From Stenotrophomonas sp. 169 (GTDB taxonomy: Bacteria > Pseudomonadota > Gammaproteobacteria > Xanthomonadales > Xanthomonadaceae), in NCBI RefSeq assembly GCF_014621775.1, contig NZ_CP061204.1:1818501-1882500 (forward strand): 64,000 bases of DNA, in the 5' to 3' direction. Shown one piece after another: positions 1-64,000 of this stretch. Both the position numbers and the translations under genes were made by a program. Within the stretch, counting starts at the first letter, position 1. The number at the start of each line of letters is the position of its first letter. Below the pieces are notes generated by a model. That model was not told where the DNA came from. It searched no databases and was given only the letters and a program-made list of their open reading frames with translations.

Positions 1-1729
1 CATCGTGTTCGTTCCAGTCGATGCGCAGCGTAGGGGCACCGGGGTCGGCAGCGCCGGTCTCCAGCAGCGACCACCGCACATGCAGCCGACCTCCCTGCTG
101 GCGCAGCGCCCCGTACTTTACCGCGTTGGTCGCCAGCTCGTGCAACGCCATCGCCAGGGGCTGCACGCTGCCTGATCTCAAGGGAATGTTGTACGGACCT
201 TCCAGTACGATCTGATCGCCCTGTGCCGCCGGATCGCAATGCGCGGCCAGCTCCCCGCGCAGCAGCGCATCGAACTGCACCCGGTCCAGTTCGCCAAGCC
301 GCGACAGCAGGCCCTGCGCGCGTGCCAGGGCATCCAGACGGGCATCGAAACGGCTGGCGAAGTCGGTCATGTCGCGGCTGGTGGCGAGGGTGCGGCTGGC
401 CATCGCGCGCACTACCGACATGATGTTCCGTGTCCGGTGTTGCAGCTCATCGACCAGGATGCGCAGCATCGCCTCACTGCGCCGCCGTTCTTCTTCATGT
501 TCGCTGCGCTCGGTGACATCGCGCGTGGTCCCGACGATCGCTTCGACGTTGCCGCGCGCGTCCAATTGCGGGACGAAGATGTAGTCGTACATGCGACGCC
601 CCAAAGGACCTTCGAACGGGACGTCGCCCCGTATGGGCTTGCCGGTCGCGATCACTTGATCGAGCTCGCGGCCATGCATGGCTGCATGCCAGTCGGGGTA
701 GCCCAGCTCCAGGCAGTTCAGGCCCAGCGCCTCTTCCTCAGTCTTGCCCCACATCCGCAACAGGGCACGATTGGCGTAGGTGAAGCGATGATCGAGGTTG
801 AAGATGTAAGCAAGGTCCGGTGAGCTGTCCAGGAACGCTTTCAGGCGGCGACGCTCGCGTTCTGCGTCATGCAGCGCGTGCACCACCGCATCGGCCGCCC
901 GCTCCAGTGCCAACTGCTGGTCTTCGCGGTCCAGCACGACGGCCGCGATACGGGTGCCGAACTGTGCGACATCTTCCTCCCACCCGCTGAGCGGGCGCGC
1001 CTCGGACAGGCACATCAGCAGCCACGCACGCGGACCTGCACCGGCGTGGGTGATGGCAATCGGGTTGCAGGCCTGCAGTCCCTGTTGCTGGCAATGGCCC
1101 TGCCACTGCGCCGCCCATGCCGCGTCCGTCGACGTGTCTGGTGGAACCGCAGCGACAGACCCGCCAGTGAAGCGCGCGGCAAGCGGGGAGCAGGACGCGC
1201 GCTCAAGTTGCTCCAGCAGAGCAGGGGGCATGCTGCTCCCGATGACATAACGCACCAGCGGCTCACGTGCGGAGGCGACGACGACGCACGCCCGCAGACC
1301 CGGCTTCATCCGTTCAATCGAGTCGATCAGTACCTGCAGGCACTCGCGCGGCGGTGTGCCCCGTGCCAGCGTATCCAGCAGTGTTGCCTGTTCTCGTACC
1401 AGCAGTTCGGCGCGCACCCGGCGGGTCATGTCCAGGCACATGCCGTTGATGTGGTCACGCTGCCGATCCAGCCGCCCGCGCAGCATCAGCCAGCGTCGGC
1501 TGTTGCCATCGGTCCAAGGGAGTTCGATCTCAAAGTGCGGGGCGTCGCGGGTCTGCCGATGCACGCGCCGCCATGCAGCGCGCAAGACGGCAGGTGCGAT
1601 GCCGCCCAGTTGATCAGCGGCGGTACCCGACGCCGTGAGCTGCCGTCGAGCGATATCGAAGTGCCAGACACCCAGGCGGGAGTCGTCGAGGATCGTTTCG
1701 ACGGCGACGTCGGACAGGGCAGGGGGCAT
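1..1729 (-). CDS. PAS-domain sensor histidine kinase, HWE type (3' end outside window)
   Basis: Partial gene read leftward off the window edge. An N-terminal sensor segment contains LGVWHFD near its start, typical of a PAS fold. A second PAS lies at about residues 295-410 (SSPDLAYIFNLDHRFTYAN and a following PAC-like TRDVTER). The kinase core follows: LQHRTRN near residue 427 is the phospho-acceptor box of HWE/HisKA_2 kinases, and HELATNAVKYGAL near residue 530 is their N-box. No membrane segment is visible, so it is probably a soluble sensor; PAS kinases of this kind often sense light, redox state or small ligands, but the ligand cannot be read here. The start is uncertain: ATG at 1729 is used, and an in-frame GTG at 1759 is possible; an in-frame TAG lies just upstream. 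The missing C-terminus should carry the G-box. Confidence 0.85.
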   Translation of the reverse strand, partial: MPPALSDVAVETILDDSRLGVWHFDIARRQLTASGTAADQLGGIAPAVLRAAWRRVHRQTRDAPHFEIELPWTDGNSRRWLMLRGRLDRQRDHINGMCLDMTRRVRAELLVREQATLLDTLARGTPPRECLQVLIDSIERMKPGLRACVVVASAREPLVRYVIGSSMPPALLEQLERASCSPLAARFTGGSVAAVPPDTSTDAAWAAQWQGHCQQQGLQACNPIAITHAGAGPRAWLLMCLSEARPLSGWEEDVAQFGTRIAAVVLDREDQQLALERAADAVVHALHDAERERRRLKAFLDSSPDLAYIFNLDHRFTYANRALLRMWGKTEEEALGLNCLELGYPDWHAAMHGRELDQVIATGKPIRGDVPFEGPLGRRMYDYIFVPQLDARGNVEAIVGTTRDVTERSEHEEERRRSEAMLRILVDELQHRTRNIMSVVRAMASRTLATSRDMTDFASRFDARLDALARAQGLLSRLGELDRVQFDALLRGELAAHCDPAAQGDQIVLEGPYNIPLRSGSVQPLAMALHELATNAVKYGALRQQGGRLHVRWSLLETGAADPGAPTLRIDWNEHD

Positions 1730-1794
1730 GATGGCGAAGGGAAAGTTCGTCAGGCCCACCGTTTTGCCAACCCCGACGCAAAGAGCACGTGAAG

Positions 1795-1940
1795 GCTACC
1801 CGGTAGCGCCGACCCATGGTCGGCGAGCGCAGCGAGTTCGAACGGTGCAGAACTGCACGGTAGCGCCGACCCATGGTCGGCGAGCGCAGCGGGACTCGAA
1901 CGGTGCAGGAATCCGCCGAGCGTGGCTCGGCGCTACCCGC
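1795..1940. repeat. SMAG-type palindromic repeats (three units)
   Basis: Two copies of GGTAGCGCCGACCCATGGT followed by CGGCGAGCGCAGCG start near 1802 and 1859, and an inverted unit (CCGAGCGTGGCTCGGCGCTAC) ends near 1938. Each can fold into a GTAG-tipped hairpin. A short direct repeat GAACGGTGCAG follows the first two units. They fill the gap between the sensor kinase start and the TonB-dependent receptor 3' end. Confidence 0.85.
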
Positions 1941-1961
1941 CAGTATGCGCAGGGCGCGCCA

Positions 1962-4073
1962 TCACCAACGCAATCGTGCGCCGGCGTAGACGCCGAATCC
2001 TTCGCCCGGCGTGGAACGGGCCACGTCACGTCCACCGTCGTCGTACCCCGGCGTCACCGTGGCGGCGTAGTGCTTGTCGCCCAGGTTGCGCAGCTCCAGC
2101 CACCCCTGCCACTTACCACTCGGTGCATCGAAGCCCACACGGCTGCCGAAGATGACGTGGCCGTCCGCGCGGAAGCTGTTCGCGTAGTCAACAAAGCTCT
2201 TCGACGCGTACTCGGTGTTCACCGCCGCATACAGACCGGATGCGTGGTCGTACCGAAGCTCGGCCTGGTAATAGTGCCGGGGCAGCCCAGGCAGCCAGTT
2301 CTCACCGAACCGTGAGTCATGCCGGTACCGGAAATCGCTGAACGTGTAGGCCTGCCGCAGTGACATCCGCCCCGTGCTGCCTTGGTACAGCGTGCTGTCC
2401 AGCCCGGCTTCCACACCGCGATGCACGGTGGGGCTGGCGTTGTTCTCCGCAATGAACAGGTTCGGGACCGGCGCCACTTCCACGCTCAACAGCTCATGGT
2501 TCACGAGCGCGTAGTAGCCGGTAAGCTCCCATTGCCCGATAGCCGCCGTGCCACGCGCGCCGAGCTCAAGCGTCGTCGCGGTCTGGTTGTCCAACGCCAC
2601 CGGCGCACGCTGCCGTCCACTCGATGCGCCATTGCCCGCAGGGAAGAACAGGTTCGATCCCCAGATCATCGACCAAGGATGTGCCGGCTCGACCGAACGG
2701 CTGAGATTGCCGAACCACTGGGTGGCCGGCGAGGCCTGCCACGTGAAGCCGAGCCGCGGCGCGTAATCCCAGTCGCGTTCGTTCAAGCGCTCACCGGTGC
2801 GTGGCCAGGTGACCTCCACCTCTCGCCGCGTCTGCACCAGCGCCACGCCCGTCTGCACGCTCAGGGCATCGCTCAGCTGCAGTTCGTTGCTGATATTCAG
2901 CGTGCTGTCGGTGCCGTGATGGGAGAAGTCGCGCGTGTGGGTCCCGGCGGGATAGCCACCGTTGGGGAAGCGCAGCGTCTCGCGCACGTCCGCGTCCAGG
3001 TCATGGCTGACGCGCAGGCCGATGGTGGTCACGCTGTCACGGCCGAACAGCGCGTGGCGGTGGCGGTAATCCAGCGTCGCGTTGAGGTTGGCGTAATCCA
3101 ACTGCTGCCGGTACAGGCTCTCGTTCAAGTCCATCGGGTACTTGTGATACACCACGCCAGCCTGCAGCGATGAATCCTCATCCACCTGCAGCGTGGTCAT
3201 GTTGCCGATCCACGTGCTGCCCGGTTGTGGCCGGCTGGCGTCGATGGCCAGGTTGGCCGGGTTGGCCGCGCGCGGGTCGTTGCGGATCTGCGCGCGGGTC
3301 AGGCGCCCGGGCGTCTCGTGGTCGGTCTCGCGATAACGCACGAAGAAGCGCGTCTGCAGGTCCGGGGTGATCTGCCAGCCGACATTGGCCATTGCGCCTT
3401 TGCCGTCGCCGGACGCATGCCGCTGGTAACCGTCGAACTGGGTGTCGGTGTAGGCGACGTAGTAATCCAGTGCGTCCTGCACCCCACCGTAGCCGACGCT
3501 GCGCTTCTGGTAGCCACGGCTGCCTGCTTCGTAGTGCAGCTCCAGCCCTGGTGCGTCGCGGCCGCTGCGGCTGACGTAGTTGATGGCACCGCCCAATGCC
3601 AGCGCGCCACGCTCGAACCCGTTGGCACCGCGCAGCACTTCCACGCGTGAGAGCCAAAGCGGCTCCAGCAGTTCGTACGGCGTACCGCCGGCGCCGGTCA
3701 GGGGCAGCCCATCCAGTGATACCGAAATGCCCGAGGCATGCGCACCGGGACCGCGATTGATGCCGGATCCGCGGATGGACACCTTCGTGCCTTCGTTGCC
3801 TGGTGACTGCGCGTTGATGCCCGGCTGATAGGCGAGCACGTCCGCGGTGCCGCCGACCCGGCCCTGCGACACCTTTGCCAGATCCACGACATTGCCGGCG
3901 CCCGGCACCCGCGCAAGCGCCTTGCGGGCGGCGTCGGTGGTATCGGCCGCGGTGACATCGACCCGATCCAGCGTCGTCGGCTGGGCCGCGGTTTCAGCGC
4001 GGGCGGGCAGGGCTGCAAGGGCGGTCAGCACCGCAACGGCGAGCACGCAGGGAGGCAGGACAACAGGCGTCAT
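1962..4073 (-). CDS. TonB-dependent outer-membrane receptor (FecA-like)
   Basis: 703-aa TonB-dependent receptor for energised uptake across the outer membrane. The ATG at 4073 is chosen because it opens directly into a signal peptide (MTPVVLPPCVLAVAVLTAL, cleavage after ALPARA); the frame stays open upstream but that stretch is not signal-like. The plug shows VSIRGSGINRGPGAHASG, DGLPLTGAGG and RVEVLRGANGFERGALALGG, a pattern I associate with FecA-like receptors. The barrel runs to the C-terminal aromatic residue (RLRW). No sigma/anti-sigma pair lies beside it and no Fur-like site was seen upstream. It lies downstream of hutU on the same strand but is separated by about 205 bp with a SMAG element, so it is probably transcribed separately. 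Substrate unknown. Confidence 0.9.
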   Translation of the reverse strand: MTPVVLPPCVLAVAVLTALAALPARAETAAQPTTLDRVDVTAADTTDAARKALARVPGAGNVVDLAKVSQGRVGGTADVLAYQPGINAQSPGNEGTKVSIRGSGINRGPGAHASGISVSLDGLPLTGAGGTPYELLEPLWLSRVEVLRGANGFERGALALGGAINYVSRSGRDAPGLELHYEAGSRGYQKRSVGYGGVQDALDYYVAYTDTQFDGYQRHASGDGKGAMANVGWQITPDLQTRFFVRYRETDHETPGRLTRAQIRNDPRAANPANLAIDASRPQPGSTWIGNMTTLQVDEDSSLQAGVVYHKYPMDLNESLYRQQLDYANLNATLDYRHRHALFGRDSVTTIGLRVSHDLDADVRETLRFPNGGYPAGTHTRDFSHHGTDSTLNISNELQLSDALSVQTGVALVQTRREVEVTWPRTGERLNERDWDYAPRLGFTWQASPATQWFGNLSRSVEPAHPWSMIWGSNLFFPAGNGASSGRQRAPVALDNQTATTLELGARGTAAIGQWELTGYYALVNHELLSVEVAPVPNLFIAENNASPTVHRGVEAGLDSTLYQGSTGRMSLRQAYTFSDFRYRHDSRFGENWLPGLPRHYYQAELRYDHASGLYAAVNTEYASKSFVDYANSFRADGHVIFGSRVGFDAPSGKWQGWLELRNLGDKHYAATVTPGYDDGGRDVARSTPGEGFGVYAGARLRW

Positions 4074-4200
4074 GAGCAGTAAAACCAGCAGCGGAGTGAG
4101 GCCGCGGCCGGGTATGAGCCCTGTAAACCGTAGCGAGGCCGCGAAAGTTAACAGGGCGGATGCAGGTTGTCGAGCCCGCGCTGAAGGGGGCGACGGGTAT

Positions 4201-4266
4201 CGGTAGCGCCGAGCCACGCTCGGCGAGCGCAGCGGCAGGGCGTTGACGGCCAGCGGCCGTCACTAC
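4201..4266. repeat. SMAG element plus a second palindrome
   Basis: GGTAGCGCCGAGCCACGCTCGGCGAGCGCAGCG forms the SMAG hairpin. It is followed by GACGGCCAGCGGCCGTCACTACC, a second palindrome that recurs at about 11.77 kb and 18.83 kb. It sits between the receptor promoter region and the hutU 3' end. Confidence 0.75.
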
Positions 4267-4278
4267 CGATGAGATGGC

Positions 4279-5946
4279 TCAGCCCAGAATGCCCGGCAGG
4301 TCCAATCCCTTTTCCTTGGCGCACTCCAGCGCGATCTCATAGCCGGCGTCGGCATGCCGCATCACGCCGGTGGCCGGGTCGTTCCACAGCACGCGGGCGA
4401 TGCGCTTGGCGGCCGCCTCGGTGCCATCGCAGACGATCACCATGCCGGCATGCTGCGAGAAGCCCATGCCCACGCCGCCGCCGTGATGCAGCGATACCCA
4501 CGTTGCGCCGCTGGCGGTGTTCAGCAGGGCGTTGAGCAGCGGCCAGTCCGATACCGCATCGGAGCCGTCCGCCATCGCTTCGGTTTCGCGGTTGGGCGAA
4601 GCCACACTGCCCGAATCCAGATGATCACGGCCAATCACCACCGGCGCCTTCAGCTCGCCACTGGCAACCATTTCATTGAACGCCAGCCCCAGGCGATCGC
4701 GATCCCCCAGCCCGACCCAGCAGATACGCGCGGGCAGGCCCTGGAACTTGATCTTCTCGGCGGCCATGTCCAGCCAACGGTGCAGGTGCGGGTTGTCCGG
4801 AATCAGTTCCTTCACCTTGGCATCGGTCTTGGCGATGTCTTCCGGATCACCGCTCAGCGCGGCCCAGCGGAACGGGCCGATGCCGCGGCAGAACAACGGA
4901 CGGATGTAGGCCGGCACGAAGCCGGGGAAATCGAACGCATCTTCAACGCCTTCTTCCAGCGCCATCTGGCGCAGGTTGTTGCCGTAGTCGACGGTCGGGA
5001 CGCCCAGCGCATGGAAGGCGAGCATCGCGCGGATGTGATTGGCCATCGATTCGCGTGCCGCTTTCTCCACCGTCTTCGGCGCAGACACGCGCTTCTCGTC
5101 CCATTCCTCCACGGTCCAGCCCTGCGGCAGATAGCCGTTGACCGGGTCATGTGCGGAGGTCTGGTCGGTCAACAGGTCCGGCTTGACCCCGCGCACCAGC
5201 AGTTCGTCCAGCACATCGGCGACATTGCCGAGCAGGCCGACCGACAGCGGCTTCTTCGCCGTGCACGATTCCTCGATCAACCGCAGGGCTTCATCCAGGT
5301 CGTCGGTCCAGGTGTCCAGGTAGCCAGTGCGCAGGCGCATCTCGATGCTGGACCTGCGGCATTCCACCGCCAGGCACGAGGCGCCGGCCATCACCGCAGC
5401 CAGCGGCTGTGCCCCGCCCATGCCGCCCAGACCCCCGGTGAACAGCCACTTGCCGGCCAGGCTGCCGTCGTAGTGCTGGCGGCCCATCTCCACGAAGGTC
5501 TCGTAGGTGCCCTGCACGATGCCCTGCGCGCCGATGTAGATCCAGCTGCCGGCGGTCATCTGGCCATACATCGCCAGGCCCTTCTTATCCAGCTCGTTGA
5601 AGTGGTCCCAGTTGGCCCAGCGCGGTACCAGGTTGGAATTGGCGATCAGCACGCGCGGTGCATCGACGTGGGTGCGGAACACCCCCACCGGCTTGCCGGA
5701 CTGCACCAGCAGGGTCTGGTCGTCGTCCAGCCGGGTGAGCGCGGCCACGATCGCATCGAAGCTTTCCCAGTCACGTGCGGCGCGGCCGATGCCGCCGTAC
5801 ACCACCAGTTCCTGTGGCCGCTCGGCCACATCCGGGTGCAGGTTGTTCATCAGCATCCGCAGCGGCGCTTCGGTCAGCCAGCTCTTCGCGGTGAGGGTGG
5901 TGCCGGTGGGCGCGATGATGGTGCGGGACGGGTCGTTACGGGTCAT
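4279..5946 (-). CDS. hutU: urocanate hydratase
   Basis: 555-aa cytosolic enzyme that converts urocanate to 4-imidazolone-5-propionate, the second step of histidine degradation, using tightly bound NAD+. The length matches the family (about 550-560 aa). Visible conserved stretches include [16 protein letters not shown], the glycine-rich [44 protein letters not shown] and [15 protein letters not shown]. The ATG overlaps the stop of hutG by four bases (ATGA), so the two are translationally coupled. It is the last gene of the hutI-hutH-hutG-hutU unit. Confidence 0.98.
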
Positions 5947-6797
5947 GCGGCGCTCCGGGTCGATGCGAATTCAAGGCAGGCGTTCAGTACCTGCGCCAAA
6001 GTGTGGCGCAGCGGTGCGGCGTGGTCGTCGTCCAGCGGCGTAGGCCAGCTGTGCGCGTCCAGCGCGGCGGGGGCCGGCTCGTGCATATAGCCCCGGCAGG
6101 CCAGTTCCATCTGCAGGCTGTGCACGCCGCCCGGGATGTCGCTGTAGTGACGGGTGATCCAGCCCCCCTTGAAGCGGCCGTTGCGCACGTGGGGCATGCC
6201 GCTGAGTCGGCAGAAATTCTCCACCACGTCCGACAGCGCGTTGTCGCAGGACGTGTCCACCGCGCCCGACGGACCGGCGGTGCCGAGGTTGAACTGCGGC
6301 AGTTCACCGTCGAACAGGTGCGGAATCTGCGATCGGATCGAATGCGCGTCGTACACCACCACGGTGGGGTAGCGCTCACGCAGGCGCGCGATCTGCGCAC
6401 GCAGCGCAGCGTGATAGGGCGCGAAATACGTGTCGCGGCGCCGCGCGATCTCCGCTTCATCCGGTTCCATTCCGTCCGAATACAGGGGCTGATTGTCGAA
6501 GGTCGTCAGCGGGCACAGGCCGGTCGTATTCTGGCCCGGATACAACGACACGCCGCTGGGGTCGCGGTTGAGGTCGATCACCGACCGCGAGATCGCCGAA
6601 CGCACCGTGGTGGCCCCCAGCCCGCGCGCGAAGGCGTAGAGCTCATGCACCCACCAGTCGGCGTCACGTCGCGCCAGCCATGGCGAGACGAAACGGCCGC
6701 GCAGGTCATCGGGCAGGTCACTGCCGGTGTGCGGGAAGCTGATCACCAGCGGCGCATCACCTTCATGCACCTCAAGCCAGGACGGATAGGCGTTCAT
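5943..6797 (-). CDS. hutG: N-formylglutamate deformylase
   Basis: 284-aa N-formylglutamate amidohydrolase that releases formate and glutamate in the last step of the HutF/HutG branch of histidine degradation. N-terminal [24 protein letters not shown] and [18 protein letters not shown] are typical of the family and include likely metal and substrate ligands. It overlaps hutH upstream and hutU downstream by ATGA junctions. The presence of hutF in the same locus supports this assignment over a formiminoglutamase. Confidence 0.95.
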
Positions 6798-8365
6798 GCA
6801 ACCGGCTCCACACTCGGCAGTACCTCGGCGAGGCCAGCAGACAGCGCACCGCTGCGCACCAGGTTCGTTGCCGCCACCATGTCCGGGTGGAAATAGCGGT
6901 CGTCTTCCAGCGTCGGCACCTGCGCGCGCAACAGCACGCGCACCGCTTCCAGCGGCCCACTGGACTGCAGCGGGGCATGGAAATCGCAGCCCTGCGCGGC
7001 AGCCAGCAGTTCGATACCGACCACATTGGCGGCGTTCTCGGCCATCTGCATCAAGCGGCGCGCGCCATGCGCTGCCATCGACACGTGGTCTTCCTGGTTG
7101 GCCGAGGTGGGAATCGAATCCACGCTGGCCGGGTAGGCGCGCTGTTTGTTCTCCGACACCAGCGCGGCGGCGGTGACCTGCGGAATCATGAAGCCGGAGT
7201 TCAAGCCAGGACGCGGGGTCAGGAACGCAGGCAGGCCGGACAAGGCGGGGTCCACCAGCATCGCAGTGCGGCGCTCGCTGATCGAGCTGATCTCGCAGAT
7301 CGCCATCGCCAGCATGTCCGCGGCAAAGGCCACCGGTTCGGCGTGGAAGTTGCCACCGCTGAGCGCTTCACCGGTATCGGTGAACACCAGCGGATTGTCC
7401 GTCACGCCATTTGCCTCGATTTCCAGCGTCGTGGCGGCCTGGCGGATGATGTCCAGCGCCGCGCCCATCACCTGGGGCTGGCAGCGCAGGCAGTACGGAT
7501 CCTGCACGCGCACGTCGTTGTCGCGGTGCGATTCGCGGATCGCCGAGCCCTGCATCAGGGTGCGCAGCGCGGCGGCGGTGACGATCTGTCCGCGCTGTCC
7601 GCGGATGCTGTGGATGCGTGGATCGAACGGGGTGTCAGAGCCCTTGGCCGCTTCCACCGACAGCGCGCCGGTGACCAGTGCAGCCTGGAACACGATCTCG
7701 ATCTCGAACAGCCCCGCCAGCGCATACGCGGTCGAAAACTGCGTGCCGTTGAGCAGGGCCAGCCCTTCCTTGGCACCCAGCTGCAGCGGCTGCAGGCCCG
7801 CCTGCGCCAAGGCCTCGGCGGCCGGCAAGCGAGTGCCCCCCACGAACGCCTCGCCCACGCCGATCATCACGCTGGCCAGGTGCGAAAGCGGCGCCAGATC
7901 GCCCGATGCACCGACCGACCCCTGCGCCGGGATCACCGGCACCACGTCGTGCTGCAGCAGCGCTTCAAGCAGCTGCAGGGTCTGCACCCGGATGCCCGAT
8001 GCGCCCTGTGCCAGGCTGACCAGCTTCAACGCCATCATCAGGCGCACCACCGGCAGCGGCATCGGCTCACCCACACCGGCGGCATGGGACAGCACGATGT
8101 TCCGCTGCAGCGTGGCCAGGTCTTCGGGCTCGATGCGCACGCTGGCCAGCTTGCCGAAGCCGGTGTTGATGCCATAGACCGGCGCGCCCTTGGCGACGAT
8201 GGCGTCCACGGTCGCGGCGCTGGCCTGCACGGCCGGCAGGCACGCCGGATCCAGTGCGATGCGTGCGCCGCGATACACCTGCCGCCACTGCGCAAGGGGT
8301 ACATGGGCAGGGCGAAGGACCAGCGGGGTGTTGCGCGTGTCATCTTGCATTGAAGCGTGCTCCAT
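6794..8365 (-). CDS. hutH: histidine ammonia-lyase
   Basis: 523-aa cytosolic enzyme that deaminates histidine to urocanate, the first step of the pathway. The Ala-Ser-Gly triad that cyclises into the MIO cofactor is visible in [14 protein letters not shown] at about residues 149-162. [11 protein letters not shown] and the C-terminal SMAAHGARR are also family hallmarks. The ATG at 8365 is chosen because its A is the last base read in the hutI stop (TGATG overlap); another ATG lies five codons in. It sits second in the hut operon and is normally the target of HutC-controlled induction by urocanate. Confidence 0.98.
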
Positions 8366-9570
8366 CAAACAGGGTCGGGCTGCCCGCGCACGACGCGCGC
8401 GTGCAGCGGATTGAAGCCGATGCGGTAGACCAGGTCGGCCGGCGCGTCGATGTCCCAGATCGCCAGGTCGCAGTCCATGCCCACTGCCAGCCGGCCGATG
8501 CGATCACCCCGGCCCAGCGCCTGGGCCGCATGCCGGGTGAAGCCGGCAATGCACTCTTCCACCGTCAGCCGGAACAGCGTGGCGCCCATGTTCATCGCCA
8601 GCAGCGGGCTGGTGAGTGGTGAGGTGCCGGGATTGCAGTCGGTGGCCAGTGCCAGCGGCACGCCGGCTGCACGCAGCGCCGCGATCGGCGGCAGGGTTGT
8701 GTCGCGGGTGAAGTAGAACGCGCCGGGCAACAGCACGGCCACGGTGCCGGCCTCGGCCATGGCGGCGATGCCGGCCGCATCCAGATGTTCGACATGGTCG
8801 GCCGACAATGCACCGTGGCGCGCGGCGAGTTCGGCGCCGTGCTGGTTGCTCAGCTGCTCGGCATGGATCTTGATCGCCAGCCCGTGCGCCTGCGCGGCGG
8901 CGAATACCTGGGCGGCCTGCGCGGTGGAAAACGCGATGTTCTCGCAGAAGATGTCGACCGCTTCAGCCAGCCCCTCCGCTGCAATGGCCGGGATCATCAC
9001 GGTGCAGACTTCGTCGATGTATTCCTGCGCCTCACGTCCCGGCGGCACCGCGTGCGCGCCGAGGAAAGTCGGTACGACGTGCACGTTGCACGCTTCCCCG
9101 AGTGCGCGTGCGACCTGGAGTTGCTTGCGTTCGTCGTCCAGGGTCAGGCCGTAACCGGATTTGACTTCCAGCGTGGTGATGCCTTCCGCACGCATCGCCA
9201 GCAGGCGAGGGCGGCTTTGTCGCGCCAGCTCTTGGTGGTCTGCCGCACGCGTGGCGCGCACCGTGGAGACGATGCCGCCGCCGGCGCGGGCGATGTCGGC
9301 ATAGCTGACCCCCTGCAGGCGCTGCTCGAACTCGTTGGCGCGGTTGCCGGCGTACACCAGATGGGTGTGGCAGTCGATCAAGCCGGGGGATATCCAGCGG
9401 CCTTCGCCGTCGATACGGCGCGTGGGCTGCAGGTGGGCGCCGCTGCGTGCGGGTCCGACATGGAGGATGCGACCCTCATGCGCGGCAAGCTCGCCATCGC
9501 GCAGGATGCCCAAGCCGTCGCCGCACAGGGTGATCAGGTGTACGTTGGTCCACAGGGTGTCGCACTGCAT
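8365..9570 (-). CDS. hutI: imidazolonepropionase
   Basis: 401-aa metal-dependent amidohydrolase that opens the imidazolone ring to give N-formimino-glutamate, the third step of the pathway. The HxH metal site is in [19 protein letters not shown]. Further ligands lie in [17 protein letters not shown] and [13 protein letters not shown]. Length and motif order fit the family. It is the first gene of the leftward hut operon; its start lies 68 bp from the divergent hutF, and the gap holds a probable HutC operator. Confidence 0.97.
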
Positions 9571-9597
9571 GGGCGTCGCTACACGGTTGCGCTGATA

Positions 9598-9613
9598 TGT
9601 CTATACAATATAG
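9598..9613. promoter_or_regulatory. probable HutC operator in the hutI-hutF divergent promoter
   Basis: The 67-bp intergenic gap contains TGTCTATACAATATAG. Its TGTnTATACA core fits the TGTA-N2-TACA type of half-palindrome described for HutC sites in pseudomonads. It is AT-rich in an otherwise GC-rich region and is placed where one repressor could control both divergent operons. No clear -35/-10 pair could be assigned. Confidence 0.6.
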
Positions 9614-9637
9614 GCGTCCTTTCCGGGTTGTCCAGCC

Positions 9638-11008
9638 ATGACCGATGCGATGTCTCCGCCTGCCTTCCACGCTGCCCACGCCCTGCTGCCCGATGGCTGG
9701 GCGCGCGATGTCAGATTGCAGGTACGCGACGGATGCATTGCGTCGGTGGACGCGGGTGTTCCCGCGCAGCGCAGCGATACGGCGGTGGAGATTCTGGTCC
9801 CCGGCCTTCCCAACCTGCACAGCCATGCGTTCCAGCGGGGCATGGCCGGGCTGACGGAGATCGGCGGCGGCGACGGCGATAGCTTCTGGAGCTGGCGCGA
9901 GCTGATGTACCGCTTCCTGGCCCGGCTGGTACCAGACGCGGTCGAGGCCATCGCCGCACAGGCGTACATGGAGATGCTGGAAAGCGGCTTCACCCGCGTC
10001 GGCGAGTTCCATTACCTGCACCACGATGCCGACGGCAATGCGTATGCGGACCCGGCCGAGATGTCTGCTCGTATCGCCGCTGCAGCCGCGCAGACGGGCA
10101 TCGGCCTGACCTTGCTGCCGGTGTTCTATGCGCATGCGGACTTCGGCGGCGCGGCGCCCAATCCGGCGCAGCGGCGATTGATCCACGACGTGGACGGGTT
10201 CGCGCGATTGCTGGAAGGCGCGCGCGGCGCGTTGGCCTCGCTGCCGGACGCGGTGCTCGGCATGGCCCCGCACAGCCTGCGCGCGGTGACCGGCGATGAG
10301 CTGTCCGCGTTGCTGCCGCTGAACGACGGTCCGGTGCACATCCATATCGCCGAGCAGCTGCGCGAGGTCGATGCCTGCGTGGCGTGGAGCGGCCTGCGTC
10401 CGGTGCGTTGGCTGTACGAACACGCCGCAGTGGACGCACGCTGGTGCCTGGTGCACGCCACCCATATCGACGAAGACGAGCGCGCACGCATCGTGGCCAG
10501 CCAAGCCGTAGCAGGGCTGTGCCCGATCACCGAAGCCAACCTGGGTGATGGGCTGTTCCCGATGCAGGCCTTCGCGCGCGAGGGCGGGCGCTTCGGTGTC
10601 GGCTCCGATTCCAATGTGCTGATCGATGCGGCCGAGGAACTGCGCCTGCTGGAATACGGGCAGCGCCTGAGCCTGCGTGGCCGCAACGTGATCGCACCCG
10701 ATGCGTCGCGCAGTTCGGGACGGTTCCTGTTCGACGGCGCGGTTGCCGGGGGAGCACAGGCCCTCGGCGTAGCCGCCGGGCTGCAGGTGGGCGCAAGCGC
10801 GGACCTGCTGGAACTGGATGCAACGCACCCGGCCCTGGTGGGCCGCAGCGGCGACGCCTTGCTTGACAGCTGGGTGTTTGCCGCACGTAATGGCGCGCTT
10901 CGCACGGTGTGGCGACACGGTCGCGCGTGCGTGTCCGGTGGGCGCCATCATCAGCGCGATGCCATCACCGCCCGCTTCGCCCAGGCCCTGCGCGGCGTAC
11001 TGGGCTGA
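9638..11008 (+). CDS. hutF: formimidoylglutamate deiminase
   Basis: 456-aa amidohydrolase that converts N-formimino-L-glutamate to N-formyl-L-glutamate plus ammonia, feeding HutG. Metal ligands are visible in LHSHAFQRGMAGL, HIHIAEQ, CLVHATHID and GVGSDSN. The ATG at 9638 gives MTDAMSPPAFHAAHALLP; a second ATG four codons in is possible. It is divergent from hutI and immediately upstream of hutC, with which it probably forms an operon. Confidence 0.96.
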   Translation: MTDAMSPPAFHAAHALLPDGWARDVRLQVRDGCIASVDAGVPAQRSDTAVEILVPGLPNLHSHAFQRGMAGLTEIGGGDGDSFWSWRELMYRFLARLVPDAVEAIAAQAYMEMLESGFTRVGEFHYLHHDADGNAYADPAEMSARIAAAAAQTGIGLTLLPVFYAHADFGGAAPNPAQRRLIHDVDGFARLLEGARGALASLPDAVLGMAPHSLRAVTGDELSALLPLNDGPVHIHIAEQLREVDACVAWSGLRPVRWLYEHAAVDARWCLVHATHIDEDERARIVASQAVAGLCPITEANLGDGLFPMQAFAREGGRFGVGSDSNVLIDAAEELRLLEYGQRLSLRGRNVIAPDASRSSGRFLFDGAVAGGAQALGVAAGLQVGASADLLELDATHPALVGRSGDALLDSWVFAARNGALRTVWRHGRACVSGGRHHQRDAITARFAQALRGVLG

Positions 11009-11031
11009 TTTCCCTACCTCAAGAGACATCC

Positions 11032-11760
11032 GTGAAGGCCAGCAAGTCCGCCACGCTCAATCAGCGCATCCGCAGCGAACTGGAAGGCCGCATCCTGAGT
11101 GGTGAGTGGGCGCCCGGTTTCCGCATCCCGTACGAACACGAGCTGATGGAGCAGTACGGTTGCTCGCGGATGACGGTGAACAAGGTGCTGACCGCACTGG
11201 CGGAGAGCGGCATGATCGAGCGCCGGCGTCGCGCCGGTTCGTTCGTGGCCAGGCAGTCACCGCACCTTGAGCAGGTCGCGCTGGAGATTCCGGATATCGC
11301 GATGCAGGTCAGCGCGATGGGTCATGCCTACGCGTACCGGCTGCTGCGGCGGCAATTACGTACCGCGCACGAAGGGGATGCGGGCGAGGCCGAATTGGCA
11401 GGTACAGCGCGATTGCTGGCGATGGACTGCCTGCACCTGGCGGATGGTCGGCCGCTGGCGCTGGAGCATCGCCTGATCAGCCCGACCGGCGTGCCGGAAG
11501 TGCTGGAGGTGGATTTCGCGGTGACGGCGCCGGGCAGCTGGCTGCTGCAGAACGTGTCCTGGACGCGCGCACAGCACCGGATCAGCGCATGGGGGGCGGA
11601 CGCAGCGACGGCCAAGCTGCTGGACGTCAAGGCAGGCACGGCGTGTCTGGTGATCGAGCGGCATACGTGGCGCGGTGAGCAGGCCATCACCCGAGTGCGG
11701 CAGATATTCCTCGGCGATGCCTGGGACCTGGTGGCACGCTTCGCGCCGGGAAACCGGTGA
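11032..11760 (+). CDS. hutC: histidine utilization repressor, GntR family
   Basis: 242-aa transcriptional repressor of the hut genes, relieved by urocanate in characterised members. The N-terminal winged helix of GntR type is seen in PYEHELMEQYGCSRMTVNKVLTAL. The remainder is a UTRA ligand-binding domain (LAMDCLHLADGRPLALEHR, then DLVARFAPG near the end). GTG at 11032 is chosen because it follows AAGAGA and falls 23 bp after the hutF stop; the frame stays open far upstream into hutF but that region is only overlap. The operator between hutI and hutF is its likely target. Confidence 0.95.
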   Translation: MKASKSATLNQRIRSELEGRILSGEWAPGFRIPYEHELMEQYGCSRMTVNKVLTALAESGMIERRRRAGSFVARQSPHLEQVALEIPDIAMQVSAMGHAYAYRLLRRQLRTAHEGDAGEAELAGTARLLAMDCLHLADGRPLALEHRLISPTGVPEVLEVDFAVTAPGSWLLQNVSWTRAQHRISAWGADAATAKLLDVKAGTACLVIERHTWRGEQAITRVRQIFLGDAWDLVARFAPGNR

Positions 11761-11761
11761 A

Positions 11762-11875
11762 TGGGTAGTGACGGCCGCTGGCCGTCAATCGCCCGAATCG
11801 GCCATTCCGCCGAGCATGGCTCGGCGCTACCGACATCGCGCGGATAGGGACCGCCGCTACCGACAATCGTGTGAT
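11762..11875. repeat. SMAG and GACGGCCGCTGGCCGTC palindromes
   Basis: GTAGTGACGGCCGCTGGCCGTC is followed by CCGCCGAGCATGGCTCGGCGCTACC and a third GTAG-ended fragment. They lie between the convergent 3' ends of hutC and the Mrr-like gene, where such hairpins may affect transcript ends. Confidence 0.75.
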
Positions 11876-11882
11876 TCAGGCA

Positions 11883-12866
11883 TTACAGCGTGGTGCACTG
11901 CCGCCAGCGCACGGGCTCGTCGACGCCGGGACGGGCGTTGAGCTGTACGCGTACGTTGCGCAGGGCGGGGTAGCGCATCACTTCCTCGCAGATGCGGGGC
12001 CACACCTCATCGATCTCCGCGGTGCGGTTCACCGCCAGGGTCTGCCGGGTCTGCCAGATGCCGCTTGCTACGCCGGGCAGGCGGCCCAGGGCGCGCGACA
12101 GCTCCTGCTGGTAGCGATCCAGCGTTGCAGTATCCGGATTGATCTCCTGGCCCGCCGGTTCGCGACCCGGGGCATCGGCGGGCGCCGTTGGCGCAGCCGC
12201 CGCGGGCGCCACGGCAGGGGCCGCGTCCGCACGGGGTGCCGCTGTGGTCGACTCCACCACCGGTGCCTCACTGTGCACCGTCTGGTAGCCCACGCCCACC
12301 AGCAGCCCCAACGTGCTCGACGCCAGCGCGGCAATCAGGATCCGGCGCAACGCTTCATGCCGCGCGGCATTCTTCACGCCCGATTCGATATCGCCCGGCA
12401 GGTACGGTGACAGCAACGGCCACAGGCGCCGACCGTCCAGCACTTCCACGGACTGCTTCTCAGCAATCGCCTGGCCGTCGCCGTCCACCAGCCCTTCGGT
12501 GATCAGGATCCCGCCGCGTGCACCGGCAAGGCGGGCGGCGGCGCCCAGCTCGTTGATGGCGGCGGTGCCGATGCGGTAAGCCAAGCCGTGCTTGCACGAC
12601 ACCAGCCACTGGTTGGCACCTTCGGCCATCAGGAAATCGCTGCGCGGTTCGCGGCTGTCATCCTCATGGCGCCGCACCTCTTCCAGCCCGCGCCGCTCAC
12701 GCAGGGCGCGCTTGACCAGTTCAGAGAAATCGCGCCAGTGCATGCCGGCCAGGGCCTGCAGCCCGAGACTCATTTCCTTGCGTCGCCGTTTCACCAGCCA
12801 CAGGTAGGCGGTGGCAAGCAGGAAACAGGTGAGGGCCAGCAACAGGGCCAATATCCAGGAGAACAT
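11883..12866 (-). CDS. membrane-anchored protein with Mrr-like restriction-endonuclease fold
   Basis: 327-aa protein. Residues 1-25 form one membrane helix (WILALLLALTCFLLATAYLWL) followed by a basic stretch, so the rest is probably cytoplasmic. Residues 40-165 resemble an Mrr-type nuclease domain: MHWRDFSELVKRAL, then SDFLMAEGANQWLVSCKHG, where Asp and the CK(H) pair would stand for the D...QxK metal motif, then a GGILITEG strand. A possible second membrane helix follows at about residues 175-195, then an Ala/Pro linker and a C-terminal domain of about 90 residues. Its DNA-cleavage ability is unproven because the usual Gln of QxK is replaced. It stands alone between repeats. Confidence 0.7.
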   Translation of the reverse strand: MFSWILALLLALTCFLLATAYLWLVKRRRKEMSLGLQALAGMHWRDFSELVKRALRERRGLEEVRRHEDDSREPRSDFLMAEGANQWLVSCKHGLAYRIGTAAINELGAAARLAGARGGILITEGLVDGDGQAIAEKQSVEVLDGRRLWPLLSPYLPGDIESGVKNAARHEALRRILIAALASSTLGLLVGVGYQTVHSEAPVVESTTAAPRADAAPAVAPAAAAPTAPADAPGREPAGQEINPDTATLDRYQQELSRALGRLPGVASGIWQTRQTLAVNRTAEIDEVWPRICEEVMRYPALRNVRVQLNARPGVDEPVRWRQCTTL

Positions 12867-13056
12867 GCAGGCGGGAACGCTGACGGCAGAGGGGGGCGGA
12901 CAGTGTAAAGGTCCTGCGTGCCCATCGCGTCAGGGCCACCCTGACACAGCATCAGCCAAGCCAGGTGCCAGACATGAAAAACCCGCCATTACCTGAAGCC
13001 GTGAGGGGAGGGACAAACGGCGGTAACAGCGGGTTGAGGTGATTCTGTTCCAGCAG

Positions 13057-13083
13057 CCTGCTGCTTTGCAACAAAGCAGCAGG
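13057..13083. terminator. perfect hairpin downstream of the phasin gene
   Basis: CCTGCTGCTTTG and CAAAGCAGCAGG are exact inverse complements separated by CAA. The hairpin lies about 30 bp past the stop of the leftward phasin gene. There is no T-run, so termination activity is inferred from position only. Confidence 0.45.
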
Positions 13084-13111
13084 AACGCTGTGTTTCCCGC
13101 AGCAACTCCAA

Positions 13112-13615
13112 TCAGGGCGTGCTGCCCGGCGACTGGTGGCTGCCTGGGGTGGGGTCGCCGCTGGCGGTGCTGGCGGTGCGGCTTTCCAAGCGATTGAGGC
13201 GCGTGGTCAAGGCATCGATGCGCGCATTGAGCGTTGCCACGTCTTCCGCGTTCGGCACGTGCAGGCGCTTCAGCACACCGTGCACGCGGTCTTCGAAGGC
13301 TTTCTCGACCTTGTCCCAGGTGCCGGATGCTTTCTCACGTGCCTGGCCCAGATGTTCTTCCACGTTGTCGCGCCAGCCCGGGCCGTCTTCGGTGGATTTC
13401 TCGCGGCGGCGGTTTTCGAACGCTTCGCCTTCCTTCACCAGGCCATCGAAGAAGCGGTTGCCTTCCGCCTGTGCGCGGCCCAACGCGCCGAGACCGGCCA
13501 GCCAGACCTGCTGGGCCGAATCACTGAGGCGTCGGGAAACGCGCTCGGCCTGATCCTGGAAGGACGCCTTGTCCTGCGCGTCGTTGCGGGGGTCGTGCTC
13601 GTCGTACTGGTTCAT
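13112..13615 (-). CDS. phasin-family (poly(hydroxyalkanoate) granule-associated) protein
   Basis: 167-aa amphipathic helical protein of the PhaI/PhaF phasin type. QQVWLAGLGALGRAQAEG followed by FFDGLVKEGEAFE is the family signature. A C-terminal segment (VATLNARIDALTTRLNRLE) is a short heptad-like coiled coil, and a Pro/Ser/Thr tail ends the protein. Phasins coat storage granules; here it lies beside another PHA-system gene on the same strand, which supports the call. No PHA synthase is in the window, so it may instead have a stress or scaffold role. Confidence 0.85.
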   Translation of the reverse strand: MNQYDEHDPRNDAQDKASFQDQAERVSRRLSDSAQQVWLAGLGALGRAQAEGNRFFDGLVKEGEAFENRRREKSTEDGPGWRDNVEEHLGQAREKASGTWDKVEKAFEDRVHGVLKRLHVPNAEDVATLNARIDALTTRLNRLESRTASTASGDPTPGSHQSPGSTP

Positions 13616-13721
13616 GGGGTCTCCTGCATGGACGGATGCAGGAGTCAGCCTAGCGCTGCGAATGCTGGGGCGGCGTGATGGCCGCGCGCCCGGTCGATCC
13701 GTGATTCAGCGGGGCGTTGGC

Positions 13722-13997
13722 TCAGCCCAGCTTTTCCTGCAGTACGCGCTGGATCTCACTTTCCACCATGCCTTTCATCGCTGATAGCAGGAAGCCCAGC
13801 TTGGCCGTCACCCGCACGGCGCTGGCCTGCAGCTCGATGGCACCGTCCACGCCGCTGCCGGAGAAATCCAGCACATCGCCGCGCCAGTTCGACTGCACGC
13901 CGAACCGCTCGGTGAGTTTGGCCGCCACGTCCTCGATGGCCTGACGCGCAGCGGGCGCGGGCAGGGCGTGGGCGTGGACGATATCGATGCTGGACAT
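13722..13997 (-). CDS. polyhydroxyalkanoic acid system family protein
   Basis: 91-aa protein matching the small PHA granule-region family: a start of MSSIDIVHAHALP, a helix (ARQAIEDVAAKLTERFGV), then WRGDVLDFSGSGVDGAIEL and a C-terminal helix ending EIQRVLQEKLG. The ATG at 13997 is chosen because the upstream in-frame extension has no sequence resembling the family. Function is not known beyond association with PHA gene neighbourhoods. It lies just upstream of the phasin on the same strand. Confidence 0.85.
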   Translation of the reverse strand: MSSIDIVHAHALPAPAARQAIEDVAAKLTERFGVQSNWRGDVLDFSGSGVDGAIELQASAVRVTAKLGFLLSAMKGMVESEIQRVLQEKLG

Positions 13998-14112
13998 GGC
14001 GGTTCCTTGCGAATGCTGGTGGTGTTTGACCGTGCATTGTGCGCATGGCGACAGCAAACGCCAACTGACAAGGTTCTTCTGCGAATGTCAGCCACCTGCT
14101 AGGCTGCGCCGC

Positions 14113-14913
14113 ATGCCTAATCTGCACGTCCATTACAGCCAGAACCCGCAGCCCGACCAGCCCTTGTTGCCGGGGGTGCAGAAAATAGTGCGCCAGGCCA
14201 ACGGCAGCATCAAACTGGTGGAAGGCAGCCAAGGCAGCCTGTTGCTGGCCCAGCTCAGCCTGGACCAGCGCGGCCTGTGGCTGCAGGTGGCTGCCGGGGT
14301 GCGCGGGCTTCATGTCAACGGCCGTCCGGTGCGGCGCATGGCGCTGCTGCGTGCCGGCGACGCGGTGTATGTGGAAGGCGTGGAGTTGTTGATCGTGGGT
14401 GAGGTGGATACACCGGTCATCGCCCCGTCGGCACAGGCCGCACACCCGTCCGACGAACCGCGCCTGCTGCGTGGTGTCGGCGGACCCCACCACGGCCGCG
14501 GCTTTCCGCTGGATCGCCCGCTGGTGGTGGGGCGCAGCGCCGACGCAGATATCCAGATCGACGAGCCGGCCTTCGCCGATCAGCATGCGCGCGTGGAAAG
14601 TCACGGCGAACGCATCCTGCTGCGCGACCTCGGCACCGGCGAAGGCAGCCGGGTGAACGGCGTGGCCGTGCGGCATTGCTGGCTGCAGGGCGGCGACCAG
14701 GTGGTGTTCGATGGCCAGCATCGTTTCGTGCTGGAGCTGCCGGATGACCCGCGCCAGCGACCGCAGCCGATGGACGAGTACACGTACAGCGAGCCGGATG
14801 AAGCCGCGACGGATCTGGCACCGCGCCGCGTCCGGCGCTGGCCGTGGTTGTTGGTGAGCGCGCTGCTGCTGGCGGGTGTGCTGAGCCTGCTGCTGTGGTT
14901 TGGCGCGCGCTGA
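14113..14913 (+). CDS. FHA-domain membrane protein
   Basis: 266-aa protein. Residues 1-100 look like a degenerate FHA fold (LHVNGRPVRRMALLRAGD). Residues about 115-220 are a canonical FHA domain (PLVVGRSADADIQIDEPAFADQHARV is interrupted here for length: key motifs are GRSADADI, ADQHARV and VNGVAV), which would bind phosphothreonine peptides. A single C-terminal membrane helix (WLLVSALLLAGVLSLLLWF) anchors it with the FHA part probably cytoplasmic. ATG at 14113 is chosen because an upstream extension would run into the divergent gene's promoter. No kinase or type VI secretion gene is adjacent, so the partner is unknown. Confidence 0.85.
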   Translation: MPNLHVHYSQNPQPDQPLLPGVQKIVRQANGSIKLVEGSQGSLLLAQLSLDQRGLWLQVAAGVRGLHVNGRPVRRMALLRAGDAVYVEGVELLIVGEVDTPVIAPSAQAAHPSDEPRLLRGVGGPHHGRGFPLDRPLVVGRSADADIQIDEPAFADQHARVESHGERILLRDLGTGEGSRVNGVAVRHCWLQGGDQVVFDGQHRFVLELPDDPRQRPQPMDEYTYSEPDEAATDLAPRRVRRWPWLLVSALLLAGVLSLLLWFGAR

Positions 14914-14915
14914 GA

Positions 14916-14960
14916 GATGGCCGCTGCGCTCGCCGAGCGTGGCTCGGCGCTACCGATGTC
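14916..14960. repeat. SMAG element
   Basis: GCTGCGCTCGCCGAGCGTGGCTCGGCGCTACCGATG, one SMAG hairpin in the gap between the FHA gene and serC. The serC promoter must lie in the following 100 bp. Confidence 0.8.
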
Positions 14961-15068
14961 TCCGGGCGCACGCCGATGGATACCGATGCAACCAAATTTC
15001 CCTTGAACGGCCGGGTCTAAAGGCTGGTGCGCTGCGGCATACTAGGGGTCTTGCCTCACAGGTGTGAC

Positions 15069-16154
15069 ATGACCCGCGCGTACAACTTCAGTGCCGGCCC
15101 TGCAGCGTTGCCGGAAGTGGTCCTGCGCCAGGCGCAGGAAGAGATGCTGGAATGGCATGGTGCTGGCGCCTCCATCGTGGAGATGAGCCATCGCGGACCG
15201 GAGTTCATGGCCGTGGCCGCCGCTGCCGAAGCCGATCTGCGGCAACTGCTCAGCGTGCCGGACGACTACGCCGTGCTGTTCCTGCCCGGTGGTGCCACCA
15301 CCCAGCAGGCACTGATTCCGCTCAATTTCGCCAGCGCCGGCCAACGCGCCGATTATGTGCTGACCGGTCATTGGGGCAATACCGCGGTCAAGCAGGCCTC
15401 GCCGTACGTGTCGCCGGTCATCGTCGCCAGCAGCCAGGCCGACGGATTCCGTGACATCCCGGCGCGTGCCGGATGGCAGCTGTCCGACGATGCGGCTTAC
15501 GTGCATATCACCGCCAATGAAACCATCCACGGCGTGGAGTTCCGCGACACGCCCGATACCGGTGGCGTGCCGCTGGTGGCCGATTTCAGTTCGTCCATCG
15601 CCAGCGAACCGCTGGATATCAGCCGCTACGGTGTGATCTATGCCGGCGCGCAGAAGAATCTCGGCCCGGTCGGTATTGCGGTGGTGATCATCCGCCGCGA
15701 CCTGCTGGAACGCAGCGGGCAATCGCGCGCCGACATTTTTGATTACCGCTCGCACGCCGCGCGCGACTCCATGCTCAATACCCCACCGACCTGGAACTGG
15801 TACCTGGCCGGGCTGGTGTTCAAGTGGATGCTGGCCGAGGGCGGCGTGGTCGAGTTCGCCAAGCGCAACGCGGCCAAGGCGGCGCTGGTGTACGCGGCGA
15901 TCGATGCCTCCGGTGGGTTTTACCGCAACGAGGTCGCCGTCGCGGCGCGCTCGCGGATGAATATCCCGTTCTTCCTGCCCACTGCCGAGTTGGATGCGCG
16001 ATTTGTCGCCGATGCCAAGGCGGCGGGACTGCTCGCCTTGAAAGGCCACAAGGCCGTGGGCGGCATCCGTGCCTCGCTGTACAACGCCATGCCCGTCGCC
16101 GGCGCCGAAGCGCTGGTCGCCTTCATGGCGGACTTCCAGCAACGTCACGGTTGA
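15069..16154 (+). CDS. serC: phosphoserine aminotransferase
   Basis: 361-aa PLP-dependent class V aminotransferase acting on 3-phosphohydroxypyruvate in serine synthesis and on the equivalent intermediate in pyridoxine synthesis. [19 protein letters not shown] is the typical start, GGATTQQ binds the cofactor phosphate, and the lysine of [12 protein letters not shown] is the Schiff-base residue. ATG at 15069 opens this motif directly. It is first in serC-pheA-aroA, an arrangement common in gammaproteobacteria that links serine and aromatic synthesis. Confidence 0.98.
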
Positions 16155-16214
16155 GTCGCTTCACTGTCCATCCCCGGCGCGCGCTGACTGCGCGCCCTGC
16201 ATCAAGGAACACAG

Positions 16215-17417
16215 ATGGCTAGCAAACCTGCCAAGCCGGCTGCCGCCAAGGCCGCCAAGGGCAAACCCGCCGCGCCGGGCAAGCCGAACGCCGCCTCGAA
16301 AGCCAAGGCCGCGAAGGTCGAAGCACCCGCATCCGTACCCCCGGTGCTGGCCGATGTGCGGGGCAAGATCGACCAGATCGACCGTGACATCCAGTCGCTG
16401 ATCGCCGAGCGTGCCCGTTTCGCCCACCAGGTGGGCAAGGCCAAGGGCAAGCTCGCCGCGGCCGTGGATTACTACCGCCCCGAACGCGAAGCCCAGGTGC
16501 TGCGCATGGTGGTGGACCGCAACGAAGGCCCGCTCAGCGATGAGCTGCTGGTGCATGTCTACCGCGAGATCATGTCGGCCTGCCTGGCCCAGCAGGAGCC
16601 GCTGAAGATCGGTTATCTCGGTCCGGAAGGCACCTTCAGCCAGCAGGCCGTGCTCAAGCATTTCGGTCGCTCGGCGCTGGGCCTGCCGATGGGCAGCATC
16701 GAAGAAGTGTTCCAGGAAGTGGAAGCAGGCAACGCCGATTTCGGCGTGGTGCCGGTGGAAAACTCGGGGCAGGGCACCATCCAGATCACCCTGGACATGT
16801 TCCTGACCTCCAACCTGAAAATCTGTGGCGAAGCCGAACTGCGCGTGCAGCAGTTCATCATGTCGCGCAGTGGCCGACTGGACGACATCGAGCGCATCTA
16901 CGCGCATCCGCAGTCGTTCATGCAGACCTCGGCATGGCTGCGTGCCAACCTGCCGAAAGCGGAGAAGATCCCGGTATCGAGCAACGCGGAAGGCGCACGT
17001 CGCGCCCGCAACGCCGATGATGCGGCGGCGATCGGTGGCGAGAACGCCGGCCACGTGTACAACCTGAAAAAGGTCGTCACCAAGCCGATCCAGAACGACG
17101 CCGACAACACCACGCGCTTCCTGGTGATCGGCCGCAACATCTTCCCGACGTCCGGCCATGACCGCACCTCGGTGCTGGTGTTCATCCATGACAAGCCCGG
17201 CGCGCTGTTCGACGTGCTCAGCCCGTTCGCGCGCCATGGCATCAGCATGAACCGCATCGAGTCGCGGCCCTCGCACCACGGCAAGTGGGAGTACGGCTTC
17301 TTCATCGATCTGGCGGGGCACATCGACGATGAGCCGATGCAGGCCGCACTGGCCGAGCTGGAAGCGCATGCCGCACAGATCAAGGTGCTGGGCTCGTACC
17401 CGGTCGCCGTGCCCTGA
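16215..17417 (+). CDS. pheA: bifunctional chorismate mutase / prephenate dehydratase (P-protein)
   Basis: 400-aa enzyme that makes phenylpyruvate from chorismate. After an unusual Lys/Ala/Pro-rich N-terminal extension of about 45 residues comes the AroQ chorismate mutase helix bundle (IDQIDRDIQSLIAERARFA), then prephenate dehydratase (IGYLGPEGTFSQQAVL, VPVENSGQGTI, and NDADNTTRFLVIG with its catalytic Thr), then an ACT domain (SVLVFIHDKPGALFDVL and the ESRPS motif for phenylalanine feedback). It lies 60 bp after serC. The extension is addressed as a finding. Confidence 0.98.
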   Translation: MASKPAKPAAAKAAKGKPAAPGKPNAASKAKAAKVEAPASVPPVLADVRGKIDQIDRDIQSLIAERARFAHQVGKAKGKLAAAVDYYRPEREAQVLRMVVDRNEGPLSDELLVHVYREIMSACLAQQEPLKIGYLGPEGTFSQQAVLKHFGRSALGLPMGSIEEVFQEVEAGNADFGVVPVENSGQGTIQITLDMFLTSNLKICGEAELRVQQFIMSRSGRLDDIERIYAHPQSFMQTSAWLRANLPKAEKIPVSSNAEGARRARNADDAAAIGGENAGHVYNLKKVVTKPIQNDADNTTRFLVIGRNIFPTSGHDRTSVLVFIHDKPGALFDVLSPFARHGISMNRIESRPSHHGKWEYGFFIDLAGHIDDEPMQAALAELEAHAAQIKVLGSYPVAVP

Positions 17418-17496
17418 GTTCATTCCTGCGGGGCCGCCCATGCGCCCCGCACCCAGTTCCTTCGCCGCACGGCGGCGCTGACGGAAGCAGCAGACG

Positions 17497-18804
17497 ATGA
17501 GCAACACGCAGCATTGGATCGCCCGCAAGGGCCAGCCCCTGCAGGGCAGCCTGGTCATTCCCGGCGACAAATCGGTGTCCCACCGCGCGGTGATGTTCGC
17601 CGCGCTGGCCGACGGCACCTCCACCATCGATGGCTTCCTGGAAGGCGAAGATACCCGCGCGACTGCGCGCATCTTCAGCCAGATGGGCGCACGCATGGAA
17701 ACGCCATCGCCGTCGCGGCGCGTGGTGCATGGCGTGGGCATCGACGGCCTGCAGGCCCCAACGGGCGAGCTGGATTGCGGCAATGCCGGCACCGGCATGC
17801 GGCTGATCGCCGGCGTGCTGGCCGGGCAGGCGTTCGACAGTGTGCTGGTCGGCGATGAATCCTTGTCGCGTCGCCCGATGCGTCGCATCACCGGCCCGCT
17901 CGCGCAGATGGGGGCCCAGATCGATACGCAGGACGACGGCACGCCGCCCCTGCACGTGCGCGGTGGCCAGGCGCTGCACGGCATCGACTTCGCCTCGCCG
18001 GTGGCCAGCGCGCAGGTCAAATCCGCTGTGCTGTTGGCCGGGTTGTATGCCAGCGGCAAAACGTCCGTGGTGGAACCCCATCCGACGCGCGATTACACCG
18101 AGCGCATGCTCGCCGCTTTCGGCGTGGACATCGAGTACTCGCCGGGCAAGGCCCGCCTGCGCGGTGGCCAGCGCCTGCGCGCGACCGACATCGTGGTGCC
18201 GGCCGATTTTTCGTCCGCCGCGTTCTTCCTGGTCGCAGCGAGCATCATCCCCGGTTCCGAACTGCGCCTGCAGCAAGTGGGCTTGAATCCCCGCCGCACC
18301 GGGCTGCTGCACGCGCTGCGCCTGATGGGCGCGGACATCCGCGAAGAGAATCCGGCGGAGCAGGGCGGGGAACCAGTCGCCGATCTGGTGGTGCGCTACG
18401 CGCCGCTGAAGGGCACGCAGATTCCCGAAGCGCTGGTGCCGGACATGATCGACGAGTTCCCGGCGCTGTTCGTGGCCGCCGCCGCAGCGGAAGGCAACAC
18501 CGTGGTGACCGGCGCGGCCGAACTGCGGGTGAAGGAATCCGACCGTCTGGCCGCCATGGCGGCCGGCCTGCGTACGCTGGGTGTGCAGGTGGATGAGACC
18601 GAAGACGGTGCCACGATCCATGGTGGCGCCACGCTGGGCAGCGGCACGATTGAAAGCCACGGCGACCACCGCATCGCGATGTCCTTCGCCATTGCCGGGC
18701 AGTTGAGCAACGGGGAGGTGCGGATCAACGATGTGGCCAATGTGGCGACCTCGTTCCCCGGGTTTGATGCGCTGGCGGGTGGTGCGGGGTTCGGGCTGGT
18801 GTGA
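17497..18804 (+). CDS. aroA: 3-phosphoshikimate 1-carboxyvinyltransferase (EPSP synthase)
   Basis: 435-aa sixth enzyme of the shikimate pathway, joining shikimate-3-phosphate and phosphoenolpyruvate. Conserved stretches include PGDKSVSHRAVMFAALA, LDCGNAGTGMRLIAG, SLSRRPMRRI, DEFPALFVAAA, ELRVKESDRLA and SHGDHRIAMSFA. The GNAGTGMR loop has Gly and Thr residues usual for class I (glyphosate-sensitive) enzymes. It lies 80 bp after pheA and ends the unit, upstream of repeats and a terminator. Confidence 0.98.
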   Translation: MSNTQHWIARKGQPLQGSLVIPGDKSVSHRAVMFAALADGTSTIDGFLEGEDTRATARIFSQMGARMETPSPSRRVVHGVGIDGLQAPTGELDCGNAGTGMRLIAGVLAGQAFDSVLVGDESLSRRPMRRITGPLAQMGAQIDTQDDGTPPLHVRGGQALHGIDFASPVASAQVKSAVLLAGLYASGKTSVVEPHPTRDYTERMLAAFGVDIEYSPGKARLRGGQRLRATDIVVPADFSSAAFFLVAASIIPGSELRLQQVGLNPRRTGLLHALRLMGADIREENPAEQGGEPVADLVVRYAPLKGTQIPEALVPDMIDEFPALFVAAAAAEGNTVVTGAAELRVKESDRLAAMAAGLRTLGVQVDETEDGATIHGGATLGSGTIESHGDHRIAMSFAIAGQLSNGEVRINDVANVATSFPGFDALAGGAGFGLV

Positions 18805-18925
18805 GGTTCGTGACGGTCGCTGGCCGTCAGCTTGGAGCGTTGCTGCTGCAAGGGTAGTGACGGCCGCTGGCCGTCAGCTTGGCGTGTTACCGCTACGCTC
18901 GCCGAGCGTGGCTCGGCGCTACCGA
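18805..18925. repeat. duplicated GACGGCCGCTGGCCGTCAGCTTGG palindrome plus SMAG unit
   Basis: TGACGGTCGCTGGCCGTCAGCTTGG and TGACGGCCGCTGGCCGTCAGCTTGG occur about 30 bp apart, followed by a SMAG hairpin (GCTCGCCGAGCGTGGCTCGGCGCTACC). They separate aroA from the terminator. Confidence 0.75.
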
Positions 18926-18966
18926 GGTGATGCCTCCGGAATTGAACGAGGCAGTGCCTCCGCAAT

Positions 18967-18998
18967 TAAAAATGCCGACCCATTGGGTCGGCATTTTC
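18967..18998. terminator. bidirectional rho-independent terminator
   Basis: AAAAATGCCGACCC, loop ATT, then GGGTCGGCATTTT. The stem is perfect and flanked by A-run and T-run, so it can stop both aroA transcripts and the converging tonB transcripts. Confidence 0.9.
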
Positions 18999-19020
18999 GT
19001 TTCATGTCACGCGATGTTGC

Positions 19021-19590
19021 TCAACGCTGGGTGCGGAAGTCCACCGGCACGTTGACCACGCTGGCAACAGCACGGCCATTCTGCACGGCCGGCTCGAACT
19101 TCCAGCCGCGCACGGTGCTCAGCACGGCGCGATCCAGGTCGCGATCACGCTGGCCGGTACGCGACACGATGCTCGCATCGGTGACGGCACCCGTCGGCGC
19201 CACCTTCAGGCTGGCCACCACGCTGCCCTGCACGCCATTACGCAGCGCAGTGGTCGGGTAGGTCGGCTTGGCATTGCTGGTCAGCGGACGCGCTTCGCGG
19301 TTGCGTACGGCCGGGGCCGCGCGCTGCTGTGTGGCAGGGGCGGCGGCACGCGGGCGCTCGGCTGGCGCGGTGGCCACGGGGGCATTGGTGGCGGGCAGCA
19401 TGCGCTCGCCGATAGGCGCCGGTGCCACCTCGGTGTCCGCCATCCGCAACCAAACCAAGGCCGCCGCAAACATCGCCACGATCAACGCAATCCACAACAG
19501 CGGTGAGGGGCGACGGCGTTCTACTGCGAGGTCACCATCGGCCTGGTGACGCGACGAAGCGGGCATATCGGGAGCATGGGCCGCACTCAT
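19021..19590 (-). CDS. TonB-family energy transducer protein
   Basis: 189-aa periplasm-spanning protein. One N-terminal membrane helix lies at about residues 31-50 (PLLWIALIVAMFAAALVWL), then an Ala/Pro-rich linker, then a TonB C-terminal domain (YPTTALRNGVQGSVVASLKV ... RDLDRAVLSTVRGWKFEP). Such proteins pass proton-motive energy from ExbB/ExbD to outer-membrane receptors. ATG at 19590 is preferred to an upstream in-frame start because it is followed by the short cytoplasmic segment usual in TonB. No exbB/exbD is adjacent. It is followed upstream by a paralogue on the same strand. Confidence 0.88.
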   Translation of the reverse strand: MSAAHAPDMPASSRHQADGDLAVERRRPSPLLWIALIVAMFAAALVWLRMADTEVAPAPIGERMLPATNAPVATAPAERPRAAAPATQQRAAPAVRNREARPLTSNAKPTYPTTALRNGVQGSVVASLKVAPTGAVTDASIVSRTGQRDRDLDRAVLSTVRGWKFEPAVQNGRAVASVVNVPVDFRTQR

Positions 19591-19733
19591 GGTGATTCTC
19601 CTGCACTGTCGTTTCCGACGTCGCCCCGAGTCTTGCGCGGTCGGCATGGCGTGTGCGTAAGCATCGCGTCAACGCGGTGCATAAAGTTCAGGTTCGAGTA
19701 TCGGCTCCGTTCAGCGATGCAGACGGGTCGTGA

Positions 19734-20378
19734 TCAACGACCCGGCGTGAAATCGAACGGCACTTCGACACTGCCCGTCACCGGCTGGCCATTGCTCACC
19801 GCAGGGGTGAACTTCCAGCGGCGCACCGCTTCCATGGCGGCGCGATCCAGATCGCGCGAACCGCTGCGCTGCACCAGTGTCACGCCATACGCGCGGCCGG
19901 TGGCATCCACATCCACGCGCACCACGACGGAACCGGCGTCGCCGCGGCGCAGGGCAGCGGGCGGATAGGTCGGCGGCGGCGACTGGCCCGGGATCGGCAT
20001 CGGACGGTCATTGGCCGGCGCGCCCGCGGTAGCCGGGGCAGTGCCCGGCGCAGGAACGCCTTCCGTCATTGCCGGCGGTGCAGGCGTGGTCTCGACCAAC
20101 TGCGGTATTTCTTCCGACGGCGGGGCAGGGCGCGCCTCGGGCATGTCACTGGACCCGGCCGCAGCGGCCAAGGGCTCCGGCAACGGCTCCACTTCCGCCA
20201 CTTCCTGCGGCGTCTTCGCTGCCGGTTCGGCCTGGAAGAAGCCCTTGTCGCGGCTTGCCAGCCAGACCGCCACGAACAGCAACAGCCCGACGGCAAACGC
20301 GATGCCGGCGATTTTCAGGCTGTTGCGCGGAATCTGCAGGGTGATCGACTTGCCGGACGTAGAACGGGTAGCAGGCAT
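19734..20378 (-). CDS. TonB-family energy transducer protein (paralogue)
   Basis: 214-aa TonB-type protein. A cytoplasmic N-terminus of about 20 residues precedes a membrane helix (SLKIAGIAFAVGLLLFVAVWL), a Glu/Pro-rich periplasmic linker (EVAEVEPLPEPLAAAA and later proline clusters) and the C-terminal domain (TYPPAALRRGDAGSVVVRV ... LDRAAMEAVRRWKFTPAV). ATG at 20378 is chosen because the longer frame overlaps serS antisense. The gene is divergent from serS and lies upstream of a second TonB gene, with about 140 bp between them. Confidence 0.88.
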   Translation of the reverse strand: MPATRSTSGKSITLQIPRNSLKIAGIAFAVGLLLFVAVWLASRDKGFFQAEPAAKTPQEVAEVEPLPEPLAAAAGSSDMPEARPAPPSEEIPQLVETTPAPPAMTEGVPAPGTAPATAGAPANDRPMPIPGQSPPPTYPPAALRRGDAGSVVVRVDVDATGRAYGVTLVQRSGSRDLDRAAMEAVRRWKFTPAVSNGQPVTGSVEVPFDFTPGR

Positions 20379-20448
20379 GACTGAAACCGTGAAGGGACCG
20401 GGCGATTCTGGCACAGCCCCGATGAACCGGCGGCAGAAATCCGCATAA

Positions 20449-21771
<1,323 letters not shown>

Positions 21772-21781
21772 CCGACCAAAC

Positions 21782-22050
21782 GGGTAGAGCCGGCTTCAGC
21801 CGGCTGCACGTCGCACCAGGCCCACCGCACCGCCGCACTCGCGCTCGGTAGAGCCGGCTTCAGCCGGCTGCACTTCGCGTCATGCCACACGGCAATGCCG
21901 GCCTTGTGCCGTCCCACCCGCCGCTGCGCTCGCCGAGCATGGCTCGGCGCTACCGGGCACCGCCCTTCGCGCCACGCCACACGGCAATGCCGGCCTTGTG
22001 CCGTCCCACCCGCCGCTGCGCTCGCCGAGCATGGCTCGGCGCTACCGTCC
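21782..22050. repeat. dense repeat cluster with a 92-bp tandem duplication
   Basis: GGTAGAGCCGGCTTCAGCCG, a separate palindromic family, occurs at about 21783 and 21848. A block running from CCACACGGCAATGCCGGCC through a SMAG hairpin is present twice, starting at 21885 and 21977, a period of 92 bp. The 416-bp gap between serS and azoR holds only these elements and a terminator. Confidence 0.85.
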
Positions 22051-22062
22051 GACGCGTACCGC

Positions 22063-22095
22063 AAAAAAAAACGGCCCCACATCTCTGCAGGGCCG
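22063..22095 (-). terminator. rho-independent terminator for azoR
   Basis: On the minus strand CGGCCC, a loop, then GGGGCCG is followed by nine T residues. It lies about 90 bp past the azoR stop. Confidence 0.85.
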
Positions 22096-22187
22096 CTACA
22101 CGGGCTGAAACGGGGGAGGGACACTTTCAGCCCACGGTCACCGGCCGACGACGAGCCGCCAGCAACCGCTGGAACACATCAACCAGC

Positions 22188-22766
22188 TCAGGCCGCAGCC
22201 AGCTCCGCTTCCGGCAGGTTCGCCAGCGCCGCGGCGATCGCTTCTTCGCGATGCTTCGGCGAATACGCGATGCCTTCGGCACGCACGAATTCCACGTCAT
22301 TGATGCCCATGAAGGCAAACACCTGACGCAGCAGCGGCTCCTGGAAGTCCGCCGGCGAATCGGTATAGATGCCGCCACGGCTGCTGACGATGATCACCCG
22401 CTTGCCACCCGCCAGCCCAACCGGGCCCGCCTCGGTGTACTTGAAGGTCTTGCCGGCCACCGCAACGCGGTCGATCCAGGCCTTCAGCGTGGACGGGATG
22501 CTGAAGTTGTACATCGGCGCACCGATCACCACCACGTCAGCAGCCAGGAACTGCTCCAACACCTGCTGCGCATCAGCGGTTTCTGTCGCGTCCAGCTGGG
22601 CCAGCGAGCTGCCGCGCAGGTGGGGGATTGGATTTGCGTCCAGATCGCGGTACGCCACATTCAGGTCCGTAGCGGAATCCTTGAAACGGCCAACCACCGC
22701 CGCGGTCAGCTGGCGGGAAACCGAATTGTCGCCGAGCGCGCTGGCGTCGATATGCAGAAGCTTCAT
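22188..22766 (-). CDS. azoR: FMN-dependent NADH-azoreductase
   Basis: 192-aa flavodoxin-fold quinone/azo reductase of the AzoR type. LLHIDASALGDNSVSRQL binds the FMN phosphate, and APMYNFSIPSTLKAWIDRV and VIIVSSRGGIY are family hallmarks. ATG at 22766 is chosen because AGGTGA lies five bases upstream of it; a GTG three codons earlier would have no such site. It is divergent from a LysR regulator, a common arrangement in which the regulator senses a quinone-like inducer. Confidence 0.93.
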   Translation of the reverse strand: MKLLHIDASALGDNSVSRQLTAAVVGRFKDSATDLNVAYRDLDANPIPHLRGSSLAQLDATETADAQQVLEQFLAADVVVIGAPMYNFSIPSTLKAWIDRVAVAGKTFKYTEAGPVGLAGGKRVIIVSSRGGIYTDSPADFQEPLLRQVFAFMGINDVEFVRAEGIAYSPKHREEAIAAALANLPEAELAAA

Positions 22767-22886
22767 GGCAGTCACCTATGTATGGGGGAGGCTTAAGCGC
22801 CGCCGACAGGGCACACGATAGGTTGTTGCCAATGTGGGATAAAGATGGTTGAATGCCACGTATTGTTCTACCTATGGAACTGCGAC

Positions 22887-23879
22887 ATGCAAGACCTCAA
22901 CGATCTCTACTACTTCGCCATGGTGGTCGACCACGGCGGTTTTGCCGCAGCAGAACGTGCGCTCGGCATCCCCAAGTCGCGCCTGAGCCGCCGTATCAGC
23001 CAGCTGGAAACCGACCTCGGCGTCCGCCTGCTGCAGCGCTCCACGCGTCGCTTTGCCGTCACCGACGTCGGCACCAGCGTGCACCGCCATGCGCAGACCA
23101 TGCTGGCCGAAGCCCAAGCCGCCCGCGAGGTGGTGGACCGCTTGAGCGCCGAGCCGCGTGGCCTGGTACGGGCGAGTGTGCCGGTATCGCTGGCGCAGAT
23201 GCAGCTGCCCAAGCTGCTGCCGAAGTTCCTGGAGCAGTACCCCAAGGTGCGGCTGCAGTTGAACATCAGCAACCGCCGCGTAGACATCATCAACGAAGGC
23301 TACGACGTCGCCCTGCGCGTGCGTTCGCGGCTGGATGACGATGGCAGCCTGGTCATGCGCAGCTTCGGACAGGTGCAGGAACTGCTGGTCGCCAGCCCGA
23401 AGTACCTGGACCGCGCCGGCCGCCCGAAGGATCCGGATGAGCTGATCAACCACGTTACGCTGAGCATCAGCGAAGACGAGGCCCGCCAGCGCTGGGAACT
23501 GCACGGACCGGAAGGCGCTGTGCGTCGGGTCGACCTGCAACCGCGCGTAGCCGGCTTCGATTTTCCGCTGCTGCAGAGCATGGTCAAAGACGGTTTCGGC
23601 ATCACCATGCTGCCGGAAACGGTCTGCGCCGATGCAGTGCGCAAGGGCGAGCTGGAAGTGGTGCTGCCCGAATGGTCGCTGCCGCAGGGCATCTGCCACG
23701 CGGTGTTCGCCTCGCGCCGCGGCCTGCTGCCGGCCGTGCGGGTGTTCATCGATTTCCTGGCCGAGCACCTGCCGCCTCAGCTTGAAGCCTCACGACTGGA
23801 TTGCGGCGGCGCCTGCGAACGGGCCAAAGAGAAGATCAAAGCGACAGCCTTGGGCGCCTTGGCCGTAGACGCCGGCTGA
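22887..23879 (+). CDS. LysR-family transcriptional regulator
   Basis: 330-aa regulator. The N-terminal winged helix-turn-helix (residues about 3-62: LYYFAMVVDHGGFAAAERAL, then KSRLSRRISQLETDLGVRLL) is followed by a periplasmic-binding-like effector domain. ATG at 22887 matches the family start (MQDLNDLYYFAMV); an upstream in-frame GTG adds 14 unrelated residues. The C-terminus after about residue 300 is longer than usual by about 25 residues. It is divergent from azoR with 120 bp between starts, so it probably controls azoR and itself. The inducer is unknown. Confidence 0.92.
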   Translation: MQDLNDLYYFAMVVDHGGFAAAERALGIPKSRLSRRISQLETDLGVRLLQRSTRRFAVTDVGTSVHRHAQTMLAEAQAAREVVDRLSAEPRGLVRASVPVSLAQMQLPKLLPKFLEQYPKVRLQLNISNRRVDIINEGYDVALRVRSRLDDDGSLVMRSFGQVQELLVASPKYLDRAGRPKDPDELINHVTLSISEDEARQRWELHGPEGAVRRVDLQPRVAGFDFPLLQSMVKDGFGITMLPETVCADAVRKGELEVVLPEWSLPQGICHAVFASRRGLLPAVRVFIDFLAEHLPPQLEASRLDCGGACERAKEKIKATALGALAVDAG

Positions 23880-23897
23880 CCCAACACGCTGACCGCT

Positions 23898-23922
23898 GGT
23901 AGCGCCGAGCCATGCTCGGCGG
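23898..23922. repeat. SMAG element
   Basis: GGTAGCGCCGAGCCATGCTCGGCGG, one hairpin just after the LysR gene. It is the last one seen before the accessory block; none was noticed between here and the right end. Confidence 0.8.
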
Positions 23923-24028
23923 AACCCATCACCGTCCAGGCGGCTGGCAGGCACCGAACGATGGGCAAACGCCCCCAACGCATGCGAGAATACGCCTCCC
24001 CGGACAGCCTCCGGGACTGCAGCACATC

Positions 24029-24118
24029 GGAGAGATGGCCGAGCGGTTTAAGGCACCGGTCTTGAAAACCGGCGAAGGGTCAAACCTTCCGTGGGTTCGA
24101 ATCCCACTCTCTCCGCCA
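24029..24118 (+). tRNA. tRNA-Ser(UGA)
   Basis: A 90-nt cloverleaf with encoded CCA. The acceptor GGAGAGA pairs with TCTCTCC, the D-arm is GCCGAGCGGTTTAAGGC, the anticodon stem-loop is CCGGTCTTGAAAACCGG with TGA, a long variable arm (GAAGGGTCAAACCTTC) marks class II, and the T-arm is GTGGGTTCGAATCCCAC. It is the boundary between core-like DNA and the accessory block to its right; serine tRNA genes are frequent integration sites. Confidence 0.97.
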
Positions 24119-24157
24119 GATACACAAGACGCCCCGAAAGGGGCGTTTTGCGTATCT
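24119..24157 (+). terminator. rho-independent terminator of tRNA-Ser
   Basis: AGATAC...GTATCT arms enclose ACGCCCC-GAAA-GGGGCGTTTT, a strong hairpin with a GNRA tetraloop and T-run directly after the tRNA. Confidence 0.9.
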
Positions 24158-24294
24158 GACGGAGAGAACCAGGTGCCGAAGCGACGCGGGTTCGACGGAT
24201 TCGCCAGGAGCGAATCCGGACAGCCGAATGGCTGGCCCTGGAGCGCACAGCGCGGAAGGGTTGGGTGCATGGACGCACCCAACAATCCGACTTG

Positions 24295-24491
24295 GTCTTT
24301 CAGCACGACCCGGGCTCGGCAATCGCTCAGGCCTTGGCAAAAGCCCTCGGTCTGCCGGTGCCATATCTCCACGCTAGCTCCGACACGCTGGCCGAGGTTA
24401 TTCTGTTGGTCTCAAACTGCCCCTGTCTAAGCAGAAGTCGGCGTTTCAGCGTTTCGGAGATATGGTTGTCAGGGAGGAGACTGGACGTTGA
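24295..24491 (+). pseudogene. remnant of an XRE-type regulator (C-terminal part, frameshifted)
   Basis: The frame reads AQALAKALGLPVPYLHASSD and LAEVILLVS, which resembles the end of the helix-turn-helix and the tail of small phage-type XRE regulators (family consensus of the sort ALGVPxAYFYAEDDxLAE). A one-base loss after codons for VS shifts the frame; the next frame continues LPLSKQKSAFQRFGDMVV and stops at 24491. The N-terminal half is missing. A similar but longer decayed regulator lies at 42.8 kb. Confidence 0.55.
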
Positions 24492-24728
24492 AGACAACGA
24501 TCTTGGAGCTGCAGATCTGCGTTGCGTCAATCGGTTCCCTGCTGTCAAAGTTCTGTTGGTTCATGTCAGCAAAATTGCAACGCGAATAGATTGATGCTCC
24601 CAACGCCCCGGAGCACTTCTCCAAGACAATGTTGTTCTTGTCAGCTGACATGGAACTATTGGGCTGCCCTCGGCGCTTTTTGCACTGGGGCAGCATTGGT
24701 CCTTTCCGCGTTGTTCGAAGACTAACCT
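24488..24728 (+). pseudogene. decayed small membrane-protein gene
   Basis: A frame starting at TTG 24488, overlapping the stop of the regulator remnant, reads TILELQICVASIGSLLSKFC and meets a stop; after it IDAPNAPEHFSKTMLFLSAD continues in the same phase, and another frame ends with NYWAALGAFCTGAALVLSAL before a stop at 24725. Together this looks like a small two-helix membrane protein broken by a stop and a frameshift. I do not recognise the family. The remaining bases between 24158 and 24294 show only short stem-loops. Confidence 0.3.
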
Positions 24729-24783
24729 GGGCACCAAGGATTCGAGCGGTACGGCGGTTGCTCGGAGTTGGTCTCAAGCGATT

Positions 24784-26619
24784 TCAGACAGTAGTGATTA
24801 CTTCGTCCTCGCTGAACCAAGCATTGTTGAGGATGAACTTCTTTACCCGCATGACGTCTTCCGTATAAGCGACCAGTGCAAGGCTCTGGGTGGCGCGACT
24901 GGCGGTCACATAAAAAAGTCGTCTGGTTGCCTCTAAGGTCTTTCCCTCCGCTTTTCGACCGAAGAGATCTTCATACTTAAACATGAAGCCTCGTGCCTCT
25001 CCATCATCCATGATGACCATCACTCGTTCGAACTCCAAACCTTTCACCCCTTGATGGGTATCAAAGCGCGCCTTTCGAGATAGATAAGTGGCCAAAGGAC
25101 TGATTTGTGAAAAGGGAGTGGCTAGCAGGTCGTCGATGAGCTTCCGACGGACATCGTCGTCGCTCACCTCCACGTCATCGCTTGTCTCTTCCTCGGAGGC
25201 AACCGTCCACGCAGCAAGTCGCTCTGGAACTTGGAGGAGATGTTGTTCGGAAACCCGGATAAGGATCTCCTGAAGAGTCGGATCTCGGCCATCCGCCAGG
25301 AGGCGCGCTAGTTCATCTACAGCTGATCGGGCCTCTGCAAGCTGGGATTTTCCAGGAGAGCCCTTGAGCTTCTCAACGCTCAGAAGTGGTGAGAGCGTCT
25401 TCAGTAGCCGCATCACAGCGAATCTATCGTCTCGCTGATGTGCATTGACCAATGGCAACACTTGGTCCGTAAAAAAAGTTGCTAATGGTTGAGTCCCATT
25501 CAAGAGGCTTGTCGAGTCGATCTCGTAGAGCGCGACGAATGCGTCCAGACATCCCAGCCTGGCGGCTGCCATCCTATGCTCAAGAGTGAGCGTCTTTACT
25601 GCATCGCGTTGCAGCCATTGCTGATCCAAGCTTAGTTCAGCCATTCTTGCAGCGACACGGTCCTCCAACCCCGGCTTATCCTCGATGCTGGATGGGACAA
25701 TGAAAAGGCGAACCGTGCCTTCGCATGCGTCCGTCCTGGCTTGCTGCTGGTGAGGGTCGACAGTGCTTCGGACCCTGTTAAGAAGGCTCACGACGCGTTT
25801 GGGGCATCGATGGTTCATTTGCTTCCCAGGCGTCGCCCACGTGGAGGGAAGAGCAGTTCCAAGTCCTTCCTTACCGTCAGCATAGATTTGCTGCATCGTG
25901 TCGCCGATCAGGCCAAGCGAAAATGACCCGGCTTGCTTAGCTGACACCTCGAAGAGCGCATCGATCAAGTGCCGATTTGTGTCTTGGCTCTCATCCACCA
26001 GAAGAATAGGGTAGCGGCCAACAAAAATGCTCTGCATACGGGGCTTGGACTGCAAAAAGTGAGCCGCGATGCGTATCACCTCGGCGTGACTCAATGCATC
26101 ACGTGTTCGATTAGTCCCAGCCGGGCTGTAGATGAACGTTTTTATGCTGGGCAAGCTGTCGAGGCGCTTAGTGGCTGCGACTATCTTGAGCTTTCGGTCA
26201 TCAGAGGCCTTACCTGCACGACCCTTCGCCTCTTTCTCTCGTAGGTCATCCAGGTCTTCAGATATCTTGACCCCTAACCATTGCCGTATGTCGTGGTTTA
26301 GCCCTTCGATCAACGACCAAGCAAAGCTGTGAATCGTCCGGACGTCGAACAGTGCATCGAATTGAATCCTTCGCTTGATCTCATCGGATGCCGCATTTGT
26401 AAACGTGATGACACCGACTCGCTTGCCTTGACGGCGGAGCCCTTCACCCCAATTGGCCTGAACATGCTCCAGTGCCGCCACCAATGAGCGCGTCTTTCCG
26501 GACCCAGCACCGGCGAAGAGAAAGAAGCTTTTTGGGTTTTCCGGATTGAGACATTGTGCAATCAGCGCATCAGCAGGCTGATCGGTATCGTTTTCGTCGG
26601 AGTGGTGTGCCTCGTTCAC
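24784..26619 (-). CDS. UvrD/PcrA-like superfamily 1 helicase (GajB-like)
   Basis: 611-aa DNA helicase, partner of the OLD nuclease just upstream. Motifs in order: I FAGAGSGKTRS, Ia ITFTNAASDEIKRR, II LLVDESQDT, III LIGDTMQQIY, IV NHRCPKRVV, V THQGVKGLEFERV and VI LFYVTASRATQ; all look intact. The GTG start overlaps the nuclease stop by four bases (GTGA), so it was translated by coupling to the nuclease gene. Canonical GajB proteins are about 490 aa, so this is a longer member. With the upstream gene split by an IS, its expression may depend on a promoter in the element or be lost. Codon use is less GC-rich than in the flanking core genes, as expected for a transferred defence cassette. Confidence 0.88.
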   Translation of the reverse strand: MNEAHHSDENDTDQPADALIAQCLNPENPKSFFLFAGAGSGKTRSLVAALEHVQANWGEGLRRQGKRVGVITFTNAASDEIKRRIQFDALFDVRTIHSFAWSLIEGLNHDIRQWLGVKISEDLDDLREKEAKGRAGKASDDRKLKIVAATKRLDSLPSIKTFIYSPAGTNRTRDALSHAEVIRIAAHFLQSKPRMQSIFVGRYPILLVDESQDTNRHLIDALFEVSAKQAGSFSLGLIGDTMQQIYADGKEGLGTALPSTWATPGKQMNHRCPKRVVSLLNRVRSTVDPHQQQARTDACEGTVRLFIVPSSIEDKPGLEDRVAARMAELSLDQQWLQRDAVKTLTLEHRMAAARLGCLDAFVALYEIDSTSLLNGTQPLATFFTDQVLPLVNAHQRDDRFAVMRLLKTLSPLLSVEKLKGSPGKSQLAEARSAVDELARLLADGRDPTLQEILIRVSEQHLLQVPERLAAWTVASEEETSDDVEVSDDDVRRKLIDDLLATPFSQISPLATYLSRKARFDTHQGVKGLEFERVMVIMDDGEARGFMFKYEDLFGRKAEGKTLEATRRLFYVTASRATQSLALVAYTEDVMRVKKFILNNAWFSEDEVITTV

Positions 26620-27068
26620 GGCTTCACCTCGTTTGGGGTCGCTGCGGCATCGCTGGTGGACACAGGGTTCAGTGGTGTTTTTCCCGCGACATCGTCCTCT
26701 TTACGTTTTAGCTGAGCGATAAGCCAAAGAAGACCTTTGTGGATGTAGTCTGGAAGGCCGACTTGGTCCAGGTCGCTGCTTTCGAGCAGCGTCATTGAGA
26801 ATTCCGCCTTATCGCCGGTCTTCAACGCGGCCTGGATGCTGCTGGAGAGCTCCGGGACAGTCTTCGCTTTTTCGATTGACTCCCGGATCCTTTTGGCCAA
26901 TCCCGCGCCTTGCAACGATCTGAAGAACTCCAAGTTCTGGTACACCAGGGCATCCTCAAACGTATTCGCAATCGCCTCGACGCCTTTGCTCTCCCCTAAG
27001 TCAATTTTGACGGGCTGTTGATATGCGACGCGGAAGCCGAATCCACTTCCATGCACTTCGGTAAGGGA
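26616..27068 (-). pseudogene. C-terminal fragment of OLD-family nuclease (GajA-like), cut off by IS
   Basis: About 150 codons beginning inside the IS target duplication (SLTEV, then HGSGFGFRVAYQ). It contains ANTFEDALVYQNLEFF, the late conserved segment of OLD TOPRIM domains. Together with the N-terminal part at 28328-30202 it makes one continuous frame once the IS and one GGA are removed. A GTG at 27056 could start a truncated peptide but it would lack the catalytic acidic residues. The stop overlaps the helicase start. Confidence 0.85.
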
Positions 27069-27134
27069 TGATCCAGCCCCTGTTTCATGGACACCCGGTT
27101 AAGTGATTTGATATCACAACTTGAAGGTGCCCAG

Positions 27135-27455
27135 ATGATCAAGAAGACGACCAAGAAGAGTGCTCAGAAGCCCGCGCCGCCGCCGACCCGTAAACGCTAT
27201 GGCGAGGAGTTCAAGGTGCAGGCGCTGGAGCGTGCTCGGCGCGATGGTGTAGCCCAGGCTGCGCAGGACCTCGGCCTGCAGGCTCAGCAGCTCTACACGT
27301 GGCGAGCCCGCGCACAGGAGAGGGATTCGCTCAGCGAGGAGCAACGCACGGCCCAGGCGGACCTGGCCAAGCTCAAGCGCGAAGTGGCGCGGTTGTCCGA
27401 AGAGAACGACTTCCTAAAAAAAGTGGCGGCGCACTTCGCCAAGGGTTCCAAGTGA
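27135..27455 (+). CDS. IS3-family transposase OrfA
   Basis: 106-aa DNA-binding subunit. A helix-turn-helix (RYGEEFKVQALERARRDG ... AAQDLGLQAQQLYTWR) is followed by a leucine-zipper-like helix (LAKLKREVARLSEENDFLKK). ATG at 27135 is chosen because AAGGTG lies just upstream; an earlier in-frame ATG at 27087 lies inside the terminal repeat. The A-run at 27416-27422 precedes the stop and would allow a -1 shift to make the OrfAB transposase. Confidence 0.9.
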   Translation: MIKKTTKKSAQKPAPPPTRKRYGEEFKVQALERARRDGVAQAAQDLGLQAQQLYTWRARAQERDSLSEEQRTAQADLAKLKREVARLSEENDFLKKVAAHFAKGSK

Positions 27456-28297
27456 AGTGCGCCGTGATCGCTGAGCACGTTGGTGAGCACCCGGTAGCTC
27501 TGATGTGTCGTGTGCTTGCGATTTCCCGAACCGGCTTCCACGCATGGCATCGCCGCAAGCCCTCGGCCAGAGCACAGCGGCAGTCAGAACTGGATGTCCA
27601 AGTGCAGGATGCATTCGTGACAGCCAGACGCCGTGAAGGCGCGCAGCGGTTGAGTCGAAGGCTCCGCCGAGGGCGCCGTCAGGTCGCCGAAAGTCTGCAC
27701 CGGCAAGGTCTGCGCGCCAAGGCAGCACGTCGATACAAGGCAACGACCAACTCTCGGCACAATCTTCCGGTGGCTGAAAACCTGCTCAATCAGAACTTCC
27801 GCACCGAGCGGCCAAACCAGGCCTGGGTCAGCGACATCACCTATATTCAGACCGACGAGGGCTGGATGTACTTGGCTGTGGTGCTGGACCTTTACTCCCG
27901 CAAAGTCGTAGGTTGGGCGATGGACAGTCGCATGACCGCGACGCTGGTGTGCGACGCCCTGCTGATGGCTCTTTTCCGGCGCAAGTTCCCACGTGGTGTG
28001 ATCGTACATAGCGACCGCGGCTCGCAGTACTGCTCGAAAGAGCATCGGAGCTTGCTGGAGACCTACGGCTTGGTGCCCAGCATGAGCGCCAAGGGCAACT
28101 GCTATGACAACGCCGCGATGGAGAGCTGGAACCACAGCCTGAAAGTTGAGGCCATCCACGGCGAGCGCTTCGCCACACGCGAGCAAGCCAAAGCCGAGGT
28201 GTTTGACTACATCGAGGTCTACTACAATCGATCACGCCTGCACTCGACCTTGGGCTACGTCAGCCCGGATCAGTTCGAGCTTGAAAATATAGCTTAA
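27452..28297 (+). CDS. IS3-family transposase OrfB (DDE integrase domain)
   Basis: 281 aa if begun at the GTG that overlaps the orfA stop; it is normally made as a fusion by -1 frameshifting at the upstream A7G. The N-terminal HTH_21-like part (CRVLAISRTGFHAWHRRKPS) is followed by the rve catalytic core: first Asp in WVSDITYIQTDEGW, second in VIVHSDRGSQYCS, Glu in NCYDNAAMESWNHSLK. It ends RSRLHSTLGYVSPDQFE. All three catalytic residues are present. Confidence 0.92.
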   Translation: MKCAVIAEHVGEHPVALMCRVLAISRTGFHAWHRRKPSARAQRQSELDVQVQDAFVTARRREGAQRLSRRLRRGRRQVAESLHRQGLRAKAARRYKATTNSRHNLPVAENLLNQNFRTERPNQAWVSDITYIQTDEGWMYLAVVLDLYSRKVVGWAMDSRMTATLVCDALLMALFRRKFPRGVIVHSDRGSQYCSKEHRSLLETYGLVPSMSAKGNCYDNAAMESWNHSLKVEAIHGERFATREQAKAEVFDYIEVYYNRSRLHSTLGYVSPDQFELENIA

Positions 28298-28327
28298 CCC
28301 CGTGTCCATGATTGGGGGGCTAGATCA

Positions 28328-30202
28328 GGATGCCTCTGGCATATCGAGCAATAGGTCAATGGACTCTTCCTTGGGAGCCCAAGTTTTTATCGTTTGGTTC
28401 CTCGACGACTGCCCCGCGGATCGCGCCGGAACTGCCTTAGAGCCGTCGGCCGTCTTTGCATCCAGGTCCGTCACTATCAGGGTGTTGAGGCCCAGTTTGG
28501 TGAGAAGAGGGCGAAGGCGATGAGCGTGGCTGCCCCCGATTTCCAACCAGGTGAGGTATCGATGCCTGAGATAAGCGTAGGGTTCGCGACATTGCACCAT
28601 GTGGGGGACCACTATCCGCTCTGCAGGTCCCTCAACGAGGATCGCACCATCGGCGAAGAAGAGATCGCAATGTGTGATCTTTAGGTAACGCTTCACAAAG
28701 CGGGTCGTGTCGTCATCAGTGCCAAAGATCTTAGAGAGATTGACAACCTGAGAAACGGGGACGGAGCCCTTCACCGCCTTGACCGGCATGCGGCGGAAAT
28801 AACGTAAGGAAGTGAAGTCAGCTTCGTGTGCCAGATGGCTTGAGTGAGTGCTGACCACCATTTGGGTATGAAATTCGCTGGAGTCGCCTAAGCTCTCATG
28901 CTTTCGGAGCACCGCGTAGGCGTGGGCGATGAAAACCTGTTGAACCTGAGCGTGGAGATGGGCTTCTGGCTCTTCCACCAGGACTAAGTGGAGCGGGGGG
29001 ATGTTGTCGTCTGCCGCCCATGCTTGTTTCGACGCCTTGCCGACTCGCATCCACCTGTCGCGGAAGCTCATCAGCGCGAACACCATCGAAACCAGGTTCT
29101 GGTAGCCCAGTCCGTTGGAGTCCTCAGGTAAACGATTGGAAAAACCTACCTCCGCCAGATGCGTGGGGACCTCATAGTGCACAGCAGACCCATGGTTCAG
29201 AGCATCCAGGGGGCGCAGGTCCGCAGCGAGGCGCAGCTTTGGGTCGGTCAAGCCCGGATAGCCCACAGTTTCGAGCTCCTTAAGCGCTGACTCGAAGGAG
29301 TCTGAAAGCTGCTTGCCGAAGGCCACCCGAGCTTGGTGTAAGGCCTGAAGCGCCTTCAGGTCCTTTTCTTCAGGTTGGTCGAAGGGGTCCAGATGTTGTG
29401 AGTAGTAGCCGCGGAGCTGAGTAGAGAGCTTTTTCCCCAAACGCACAGTCTCTGCATCCAAGTCGTCGTCGCTGGTGCTGCTGGACGCGGCCCATCCGAG
29501 TCCACGCTGCGCGCTGATCTCGTCGATGCGTATCAGTCCTTTGAACGGGTCTCCTTTAAGCGGTTCACTGTCGACGGGCAGGGGCTGCGGATTCGCACAC
29601 CCGTCATCTGGGTCATCCAACAGCGCTGGATCCAGCAGATAGGCCTTGACCTCAAACGTCGATCGAAGTCGTCGTGAAAGGAACTCAATCATCGACTTCG
29701 GCCACAGTGAAAAGGGATCATCACTGTCGTCCGGGCCTGAGGCTGCGGCCATCACGCTTTTTGTGGCAGATCTTGCGTTGAGATACTCACGCTTAAAGTC
29801 GTCAGCGTTCCTGGGTTCGTATCGAAGGCGGACGCCGATGGCGCTGCCGTCCCAATCCAGCGTTGGAAGGATCCCTTGGACGTAATGAAGTTGGTTGTCA
29901 GGAACTTGCAACCAGACATCTAGCGACGGCGAGATCGAGCCCCAGTCGAAGTCTGTGGGCTCACCATCCTCCGATTCTGTCTCCCAAGCGCTCCCCAGCT
30001 CGTTGATGGCCGGCCAATGGCTCAGCGTAAAATCGTTGATGTTGAAGTCGCGCTGATCAACGAGGAAGCGTCGCATGGCAACCATCGCAGATGTCTTTCC
30101 GCTATTGTTGGCGCCTACAAAGACTGTCGATTCCTTCGCAATATCTATCCTTGTGGCAAGTAGTTTTCGAAAATTCGCCACTTCAATGAAGTCAATGTGC
30201 AC
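28328..30202 (-). pseudogene. N-terminal part of OLD-family ATPase-nuclease (GajA-like), interrupted by IS
   Basis: 625 codons up to the IS, where a TGA supplied by the element's end stops translation. GTG at 30202 has AAGGAG five bases upstream. The ABC-type ATPase has Walker A GANNSGKTSAMV near residue 30 and Walker B LVLVEEPEAHLHAQVQQVF in the middle. The TOPRIM nuclease starts with FFADGAILVEGPAERIVVP (catalytic Glu) and IVTDLDAKT (acidic DxD). The last conserved TOPRIM segment lies beyond the IS. The rebuilt protein would be 774 aa, longer than typical GajA (about 580 aa). Such OLD-UvrD pairs protect against phages; here the nuclease is presumably inactive. Confidence 0.9.
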
Positions 30203-30576
30203 TTGTACTCCTTCCGGCAGTGCTAGGCCAAAATGCGGACTGACGGCCCGAATATCATTACGTGAGTCGTCCTGGTCGTGGGGTGATTCCCACCGACTTT
30301 AGCGGGTAGGGAGGTGCGGCGAAAGTGGCGAGCGGGATGTGCGGCAACGTGGCTCGGGCGGTCACCCAAATCGTAGTCGGCCCTCTCCAGCTTGGAACAC
30401 TGTCGAATGGGACTGAATTATGTCCCGGACGGAATTTGAGCAGGTTACGGTCCGCGCCGCATTCTATGAGGCTGTGGTGGCGGTCGTTTGAAGGACTATT
30501 GACAACAGCACTCGCCGCACTCAATCTCCGCGACGGGGACACGCGCGCTCACTGTGAAGCGCGCTACAGGGATGAC
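30203..30576. other. 374-bp intergenic region between the defence and secretion loci
   Basis: This gap separates the divergent OLD nuclease and ABC exporter and should hold both promoters. I could not assign confident -35/-10 pairs. Open frames through it have no recognisable protein features. No palindromic SMAG unit is present. Confidence 0.5.
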
Positions 30577-32742
30577 ATGTCACACGGAAATGCGGCGCTG
30601 TCGGTCGTGGGTGATGGGGTGGTCGAGGGTGAAGAGATTAGCCTGGCGTTACGCGGGCTGGTCCTGCTCGCTCAGTTTCATGGAATTGCAGCGGATGCCG
30701 GCCAGTTGGCGCACGAATGTGCGTCAGATGATGCGCGTGTGGATGACACCATGCTTGTGTTGCTCGCACGGCGGTTGGGCCTGAAGGCCAAGATCAACAA
30801 GCTTTCCTTGGATCGGCTGGCAATGGCGAACCTGCCCGCTCTAGTGTTTGGCGCGGAAGACGACGCGTTCATTCTGGCGCGGATCAACGGTGAACAGGTC
30901 TTGATCCACGACCTGCGCACCAAGCGACCGCAGACCATATCGTTTGAACAGCTAACGCAGCGTTACGCTGGCCGAATCTTGCAGGTGGCCTCTCGTGCTT
31001 CTGTGTTGGGTGATCTGGCCCGTTTTGATTTCAGTTGGTTCATCCCAGCGGTAGTCAAATACCGGAAATTGCTGATGGAGGTATTCATCGTCTCCTTCTT
31101 CATCCAGCTGCTGGCGCTGGTTACGCCGCTGTTCTATCAAGTGGTGATGGACAAAGTCCTCGTGCATCGCGGACTAACAACGCTGGACGTAATCGCCATC
31201 GGCCTAGTGTCGATCGCCGTGTTCGACGTAGTGCTTAGCGGGCTGCGGACTTACGTGTTCGCGCACACGACCAGCAAGATCGACGTGGAACTCGGCGCAC
31301 GCCTGTTCCGGCACATGCTGGCTTTGCCACTGGCCTATTTCGAGTCGCGCAGGGTAGGGGATACCATCGCGCGGGTCCGCGAGCTTGAGAACATCCGTAA
31401 CTTCCTGACGGGGCAGGCGCTGACCTCGGTCCTGGACCTGTTCTTTACCGTGGTGTTTCTCGCGGTGATGTTCTACTACAGCGGCTGGCTGACCCTGATC
31501 GTCGTGTTGTCGCTGCCGCTATATGCGCTCATCTCGGCAGGCATCACACCTGTGCTACGAAAGCGCCTCAACGAGAAGTTCGCACGTGGCGCCGACAACC
31601 AGTCGTTCTTGGTGGAAACCGTCAGCGGTATCAGCACCGTCAAAGCGATGGCTGTTGACCCACGCGTGACCCGCACGTGGGACAACCAGCTCGCTGGTTA
31701 TGTGAGTGCCGGCTTTGGGGTAACCAAGGTAGCAACCGTGGGCCAGCAGGGCGTGCAGCTGGTGCAGAAGCTCGTCAGCGTGGCGATACTTTTCTGGGGC
31801 GCGAAGATGGTCATCGATGGCAAGCTGAGCCTGGGCCAGCTGATTGCGTTCAACATGCTGTCTGGCCAAGTGTCAGCTCCCATTATTCGCCTGGCGCAGC
31901 TGTGGCAGGACTTCCAGCAGGTGGGCATTTCCGTTGAACGCTTGGGCGATATCCTCAATACCCGGACCGAGCTGCCGGGCAGCCGCCTTGCACTTCCACC
32001 GATCAAGGGCCGCGTTACATTCGAGCGGGTAGCGTTCCGCTACCGCCCCGATGCCCCCGAGGTGCTCTCGGGGATCGAGCTCGACATCGGCGCGGGGGAA
32101 GTCATCGGCATCGTTGGGCGTTCCGGCTCCGGCAAGAGCACGCTGACTAAGCTGGTGCAACGTCTCTACACCCCCGAACGCGGCCGCGTGCTGGTTGATG
32201 GGCAGGACTTGGCATTGGCTGATCCGGCTTGGCTGCGCCGCCAACTCGGTGTTGTGCTGCAAGAGAACTTTCTCTTCAACCGCAGCGTCCGGGAGAACAT
32301 CGCGTTAAGTGACCCGGGCATGCCTTTGGATCGGGTGATCCAGGCTGCCACACTGGCCGGCGCGCATGAGTTCATCGCAGCACTGCCCGAAGGCTATGAC
32401 ACTAAGGTGGGCGAACATGGAACTGGGCTGTCGGGCGGCCAGCGCCAGCGCATCGCGATCGCGCGAGCTTTGATCACCGATCCGAGGATCCTCATCCTCG
32501 ATGAAGCCACCAGTGCGCTCGATTACGAGTCCGAACATGCGGTGATGAGCAATATGCGTTCGATCTGCAAGGGGCGCACGGTGCTGATCATTGCCCATCG
32601 CCTGTCCACGGTCCGCCACGCCAATCGGATCGTGGTGGTGGAAAAGGGACAGATCGTTGAGAGCGGGACGCATGACGAGTTGGTTATGCGACCCGGGGGG
32701 CACTACGCCCACTTGTACCGATTGCAGCAGGGCATTGCATGA
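30577..32742 (+). CDS. type I secretion ABC exporter (HlyB/RtxB-like)
   Basis: 721-aa inner-membrane ATP-driven exporter for RTX proteins. Residues about 10-140 are a C39-like domain without the catalytic Cys ([16 protein letters not shown]), as in HlyB, so it docks rather than cleaves the substrate. Membrane helices follow (from [19 protein letters not shown]). The nucleotide-binding domain has Walker [11 protein letters not shown] near residue 515, signature [13 protein letters not shown], Walker [13 protein letters not shown] and the switch His in [11 protein letters not shown] at 30577 is chosen because it begins the family-like N-terminus; the open frame extends further without homology features. 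It overlaps the next gene by four bases. Confidence 0.95.
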
Positions 32743-34160
32743 AGCACATCCGCGATGGCATCGGTGACTTCATTAAGCGTTACCGTACGGTGTTCGGTGC
32801 GGCGTGGAAGGCGAGGCGAGAGATGGACCCGCCGCCTCGCGGCGACGACGAGCGTGCCTTCTTGCCCGCCCATTTGGAACTAATCGAAACGCCGACATCG
32901 CCGACGGCGCGGTGGACCATGCGAATCATCATCGGCATGTTCATTGTGGCCATAAGCTGGGCGACCCTCGGTAAGTTGGATATCGTGGCGGTCGCGCCGG
33001 GCAAGACCGTGGTGGATTCACGGACCAAGGTGGTGCAGCCGGCGGAAGTTGGCGTGATACGGCAGATCCTAGTGCGCGATGGCCAAGCCGTCCAAGCCGG
33101 CCAAGTGCTAATCACCCTGGATGCCACGGCCACCGGTGCCGACGTCGCAAAGGCCGGCGATGCGCTGCTCAACGCGCGCATGACCGCTCTGCGCCTGCGC
33201 GCCCTGGGGGTCGCACTAGACACCGATAGCGCCCCGCAGGTCAGTGCGGAGGTAGACCTTCCCTCGGCCCGGGTAGAGGACGAACAGGCCTTGGCGCGTA
33301 GCCAGTATGAGGCGCTGGAGGCGCGCCGCCACAGCCTGCAAGCGATGATTGCCCAGCGCCGCGCGGAGCTTGCCACTACCCTGGCCGCAGTGCAGCCGCT
33401 GGAGGAATCGGCACGCATCTCCAAGCTGCGCGCCGACGACTATCGCGGCTTGCTCGATGGGAATTACGTAGGCCGGCACGACTACCTGCTGCGTGAGCAG
33501 GAACGCATCGCCGGCGAAAGCGACCTGGCCACCCAGCGCAACCGTGTGCAGGAAGTGCGCTCGGCCCTGCTGGCCGCCGAGGAGGAGCTCCGAGTGCTGG
33601 TCACCGATTTCCGCCAGCAGACCCTGGACGGCCTGCGCGCGGCGCAGGAACAGATCGGGCAGATGGCCCCCGAAGTGTCACGTAGCGGCCGGCGCGACCA
33701 CCAGATGACCCTGCGCGCCCCAGTTGCCGGTACCGTGCAGCAGCTGGCGGTACATACCGTTGGCGGCGTTGTGACTCCGGCGCAGCCACTGCTGGCCGTA
33801 GTGCCCAGTGAGGAGGCGTTGGAGGTGGAAGCCGCCATCCTCAACAAAGACATCGGCTTCGTCCGGACCGGGCAGGCCGTGACGGTCAAGGTAGAGAGTT
33901 TCCCCTATACCCGCTATGGCTACTTGACCGGCAAGGTGGTCAGTGTGTCTCACGATGCAATGCAGGACGAAAAGCTTGGCTTGGTGTTTCCAGTACGGGT
34001 GAAGCTGGACAGGTCCGTGCTGCAGATCGATGGGGTCAGCGTTCGCTTGAGCGCCGGCATGAACCTCAGCGCCGAGATCAAGACCGGCAAGCGGCGGGTG
34101 ATCGACTACCTGCTGAGCCCATTGCAGCAACATACTACAGAATCGCTGCGCGAGCGCTGA
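32739..34160 (+). CDS. type I secretion membrane-fusion protein (HlyD family)
   Basis: 473-aa periplasmic adaptor. A cytoplasmic N-terminus of about 60 residues precedes a single membrane helix ([19 protein letters not shown]), a biotinyl-lipoyl-like part ([19 protein letters not shown]), a long coiled-coil hairpin (about residues 130-290) and a beta-barrel part containing [19 protein letters not shown] and the RTX-D signature-like [18 protein letters not shown] overlap couples it to the exporter. A TolC-type outer-membrane partner is not in the window. Confidence 0.95.
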
Positions 34161-34194
34161 GCTCCGGGCACTACAACTACTTGGGAAAGCGGGC

Positions 34195-34707
34195 ATGTTC
34201 GAAGGCATGAATCCAGATCAGCAACAGCGGGACGAACAATGGCAACAGGTTTCTCGTTTGTTCAAGATGGCCATGTGGCTTAGCGCATGCCTTGCGCTGG
34301 CCGCAGAAGCGATCCACCGCCTGCCGATGGTCAAGCAGCTGATAGAAGATGAGCGCGCTGATGACGCGCGTGCATGGGTGTACGTGGCTCTGATGTACCT
34401 GGTGTCCGTGCCCCTGCTTTTTCTTCGTATGCGCCGTGCGCTGTCCGGGTTCAAGCCGCCGGACAATAGCCTGTCCACCCGGGTATTTGTCGCAAGCGCG
34501 GGCGCTTTGATCTGCATCGGCCTCATCGTGCTACCGGTTATCGTTCTTGAGTGGGGTCCCAGCGCCGCACTTCGGGGACAGAGCCTCTATCACCTCCTTT
34601 CGGGAAATGTACTTGGCACGGCGCTGGTTGGTGGAGTACTCGGCTACGGCGCAGCCCTGGCCGCATGGATGCTTTTCTGCGGCGTGCCCAAGGTTGTTCT
34701 GCGGTAG
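34195..34707 (+). CDS. unknown four-helix membrane protein in the type I secretion operon
   Basis: 170-aa hydrophobic protein that I do not recognise. Predicted membrane segments are MAMWLSACLALAAEAI, VYVALMYLVSVPLLFL, ASAGALICIGLIVLPVIVL and VLGTALVGGVLGYGAALAAWM, with a charged Gln-rich N-terminus. It starts 34 bp after the HlyD-type gene and precedes the RTX gene by 180 bp, so it is probably co-transcribed and may protect the producer or assist export. An internal ATG four codons downstream is an alternative start. Confidence 0.7.
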   Translation: MFEGMNPDQQQRDEQWQQVSRLFKMAMWLSACLALAAEAIHRLPMVKQLIEDERADDARAWVYVALMYLVSVPLLFLRMRRALSGFKPPDNSLSTRVFVASAGALICIGLIVLPVIVLEWGPSAALRGQSLYHLLSGNVLGTALVGGVLGYGAALAAWMLFCGVPKVVLR

Positions 34708-34887
34708 CGGTAGATGCGTGGCTTGGCCGCCACGGACGTGCGCACAGGGGGGGGAAGTGCCAGCTAATTGAGGCGGCGCATACCCGCCCCACCAAGAATT
34801 GCATGACCGACTGCGACTCCGCCCTGCCTGCGCGGCGCGGGCACGACGAATTGTACGATCGATTCACCACAACAAAGGAGTGTTCCA

Positions 34888-37800
34888 GTGGCAACGACAA
34901 CAATGACGATCGAGCAGATTCAACAGGGTGCTGGTGAATTCGCAGGACACATGAATAATTTCATCGGCGGCTTCTACGATGCGTACGAACAAGGCTACGA
35001 TCTGGCCATCCAGAACGGCAAGACGGCATTCGAAGCGAAGATCAACGGGCTCCAGAGCGGCATTCAGGCCAATGCACGCTATGCCGATCTCAATGCGCAG
35101 CGCTACGCCAACAACCCGAACCTGAGTTTCTCCCAGACCTATCAGAATCTGGCGAATCACTACAATGCGATGGCCGACAGTATGGTCACGCAGAGCATCA
35201 AGACCCAAGACCAGCTGAGCAGCTTCATGGGCAACATGCAGCAGAAGGCGCTCAGCGATCTCGGGTCGTTTGGAAACAGCCCGGCCGGGCGCGCGGCCGG
35301 CGAACTGCTGGGGCCCGCGTTCGATGCATTCCAGATGGCAAGTGCGGTGGCCGATCAGAACTGGAGCGACTTGGGCAAGGCCGGAAGCAGCCTGCTCATG
35401 GCAGAGGCTTTTGGCTTCGCCGCTCTCGCCCTTGCCGGCGCATTTGGCCTGACCATCGGGCTGCCTGTAACCATTGCGGTGGGGCTTGCCGCAGTCCTTG
35501 GCGGATACCTTGGGGGAAAGATCTGGGACGAAGTCAATGGACCGATCCAGGACGCGTTGTCGCGGCTTGGCGACGCCATTCGAGGCGACGACTACCGCAT
35601 CGAGCGCTACGACCCGATTGGCCTGGACCTAAATGGCGATGGAGTGGTGACCACCATCGCGGATGGCAACTGGTCCGGTCCGCTGTTTGATTACAACGGT
35701 GACGGCATTCGCACGGCCACGGGCTGGATCGGTGCCGAGGATGGCATGCTGGTTCGGGATTTGGATGGTTCGGGTGCCATTGAAACCGGGCGCGAGCTTT
35801 TCGGTGACCAGACGCGCCTGCGCAACGGAAACCTTGCGCTTACGGGCATGGAGGCCTTGGCCGATCTGGACACGAACCAAGATGGTTTTCTTGACGCGGC
35901 CGACGCTGCATTCGCTTCACTGCAGATCTGGCAGGACCGCAATGGCAACGGCATCAGCGAGTCGTCGGAGTTGATGACGCTGTCGCAGTTGGGCATCAAT
36001 CGCCTGAAGACGCAGTTCCTCGGCAATGGACCAGCGAGTGACGACGTTGCGGGCGGAAACCTGATCGCCAGCAGTACGTTCACGCGGGTCGACGCCAACG
36101 GCGTGGAAGCCACCCATATCATGCAGGATTTCAACTTCGATGCTGACACGATCCACAGCGACTTCTCAGACCATGTAACCATTCCGGAGGAACTCTTTGC
36201 ACTGCCAGATCTAAAGGGCATGGGGTTGCTGCGTGATCTGCGTGAAGCGGCTGCACTCTCGCCAGCCCTGTTACAGGCGATCCAGGCATTCGCCGCTGCC
36301 ACCACGCGTGAAGCTCAGCGAGGACTGATGGATGAGGTTCTCTACCAATGGGCAAAGACCAATCCTAAGTTCAGTGACGATCGCATCGATCTGCACATGG
36401 GAGGCGGCCGCTATGACGAAAGCTCTGCCAATGTGGTGCGACTACGTCCGAACGAGGTGATGGTCTGGGGCGACCCCGAGAAACTGGATGATGCATACAC
36501 ACGCAAGGTCCGGGTTGCGGAGGCGGTGCTGGGCATGCTGCCGATCAGCGCCGTATTTTGGGGTACGGCAAACCTGAACAATTACGGGCGTGTGTACGAC
36601 GCTTTCTTGGAGAGCAGCTACGCCGAGCTGGCGGTCCAGACCCGCCTTCGGGCCTATATCAATAACGTGACCCTGACCATCGACACCGATGCAGGAACCA
36701 CTGTGGTGGATTTCTCACCGGTGAACGCACTTCTGCTCGATCGCTATGCCATCGACCGGACCAATGCGGCCCTTGATCTGGTCGAGCTGGTGCGCGCCAT
36801 GCCCCGCCAGGTGCAGGGGGCGATGTGGACCGAAAGCGAGGCAATGCTGCGTAGCTGGGTGGCCGACAATACTCAGGATGCCGCCTTCAACGCCGCGCTG
36901 CTTTCGGTCGGGTTGCGGCACGGCACTGGTGGTGCCGAGGCGGACACCGTTCTGGGCGCGGATGCGCCGGATGTCAGCGAGCAGATCCTGGCAGGGGCCG
37001 GTAACGATATCGTGTTCGCGGGCCAAGGGCGCAACGTGGTGTACGGGCAGGACGGAGATGACACGCTCTATGGGGGCTCGCAGCAAGATCAGCTGGACGG
37101 CGGTACAGGCATCGATATCCTCCATGCCGGCGGAGGCGATGATGCGCTTGAAGGCGGGGATGGTGCCGACAAGCTCTTCGGTGGAAGCGGAGCGGATTCC
37201 CTGCATGGTGGCAGCGGCGACGATCGCCTTGACGGCGGAGCCGGGGATGACTACCTGGACGGCGGATGGGGCAGTGACCGCTACGTCTTCGCTCGCGGGG
37301 CCGGCCACGATCGGATTCACAACTACGATACCGCAGTTGATCGCCTGGACGTTTTGGAAATCGGTGCGGGCATCGCACCGTCGGACCTTAAGGTCTGGCG
37401 CAGTGGCGACTACCTGTGCATCCAGATCGCAGGGACTGACGACCGCATCGACATCCAGAACTATTTCCGCGACGACGGCAGTAGTGCCTATCGACTGGAC
37501 CAGATTCGCTTTGCCGATGGCACGTCGTGGACGATCGCAGATGTGAAGGCGAAGGTGCTCGTGCCGGTGCCAGGGGTGGATGACCTTTATGGGTACGACA
37601 CGGACGATGTCATCAACGGCGGCGACGGCAATGAATGGTTAAGTGGCCGCGGTGGCAACGACACCCTGTCGGGCGGGGGAGGGGCTGACCGGCTGAACGG
37701 CGATGACGGCAACGATCAGCTCACTGGCGACGCCGGAAACGACCGGCTGTCCGGCGGCGAGGGCGTGGACTTCCTATCCGGCGGGGAGGGCGACGATCAT

Positions 37801-40800
37801 CTTGATGGTGGCGCAGGCGCGGATCGCTTGGAGGGCGGCACCGGTAATGACGTGCTTCAGGGGGGCGATGGCAACGACGTCTATGTGTTCGGGGTCGGCT
37901 TCGGTCGTGACGTGATCAACAACTATGATGACGGTCAGGGGCGCGTGGATGCCGTGCAGTTCCTTTCCGGCATCGCCCCGGGCGACGTAATCGCGACCCG
38001 CAGTGGCGACGACCTTCATCTTGCAGTCGGCAACAACGGCGATCTCGTGGTCGTATCCGGCTACTTCATCGGAAACGGCTCTGGCGCGACGCGGATCGAC
38101 GAGATCCGCTTCGCCGACAGCGTCGTCTGGAACGTCGACGCAGTGAAGTCGATGGTGCAGCAGGCGACGGCTGGCGATGACGCGCTGCAGGGCTACGATG
38201 GCAATGACACGCTGGCCGGCCTGGCCGGTCACGACGACATTCGCGGCGGCATCGGCAATGACCAGCTTTCCGGGGGCGAGGGCGACGATCTGCTGCAGGG
38301 TGAGGAAGGCGATGACATCGTCCTGGGAGAGGACGGCAACGATACCCTGACCGGTGGCGAGGGTTCGGACACGCTGAGCGGCGGCGCCGGCATGGACGCG
38401 CTCTATGGAGGCAGCGGCGTCGACATACTGGACGGAGGCGACGGTCGAGACTGGATGGCCGGCGACCAAGGTGACGACGTGCTATCAGGTGGTGCGGATA
38501 TCGACGAGATGTTGGGCGGATCGGGCAATGACGTCCTGACTGGCGGCGCCGGCGATGATCGAATGGAAGGTGGCGAGGGCGATGACGAATACGTATTCGC
38601 ACGGGGTGATGGTCGTGACACGATCTCCGACCTTGCTGGGCTCAGCACCCTGCGCCTGCAAGGCGTCACCGCGTCCGAGGTTGTCATGCGCCGCGACGGC
38701 ACCAGTCTGGTGCTGCGTTACGCCGGTACCGAGGGGGACGAGATCCGACTCGAGGGCATGTTCGACCCGATCACGGGGCTGGCGACAACCGGATTGCGCG
38801 TAATCGCCGGCACGGGCCCTGCCTTGCAGGTGGACGCGTCGGGGCTGGACGCGGAAGTACTTCGCGCAACGTCAGCTGATGACACAATTATCGGCAACAG
38901 CCTGGCCAACCTGATCCATGGGCAGGCGGGCGACGATGTGATCCACGCCGAAGACGGCGATGATGCAGTGCATGGCGATGCAGGCGATGATCAGCTATTC
39001 GGTGGCGCCGGCAACGATGAGCTTCTTGGCGGCGCCGGTGCCGATCGGCTTGACGGCGGCCAGGGCGCGGATAGGGCAATCGGTGGTGACGGTGACGACT
39101 ACTATGTTGTCGGCGACGCTGGGGATACGGTCGTGGAAGCGGCTGTCGGTGGGCACGACACAGTGCTGGCCGCTATCGACCACGTGCTATCCGATAACGT
39201 CGAAGATCTGGTGCTTGCGGGGTGGGAATCGATTAATGGCAGCGGCAACAGCGGCGCAAACACGCTGAGCGGGAACGATGCCGGTAACCGTCTCGATGGT
39301 GGTTATGGAAATGATCGTCTATTCGGGATGGGCGGGAATGACGAGTTGGAAGGTAGCGCGGGCAACGACCTGTTGGACGGAGGGCAAGGCATCGACTTGC
39401 TCGCTGGTGGTGTCGGCGATGATGAGTACCGGATCGATACTAGTGAGGACGTTGTCTTCGAACTGGCTGGCGAGGGGACGGACAGTGTCCACGCCAGCAG
39501 CGATTACACACTGTCGGCCAACATCGAGCGACTGATCCAGGTGGAAGGCAGCAGCGCCGTTGTCGCGATCGGGAACCAGAGCGACAACGAGCTGATCGGC
39601 AATAGCAACAGTAACCGGCTGGACGGCGGGGCCGGTGCAGATCGTATGCTAGGCGGCCTTGGTGACGATACCTACGTGGTCGACCAGGCAGGCGATCTTG
39701 TGGTCGAGCTGGCCGATGAGGGGCGCGACACTGTCGAATCGAGTATCGATTACGTGCTGGGCACCACATTGGAAGAACTTGTACTGACCGGTATCGGCAA
39801 CATCAATGGCACCGGCAATGACGGTGACAACCAGCTAGTGGGTAATGCCGGCAACAACCGCCTAGATGGCGGCGCCGGTGGCGACCAAATGTACGGCGGC
39901 CTGGGGGATGACTACTTCATCAACGAAAGCAGCGCCGATTGGATCCACGAGTACGCTGGCGAAGGTGTCGACACCGTCGAACGACGCTACGAGACCAATT
40001 TGGTGCTTGCTGACGAGGTTGAGAATCTCATCCTGGCCGTCGGTATCCAGACCGGGAACGGCAATGGGTTGGACAACACGATCACGGGCAACTCAGCGGC
40101 CAATACACTGGGCGGCTGGGATGGTGACGATCTTCTGTATGGCCTGGATGGAAACGACTCCCTCTTCGGAGGTACAGGCACCGACCAACTGTACGGTGGG
40201 GCTGGGAGCGACTATCTCGATGGTGGAGAGGGGACAGACCGTCTTGAAGGGGGATTGGGCGATGACGTCTACATCACTGATGACAGCGGAGATGTCGTTG
40301 TGGAGGCGCTCGGCGCCGGCAAGGACCAAGTGCAGACCACAGCATCGTATGTCTTGTCGGAGAATATTGAGAACCTGTTCCTGAGCGGCGCTGGGGTCAT
40401 CAACGGCACTGGCAATGCACTGGACAACTATCTGGCCGGCAATGCGCAAGGCAATGTCATGAACGGCATGGGTGGGAGCGACACCATCGTGGGTGGCGCC
40501 GGCAATGACACGCTGATTGGCGGTACTGGCGATGATAAGTACGTGTTCGACGCCACAAGCGGCTTTGATCGTGTGGACAACACCGGAGGCGGCTTCGACG
40601 GCGTCTTCTTCAACAGCGGCGTTACCCGTGAGCGGATCTCGTTCAGCCGGGACGGCAATGATCTCTTGATCATCCTGGACAACGCAGCGACACCCAGCGT
40701 CCGCGTGGCCAACCACTTCCTCGGTGGTGATGCGGCTATTGACTACGTGCAACCCGATGGGGGCTCATACCTCACTACGGCGCAGATCAACCAGATCGTG

Positions 40801-42189
40801 GCTGGCGGCGGTACCGGCTTCGACCAGGTCATTCAGGGCACTGCCGCAGGCGAGCAGCTGGTAGGCAGCACGGGCAAGGATCTGCTGGAGGGCTTCGGCG
40901 GCAATGACACGTTGTTCGGCATGGCCGGTGATGACACCCTGCGTGGTGGTGACGGCAACGATTCGCTGGCTGGGGGTAATGGCAGTGCGGCAGGTTCCGG
41001 CAACGACCGACTCGAAGGCGGCGCGGGCAATGACTCACTGCGCGGACAGGACGGCAGCAATGTGCTGATCGGGGGCAGTGGTGACGACCAGTACATCTAC
41101 GGCGGTGGTGTCGACGTCATCGACAACACTGGCGGCGGTACCGAATGGTTGTTCTTCCAGAACGGCATCACTGCGGCGCAGCTTGGGTTTACCCGAGACG
41201 GCGACAACCTGGTCATCACCGTCAACGGCAACAGCAACCAGCGCGTTACCGTGACCGGCCACTTCCTGGGCGGCGACATGTCGTTGGACTACCTGCAACC
41301 CGCGAGCGGTTCGGCGCTCAACACTGCGGCAATCAATGCGTTGGTGGGTAACAACGGAGGCGGCGGCAACGACGGCGGCGGTACGCCGGGTGCCGGGAAC
41401 GACAGCGACTATCCGTCCAAAATCAACGGCACCGCTAGTGCTGAGCAGTTGGTGGGGACGAGCGGGCGAGATCTGATCAAGGGCCTCGCCGGGGCCGATA
41501 CGCTGTTTGGGATGGGAGGCGACGACAAGCTGGAAGGCGGCGATGGCAACGACTACTTGTCCGGTGGCAACGGCAGCTTCAGTGGATCGGGTAAGGACAT
41601 CCTCATCGGGGGTGCTGGCGACGACCAGCTGGTGGGCGAAGATGGAAATGATCAGCTGTTCGGCGGTGCCGGCAACGATACCTACTTCTATGCCGAGGGA
41701 TCGGGTGCGGACACAGTCGATAATACGGGTGGCGGCACCGATTGGTTGTACTTCGATGCCATCAGCCGCAACCGCCTGTCCTACCATCGCGACGGGGACG
41801 ACCTGGTCGTCCGCGTTGATGGCAGTGCAGCCCAGCAAATGCGCGTGCTGCGTCACTTCCAAGGCGGCGAGTTCGCAATTGGCTTCGTGCAACCCGGTGA
41901 TGGTGGTAACGCCATCTCTGCAAGCAGTATCGCCAGCCAGCTGACTCCGTTGTCTTCCGCCAATTCAGTGTCCGCATCCCAAGCCGGACGAGTTGAGAAT
42001 GGAGTCGGGGCCGGGCAGGTCTCAGGAAGCGCTGAACTGAATCTTCTCATCGGTGCCATGAGCACATTCCAGGCGGCGTCTACAGGTATGACGGACGGCC
42101 ACAGTGCTGTGGGCGACATCGCCGGCTCGTCATTCTGGGGAGCTGGCGAGCTGCCCCGAGGGGAGCGCTTGGCCACGCACGTTCTCTAA
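34888..42189 (+). CDS. giant RTX (haemolysin-type calcium-binding repeat) secreted protein
   Basis: 2433-aa predicted substrate of the adjacent exporter. GTG at 34888 has AAAGGAG seven bases upstream. Residues 1-165 are helical; 165-215 is a hydrophobic Gly/Ala stretch (GFAALALAGAFGLTIGLPV); 241-365 holds EF-hand-like loops (LDLNGDGVVT, DYNGDGIRT, DLDGSGAIE, DTNQDGFLD, DRNGNGISE). From about residue 682 to 2250 there are dozens of GGxGxDxLx nonapeptides in blocks, separated by haemolysin-type related segments (e.g. YRLDQIRFADGTSWT near 870). The C-terminal 150 residues lack repeats and should carry the uncleaved secretion signal. No signal peptide is present. No acyltransferase (hlyC-like) gene is adjacent, so acylation is unlikely from this locus. 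It may be an adhesin, a toxin or an S-layer-like protein; the sequence does not decide. Confidence 0.93.
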   Translation: MATTTMTIEQIQQGAGEFAGHMNNFIGGFYDAYEQGYDLAIQNGKTAFEAKINGLQSGIQANARYADLNAQRYANNPNLSFSQTYQNLANHYNAMADSMVTQSIKTQDQLSSFMGNMQQKALSDLGSFGNSPAGRAAGELLGPAFDAFQMASAVADQNWSDLGKAGSSLLMAEAFGFAALALAGAFGLTIGLPVTIAVGLAAVLGGYLGGKIWDEVNGPIQDALSRLGDAIRGDDYRIERYDPIGLDLNGDGVVTTIADGNWSGPLFDYNGDGIRTATGWIGAEDGMLVRDLDGSGAIETGRELFGDQTRLRNGNLALTGMEALADLDTNQDGFLDAADAAFASLQIWQDRNGNGISESSELMTLSQLGINRLKTQFLGNGPASDDVAGGNLIASSTFTRVDANGVEATHIMQDFNFDADTIHSDFSDHVTIPEELFALPDLKGMGLLRDLREAAALSPALLQAIQAFAAATTREAQRGLMDEVLYQWAKTNPKFSDDRIDLHMGGGRYDESSANVVRLRPNEVMVWGDPEKLDDAYTRKVRVAEAVLGMLPISAVFWGTANLNNYGRVYDAFLESSYAELAVQTRLRAYINNVTLTIDTDAGTTVVDFSPVNALLLDRYAIDRTNAALDLVELVRAMPRQVQGAMWTESEAMLRSWVADNTQDAAFNAALLSVGLRHGTGGAEADTVLGADAPDVSEQILAGAGNDIVFAGQGRNVVYGQDGDDTLYGGSQQDQLDGGTGIDILHAGGGDDALEGGDGADKLFGGSGADSLHGGSGDDRLDGGAGDDYLDGGWGSDRYVFARGAGHDRIHNYDTAVDRLDVLEIGAGIAPSDLKVWRSGDYLCIQIAGTDDRIDIQNYFRDDGSSAYRLDQIRFADGTSWTIADVKAKVLVPVPGVDDLYGYDTDDVINGGDGNEWLSGRGGNDTLSGGGGADRLNGDDGNDQLTGDAGNDRLSGGEGVDFLSGGEGDDHLDGGAGADRLEGGTGNDVLQGGDGNDVYVFGVGFGRDVINNYDDGQGRVDAVQFLSGIAPGDVIATRSGDDLHLAVGNNGDLVVVSGYFIGNGSGATRIDEIRFADSVVWNVDAVKSMVQQATAGDDALQGYDGNDTLAGLAGHDDIRGGIGNDQLSGGEGDDLLQGEEGDDIVLGEDGNDTLTGGEGSDTLSGGAGMDALYGGSGVDILDGGDGRDWMAGDQGDDVLSGGADIDEMLGGSGNDVLTGGAGDDRMEGGEGDDEYVFARGDGRDTISDLAGLSTLRLQGVTASEVVMRRDGTSLVLRYAGTEGDEIRLEGMFDPITGLATTGLRVIAGTGPALQVDASGLDAEVLRATSADDTIIGNSLANLIHGQAGDDVIHAEDGDDAVHGDAGDDQLFGGAGNDELLGGAGADRLDGGQGADRAIGGDGDDYYVVGDAGDTVVEAAVGGHDTVLAAIDHVLSDNVEDLVLAGWESINGSGNSGANTLSGNDAGNRLDGGYGNDRLFGMGGNDELEGSAGNDLLDGGQGIDLLAGGVGDDEYRIDTSEDVVFELAGEGTDSVHASSDYTLSANIERLIQVEGSSAVVAIGNQSDNELIGNSNSNRLDGGAGADRMLGGLGDDTYVVDQAGDLVVELADEGRDTVESSIDYVLGTTLEELVLTGIGNINGTGNDGDNQLVGNAGNNRLDGGAGGDQMYGGLGDDYFINESSADWIHEYAGEGVDTVERRYETNLVLADEVENLILAVGIQTGNGNGLDNTITGNSAANTLGGWDGDDLLYGLDGNDSLFGGTGTDQLYGGAGSDYLDGGEGTDRLEGGLGDDVYITDDSGDVVVEALGAGKDQVQTTASYVLSENIENLFLSGAGVINGTGNALDNYLAGNAQGNVMNGMGGSDTIVGGAGNDTLIGGTGDDKYVFDATSGFDRVDNTGGGFDGVFFNSGVTRERISFSRDGNDLLIILDNAATPSVRVANHFLGGDAAIDYVQPDGGSYLTTAQINQIVAGGGTGFDQVIQGTAAGEQLVGSTGKDLLEGFGGNDTLFGMAGDDTLRGGDGNDSLAGGNGSAAGSGNDRLEGGAGNDSLRGQDGSNVLIGGSGDDQYIYGGGVDVIDNTGGGTEWLFFQNGITAAQLGFTRDGDNLVITVNGNSNQRVTVTGHFLGGDMSLDYLQPASGSALNTAAINALVGNNGGGGNDGGGTPGAGNDSDYPSKINGTASAEQLVGTSGRDLIKGLAGADTLFGMGGDDKLEGGDGNDYLSGGNGSFSGSGKDILIGGAGDDQLVGEDGNDQLFGGAGNDTYFYAEGSGADTVDNTGGGTDWLYFDAISRNRLSYHRDGDDLVVRVDGSAAQQMRVLRHFQGGEFAIGFVQPGDGGNAISASSIASQLTPLSSANSVSASQAGRVENGVGAGQVSGSAELNLLIGAMSTFQAASTGMTDGHSAVGDIAGSSFWGAGELPRGERLATHVL

Positions 42190-42213
42190 GGTTAGATACA
42201 GAGATACACGGGG

Positions 42214-42244
42214 TCTGGGGGCGGCTTACTGGTCGCCCCCCAGA
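42214..42244 (+). terminator. GC-rich hairpin after the RTX gene
   Basis: TCTGGGGGCG and CGCCCCCCAGA pair around a short loop with one bulged C, 25 bp after the RTX stop. No T-run follows, so it is a possible transcript end or stabiliser. Confidence 0.5.
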
Positions 42245-42426
42245 TCACTCGCGGCTTCGTGCGGTCGGAAAGGCACGTCGGTGAGAATGGGGCGCTCTCC
42301 CGCGCAGCTATCACGTTATGCGCTCTGCCATACCTACACCTCAGTCATCAAAAGCACCTGCCAAAGTTTGGCTAGATGGCTACGGGGGCTAAGATACTAT
42401 TCCGAACATCTGCCAAGGATGACGTG

Positions 42427-42669
42427 ATGGAAGAAGAAATCCAGAAAGCTGATGAGAAAAAACGAGGCAAGACTTAGCTTGAGCTGTTCTTGGCTAACAA
42501 GTTAACCGCCCTGTTGTTGTTTCTGTCCGTTGCTGTAGCGGTAATTACCGCGTACGTCAGGTCCCAGCCAGTCGATATGGGCCGCGATCCAGGCGCACGG
42601 ATGAATGCAATTTTCATGGTCTACTTGGCATTTCTTGATGAGTGGGGCTGTGTAAGAGCATCCAAGTAA
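42427..42669 (+). pseudogene. small membrane-protein gene with an in-frame stop
   Basis: ATG at 42427 reads MEEEIQKADEKKRGKT, then TAG at 42475, then in the same frame LELFLANKLTALLLFLSVAV continuing AVITAYV and on to TAA at 42667. The charged start plus one membrane helix and short tail looks like a small membrane protein inactivated by one nonsense change. Family not recognised. The 237 bp before it hold only the hairpin after the RTX gene. Confidence 0.45.
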
Positions 42670-42834
42670 GGGCTTGGTACATTGCTCACGGCTGTGGGCT
42701 TGGCCCTCTCGCTCATCGATATGGCTGGGCAGCCCGCCGGCGCTTGGCACGCGATTAGAGATGCGTTCCGCCTGTAGTTTCCAATTGTCAGGTATTGGAA
42801 ACGGTGAACGTAGCTTACGTTCATCCTTGAAAGC

Positions 42835-43278
42835 ATGAATGCTCCAGAAGCTCCCACTGTCCGTGCCGTCTTCGCCGCTCGCTTGAAGGAGCATCGGCAA
42901 GCGAACGGCCGCAGTCAAAAGGCCTTAGGAGTGGCATGGGCTGCCAGAGGATGTGGCCGCGGTCCGAATCAACAGATGCGAACGCGCCGTACACGATTGC
43001 CATAGCGAGATCGCCCAGAAGCCTGCGCAGGCGCTTGGGGTGTCTGTGGCATATCTCTGACTGAGACCGATGAACTCGCTGAGTTGATTCAAGAGTTCAC
43101 GCGCCTGCCCGCGTCGGAGCAGCAGGCCGTCCTGCAGGAACTTAGGAAGCGGTTGCTCCTAGCGCTAGCGCTAGCGCGGCGCCAGCTGCTGGGCGGCAGT
43201 CGCAAGGCTCTATTTATCAACGCCTTCGGCCCTGTAGCGGCGCACTCGTGTCCGATAGTGCCAATCGGACAAGCTTGA
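42835..43278 (+). pseudogene. XRE-family regulator with two frameshifts
   Basis: The first frame reads TVRAVFAARLKEHRQANGRS and QKALGVA; after a one-base shift HGLPEDVAAVRINRCERAV and EIAQKPAQALGVSVAYL follow; after a second shift LTETDELAELIQEFTRLPAS and EQQAVLQELRKRLL complete it. Rejoined, this is a full small helix-turn-helix regulator of the phage-repressor type. It matches the layout of the remnant at 24.3 kb. Translation cannot give a working protein. The last 30 residues after RKRLL are unlike the family and may be read-through. Confidence 0.7.
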
Positions 43279-43382
43279 CGCCGGGCCTCACGTATTGTCC
43301 CGGGCGGCTACGCCCGAGTGAATGGGTCTTCGCGGAAGCGGCACCTTCAGGCATGCCAAGAATCATGCCGGTCGTCTGTCTG

Positions 43383-43724
43383 TTATGCAGACCAACAGTA
43401 GAGTGGGCTTCCCCAAACCCCGTGCGCGCCCAGCATCTCTTTGTCGATACCCCAGAACGCGTAAAATTGATCATTCTCTGGGCGGTACACCAGCCACTTC
43501 CCATCCAGTTCCGCAATGCAGAGACCTGAAATCGCACTGCCCAGCTCGAATCCAGGAAGCCCCGGGGCCATCACGATCGCTGTGAGTGGAAATGGGTCGC
43601 GTCGATTCGAAACGATTTCGCGACTCAGGTCCTTGAGATACGCATCTGGATCTACCTCGGCACCGACGTAGACATCCTCGGAGAGCCGCAAATGCCGATC
43701 CAGGATCTGATCAACATCAACCAT
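43383..43724 (-). CDS. hypothetical 113-aa protein
   Basis: I do not recognise this protein. It starts MVDVDQILDRHLRL with AAGGAG eleven bases upstream. It is acidic, soluble, with no signal peptide or membrane helix; the second half is rich in aromatic residues (KWLVYRPENDQFYAFWGID). Size and composition recall small immunity-like proteins, but no toxin gene is next to it. It is divergent from the response regulator that follows, with about 170 bp between starts. Confidence 0.6.
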   Translation of the reverse strand: MVDVDQILDRHLRLSEDVYVGAEVDPDAYLKDLSREIVSNRRDPFPLTAIVMAPGLPGFELGSAISGLCIAELDGKWLVYRPENDQFYAFWGIDKEMLGAHGVWGSPLYCWSA

Positions 43725-43897
43725 GGTTGTGGTCTCTCCTTAAGCGCCGACGGCTTAGGATAGTGCAACGTCCGCGCGGCCGCTTTCCGGCGGGGCCATG
43801 GGTTCCACGGTTACAATAGCTGAGACCTCGTAAGCGACGGCTACGCCGCAGGCGAGGGGGCGGCTGATCTGGTCCCTGAGACACGATGGAGGCATCA

Positions 43898-44614
43898 ATG
43901 GAGTCGGGCTCATCGGAACGGCCCAAGAGGGTCCTCGTGGTCGAAGACGACCTTGAGTTGCGCGAACAGATACTGGTCCCGGATCTGGCCGACTTGGGCT
44001 TTGACGTGCGGGCGGCGGGCAGCGCACTGGAAATGTATCGGCACCTGATGAGTGCTGAAATAGATGCGGTCGTGCTCGACGTTGGATTGCCGGACGAAGA
44101 CGGCTTCAGCGCGCTTGCCCATCTACGGCGGAGCACGGACATCGTCGTTGTGTTGCTCACGGGCCGATCGGGCAGCGTGGACCAGATACGGGGACTGGAT
44201 GGGGGCGCAGACGCATACCTGGTCAAGCCCATCGAGACCGAGGTGCTTGCGGCGACATTACGTAGTGTTTTGCGCCGACGTGGGGCAGGGGTGCCCAACG
44301 GGGCGATTGCCAAGGCGCTGAAGGCCTCCGGCTGGGAGCTTGCCTTGGACGGCTGGCGGCTCACCTCGCCCGAGCGCAAGCAGATTCAACTGTCACACGC
44401 AGAGCTATTGCTGCTCGCAGCGCTCATGCGCACGCCGGGATCGGCCATTTCGAGAGAAGACCTGACGCGCGGCATTGTCGCTGAGCTTCCCGAGTTCGAT
44501 CCCTACCGCCTTGAGATGGTCATGCACCGTCTTCGGCGGAAGGTGGAGGAGGGCTGCGAGCGCGCGCTGCCGGTCAGATCCATTCGATCGGTTGGCTACG
44601 CATGGACGTCATAA
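43898..44614 (+). CDS. OmpR-family response regulator
   Basis: 238-aa transcription factor. The receiver domain shows the acidic pair VVEDD, phospho-acceptor Asp in VVLDVGLPDEDG, Thr in LLTGRSG and Lys in LVKPIET. The C-terminal winged helix covers about residues 140-238 (LSHAELLLLAALMRTPGSAI, MVMHRLRRKVEEG, RSIRSVGYAW). ATG at 43898 is chosen because GGAGG lies five bases upstream; an ATG at 43886 would lie in that site. No kinase is adjacent; the closest one is at 56.4 kb, after the two giant envelope genes on the same strand, and is the likely partner. Confidence 0.92.
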   Translation: MESGSSERPKRVLVVEDDLELREQILVPDLADLGFDVRAAGSALEMYRHLMSAEIDAVVLDVGLPDEDGFSALAHLRRSTDIVVVLLTGRSGSVDQIRGLDGGADAYLVKPIETEVLAATLRSVLRRRGAGVPNGAIAKALKASGWELALDGWRLTSPERKQIQLSHAELLLLAALMRTPGSAISREDLTRGIVAELPEFDPYRLEMVMHRLRRKVEEGCERALPVRSIRSVGYAWTS

Positions 44615-44664
44615 GCCGTCTTTGATTTATTTCGTTTTATTTCACGCGATGCAAACATCCGTGA

Positions 44665-44693
44665 TTGAGTGCTAGAAGCCCCCTGCTTATAGT
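44665..44693 (+). promoter_or_regulatory. sigma70-like promoter of the surface-protein operon
   Basis: TTGAGT, a 17-bp spacer, then TATAGT lie in the 225-bp gap between the response regulator and the DUF11-type gene, about 145 bp upstream of its start. A long leader would result. The AT-rich stretch just upstream (44620-44645) could hold the response-regulator site. Confidence 0.55.
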
Positions 44694-44839
44694 GCGCGCC
44701 TCGCAATGGGGCGCTCGGCCACTCGCCGCAGCAACGTCTTTCTCTATCTCCGACCGCTGTCACCAGCGGTGCGCCTGTGTGCGCGTGCGTGACTTTCGTA
44801 AATGGCTTGTGCCGTCGCACCAACAGGGGTTCCAAGGAT

Positions 44840-47800
44840 ATGGCTCGTCAGCTCGCACGCTCTTCGCAAGGGCGCATCCGTCGTTGCTTCGGTTTTGGCC
44901 TTTGGTTGATGGTGCTGATGGCCCTGGCGCCGCTGACCGCGTTGGCCCAGCTCGCTCCCCGCCACAGTTTCAACGCGCGCGGCGACGTCGCCATGGTGGG
45001 CAACGCCTTGCTGACTTGCGCCACCTCAGGAACCGGCTCGGCGAACTGCGCAAGCCAGCGGATGAGCAACAGCACCGGCGGCAACGGCAACCGGGTGATG
45101 GAGTACATCAACGTGGACGCTGCAGGACTCCCCGCCACTGTGCCGGAGAATTCGTCTGCAGCCACGCTGACCTTGCCAGCGGGGGCACGGGTCCGGTCCG
45201 CCGGCCTGTACTGGGGCTCCCGAGCCGACAACACCGATGCAGCGCGGCGGACTATCCAGCTGCGGGTGCCGGGCGGCACCTACCGCTCAGTGACCGCCAG
45301 TGCGGCCGACCTGAACACCTTCAATGATCAAGGCGATACCAACGCCAACCGGCCATACACCGCTTACGCGGACGTGACCGCACTGGTCGCCGCCTCAGGG
45401 AGCGGCACGTATTACGCGGGCGGGTTGACGGCTGTCACCGGGAATGGCGGGGGACTGGGAAACTACGGCGGCTGGGCGCTCATCGTGCTCTACGAAGACA
45501 ACAGCAAGCCTTTCCGCCGTTTGATGGTGTTCGATGGCAACGCGGGCTACGTCAGCGGCGGCAACGCGCAATCCGCGTCGGTAACGGGTCTGCTGACGCC
45601 GGCTAGCGGGCCGTTCAATGCCTTCATGGGCGCTTTGGTGTGGGAGGGCGACGGCGATATCACCGGCGATGCGTTCCAGCTGAGCGGCAACGGCAACGTT
45701 CTCAATGCAGGTGCTGTCAGCGATGGCTTGAGCCCGGCGAACAACTTCTGGAACAGCGGCATCACCCGGCTGGGTGAGCGCTTCACCAACAAGGCGCCCG
45801 ACTACGCCAACCAGTTCGCAGTCGATTTGAAGTTGGTCGACATTTCCAACAATGCGGCGAACGCATCCGCAGCCCGTCCGCGGTTGGCCAATAGCGCCAC
45901 CGGCGCCACCCTGACGTTCACCAGCACCGGTGACGCGTACTTCCCGCATGCATTGGTGTTCGTGACTGACTTGTTCGTGCCGGATCTGGTCAGCTCACTG
46001 GACAAGACGGTGCGCAATGTAACCCATCCGACCGGCCCACTGCGGCGCGGGGACATTCTCGAATACACCGTCTCTTTCCAAAACAGCGGCCAAGACGGCG
46101 CTACGCGCACGACGGTTCGAGACCCGATCCCAGCCCACACGGCGTATGTCCCAGGCAGCCTGCTCGTAGTGTCCGACGATGGCCGAGGCTTGACGGGGAA
46201 CAGCGCTGCTGAAACCGATGCGGCGGGAGATGATGTGGCTGAGTTTGACGCCGCTGGCAACCGCGTGGTGTTCCGCGTCGGCGCAGGTGCCAACGGGACG
46301 AATGGGGGACTGTTGACGCCGGGCCAGGGTGCAACGTTGCGCTTCCAGGTCAAGGTCAGTGACGCGGCTCCGGACACGGCGCAGATCGTCAACAACGCGG
46401 AGGTCACGCACAACGGTCAGACGGTCGAGGTGCCGGACGACTACGAGGGACGTGCCTCGGCCACCATTGGGCCGGTCGAAGTACCCGCCATCGCCGCGGT
46501 GAACTTTTGCCCTGCGGACGGGGGTATTTTTGGCGTAGTGAATGGCGCCGGTTTCCGACGCTTTGTTCCGGGGACCAGCACCGACGAGACCGTCGGAGAC
46601 CTCGCCGTCAGTCTGCCAGGCAACCTCAACGGCTTGATGGTGGATGCTGCGCGCAACCGCCTGTTGGTCCACACCCGGGCTAACGGTTCGGGCGGCGAAG
46701 TGTGGGCGTATGACGCCAACAACGGTGGCTGGTATCAGACCGGCGCGGTGATCGCCGCGGATCTGCCGCGCGCGGGCATGACCCGAGACGGCGTCGGCTA
46801 CATGGTGACCTCGGTCACCGGCAGGACCGCCCGCATGTATCGGCTCGACCCTGCTGGAACGTTTGGCTACACCGCCGGCGCTCCCACCACACTGACCTAT
46901 GACGTCGCTCCGTCAGACACCGGCTCGGGCGACATCGCCTTCGACCAAGACGGGGTTGGCTGGCTTGTCGCCGGGTCCGATCTTTACCGGGTCGATGTGA
47001 ACGCAGGCACCGCGACCCTTCAACAGCGCTTTACCGGCGCGCCGTCCGGTGCTTTTTATGCCGGTGCGGCATTCGGCGCCGACGGAAAGCTTTACGTCGT
47101 GGTCAACGCGACGGGCAACTACTACGCGATGGATCTGACCACCGGCACGATGACGCTGGCGGGCAACTCCTCTTTGACCAGCGGTGGCGACCGCGGCCGC
47201 GATCTCGCGTCTTGCAGCTTCCCGGCCATTGCGCCGCCGCAGCTGCAAGTCAGCAAGGTGCTGAGCACGGTCAACGGCCAATCGCCGGGGACCAGCGTCG
47301 CGCCAGGCGATGTTCTGGAATACGAGATCCGTATCAGCCACGTCGCCGGCTCCCAAGCCGCAACGCTCTTTGCAGGGGATGTAGTCGAAGGCGTGCCAAC
47401 GAATACGACGTTCCTTCCGGCTGGAAGCGACTTCACGTGCACCGCCGCGGCATGTTCGAACACCAACGCGGTCAACATCACGGCCGGTGGCTCGGCGACG
47501 TTGCGCTTCCGTGTGCAGGTGGCCACGACGATGCCCGGCGCGGCGACAGCGATCCGCAACGAAGTCGCTGTGCGAGGCAATACGCCCGTGGATTGTGCCG
47601 CGACGGGCAATGATTGCGAGGAGACTACGCCGCTGATGCTGACGCCCGGTCTGACGTCGACCAAAGCGCTGACCCTGGTCAACGGTGCTGCGCCCAGTGG
47701 CACGGTTGCCGTGGGCGATATGCTGACCTACGTCGTCACAGCGACGAACACCGGCAATATGGTGCTGCCGTCTGTCGTGGTGGCCGATGCACGCATCGTG

Positions 47801-50800
47801 CCGGCCACTCTTACCTGCGCGGATCTGGCGCCTGCCGCCGCGTGCGTGCTGACCGGTGTCTACACGGTCACCCAGGCGGACGTGGACAGCGGCGTGGTCC
47901 GGAATACGGCCTCGATCACCACGCCGGGCACCGATGGGGTTTGTCCTGTTGGCAACAGCACGGCATCGTGCAACCCCACCCTGGACACGCCAGTGGACCC
48001 GGCGCTTCCTGCGTTGACGATCGTCAAGACCGGCAGCATCCCGAGTACGTCCACCGTGGGTGGCACGATGACGTACAGCTTTGTCGTGACCAATACGGGC
48101 AACGTCACGTTGAACGCGGTTGCGGTTGTCGATGACAAGCTGACGGCAGCGCCCGTGTGCCCGGTGACCACGTTGGCGCCCGGAGCGGCGACCACCTGCA
48201 CGGGCACCTACACCCTGGTTCAGACCGATCTGGATGCGGGCCGCGTGGTGAACCGCGCGCGCGCCGAAGGCGTGCCGCCGGCAACGCCTGGCAACCCCAA
48301 CCCGCCCCGCGTGCCCAGCCCGGAAGACGAAGAGATCACGGACCTGCCGTCGGCCCCGGCCCTCACCATCGTGAAGTCTGCTGGCCTGCCCAGTGGAACC
48401 ACCGTGGGCAGCACCATCGCCTACGCGTTCCTGGTCACCAACACCGGCAACGTGACACTGCGCGACATTGCGGTGGTCGATGCCAAGCTGGCAACGGCAC
48501 CGGTTTGCCCGGTCACCACGCTCGCGCCGGGCGCGACGACTACGTGCACGGGCACCTACACGTTGGTGCAGGCGGATCTGGACGCAGGCCGGGTGGTGAA
48601 CACGGCCCGAGCCGAAGGCACCCCGCTTTCCACGTTCAGTAATCCGACCCCACCGCGCGTGCCGAGCCCGGAGGACGAGGAAACCGTCGATCTGCCTGCG
48701 TCCCCGGCAATGAGCATCGTCAAGACCGCAGGCCAGCCGAGCGGGACGGCCGTGGGCAGCTCCATCCGGTATTCGTTCCTGGTGACCAACACCGGCAATG
48801 TGACGTTGAACGACATCGTGGTGGTGGATGACAAACTCGCGGCCGCCCCCACATGCCCGTTGACGACGTTGGCACCGGGCGCAGCCACGACCTGTTCGGG
48901 TATCTATACGCTGACCCAGGCCGACGTGGACGCAGGGCGGGTGGTCAACGCTGCCCGGGCCGAAGGTACGCCGCCGGCGACCCCGGGCAACCCCAACCCG
49001 CCGCGTGTGCCCAGCCCGGAAGATGAGGAAACAACCGACCTGCCGTCGGACCCGTCGCTGTCGATCGTGAAAACGGCCGGCACGCCGACCGGCGCCACCG
49101 TCGGAAGCACGATCGCCTACAGCTTCCGGGTGACCAACATCGGCAATGTAACCTTGACCGAGGTCGCGGTGATCGACGTCAAGCTGAGCACGCCGCCGGC
49201 CTGCCCGGCGACCACGCTCGCCCCTGGCGCCACGGTGCTCTGCACCGGCACGTATACCCTGACGCAGGCGGATCTCGACGCTGGGCAGGTGCTCAATTCG
49301 GCGCATGCCGAAGGTGCCCCGCCAGCAACCCCGGGTAACCCGACCCCTCCGCGGGTTCCGAGTCCCGAGGACGAGGTGATCACGAATCTGCCGTCCGCGC
49401 CGTCGCTTTCGATCGTGAAGACGGGCAGTACCCCTTCGGGCACTACGGCGGGCAGCACCATCGGCTACACCTTCGTCGTGACCAATACGGGCAACGTTAC
49501 CCTCAGTGACATCCGCGTTGTGGATGCGAAGTTGGCCGCTGCGCCGGTTTGCCCGGTGACCACGCTGGCCCCCGGCGCCGTGACCACGTGCACGGGCAAC
49601 TACACCCTGACCCAGGTCGATCTTGACGCCGGCCGCGTGGTGAACCGCGCCTACGCCGAAGGCGTGCCGCCGGCGAGCCCGGGCAATCCCAACCCGCCGC
49701 GTGTGCCAAGCACGGAAGACGAGGAGATCGTGGACCTGCCGGCGGCGCCGTCGTTGAGCATCGAAAAGACGGCCGACCCCGCCAGTGGCAACGCAGTGGG
49801 CAGCACGATCGCCTACAGCTTCCTGGTCACCAATACGGGCAACGTGACGTTGAGCGCGCTCACGGTCGTGGACAGCAAGTTGGCCACTGCACCGAGCTGT
49901 CCGGTCAACACGCTGCCGCCGGGCGCAAGCACGGTATGCACGGGAACCTACACGCTTGACCAGGCTGATCTGGACGCGGGCGAAGTGGTCAATACCGCCC
50001 ATGCCGAAGGGACGCCGCCGTCAACGCCGGGCAACCCCGGTTCGGTCCCGGTGAAGAGCCCGGAAGACACGGTGCGCACGCCGGTGGCGCAGGCGCCGGC
50101 GCTCGAATCGACCAAGCAGCTTCTTCGCAATGCCGATGAAGACGGTTCGGGCTCGGTGACGTTCAATGACACCCTCACCTACACCGTCACTGCCAGCAAT
50201 GTGGGCAATACGACGCTGAAAGATGTCGTTGTGACCGACAGCAAGATCACGCCGGCAAGCATCACCTGCGGCAGCCTTGCGCCAGCTGCACGCTGCGTTC
50301 TGGAAGGCACGTACCGGGTCAGCCAGGCCGATGTGGTTGCAGGCAACGTCCGCAACGTTGCGCTCATCGCCACGGCAACGCCGGGCCTTTGCGGCACCGG
50401 GACAGATAACCCTGCGTGTGCTCCAAGCCTCGATATCCCGGTCCTGGCCTGGGAGATCGACGCAGAAGATGATCGCGACCGCACGCCGCAGAACACGCCG
50501 GTGACTACCCCCGTTCTGCAGAATGACCTGCTGGACGGCAAGGCGGTAGATCCGGCATTGGTGCAGGTCAGTGAGCACATGCCGCCCACCAATGGTTCGA
50601 TCATCGTCAATGACGACGGCACCGTCACCTACACGCCGAACCCCGGTTTCTGGGGCGAGGACAGCTACGAGTACCAGATCTGCGAGCGGGCCAACCCGAC
50701 CAACTGCACCAACGCTCGCGTGGTCATCGCCATCGATCCCAACCGGGTCGAAGCGATCGACGATGCAGGCCGCACCGAGCCGGGTGTTCCTCTGCAACTG

Positions 50801-52753
50801 GTCGTGGTCGGCAATGACCGCAGCCACGGTGCGCCACTGGATCCGGAATCCGTGTTGCTGATGACGCCGCCGTCAAACGGCAGTGTCACGTGCGCGGCAG
50901 GCAGCTGCAGCTACATGCCGACGGCCGGTTTTGCCGGCACCGACACCTACGTCTACCGGGTATGCGATACGTCGTACCCCACGGCGCTGTGTGCTGACGC
51001 AACCGTTACGGTGGAAATCGAAGGCACGGCCTCGCTCCGGCTGACGAAGTCGACCCCCTCGCGTGACATCAAGACGGGCGATCTGGTTCGTTACAGCGTC
51101 ACGATCGAGAACGTCGGCAGCGTTGATCTGTCCGGCGGCAGTGTCCTAGATACCCCGCCGGCTGGCTTCACCTACGTCGAAGGGTCGCTGACTGCCAGCG
51201 ACGCACGATCGAACGTTGTAGTGAGCGGCTTTAATCCGGTTCGCTTCGACGGGATCGATCTGAAGGTCGGCGACCAGATGACAGTGGTCTACCTGATGCG
51301 CGTCGGCGCAGGGGTTCAGCGCGGGGTGCAGATCAACCGTGCACAGGCGCTCGATGGAACGGGTCAGCCGGCGTCCAACGTTGCGACCGCGGAAGTAGTA
51401 CTCGATGCCGATCCGTTGCTGGACGAGAGCCTGGTGTTCGGAACCGTGTTCGATGACCGGGACGGCGACGGTTGGCAGGACAGTGCAGCATTGACGGGCT
51501 TGAAGGTGCAGGGCGGTTTCGCCGCAGGCGACTACGTCGCGGGATCGACCTTGGTTGACAAGGGCGATGGCAATGGGATGTCGCCGGTCGCCGATGCGAG
51601 CGCGCCGTTGTTGCGCGGCCTTTCCTTGGGCCGCTTGAGCGGACGCCAGTCGGTGGCCGACCCGGCGGACCGCCACGTGGTGGTGATTCGCCAGCGCTTG
51701 CGCACTGCTGCCTTCACGGATGACTTTGTACTGGAGAGCGACCAGGGCATCCGCGTTCGCGTGGCCGCCGATGGCAGTACGCGTGTCGAGACGCGGGGGG
51801 AGGCAGCGAAGGGCCTGACTGCCGCAGCACCAGTCGTGGAGCGTCGTACCGTCGTCGAGGGCAACGAGGTCGTTGTGGATTACATCATCCGCAACGAAGG
51901 CATCGATGAGCGGGGCATTCCGGGCGTCCGCCTGGCGTCAGTGGAAGGGTTGCTGATCGAGACCGACCAGTTTGGCCGCTACCACCTCACCGGAGTCGAT
52001 GGTGGCGCGTGGACGCACGGGCGCAACTTCATCCTGAAGGTGGATCCTTCCACGCTGCCGGCCGGCGCTGAGTTCACCACGGCCAATCCACTGCTGCGGC
52101 GGGTAACCCCCGGCGTCCCGGTGCGCTTCGATTTCGGAGTGCGCCTGCCTGAACCGATCCGCGCCGACGCGCAGGCGATGGAGTTGGAACTGGGTGAGGT
52201 GCTTTTCGCCCCGGACAGTGCGGTCGTGCAGTCACGCTACGGTGCGGTGCTCGAAAAGATGGCCGCGCAGGTGCAGAGCTACAACGGCGGCGACGTCCTG
52301 ATTCGGGGCGACGGCAATCAGGCGCTGGGCTACCAGCGCGCGGTCGCTGTTCGGGATGCGCTGATCGCACGCATTCCGCCAGAAGTGGCTGAACGCACCT
52401 TTGTCAGCGTGCGCGGGGACCTGGGCGATCCCGCCAGTCGCTCCCTCACCCTGCAGGGCGCTGACATCCTTCTTGGGACCGTGCTTTTTGATACGGACAA
52501 GGCCGAGATAAAGCCGGAGTTCGGCCCCCTGATGGAGCAGGTAGCGGCGGCCACCGTGCAGACCAAGGGGCGCCTGATTCTGACCGGCCACACCGATGTG
52601 CGCGGTTCTCATGCCTACAACAAGCAACTCGGGCTCCGCCGTGCCCAGGCTGTGCAGCGCGCCATTGCGGCGAAGCTGCCGCCCGGGACGGTCGAGGCAG
52701 TGAACGTGGAATACAACGATGACCCGGCAACCCCTGCCGAGCACGGTCGCTGA
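44840..52753 (+). CDS. giant surface protein: DUF11-type repeats, Ig-like domains and C-terminal OmpA domains
   Basis: 2637-aa exported protein. Signal peptide: basic MARQLARSSQGRIRR, then GFGLWLMVLMALAPLTALA. Residues about 40-380 are a beta-rich domain (SAGLYWGSRAD, GWALIVLYED). A DUF11 unit follows, then a propeller-like segment (560-790), further DUF11 units, an exact array of six 116-residue units (1057-1752), another DUF11 unit, two cadherin-like units (GTVTYTPNPGFWGEDSYEY), a DUF11 unit near 2070, an SdrD-like segment (FGTVFDDRDGDGWQD near 2199) and two OmpA-type modules; the last has VLFDTDKAEIKPEF and GHTDVRGSHAYNKQLGLRRA with the Asp and Arg that grip peptidoglycan. So the C-terminus is periplasmic and the long array may extend outward or span the periplasm. 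ATG at 44840 follows AAGGA. The next gene starts 19 bp after its stop. Confidence 0.88.
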   Translation: MARQLARSSQGRIRRCFGFGLWLMVLMALAPLTALAQLAPRHSFNARGDVAMVGNALLTCATSGTGSANCASQRMSNSTGGNGNRVMEYINVDAAGLPATVPENSSAATLTLPAGARVRSAGLYWGSRADNTDAARRTIQLRVPGGTYRSVTASAADLNTFNDQGDTNANRPYTAYADVTALVAASGSGTYYAGGLTAVTGNGGGLGNYGGWALIVLYEDNSKPFRRLMVFDGNAGYVSGGNAQSASVTGLLTPASGPFNAFMGALVWEGDGDITGDAFQLSGNGNVLNAGAVSDGLSPANNFWNSGITRLGERFTNKAPDYANQFAVDLKLVDISNNAANASAARPRLANSATGATLTFTSTGDAYFPHALVFVTDLFVPDLVSSLDKTVRNVTHPTGPLRRGDILEYTVSFQNSGQDGATRTTVRDPIPAHTAYVPGSLLVVSDDGRGLTGNSAAETDAAGDDVAEFDAAGNRVVFRVGAGANGTNGGLLTPGQGATLRFQVKVSDAAPDTAQIVNNAEVTHNGQTVEVPDDYEGRASATIGPVEVPAIAAVNFCPADGGIFGVVNGAGFRRFVPGTSTDETVGDLAVSLPGNLNGLMVDAARNRLLVHTRANGSGGEVWAYDANNGGWYQTGAVIAADLPRAGMTRDGVGYMVTSVTGRTARMYRLDPAGTFGYTAGAPTTLTYDVAPSDTGSGDIAFDQDGVGWLVAGSDLYRVDVNAGTATLQQRFTGAPSGAFYAGAAFGADGKLYVVVNATGNYYAMDLTTGTMTLAGNSSLTSGGDRGRDLASCSFPAIAPPQLQVSKVLSTVNGQSPGTSVAPGDVLEYEIRISHVAGSQAATLFAGDVVEGVPTNTTFLPAGSDFTCTAAACSNTNAVNITAGGSATLRFRVQVATTMPGAATAIRNEVAVRGNTPVDCAATGNDCEETTPLMLTPGLTSTKALTLVNGAAPSGTVAVGDMLTYVVTATNTGNMVLPSVVVADARIVPATLTCADLAPAAACVLTGVYTVTQADVDSGVVRNTASITTPGTDGVCPVGNSTASCNPTLDTPVDPALPALTIVKTGSIPSTSTVGGTMTYSFVVTNTGNVTLNAVAVVDDKLTAAPVCPVTTLAPGAATTCTGTYTLVQTDLDAGRVVNRARAEGVPPATPGNPNPPRVPSPEDEEITDLPSAPALTIVKSAGLPSGTTVGSTIAYAFLVTNTGNVTLRDIAVVDAKLATAPVCPVTTLAPGATTTCTGTYTLVQADLDAGRVVNTARAEGTPLSTFSNPTPPRVPSPEDEETVDLPASPAMSIVKTAGQPSGTAVGSSIRYSFLVTNTGNVTLNDIVVVDDKLAAAPTCPLTTLAPGAATTCSGIYTLTQADVDAGRVVNAARAEGTPPATPGNPNPPRVPSPEDEETTDLPSDPSLSIVKTAGTPTGATVGSTIAYSFRVTNIGNVTLTEVAVIDVKLSTPPACPATTLAPGATVLCTGTYTLTQADLDAGQVLNSAHAEGAPPATPGNPTPPRVPSPEDEVITNLPSAPSLSIVKTGSTPSGTTAGSTIGYTFVVTNTGNVTLSDIRVVDAKLAAAPVCPVTTLAPGAVTTCTGNYTLTQVDLDAGRVVNRAYAEGVPPASPGNPNPPRVPSTEDEEIVDLPAAPSLSIEKTADPASGNAVGSTIAYSFLVTNTGNVTLSALTVVDSKLATAPSCPVNTLPPGASTVCTGTYTLDQADLDAGEVVNTAHAEGTPPSTPGNPGSVPVKSPEDTVRTPVAQAPALESTKQLLRNADEDGSGSVTFNDTLTYTVTASNVGNTTLKDVVVTDSKITPASITCGSLAPAARCVLEGTYRVSQADVVAGNVRNVALIATATPGLCGTGTDNPACAPSLDIPVLAWEIDAEDDRDRTPQNTPVTTPVLQNDLLDGKAVDPALVQVSEHMPPTNGSIIVNDDGTVTYTPNPGFWGEDSYEYQICERANPTNCTNARVVIAIDPNRVEAIDDAGRTEPGVPLQLVVVGNDRSHGAPLDPESVLLMTPPSNGSVTCAAGSCSYMPTAGFAGTDTYVYRVCDTSYPTALCADATVTVEIEGTASLRLTKSTPSRDIKTGDLVRYSVTIENVGSVDLSGGSVLDTPPAGFTYVEGSLTASDARSNVVVSGFNPVRFDGIDLKVGDQMTVVYLMRVGAGVQRGVQINRAQALDGTGQPASNVATAEVVLDADPLLDESLVFGTVFDDRDGDGWQDSAALTGLKVQGGFAAGDYVAGSTLVDKGDGNGMSPVADASAPLLRGLSLGRLSGRQSVADPADRHVVVIRQRLRTAAFTDDFVLESDQGIRVRVAADGSTRVETRGEAAKGLTAAAPVVERRTVVEGNEVVVDYIIRNEGIDERGIPGVRLASVEGLLIETDQFGRYHLTGVDGGAWTHGRNFILKVDPSTLPAGAEFTTANPLLRRVTPGVPVRFDFGVRLPEPIRADAQAMELELGEVLFAPDSAVVQSRYGAVLEKMAAQVQSYNGGDVLIRGDGNQALGYQRAVAVRDALIARIPPEVAERTFVSVRGDLGDPASRSLTLQGADILLGTVLFDTDKAEIKPEFGPLMEQVAAATVQTKGRLILTGHTDVRGSHAYNKQLGLRRAQAVQRAIAAKLPPGTVEAVNVEYNDDPATPAEHGR
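48008..50095 (+). repeat. six in-frame tandem 348-bp repeats in the DUF11-type gene
   Basis: Units start with codons for P(A/S)(L/M)(T/S)I(V/E)K at 48008, 48356, 48704, 49052, 49400 and 49748, exactly 348 bp apart. Each encodes 116 residues with shared landmarks: VTNTGNVTL or close variants, CPVTTLAPGA, GTYTL(T/V)Q, DLDAG(R), and in units 1-5 P(S)PPRVPSPEDE-like hinges. The exact period shows expansion by unit duplication. Confidence 0.93.
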
Positions 52754-52772
52754 GAAGGAACAGGGGACAGCC

Positions 52773-55700
52773 ATGAAAATTCAAATGAAGCTGCTGGATT
52801 GCGCGCTCATCAGCCTGCTTGCCGGCGGGATGGGGCTGGGAACGGCCTACGCCCAGGAACGGGCTGCTGACTGCACGGACAGCGGTTGCCGCTCCGAAGA
52901 CGGCGTCCTCTTCCAGCTCCGGACCCGAAGCTACGACGAGCCAGTGACGCGGGGAACAGCGCCGAGCTCAGGGTCTCACGTGCTGGCACCCGATCGCCGG
53001 GTCCAGGTAGCGTTGGCGCAGCCGGGTCGCGCCGTCGCCAGTGGAAAGTTCTCGATCGATCTACCGAACGGTGGCGCGGTCTGGGCCACCGAAGATCCCA
53101 CGCTGGGGCAGCCGACGCTGTCCATCTCGGCGCCGTCGATCGTTGCCTTCGACGGCACCCGCGTGACCAAGCCGGTCCAGTTCTACGTTCGCAGCAACTA
53201 CCCGCGCTTTATCGACCGATACGAGTTGAGCATCCATCGGGCAGAAGATGTGGACCTGATCGAGCCGCTGGCCCGCGTACCCCTTGAGGTGGCCGCCGTG
53301 TCAACCGGTGAGTGGGACGGCGAGCTCCCGGGCCGGTACCGCTACCGGGCGGGGGACGAGCTGGTCTACGTGCTGCGTGCATACGATTCGGACGGGCGCT
53401 TTGATGAAACCCAACCGCGTCAGCTGCAGTTGGTGCGGCCTGAAGAGGCGGAGCGCGGCGCAGTGTTGCTGCGTCAGAGCGTGGAAAAGAGCTTGGGTAC
53501 TGCGCTGACCACGGAGCAAGCGCAGCAGCAGAGCCTGCTTGACGAGGTTTTCGCCATCGATGGCCTCCGTCAGCAGAATATCCCGATCCACGGTTCCCGT
53601 ATCCGGATCAATGGACGGAACGTGCCCGAAGGCTTGAGCCTGAAGATCAATGGCGACACCTATCCGGTGGACATGGAGCGGAAGTTCGTTGCCGAGTACC
53701 TGTCCCCGATCGGCTTGAGCTCGTTCCTGATAGAGCTGGAAGGCAAGGGCGAGCCCATCCGCAGCACGCTGGATGTCGATGTCACCGGGCGCTACCTGTT
53801 CGGGGTGGGCCTGGCGGACGTGACGGTGTATCAGAACAAGGTGGGCGGCTCTGTCGACGCAACGGCGGTGAACGAACGTTACGCCGACGACGTGATCAGC
53901 GATGGCCGCTTGGCGTTCTATTTGAAAGCCAAGACGCAGGGCCGCTACCTCATCACCGCTCAGGCCGATACGACCGAGCGTGACCTCGAAGCGCTGTTCA
54001 CGGGGTTCACAAAGGCTGACGCGACGGACATTTTCCGCCGCCTCGACCCGGATCTGTACTACCCGGTGTATGGCGATGATTCCAACGTTTATCGGGACGT
54101 GGACACCATGGGCCGGTTCTACGTGCGCATGGAGTGGGACAAGAACCAAGCCCTCTGGGGCAACTTCGCCACAGGGATCACCGGCACCGAATATGCACAG
54201 TACGTGCGTTCACTGTACGGCGCAGCCTTGGACTGGCGTTCGCGTGCGAGCAACGCGTGGGGAGACCCCGCGACCATGCTGCGCGCGTTTGCCTCCGAAG
54301 CGCAGACCGCGCCGGGTCACAGTGAGTTCCTGGGCACCGGGGGCAGCCTTTACTACCTCCGACATGCCGACGTCCTGCCGGGCTCCGAGCAGGTCGTACT
54401 GGAGATCCGCGACCTGACCACGGGGCGGGTGGAAAGCACGGTATCGCTGCAGCGCGGCGCAGACTACGAGATCGATGAACTGCAGGGCCGCATCCTGTTG
54501 ACCCGACCCCTCGCGCAGGTCACCCGTGAGAACATGCCCTCGATAACGCGCGATACGCCGCTGGACGGCTACCAGCAACGCTTGGTCGTAGATTACGAAT
54601 GGGTGCCCTCCGAGTTCGATGCCGACGACATGACGGCAGGCCTGCGAGCCAAGCACTGGTTCGGTAACCACGTGGGTGTGGGTGTCACCCAGGTCAACGA
54701 GAATCGGTCGGGCGAGGACTACTCGCTTTCCGGTGCAGATCTGACGCTGCAGGCAGGCAAGGGGACCTTCCTGAAGATCGAGCACAGCCGCACCGAGTCG
54801 AGCAGCGCACCGCTGTTCTTCTCTGACAACGGTGGCTTCACCTTCCAGCGTATCGATGGGGCCGGGCCGCAAAGCGGCGAGGCCACGGCGGTCGAAGGCC
54901 GCGTGAACCTCAAGGAGCTGGGCTGGACCGCCCAGGATTGGAGCGCGGCCGCCTGGTGGCGGGAGGTGGGAGCGGGATATTCCATCAGTCGCTACGACAC
55001 GGCAGCCGATGTCACCGAGTACGGTGCAGAGGTGCTGGGTCAGCTCCATAGAGACCTGTCGCTCTACAGCCGTGTCAGCCGCGCCGAGCGGGGCAGCGAG
55101 GCGCTGGAACAGGTGCAGGTGACCGCGCAATGGCGGATAGGTGACTTCGACGCATTGACCGCCGAGCTGCGGCGAACGGATGAGGAGCGCGCAACGGGCG
55201 ATGCCGCTGGCACCCTTGGCGCGATCAAGTACACCCGCCGAGTGGGCACGGCGTTGGACGTGTACGGCGTCGCGCAGGTCACGCTTGACGATGACGAAGG
55301 AAAGTACGCTGCCAACGATGCCTACACGCTGGGAAGTAAATACCTTTTCGGTGACAGCTCGACCGTCGGCTTGGAGACGACGCAGGGGGACCGGGGAGAC
55401 TCCACTCAGGTCGATGCCGAGTACCGGGTCAACGCGCAGCAGAGCATCTATGGCAATTACACCCTTTCGACGGACAGTACCAGCTACGACTCCTTGTTCA
55501 ACCCGGAGCGCCAGTCCGGCTGGACGGCTGGTCAGCGTTGGCGCATGTCCAACCAGGTGAACGTTTTCAATGAGAGCCAATACCTGAAGAATCCGGACGA
55601 GTCCGGCCTGGCGCATACCTTCGGTATGGACTTCTATCCCGCCCAAGGGTGGAACCTGGGGTTCACGCTGCAAGACGGCGAGCTGACCAACAACGACGGG

Positions 55701-56429
55701 GGCAATGTTGATCGCCGCGCGGTCAGCGTGACAGGTGGGCGCACCTCGGTCGTGACGGATTGGCAGAGCAAGATGGAATGGCGTCGCGATACCGGTGCCG
55801 AACGCCGTGAACAATGGGTTGTCACCAACCGCCTGACCTACCGCTTCAATGACAGCTGGCGCATGGCAGCGCGCTTGAACTGGTCAGACACGGACGACGA
55901 GCTCGACCCCACGCAGGGAGCCCGCTTCATTGAGGGCAACGTCGGCTTCGCGTGGCGCCCTTGGGAAAGCACGCGCTGGGGAATCTTTGGCCGATACACG
56001 TATCTGTATGACCTGTCCACGCTGGGTCAGATCAACGGCACGAACGTCGACCAGAAGACCCAGGTGCTCTCCTTCGAGGGCGTCTACCGGATCGATCAAC
56101 GATGGGAGGTGGCGGCCAAGGTGGCCCAACGCGAGGGCGAAGTCCGGATGGGACGAGGTTCTGGTCCGTGGTTCGACTCGTCGACTACCTTCATGGCGGG
56201 GCAGTTGCGGTATGACCTTTTCCAGGCGTGGCATGGGCTGGCGGAATACCGCACGCTGCAGGTCAAGGACGGTGGCACCCGACAGGGTTGGCTGGTCGGG
56301 CTGGACCGTGACGTCGGCAAAAATTTCCGGGTGGGCGCAGGCTACAACTTCACCGACTTCAGCGATAAGCTCACCGACTTCGACTACGATCACCGCGGCT
56401 GGTATCTCAACGTCGTGGGCACCTACTGA
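52773..56429 (+). CDS. large predicted outer-membrane beta-barrel protein
   Basis: 1218-aa exported protein. Signal peptide MKIQMKLLDCALISLLAGG with cleavage after AYA. Residues 30-400 are beta-rich domains (DGTRVTKPVQFYVRSNYPR; IRINGRNVPEGLSLKINGD). From about 430 to the end it has alternating amphipathic strands with many aromatic girdle residues, ending in GWYLNVVGTY, a terminal aromatic usual for outer-membrane barrels. There is no TonB-box or plug signature, so a TonB-dependent receptor is unlikely. It starts 19 bp after the giant repeat protein and is followed 5 bp later by the kinase gene, so the three are one operon. It probably anchors or exports the repeat protein, by position. Family not recognised. 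Confidence 0.8.
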   Translation: MKIQMKLLDCALISLLAGGMGLGTAYAQERAADCTDSGCRSEDGVLFQLRTRSYDEPVTRGTAPSSGSHVLAPDRRVQVALAQPGRAVASGKFSIDLPNGGAVWATEDPTLGQPTLSISAPSIVAFDGTRVTKPVQFYVRSNYPRFIDRYELSIHRAEDVDLIEPLARVPLEVAAVSTGEWDGELPGRYRYRAGDELVYVLRAYDSDGRFDETQPRQLQLVRPEEAERGAVLLRQSVEKSLGTALTTEQAQQQSLLDEVFAIDGLRQQNIPIHGSRIRINGRNVPEGLSLKINGDTYPVDMERKFVAEYLSPIGLSSFLIELEGKGEPIRSTLDVDVTGRYLFGVGLADVTVYQNKVGGSVDATAVNERYADDVISDGRLAFYLKAKTQGRYLITAQADTTERDLEALFTGFTKADATDIFRRLDPDLYYPVYGDDSNVYRDVDTMGRFYVRMEWDKNQALWGNFATGITGTEYAQYVRSLYGAALDWRSRASNAWGDPATMLRAFASEAQTAPGHSEFLGTGGSLYYLRHADVLPGSEQVVLEIRDLTTGRVESTVSLQRGADYEIDELQGRILLTRPLAQVTRENMPSITRDTPLDGYQQRLVVDYEWVPSEFDADDMTAGLRAKHWFGNHVGVGVTQVNENRSGEDYSLSGADLTLQAGKGTFLKIEHSRTESSSAPLFFSDNGGFTFQRIDGAGPQSGEATAVEGRVNLKELGWTAQDWSAAAWWREVGAGYSISRYDTAADVTEYGAEVLGQLHRDLSLYSRVSRAERGSEALEQVQVTAQWRIGDFDALTAELRRTDEERATGDAAGTLGAIKYTRRVGTALDVYGVAQVTLDDDEGKYAANDAYTLGSKYLFGDSSTVGLETTQGDRGDSTQVDAEYRVNAQQSIYGNYTLSTDSTSYDSLFNPERQSGWTAGQRWRMSNQVNVFNESQYLKNPDESGLAHTFGMDFYPAQGWNLGFTLQDGELTNNDGGNVDRRAVSVTGGRTSVVTDWQSKMEWRRDTGAERREQWVVTNRLTYRFNDSWRMAARLNWSDTDDELDPTQGARFIEGNVGFAWRPWESTRWGIFGRYTYLYDLSTLGQINGTNVDQKTQVLSFEGVYRIDQRWEVAAKVAQREGEVRMGRGSGPWFDSSTTFMAGQLRYDLFQAWHGLAEYRTLQVKDGGTRQGWLVGLDRDVGKNFRVGAGYNFTDFSDKLTDFDYDHRGWYLNVVGTY

Positions 56430-56434
56430 GGGTT

Positions 56435-57874
56435 ATGGGAACGAATCTGCCGGGGCATCCAACCACCGCTGACGGTTCAGACGGCGATCAGCGACCCGCA
56501 GGGGGCGGGGCGCTTTCCATGCTGAGCCTTCCTGTGCGTTGGCTCAGGAATGTCCCGGTGGCGGACCCGGTCGATCGGCGGAACGCGCCCATGCTTCAGC
56601 TGGTGCTGTTGCTGCTCGGCGGGCTTCCCCCCTTGGCTTGGGCCTATCGGGCTTTTGCCATGGATGTGCCTTGGCGGGAGGGCGAGCTGGGCAGCATGGC
56701 GTTGAGCCTGCTCTTGAGCGCCGTCGCCCTGGCCGGGTTCGCTTTGGTGCGGCTGGGGCACTTCCGTTGGGCGGCGTATCAGCTTCTGGCCGTCTTTGCT
56801 GTGTCGGTGTGCCTGTCGTATGCCGGCAGCGGGTTTGGCTCCCAGCGGTTCGAACAACCTGTGTTGACGGTCTGTATGGTCATTGGGGCGCTGGTTGTGG
56901 GTCGCGGCGCATTGTGGGGCGTGACGATCTCCATATGGGTCGCCTTCGGACTAGGGGTCTGGAGGGACCGGGCGTCCGATGGCACGGCGGAGCTGATCGT
57001 CGATGGAATCATCAGCGGGGTCATCTTCTTGCTGATCGCCGTGGTGCTGGACCGCGCCAGCTCTGCACTCCGTCAGAGTCTGGTGGAGGCGAAGGCGAAG
57101 GGGAGAGACGCGAGCGAGGCCTATGTGCGTCTTCAAGGCGAGGTCGAGCAGCGGCGCAAGGTCGAGCAACAACTGGTCCATGCGAGAAAAATCGAAGCAG
57201 TGGCGCGGCTGGCGGCCGGCTTGAATCACGACTTCAATCACCTCTTGTCGCTGATTCTGGGCTACGTTCAACAAGCCAAGCGCGGGCAGACGTCCGAAAA
57301 GGTCGCTGCGTCTTTGGCCGGCGCGGAGACTGCCGTTCGCAAGGCGGATACCTTGAGCCGCCGGCTTCTGACGTTCAGCCGACAGAGCGACACCGTCATT
57401 GATCGCCACGAGGTGCGGGACGTGGTGGATGATCTCGCGCCGCTGCTGCGACAGACGGTTTCCCCAGGCGTGCGGATCCATACAGAAATTCCCGCTGATC
57501 TTTGGGTGGACTTCGACCGCGATCAGCTCGGGCTCATCTTGTTGAACTTGCTGAGCAACGCGGACGACGCCATGGGCGGGGAGGGCGATATACGCCTGAC
57601 TGCTCAGGAGACGGCCAGCGGCGTCTGCGTTTCATGTATCGATACAGGTCCGGGAATCGAGGCGGAACTGCAGGCCCGGATTTTCGAACCGTTTGTCACG
57701 ACGAAGGCGTCCGGCCAAGGGACAGGCCTGGGCTTGGCCATGGCGAGGGACCTGATGTCTGCCCATGGGGGTAGCATTGCCGTCGAAAGCACGCTGGGCC
57801 GCGGCACCATCTTCCGTTTGCACTTCGCTCAATCTCCACCCGCTGTCGTTTCACGGGCCGTCGAGCTGTCCTGA
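56435..57874 (+). CDS. membrane sensor histidine kinase
   Basis: 479-aa kinase. About six membrane helices cover residues 48-210 (LQLVLLLLGGLPPLAWAYR; LSLLLSAVALAGFALV; LIVDGIISGVIFLLIAVVL), with almost no periplasmic loop, so it may sense the membrane itself or a small lipid-soluble signal. A coiled linker leads to the H-box (VARLAAGLNHDFNHLLSLI), N-box (LILLNLLSNADDAM), and G-boxes (CIDTGPGIEAEL, GQGTGLGLAMARDL). There is no receiver domain. It starts 5 bp after the barrel gene. Likely partner: the OmpR-type regulator at 43.9 kb upstream of the operon. Confidence 0.92.
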   Translation: MGTNLPGHPTTADGSDGDQRPAGGGALSMLSLPVRWLRNVPVADPVDRRNAPMLQLVLLLLGGLPPLAWAYRAFAMDVPWREGELGSMALSLLLSAVALAGFALVRLGHFRWAAYQLLAVFAVSVCLSYAGSGFGSQRFEQPVLTVCMVIGALVVGRGALWGVTISIWVAFGLGVWRDRASDGTAELIVDGIISGVIFLLIAVVLDRASSALRQSLVEAKAKGRDASEAYVRLQGEVEQRRKVEQQLVHARKIEAVARLAAGLNHDFNHLLSLILGYVQQAKRGQTSEKVAASLAGAETAVRKADTLSRRLLTFSRQSDTVIDRHEVRDVVDDLAPLLRQTVSPGVRIHTEIPADLWVDFDRDQLGLILLNLLSNADDAMGGEGDIRLTAQETASGVCVSCIDTGPGIEAELQARIFEPFVTTKASGQGTGLGLAMARDLMSAHGGSIAVESTLGRGTIFRLHFAQSPPAVVSRAVELS

Positions 57875-58027
57875 GACCCGAGCCCGCAGCGCAGAATCCA
57901 TCGCGGCGATCAAAAGGCTGCCGTGGCTGGTCTCCGCCCTTCAACATCAGCAGAGCGGCTGGCGCGAATCTAAAAGTGGCATCCACTGTTTTCTTTGAGC
58001 GGCTGATGCCGCTGGCTGAGGCGTCCA

Positions 58028-58270
58028 ATGGGCACCGCGCTACACAATGATCGCCTCTTCGTAGACAGGCTGATCTGGGACGGACACGGCTACAAAGCAT
58101 ACTTGTGGAAAGAGGGCCTGGATTGCTGGCGACTCCTGGCCGTGCGCCTGGATATAGGGCCTTCCCGTGAGAACCTCAGCATTGTCTGCACCTCGAGAAC
58201 CGATGCCCGCATCGAAGCAGAGGCGATCGCAGATGCTCTAGTTCAGAACGCCAATGTCAGGCCGGCTTAA
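58028..58270 (+). CDS. hypothetical 80-aa protein
   Basis: Small soluble frame (MGTALHNDRLFVDRLIWDGH, later RTDARIEAEAIADAL). No motif, signal peptide or membrane helix is seen. Codon composition resembles a coding frame but no clear ribosome site precedes it. It lies alone 150 bp after the kinase gene. The 250 bp after it, to the small membrane-peptide gene, hold nothing recognisable. Confidence 0.4.
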   Translation: MGTALHNDRLFVDRLIWDGHGYKAYLWKEGLDCWRLLAVRLDIGPSRENLSIVCTSRTDARIEAEAIADALVQNANVRPA

Positions 58271-58520
58271 GCCACTTAGGCGAGACAGTCTAGAAGAAGG
58301 GTTCATTCGCTCCGCAGTAGAGATCATTGCTAATCCTGGCAACAGGTCGGCCGTGGTTGCGAGACCTGACCATCCAACGGCGTTGGTGGCGCGCCGCACT
58401 GGCCTGTAGCGGTTCGGAGATGCCTGCATGCGCACGCACATGATCTCACGATGATTGCTGGAGCCGCGAACTGACATAAGCGCGCGCCATTTTGGAGGCC
58501 TACGCCGCTTCGTCGGGAAT

Positions 58521-58646
58521 CTATTTCCCCGCTTCAAACGGCACCAGCGACGCCCACACCAGCAACAACACCAGCCACAGCCAGCGCCACCGGCCCATGC
58601 CGTGCCATGCCGCGCGCCAAGGCCCCGGCAGCTTCTCACCACTCAT
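58521..58646 (-). CDS. 41-aa single-helix membrane peptide at the end of the PepSY operon
   Basis: MSGEKLPGPWRAAWHGMGRW followed by a membrane helix (LWLVLLLVWASLVPF). Its ATG overlaps the stop of the PepSY gene by four bases (ATGA), which is the main support for it being a gene. Small membrane peptides of this sort follow PepSY genes in iron-uptake operons of Xanthomonadaceae, but its role is unknown. Confidence 0.6.
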   Translation of the reverse strand: MSGEKLPGPWRAAWHGMGRWRWLWLVLLLVWASLVPFEAGK

Positions 58647-59773
58647 GCCTGCCTCCTCTTTGCCGCCGATCGCAGCGAATCCACCGTGCGCAGTCCATAG
58701 AGATACACCCCGGTAAAGCACAGTCCGGTCAGCAGGGTGCCGGCCAGCAACCAGAGCAGTCGGATGGGCCAGCCACCGAAACTGCCGAAGTGCAGTGGAT
58801 CGGCCATTTCCGCAATGCGCTGATGCACGCCCAGTGCTTGGCCGTCATGCATGCCCATCACCTGCCCGGTATGCAGGTCGACGGCGATGTTGTTCGCCCG
58901 CTCCCGCACCAGCCAGGCGTCGGCTTCGCCCATGAAGAGGATGCTGCCGCCATCGACCGCGGGAATGGCCGCGAGGATGGCCAGCCCGGGCCATTGCTGG
59001 CGGACGCTCTCCACCGCCTCGTCGACGGCAGCCGGGTCTACGGGGGCAACGCGGTCGCTGCTCTCGGCCAGTTGCATCGTGGGCGCGGCCGGTGCATCGC
59101 CGCCGAGCGATTCGATCAGGTACCACGCCCCGGTCAATCCGATCAGCAGCAGGAACCAGAGCGACCACACCCCGGCCAGACGATGCACATCGCCCCACAG
59201 GCGGCGCGGTCGGGAGGGGTCGGGCCGTTTGAAGAATCCGCGCCACCACTTCTTGTAGATGTACAGGCTGCTCAATAGCGAAAGCAGCAGCGGGATGGAC
59301 AGTGCCGCCACCAGTGGCACGCCCCAGGCCACCGGCAGCATCAGGTGGCGGTGGGTGTTGCGCAGCAGCCGCTGCGTATTGAACCAGCCGGTGTCGCCGG
59401 TCACCCGCGCTGTATACGGATTGACCCAGACGAAGCGTCGCTTTCCATCGGGCAGGTGCATCTGCGCGCGCGCCGCGAACAGGCGGGTGTGGCCGGCGGT
59501 GATGCCTTCCAGTTCCCAGTCCGGATGTGCCGTCTGTGCAGCATGGATGACCGCACCCCAGCTGGCCTGCTCGCCCCCGTCAGCCACGCGCATGGGGGAG
59601 TGCAGCAGCCAGTCGATCTCCTGCGAGAACACCGCCAGCGTCCCGGTGAGGCAGACAAAGCCCATGAACAGGCAGAGCTTCAGGCCCAGCCAACTGTGCA
59701 GGTCGAACCACAGCCGACGCCCGCTCCCGCTGCGCGCAGGGCGGTTGGGGTGCGCTGGCGTAGGCTGGCGCAT
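58643..59773 (-). CDS. PepSY-associated transmembrane protein
   Basis: 376-aa inner-membrane protein of the PepSY_TM type. The first helix follows the conserved WFDLHSWLGLKLCLFMGFVCL; other helices are in VPLVAALSIPLLLSLLSSLY, VWSLWFLLLIGLTGAWYL and the C-terminal RLLWLLAGTLLTGLCFTGVYL. Periplasmic PepSY domains lie between. Members beside siderophore receptors are thought to help reduce or release imported iron. It starts 8 bp after the receptor stop, in one operon. Confidence 0.9.
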   Translation of the reverse strand: MRQPTPAHPNRPARSGSGRRLWFDLHSWLGLKLCLFMGFVCLTGTLAVFSQEIDWLLHSPMRVADGGEQASWGAVIHAAQTAHPDWELEGITAGHTRLFAARAQMHLPDGKRRFVWVNPYTARVTGDTGWFNTQRLLRNTHRHLMLPVAWGVPLVAALSIPLLLSLLSSLYIYKKWWRGFFKRPDPSRPRRLWGDVHRLAGVWSLWFLLLIGLTGAWYLIESLGGDAPAAPTMQLAESSDRVAPVDPAAVDEAVESVRQQWPGLAILAAIPAVDGGSILFMGEADAWLVRERANNIAVDLHTGQVMGMHDGQALGVHQRIAEMADPLHFGSFGGWPIRLLWLLAGTLLTGLCFTGVYLYGLRTVDSLRSAAKRRQA

Positions 59774-59781
59774 GGGCAGGC

Positions 59782-61920
59782 TCAGAAGGAGTACGCCGCT
59801 TGCACGTACACGCGGCGTGGCTCACCCGGGAAGTGGCCGGTGCGCTCGGTGAATCCACTGGCGGCATAGACCTTGTCGAACAGGTTCTTGATGTTGGCTT
59901 GGAACTGCCACTGCTGCCACTGCGTCTTCCAGCTCATGTCGAACACGGTGTACGGCTTGACCCGTTGGCCATCCAGGCTGACGCGCTCATCCACGTAATC
60001 CGCGCCAAAGCCGATGGCGGAGTTGATCGCCGGCAGGTCGTAGCGTGTCCACAGGCCGAGTTTGTTCTGCGGCGCATTGGCAAAGCGGTCGCCCGAGGCA
60101 TTGGTGATGCCGTTGCTGCCGGCATCCTTCACCCGCGCATCGTTGTAGGCGTAGGTCAGGTTGAGCACCCAGCGTTCGGTGACATCGGCCAGCAGATCCA
60201 GCTCCATGCCCGTACTGCGCACGAGGCCCAGGGCGGCCAGCTGGTTGACGCCGTCCACGATCTCGCCGGTGGCCTGCACGATATTGCTGCGGTCGATCCG
60301 GTACGCGGCCAGGTTCAGGGTCACACGCTCGGCCAGCAGGGATTTCAACCCGACTTCCCATTGTTTACTGCGCTCGGCATCGAACGGGCCGCCGGCCTCG
60401 GCGCTTTGGTTGCCCGCGCTCTGGGGCATGAAGCCGCTGGCAATGTTGGCGTAGACATTGACGCCGTCGCGCACGGTATACGTGCTGCCCAGCCGCCAGC
60501 TGATGTCGTTGCCATCCACGCTGGTGCCGGCAATGCGGTCATCGTCCTTGAACCCGTCCCAGCGCAGTCCGGCCAGCACATGCCAGCGCGGTGTCAGGGT
60601 CAGTTCGTCCTGCAGGTAGCCGCCATAGCGCTTGCTGCGCGTGCTCGTGCTGCGCCAGGGCAGGGCGGCCAGGTTGTAATCGCGCCACGAACTTGCGCCA
60701 TACACCGGGTTGAACAGGTCGATGCCCGGCACCGGGCCGGCACCCCGCGCCAGATCCGCGCTGTTGGCCGTCTGCGCGGTGAAGTCCGCATCCTGCTGGT
60801 ACACATCGGCGCCGAACAGCACCTTGTGCTCGATACTGCCGGTGCTGACGCGCCACACGGCGTTGCCGTTGGCCGTGAATGCGTCGTTGTCGCGGATCTG
60901 GTTGCGCAGCTGGCGGGTCATCCATTCGGGCACGCCGTCGCGGTTGCGGTCGATCAGGCCCATCGGCTCGTGGTAGATCTGATGCTCGTTGTTCTCGAAC
61001 CAGCGTGCCCCCACATCCACGTCCAGGTTGGTGCTGGGCGAGAAGCGGTACTGCGCCAGGGCAACCTTGGCGCGCATGTCGAGAAAGTCGGTGGCTTCGT
61101 TGTGGTTCCAGCGACGGTCGGTCAGAAAGCTGCCGTTGTCGTCCACAGGCACGCCGCGCAGGCGGTTGCCGCCCAGGTTCTGGGTGATGTCGGTGAACTG
61201 CAGGGTCAGCTCGCCGGTGTCGCCGACGTCGAAGGCCAGCGATGCGTCCCCGATCACGCTCTCGCTGTCCGCGTTCCAGCGCACGCCCTGTTCGGTGTCG
61301 CCATACAGCCCGGCGCGATAGCGCACGCTGCCCGCAGCATTCAGTGGCCCGGTGGCGTCGATCGATGCTGCCCTGAAATCATTGTTGCCGGCCTGCAGTT
61401 CGATGCGGCGCTCCGGGGTGGCTTTCGGCTTACGTGTCACGTAGTTGATGACGCCCCCAGCATCGCCGCCGCCGTACAGCGCGCCGGCCGGCCCCTTCAG
61501 GACCTCCACGCGCTCGATGTTGAACAGCTGCGGCACCGAAAACCCAGCATAGGGGTCGCCACGCAAGCCGTCATACAGCACGTTCTCCTGGCGGAAGCCG
61601 CGCAGGGTCACGCCGGCGTAGCTGAAGAAACTGATGCCGCTGATGCTGCGGTACAGGTCGGTGATCTGGCGGGCCGCCTGGTCTTCAATCAGCTCGCGCG
61701 GCACCACCTGGATGGACTGTGGCACCAGCGCCAGTGGCGTGTCCGTGCGCGTGCCGACCGTGGCGTCGTCCACCCGGTAGAGGCTCTGGGCGCGACCGAG
61801 CACCTGCACAGCGTCCAACTGGCGCACATCGGGCGAGGAGGGCGGGGCCGCATGGGCAGACGCACAGGCCGAGGTCAGGGCCAGGCCCACGGCAGAGAAG
61901 CGGAACGGCTTGCGGGTCAT
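59782..61920 (-). CDS. TonB-dependent siderophore receptor
   Basis: 712-aa outer-membrane receptor. ATG at 61920 starts a signal peptide (MTRKPFRFSAVGLALTSAC, cleavage after SAHA). The plug shows LALVPQSIQVVPRELIEDQ, VTLRGFRQENVLYDGL and IERVEVLKGPAGALYGGGD, the pattern of ferrisiderophore receptors (FhuA/FhuE/FpvA type). The barrel ends YVQAAYSF with the terminal Phe. The PepSY gene follows in the operon, and a Fur-like site lies 21 bp before the start codon. The exact siderophore cannot be read from sequence. Confidence 0.94.
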   Translation of the reverse strand: MTRKPFRFSAVGLALTSACASAHAAPPSSPDVRQLDAVQVLGRAQSLYRVDDATVGTRTDTPLALVPQSIQVVPRELIEDQAARQITDLYRSISGISFFSYAGVTLRGFRQENVLYDGLRGDPYAGFSVPQLFNIERVEVLKGPAGALYGGGDAGGVINYVTRKPKATPERRIELQAGNNDFRAASIDATGPLNAAGSVRYRAGLYGDTEQGVRWNADSESVIGDASLAFDVGDTGELTLQFTDITQNLGGNRLRGVPVDDNGSFLTDRRWNHNEATDFLDMRAKVALAQYRFSPSTNLDVDVGARWFENNEHQIYHEPMGLIDRNRDGVPEWMTRQLRNQIRDNDAFTANGNAVWRVSTGSIEHKVLFGADVYQQDADFTAQTANSADLARGAGPVPGIDLFNPVYGASSWRDYNLAALPWRSTSTRSKRYGGYLQDELTLTPRWHVLAGLRWDGFKDDDRIAGTSVDGNDISWRLGSTYTVRDGVNVYANIASGFMPQSAGNQSAEAGGPFDAERSKQWEVGLKSLLAERVTLNLAAYRIDRSNIVQATGEIVDGVNQLAALGLVRSTGMELDLLADVTERWVLNLTYAYNDARVKDAGSNGITNASGDRFANAPQNKLGLWTRYDLPAINSAIGFGADYVDERVSLDGQRVKPYTVFDMSWKTQWQQWQFQANIKNLFDKVYAASGFTERTGHFPGEPRRVYVQAAYSF

Positions 61921-61940
61921 CGAGGTGGAGGTCAGTAGGT

Positions 61941-61959
61941 GCGAATGAGAAATATTAAC
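61941..61959. promoter_or_regulatory. probable Fur box
   Basis: GCGAATGAGAAATATTAAC matches 13 of 19 positions of the consensus GATAATGATAATCATTATC. It lies just upstream of the siderophore-receptor start, in a 309-bp gap that holds nothing else recognised. It implies iron repression of the receptor-PepSY operon. Confidence 0.7.
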
Positions 61960-62229
61960 ATGTAGGCCGATCGCGTCGACCGTTCGGTTTGAGGTCCGGT
62001 CTGATGTCGCGGCGACGCCGAAGAGGCTGCAGGCGCAGAGCACCGCCGGCCGTTCCGACGCTGGATCGCCACAGTGGCGCGTCGACCCTGCCACTTCGCC
62101 GGGCCATCCATAGCCGTGCACGTGACCAATTTCGTTACCCGCCTTCGCCTGCAGCCAATAATGCAAACCCGCCTGTGCAACGCATCTGTAAAATCGTGTT
62201 TACCTTTCGATGGTGATTGAGGTCAGCTC

Positions 62230-62679
62230 TTGTCAGTTCGCGCGCTCGCTCCACACGATTTCGAAGATGCCAGTGCAATCTGCATAGCGGCATTCGCACA
62301 GTCGGTTGCTCCTACGGTTACCGCTCAGGGTGTGGCGACATTCGGCACGATCGCAGCCGCGTCATCCTTCGCCAAGCGTTTCGCAGGCGACAACAACATG
62401 TTCGTGTTCGAAGAGGCTGGGCGCGTAGTCGGTGTGATTGAGCTCAAGGAAGGCCGGCACATTTCCATGCTGTTCGTCGACCCGAACGCCCAGGGACGCG
62501 GCATTGGGCGACAACTGGTTGAAGCGGCCTTGGCGCAGGCTCGGGCCGATTTGATCACCGTCAGCGCGTCGCTGCCCTCGGTGCCGGCATACACGCGGTA
62601 TGGATTCGCCTTGGCCGGTCCGGTGGCTGAAGCTGCTGGGCTTATCTATCAGCCCATGAATCGCGCCCTGGCTGCCTGA
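62230..62679 (+). CDS. GNAT-family N-acetyltransferase
   Basis: 149-aa acetyl-CoA-dependent transferase. Motif A is clear: ISMLFVDPNAQGRGIGRQLV, where QGRGIG binds the pyrophosphate of acetyl-CoA. SVPAYTRYGFALAGPVAEAA resembles the motif B region. TTG at 62230 is chosen because GAGG lies about seven bases upstream. Substrate unknown; no neighbouring gene suggests one. Confidence 0.88.
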   Translation: MSVRALAPHDFEDASAICIAAFAQSVAPTVTAQGVATFGTIAAASSFAKRFAGDNNMFVFEEAGRVVGVIELKEGRHISMLFVDPNAQGRGIGRQLVEAALAQARADLITVSASLPSVPAYTRYGFALAGPVAEAAGLIYQPMNRALAA

Positions 62680-62781
62680 GTGGCGTCCAGAAAATGATCG
62701 GCCAGGCGTGGGCAACGTCGGTCAGGCCGAGCTTGGCAGGGCGCAACGCCGGGCCTGGACGAAGCGACCGCACACAGCCGC

Positions 62782-63027
62782 TCACGCTCTGGCGGCGTCA
62801 GGGCGGGCAGACGACAAGCCCGCATTGGGGAGCGCTTGCCGATTGCTGCACTGCTCGCATTGCATTACCAAGCCCCCGGTCAGGTGGTGGATTGCCCCGT
62901 CGGTGATGGTGGTAACGTGGCCACACCGTAGGCAACGGGCCGTGATGGAATCGACCACCTCGTCTTCAGCCTCGGGAATACGGACCATTTCGAATCTCAG
63001 GATCTCGAATGCGCCGGTGTTCGTCAT
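62782..63027 (-). CDS. small zinc-ribbon protein
   Basis: 81-aa protein with two CxxC pairs (RCLRCGHV and QCEQCSNR) spaced about 25 residues apart, as in a zinc ribbon. ATG at 63027 is preferred (MTNTGAFEILRFEMVRI); an upstream in-frame start adds 20 unlikely residues. No other motif. It is divergent from the BLUF gene, so both may share a regulatory region. Confidence 0.65.
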   Translation of the reverse strand: MTNTGAFEILRFEMVRIPEAEDEVVDSITARCLRCGHVTTITDGAIHHLTGGLVMQCEQCSNRQALPNAGLSSARPDAARA

Positions 63028-63161
63028 AGCTGATCCATGTTGTGACCTGCACTGAACGTACGCTCGCGCATGTGAAGTTGACCTCACCCTTTCGTGGGCC
63101 TAGCACCATGGGCTCTTGAGGGCATGAGCACGCTGCTTTCATATTTCCCAAAGTGGGCGCA

Positions 63162-63620
63162 ATGCCAATTCGAGCAATTGCTTACACCAGCAGTGCAAGT
63201 CCGGGGCTTTCTCTGGCGTCAGTCCAAGATTTCGTCCGAAAAGCCGCTGCGTTCAATATGCAGGCCGGCGTGACGGGTGTGCTGTTATCCGACGGCGAAC
63301 GGTTCTTCCAATACATCGAAGGGCCGGAGGATGGGTTGTCTGTGGCCTTCGCCCGTGTGATCCATTCTGAGGCCCACACCGACATCATTGAGCTGGGCCG
63401 CGCGCGGACAGGTGGACGCCACTTTCCTTACTGGTCTATGCGAGTGCTGTCCACGGATGAGCGGGACATCAGCAAGCTTGTAGCCAGTGCATGGGACAGT
63501 TTTGCTCTCCGTCCGGTTCGCGAGGAGCAGACCTTGCCTACCGGTGTGGAGGAGCTGTCTCAGATTGTGCTCCCGCACGTGATGGGCGGCCTTTCGATCT
63601 CTGTCCCAAGCCAACCGTAG
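63162..63620 (+). CDS. BLUF-domain blue-light photoreceptor
   Basis: 152-aa short BLUF protein that binds FAD. The flavin Tyr is in IRAIAYTSSAS, the Asn in AAAFNMQAGVTGVLL and the Gln in GERFFQYIEGPED; a Trp is in FPYWSMRVLS. The last 50 residues are the helical cap. There is no output domain, so it likely acts by protein-protein contact, as other short BLUF proteins do. ATG at 63162 is preferred over a GTG three codons earlier. Confidence 0.9.
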   Translation: MPIRAIAYTSSASPGLSLASVQDFVRKAAAFNMQAGVTGVLLSDGERFFQYIEGPEDGLSVAFARVIHSEAHTDIIELGRARTGGRHFPYWSMRVLSTDERDISKLVASAWDSFALRPVREEQTLPTGVEELSQIVLPHVMGGLSISVPSQP

Positions 63621-63631
63621 GCGATGCACTG

Positions 63632-64000
63632 CTTGTGCGTGCAAGGCCGACTATTTGAGCGATGCCTGCCATCACTATCAGGTAACGGTCTGCCAGGAAG
63701 ACGCGGTCATCGCCGACTTTTTTGTCAGGATGACTAGTGCTTACCGTGACTGGGGGTTAGGGCTGTTTTCTTGCATCTGCGGAACGTGAAAGGGTTTGCC
63801 TGGAATCACGAGCATGTGTATCGCATCTACTGCGAGCTGGAACTGAATCTCCGGATCAAGCCACGCAAGCGCATCATCCGAGAGACCCCGGAGCCGCTGG
63901 CGGTACCGGAGGCGGCCAACCAGACCTGGTCGCTGGATTTCCTGCATCCGCTCGCCGATGGGCGAAGCTTTCGGCTTCTGAATGTGCTGGACAGATTTCA
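63632..64000 (+). pseudogene. IS3-family transposase remnant, frameshifted, cut by the window end
   Basis: The first frame reads YLSDACHHYQVTVCQEDAVI then VRMTSAYRDWGLGLF; a one-base change near 63770 shifts to LHLRNVKGFAWNHEHVYRIY and later EAANQTWSLDFLHPLADGRS, FRLLNVLDRF. This is the middle of an IS3-family OrfB with the first catalytic Asp in WSLDF. The 5' part is absent and the 3' part lies outside the window. It differs from the element at 27 kb. Confidence 0.8.

Follow-up and report, generated by a model that had tools for sequence, protein, structure and literature searches.

A four-gene locus in the genome of Stenotrophomonas sp. 169, lying within the 64,000-nucleotide stretch analysed here (the window), is rather likely to encode a very large two-partner cell-surface adhesin with a private two-component switch. 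On the best reading of the data, it is a giant adhesin resembling a split autotransporter, with a switch dedicated to it, and as the family of its kinase and regulator recurs beside surface-adhesin genes in related bacteria, the cell probably turns the giant adhesin on and off through its own private control circuit. Sequence comparisons form the basis of this reading: the pairing of giant and barrel genes is conserved, flanking by the two-component family is recurrent, other members of that family adjoin other adhesins, and the promoters carry repeats.

As the initial annotation stated, regulator, giant, barrel, and kinase genes follow one another on the + strand, with gaps of 19 bp between giant and barrel and 5 bp between barrel and kinase. 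The regulator (43886–44614, 242 aa, with a second ATG at 43898 that had earlier been taken as the start) is an OmpR/PhoB-type response regulator with a receiver and a winged-helix DNA-binding domain (Pfam Response_reg, 65.6 bits; Trans_reg_C, 44.2 bits; both above the curated cut-off). It is separated from the giant gene by 225 bp, and so need not be on the same transcript. The giant protein, read by inspection from the ATG at 44840, has 2637 aa and ends at 52753, the longest open reading frame starting from a GTG at 44777 (2658 aa). A hydrophobic segment at its N terminus is followed by an Ig-like array of DUF7507, DUF11, and Big_9 domains and by a C-terminal OmpA domain of the peptidoglycan-binding type (PF00691, 52484–52681, residues 2570–2635 of the 2658-aa frame; 46.8 bits against a cut-off of 27.2). 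The barrel gene runs from an ATG at 52773 to 56429 (1218 aa), and the membrane histidine kinase (479 aa) from 56435 to 57874. The kinase has a HATPase_c domain above the cut-off (90.1 bits) and a HisKA match below it (21.6 against 26.9 bits); its hydropathy profile has four strong peaks, where six helices had been reported, and little apparent periplasmic domain. That neither partner has a nearer mate was borne out, as BLAST at 1e-4 finds no match to either partner in any other called gene of the window, and the closest paralogous regulator with an adjoining kinase is 1.1 Mb distant in the same genome. An integrase-core gene lies upstream of the locus within the window.

The barrel protein matches zero Pfam families at E 0.001, and its assignment to the outer membrane comes from structure models, which match outer-membrane barrels generically in fold searches. 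The whole-length model is poor (pLDDT 67, pTM 0.49) and retrieves mixed barrels; a model of the barrel part only (residues 340–1236 of the open reading frame, 53736–56426) is better (pLDDT 74.5, pTM 0.62) and has about 40 long strands. Most of the named giant and barrel records listed are called hypothetical protein or TonB-dependent receptor. We reject the latter name, as neither the plug (PF07715) nor the TonB_dep_Rec domain (PF00593) is listed for six members of the barrel family in a Pfam scan whose HMMER filters drop most matches above 0.1. In the same six members neither an autotransporter-barrel family nor a POTRA or TpsB-type family was listed, and the only matches to known outer-membrane barrels were weak ones to OMP_b-brl and, in three members, YadA_anchor (E 0.06–3). 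A true TonB receptor, with both PF07715 and PF00593, is encoded elsewhere in the window at 59782–61920.

In the window's family, matches to the barrel fall into type A, found in 102 of 297 genomes, and type B, found in 55 of 297. In the family searches, scoring was limited to roughly 5 candidates per genome for the kinase, 9 for the regulator, and 2 for the barrel (E cut-offs 1e-40, 1e-38, and 1e-100), and the genes of relatives come from a codon-score caller that gives approximate starts and may miss genes. Counts within 20 kb were made with 134 kinases, 129 regulators, 59 type B barrels, and 133 type A barrels, the last figure excluding the second fragment of one barrel in genome G268 and including four matches of only 33–34% identity; many of the loci compared are related, and the counts are not independent. 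A giant-type barrel is encoded within 20 kb of 32 of 133 kinase relatives (1.5 expected) and of 16 of the 23 closest ones (0.37 expected), the expectations assuming 4-Mb genomes and uniform positions. The exact same-strand order of the four genes occurs in one other genome (L108), where barrel and kinase are 226 bp apart, and a search for loci related to that of the window returned only two. A version in which OmpA is a separate gene between barrel and kinase is found at L153 and L154, and, split over two loci each, at L142 with L160, L143 with L161, L144 with L162, and L146 with L163; three more (L067, L071, L072) add an opposite-strand gene of 622–627 aa before the kinase, which in L067 encodes a GGDEF domain. 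These comparisons support the view that a split pair around giant and barrel genes is a recurrent arrangement and not a matter of chance.

The four genes are nevertheless not a fixed set, a notion we reject, as giant and barrel genes also occur without the pair. Within 20 kb, a kinase or a regulator accompanies just 16 of 133 type A barrels (117 have neither) and 24 of 59 type B barrels. The genes behind some type A barrels, a sigma factor in one kind of case and opposite-strand kinase and receiver genes in another, are probably unrelated. Plasmids of alpha- and beta-proteobacteria carry giant and barrel pairs too, and in the five annotated stretches inspected no two-component gene is annotated beside them. 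Since most giant and barrel loci have no such pair nearby, the surface structure can do without it. Of the dedicated signalling pair originally proposed, then, what survives is a flanking that recurs well above chance and a gene order preserved exactly in one genome and repeatedly with a separate OmpA gene; the indissoluble quartet does not survive.

Most relatives of the kinase that lie away from barrels have another partner. A gene for a YadA-type trimeric autotransporter adjoins 64 of the 83 examined, which comprise 23 earlier loci and the best 60 of the remaining 78 out of 101 such kinases. Among the 60 later loci 53 have it, 52 of them identified through Pfam YadA_head, and at 49 of these 53 it is divergent from the kinase; among the 23 earlier loci 11 have it, ten by Pfam and L170 by a word count only. 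The word count recovered all 5 known cases and hit 3 of 533 other open reading frames, of which L170 (22 words) and L093 (17 words) appear to be genuine YadA-type genes. In the window genome itself, the paralogous pair (L085) adjoins a YadA-type gene too. The two-component genes thus do keep other company, which limits their exclusive attachment to the giant genes, and as judged from gene neighbourhoods the family is tied to adhesins, not to this kind of adhesin alone. Among known systems, the window locus stands close to these YadA-type (XadA-like) loci of Xanthomonadaceae, where relatives of kinase and regulator adjoin the trimeric autotransporter and 10–11-bp tandem repeats likewise occur in the promoters; there regulator and kinase are convergent in most cases, whereas in the window two giant genes stand between them.

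Phylogenetic trees place the two partners differently. The kinase is sister to the kinases of loci L138–L141, with the order kinase, regulator, giant (SH-aLRT 99), and so lies nearest to type B kinases, while the regulator falls in a group of 19, on a long branch, of which 11 come from type A giant and barrel loci and 8 are unassigned (SH-aLRT 93). As the two trees disagree in this way, the pair may have been re-assorted. Across the regulator tree, the type B label requires 3 changes against 21.2 when shuffled and the YadA label 3 against 12.0; the type A label requires 9 against 10.3, with 71 of 500 shuffles as low, and clusters no more than expected by chance.

The region between regulator and giant genes carries a candidate operator. 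Starting 11 bp past the regulator stop, the tandem repeat TTTATTTC-GT-TTTATTTC (44626–44643) has a 10-bp period; its exact core, TATTTC-N4-TATTTC, occurs once in the 4.16-Mb window genome, ahead of the giant gene, and among the loci compared is shared only with L108, and the pattern written backwards with up to one mismatch has 0 occurrences in the genome. A period-10 signal is present more generally: over 36 gaps between regulator and giant genes, the best match averages 10.42 of 14, compared with 8.23 after shuffling. The average is 8.46 in 26 control gaps, chosen because neither a kinase nor a regulator was called as the gene next upstream, though L120 among them has both further upstream and L184 has a regulator match missed by the gene caller. 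Repeats of 10–11 bp recur in the promoters of relatives and are rare where kinase or regulator is not directly upstream. One element, GTGAG-N5/6-GTGAG, found on a first set of loci, then recurred without mismatch in 16 of 49 further YadA gaps, where 0.02 would be expected; its reversed form is in 0 of the 49, and of the 26 control gaps 0 have the exact element and 2 have it with one mismatch. The element is exact in 4 of 12 type A gaps and absent from the window and L108, the window repeat being unlike this element of many relatives in sequence. Tandem sites spaced by about one helical turn, as the putative sites in the window are, typify the promoters targeted by OmpR/PhoB regulators.

We suggest the following course of events. 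The giant would be exported by the Sec route, its Ig-like stalk would be displayed on the cell exterior, either passing through the large barrel or carried on it, and the OmpA domain would fix the C-terminal end to peptidoglycan. Giant and barrel, fused into one polypeptide of 4207 aa in one relative (L164), would thus function together as an adhesin resembling an autotransporter split in two. The sensor part of the kinase seems to be mostly in the membrane. The kinase would phosphorylate the regulator, and the regulator would bind the 10-bp tandem repeat that shortly precedes the giant gene, thereby setting the transcription of giant, barrel, and kinase, with feedback on the kinase itself.

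It might instead be supposed that the kinase does more than switch the operon on, and closes a feedback loop by reading the assembly of giant and barrel as an envelope sensor. Its position directly 3′ of the barrel gene, both here and, across 226 bp, in L108, would suit such a role, as would the similar kinases near type B loci. We consider this unlikely, since the YadA-type autotransporters beside other kinases of the family share no part with giant or barrel, which makes a part-specific assembly signal improbable, and no sizeable periplasmic domain is apparent in the kinase. A mobile giant and barrel pair that merely landed between a regulator and a kinase serving other genes would account for the plasmid copies with no adjoining two-component genes, for the chromosomal majority without the pair, and for the integrase-core gene upstream. 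It is strongly disfavoured and highly improbable, given an association far above chance, the same order in L108 and, with OmpA, at type B loci, and promoter repeats that track the presence of the pair.

Another possibility is that the barrel is an usher-like platform assembling Ig-like DUF11 subunits by strand complementation, with the giant as scaffold or first subunit. FimD does align end to end with the large pore in the barrel-only model, and some relatives (L112, for example) have a cargo gene with an incomplete Ig-like DUF11 domain, of which the window has no counterpart. In the whole-length model, however, FimD aligns mainly to a different part, the C-terminal half, and with the register so unstable the odds are low. 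In Z-score, mitochondrial barrels come within about 1 of FimD, in effect a tie; the top Foldseek matches are LptD, Cir, and SlpA (TM 0.2–0.3), with FimD 44th and 50th. A fold absent from the comparison lists for the two models may still be a match. Neither Pfam, in the six members, nor a profile search of PDB chains up to E 10 gives an usher match, and the general Pfam scan of the neighbours turned up no chaperone gene. We regard the platform as very unlikely. Its broader form, an undescribed outer-membrane assembly route in which a usher-like giant pore displays DUF11 Ig-like proteins, a neighbour's strand finishes the incomplete last domain, the giant is a peptidoglycan-anchored scaffold, and, in Xanthomonadaceae, adhesin-specific two-component switches traded with trimeric autotransporters read 10–11-bp tandem-repeat operators, is a long shot.

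The split adhesin we favour also has near analogues in type V autotransporters and two-partner secretion, which likewise join a large passenger to a dedicated outer-membrane barrel. Passenger and barrel form one polypeptide in L164 and, unlike in a type Va autotransporter, two separate genes in the window. Type V and two-partner barrels have 12–16 strands, against the roughly 40 long strands predicted here, and the window barrel lacks a recognised autotransporter-barrel or POTRA domain. The large SlpA barrel of the Deinococcus S-layer deinoxanthin-binding complex, although among the best Foldseek matches, reaches TM-scores of only 0.26–0.32 and has no sequence match to the window barrel. The proteobacterial dedicated sortase system (PdsR/PdsS/PdsO) likewise encodes a regulator and a kinase together with an OmpA-like protein and a surface target at a single locus, and the window's regulator and OmpA domain match it weakly, far below the equivalog cut-offs (PdsR, 69.8 against 335.7 bits; PdsO, 26.0 against 152.2), with no sortase among the genes scanned.

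A search of open-licence literature by title and abstract found no treatment of the giant-barrel pair or of such an adhesin-linked kinase family. According to a 2013 xanthomonad genome paper (PMC3826837), all non-fimbrial adhesins identified in xanthomonads up to that time were exported by type V secretion. If our reading is true, the giant-barrel pair would be a second large class of giant adhesin. The kinase-regulator family also yields a testable rule: where the pair and a 10–11-bp repeat are located, the adhesin that they control should adjoin.

On the complete 4.16-Mb chromosome (window, C1:1818501-1882500), an OmpR-type regulator (43886-44614, +) is followed by a giant protein of 2637 aa (44840-52753, +), an outer-membrane barrel of 1218 aa (52773-56429, +) and a histidine kinase (56435-57874, +). 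In the giant, eight DUF7507 stretches occur together with Ig-like domains of the DUF11 and Big_9 families, and an OmpA domain lies at the C-terminus; a Pfam scan of the barrel at E 0.001 returned no family. Checked by eye, the acidic residues, phospho-aspartate and lysine of the regulator and the H, N, G1, F and G2 boxes of the kinase are all kept. Directly upstream lies a type I secretion locus with a second giant secreted protein (30325-42189: peptidase-C39 ABC transporter, HlyD-type protein and 2433-aa RTX repeat protein); the ~1.7 kb from the RTX gene to the regulator (42190-43890) hold a single called frame (113 aa, 43383-43724, -). Beyond it, on the - strand, an OLD-type AAA/TOPRIM gene (28325-30202) precedes one for a UvrD-like helicase (24784-26619), with an integrase-core gene (27299-28297, +) between them; the pair at 24784-30202 is presumably that of the Gabija defence system.

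Close relatives of the barrel (type A, mostly 53-71% identical, with four matches at 33-34%) are present in 102 of 297 family genomes, and a more distant kind (type B, ~1120 aa, about 25-30% identical) in 55 of 297. In the loci read, the barrel is preceded by a giant DUF11- or SdrD-type gene, an arrangement also found on plasmids of Croceibacterium, Sinorhizobium, Phyllobacterium, Eleftheria and Sulfitobacter. In one relative locus (L164:74-12697) the two form a single open frame of 4207 aa, with residues 20-3066 similar to a type B giant and 3122-4205 to a type B barrel; this fusion argues that giant and barrel act jointly, and the two are one unit. Open frames of 3748-4258 aa occur at four further type B matches, frame length alone being no proof of fusion. 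The window genome has a second pair (L106 and L086, G000:C1:3708000-3735000), with a 4530-aa DUF11 frame and a barrel 56% identical, and no kinase or regulator match adjoins it.

The position of the OmpA domain varies among giant-barrel loci. It is C-terminal in both type A giants scanned (window and L108) and N-terminal in the Eleftheria barrel, while type B loci have a separate 330-360-aa OmpA gene behind the barrel (by Pfam in L067 and L143, by BLAST in all 16 of L153-L159 and L184-L192), the domain being absent from the L067 giant scanned. A number of type A barrels are followed by a cargo-type gene, which in L106 stands before the giant and encodes 723 aa with an incomplete DUF11 at its end; the window locus itself has no cargo-type gene with a terminal DUF11. 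Of the scanned cargo proteins, some carry SpaA-like, CshA or GEVED domains and others lack all three; they end in a DUF11 domain. In 13 of the 15 with a DUF11 match, the match to this terminal domain stops at position 80-88 of 114, and the protein itself at most 11 residues further on, mostly at most 4; the exceptions are L118, matched to 64, and L107, where an inner, full domain gives the best match. In giants, matches to inner DUF11 domains run to 110-113. Aligned C-termini show the incomplete domain to be shared by the cargo proteins of L109, L112, L113, L122, L131, L135, L088, L093, L096 and L128. It is possibly a display signal or strand-acceptor domain.

The initial annotation had proposed a dedicated two-component pair enclosing giant and barrel as an undescribed four-gene surface system. 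Among 134 kinase matches in the 297 genomes (E at most 1e-40), 33, the window's included, have a barrel of type A or B no more than 20 kb away; with the window kinase left out the count is 32 of 133 against 1.5 expected, and for the 23 closest relatives it is 16 against 0.37. Type A barrels (n=133) have a kinase near in 14 cases, a regulator in 14 and both in 12. At least one of the two accompanies 13 of the 32 type A barrels at least 66% identical to the window's (window left out) and 2 of the remaining 99; for the 59 type B barrels, the counts are 24 with a regulator, 17 with a kinase and 17 with both.

The exact four-gene run recurs on one strand in L108 (identities of 50% for the regulator, 57% for the giant, 68% for the barrel and 42% for the kinase), but the other loci read show looser, varied orders, so that conservation of the run holds only in part. 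In L107 the regulator is reversed and a 1090-aa gene precedes the kinase; in L111 the kinase is reversed and two small genes are present. Among type B loci, L153 and L154 read regulator-giant-barrel-OmpA-kinase, L067, L071 and L072 have an opposite-strand gene ahead of the kinase (GGDEF in L067), and L138-L141 run kinase-regulator-giant. Comparison of these orders indicates a looser association, of which the split pair is one variant that recurs. In L067 and L155, an opposite-strand TPR-GGDEF gene lies between the OmpA gene and the kinase, a possible tie to c-di-GMP. The type A locus L116 has, between its regulator and its kinase, a gene (3691-6084) for a two-component-regulator-propeller protein of 797 aa (Reg_prop, Y_Y_Y); genes of comparable size (774-797 aa) are found near the kinases of L110, L112, L115, L117, L134 and L173.

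Kinases away from barrels have a regulator within 3 kb in 83 of 101 cases, and the gene divergent from them mostly encodes a YadA-type trimeric autotransporter adhesin. Such a gene was found at 11 of the 23 first fetched (L171, L175-L182 and L080 by Pfam, L170 by word count), with none at the other 12, L145 and L166 among them; in L167, L172 and L173 a DUF11-type giant adjoins the kinase instead. Of the remaining 78 kinases, the 60 with the best scores were examined, and 53 have such a gene (Pfam YadA_head in 52 of the 53). Of the seven without one, L195-L198, L222 and L247 also lack a regulator, and the contig of L219 is only 3.3 kb long. In the window genome itself, the paralogous pair 1.1 Mb off adjoins a 1156-aa YadA-type gene (L085). 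L093 has both adhesin kinds adjoining: a type A giant-barrel-cargo run is followed by a gene of 1033 aa (14985-18083) in which 17 YadA-type words were counted. Kinases of the family are enriched near barrels (32 of 133), and most of those examined away from barrels stand beside a YadA-type gene.

On the regulator tree, the type B and YadA labels each need 3 changes (21.2 and 12.0 when shuffled), whereas the type A label, with 9 against 10.3, does no better than chance. The window regulator falls, on a long branch, in a group of 11 type A and 8 unassigned rows (SH-aLRT 93), and on the kinase tree the window kinase is sister to the type B kinases of L138-L141; the window's two partners may therefore have different recent histories.

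Many of the gaps before these adhesin genes carry tandem repeats. In 36 same-strand regulator-giant gaps, the mean best score at period 10 is 10.42 of 14 against 8.23 shuffled, with 8 gaps at 12 or more (0.1 expected); period 6 gives 5 of 36 at that level and other periods 0-2. In 26 control gaps, those whose upstream neighbour was not called kinase or regulator by a codon-score caller, the period-10 mean is 8.46 and none reaches 12. A common element is GTGAG-N5/6-GTGAG, sometimes threefold, with all exact copies oriented towards the adhesin. Of the 31 type B gaps, 13 have an exact pair, as do 4 of the 12 type A gaps that have a kinase or regulator, 5 of the 13 YadA gaps and none of the 26 controls; at up to one mismatch the counts are 21, 5, 10 and 2, and for the reversed pattern 1, 1, 0 and 1. 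Among 49 YadA gaps fetched later, 16 have the exact pair (0.02 expected) and 33 a pair with at most one mismatch (0.85 expected), the reversed pattern giving 0 and 3. The window and L108 carry TATTTC-N4-TATTTC, not the GTGAG pair; at up to one mismatch it has five matches in the window genome, and the sole exact one lies before the giant gene.

Gene order, recurrence, partner classes and repeat elements are read directly from these genomes; we infer export, surface display, adhesion, phosphotransfer, binding of the regulator to DNA, and the signal. The simplest account is that giant and barrel would act as a split, autotransporter-like giant adhesin, which the OmpA domain would anchor and a private kinase-regulator pair would switch through the tandem operator.
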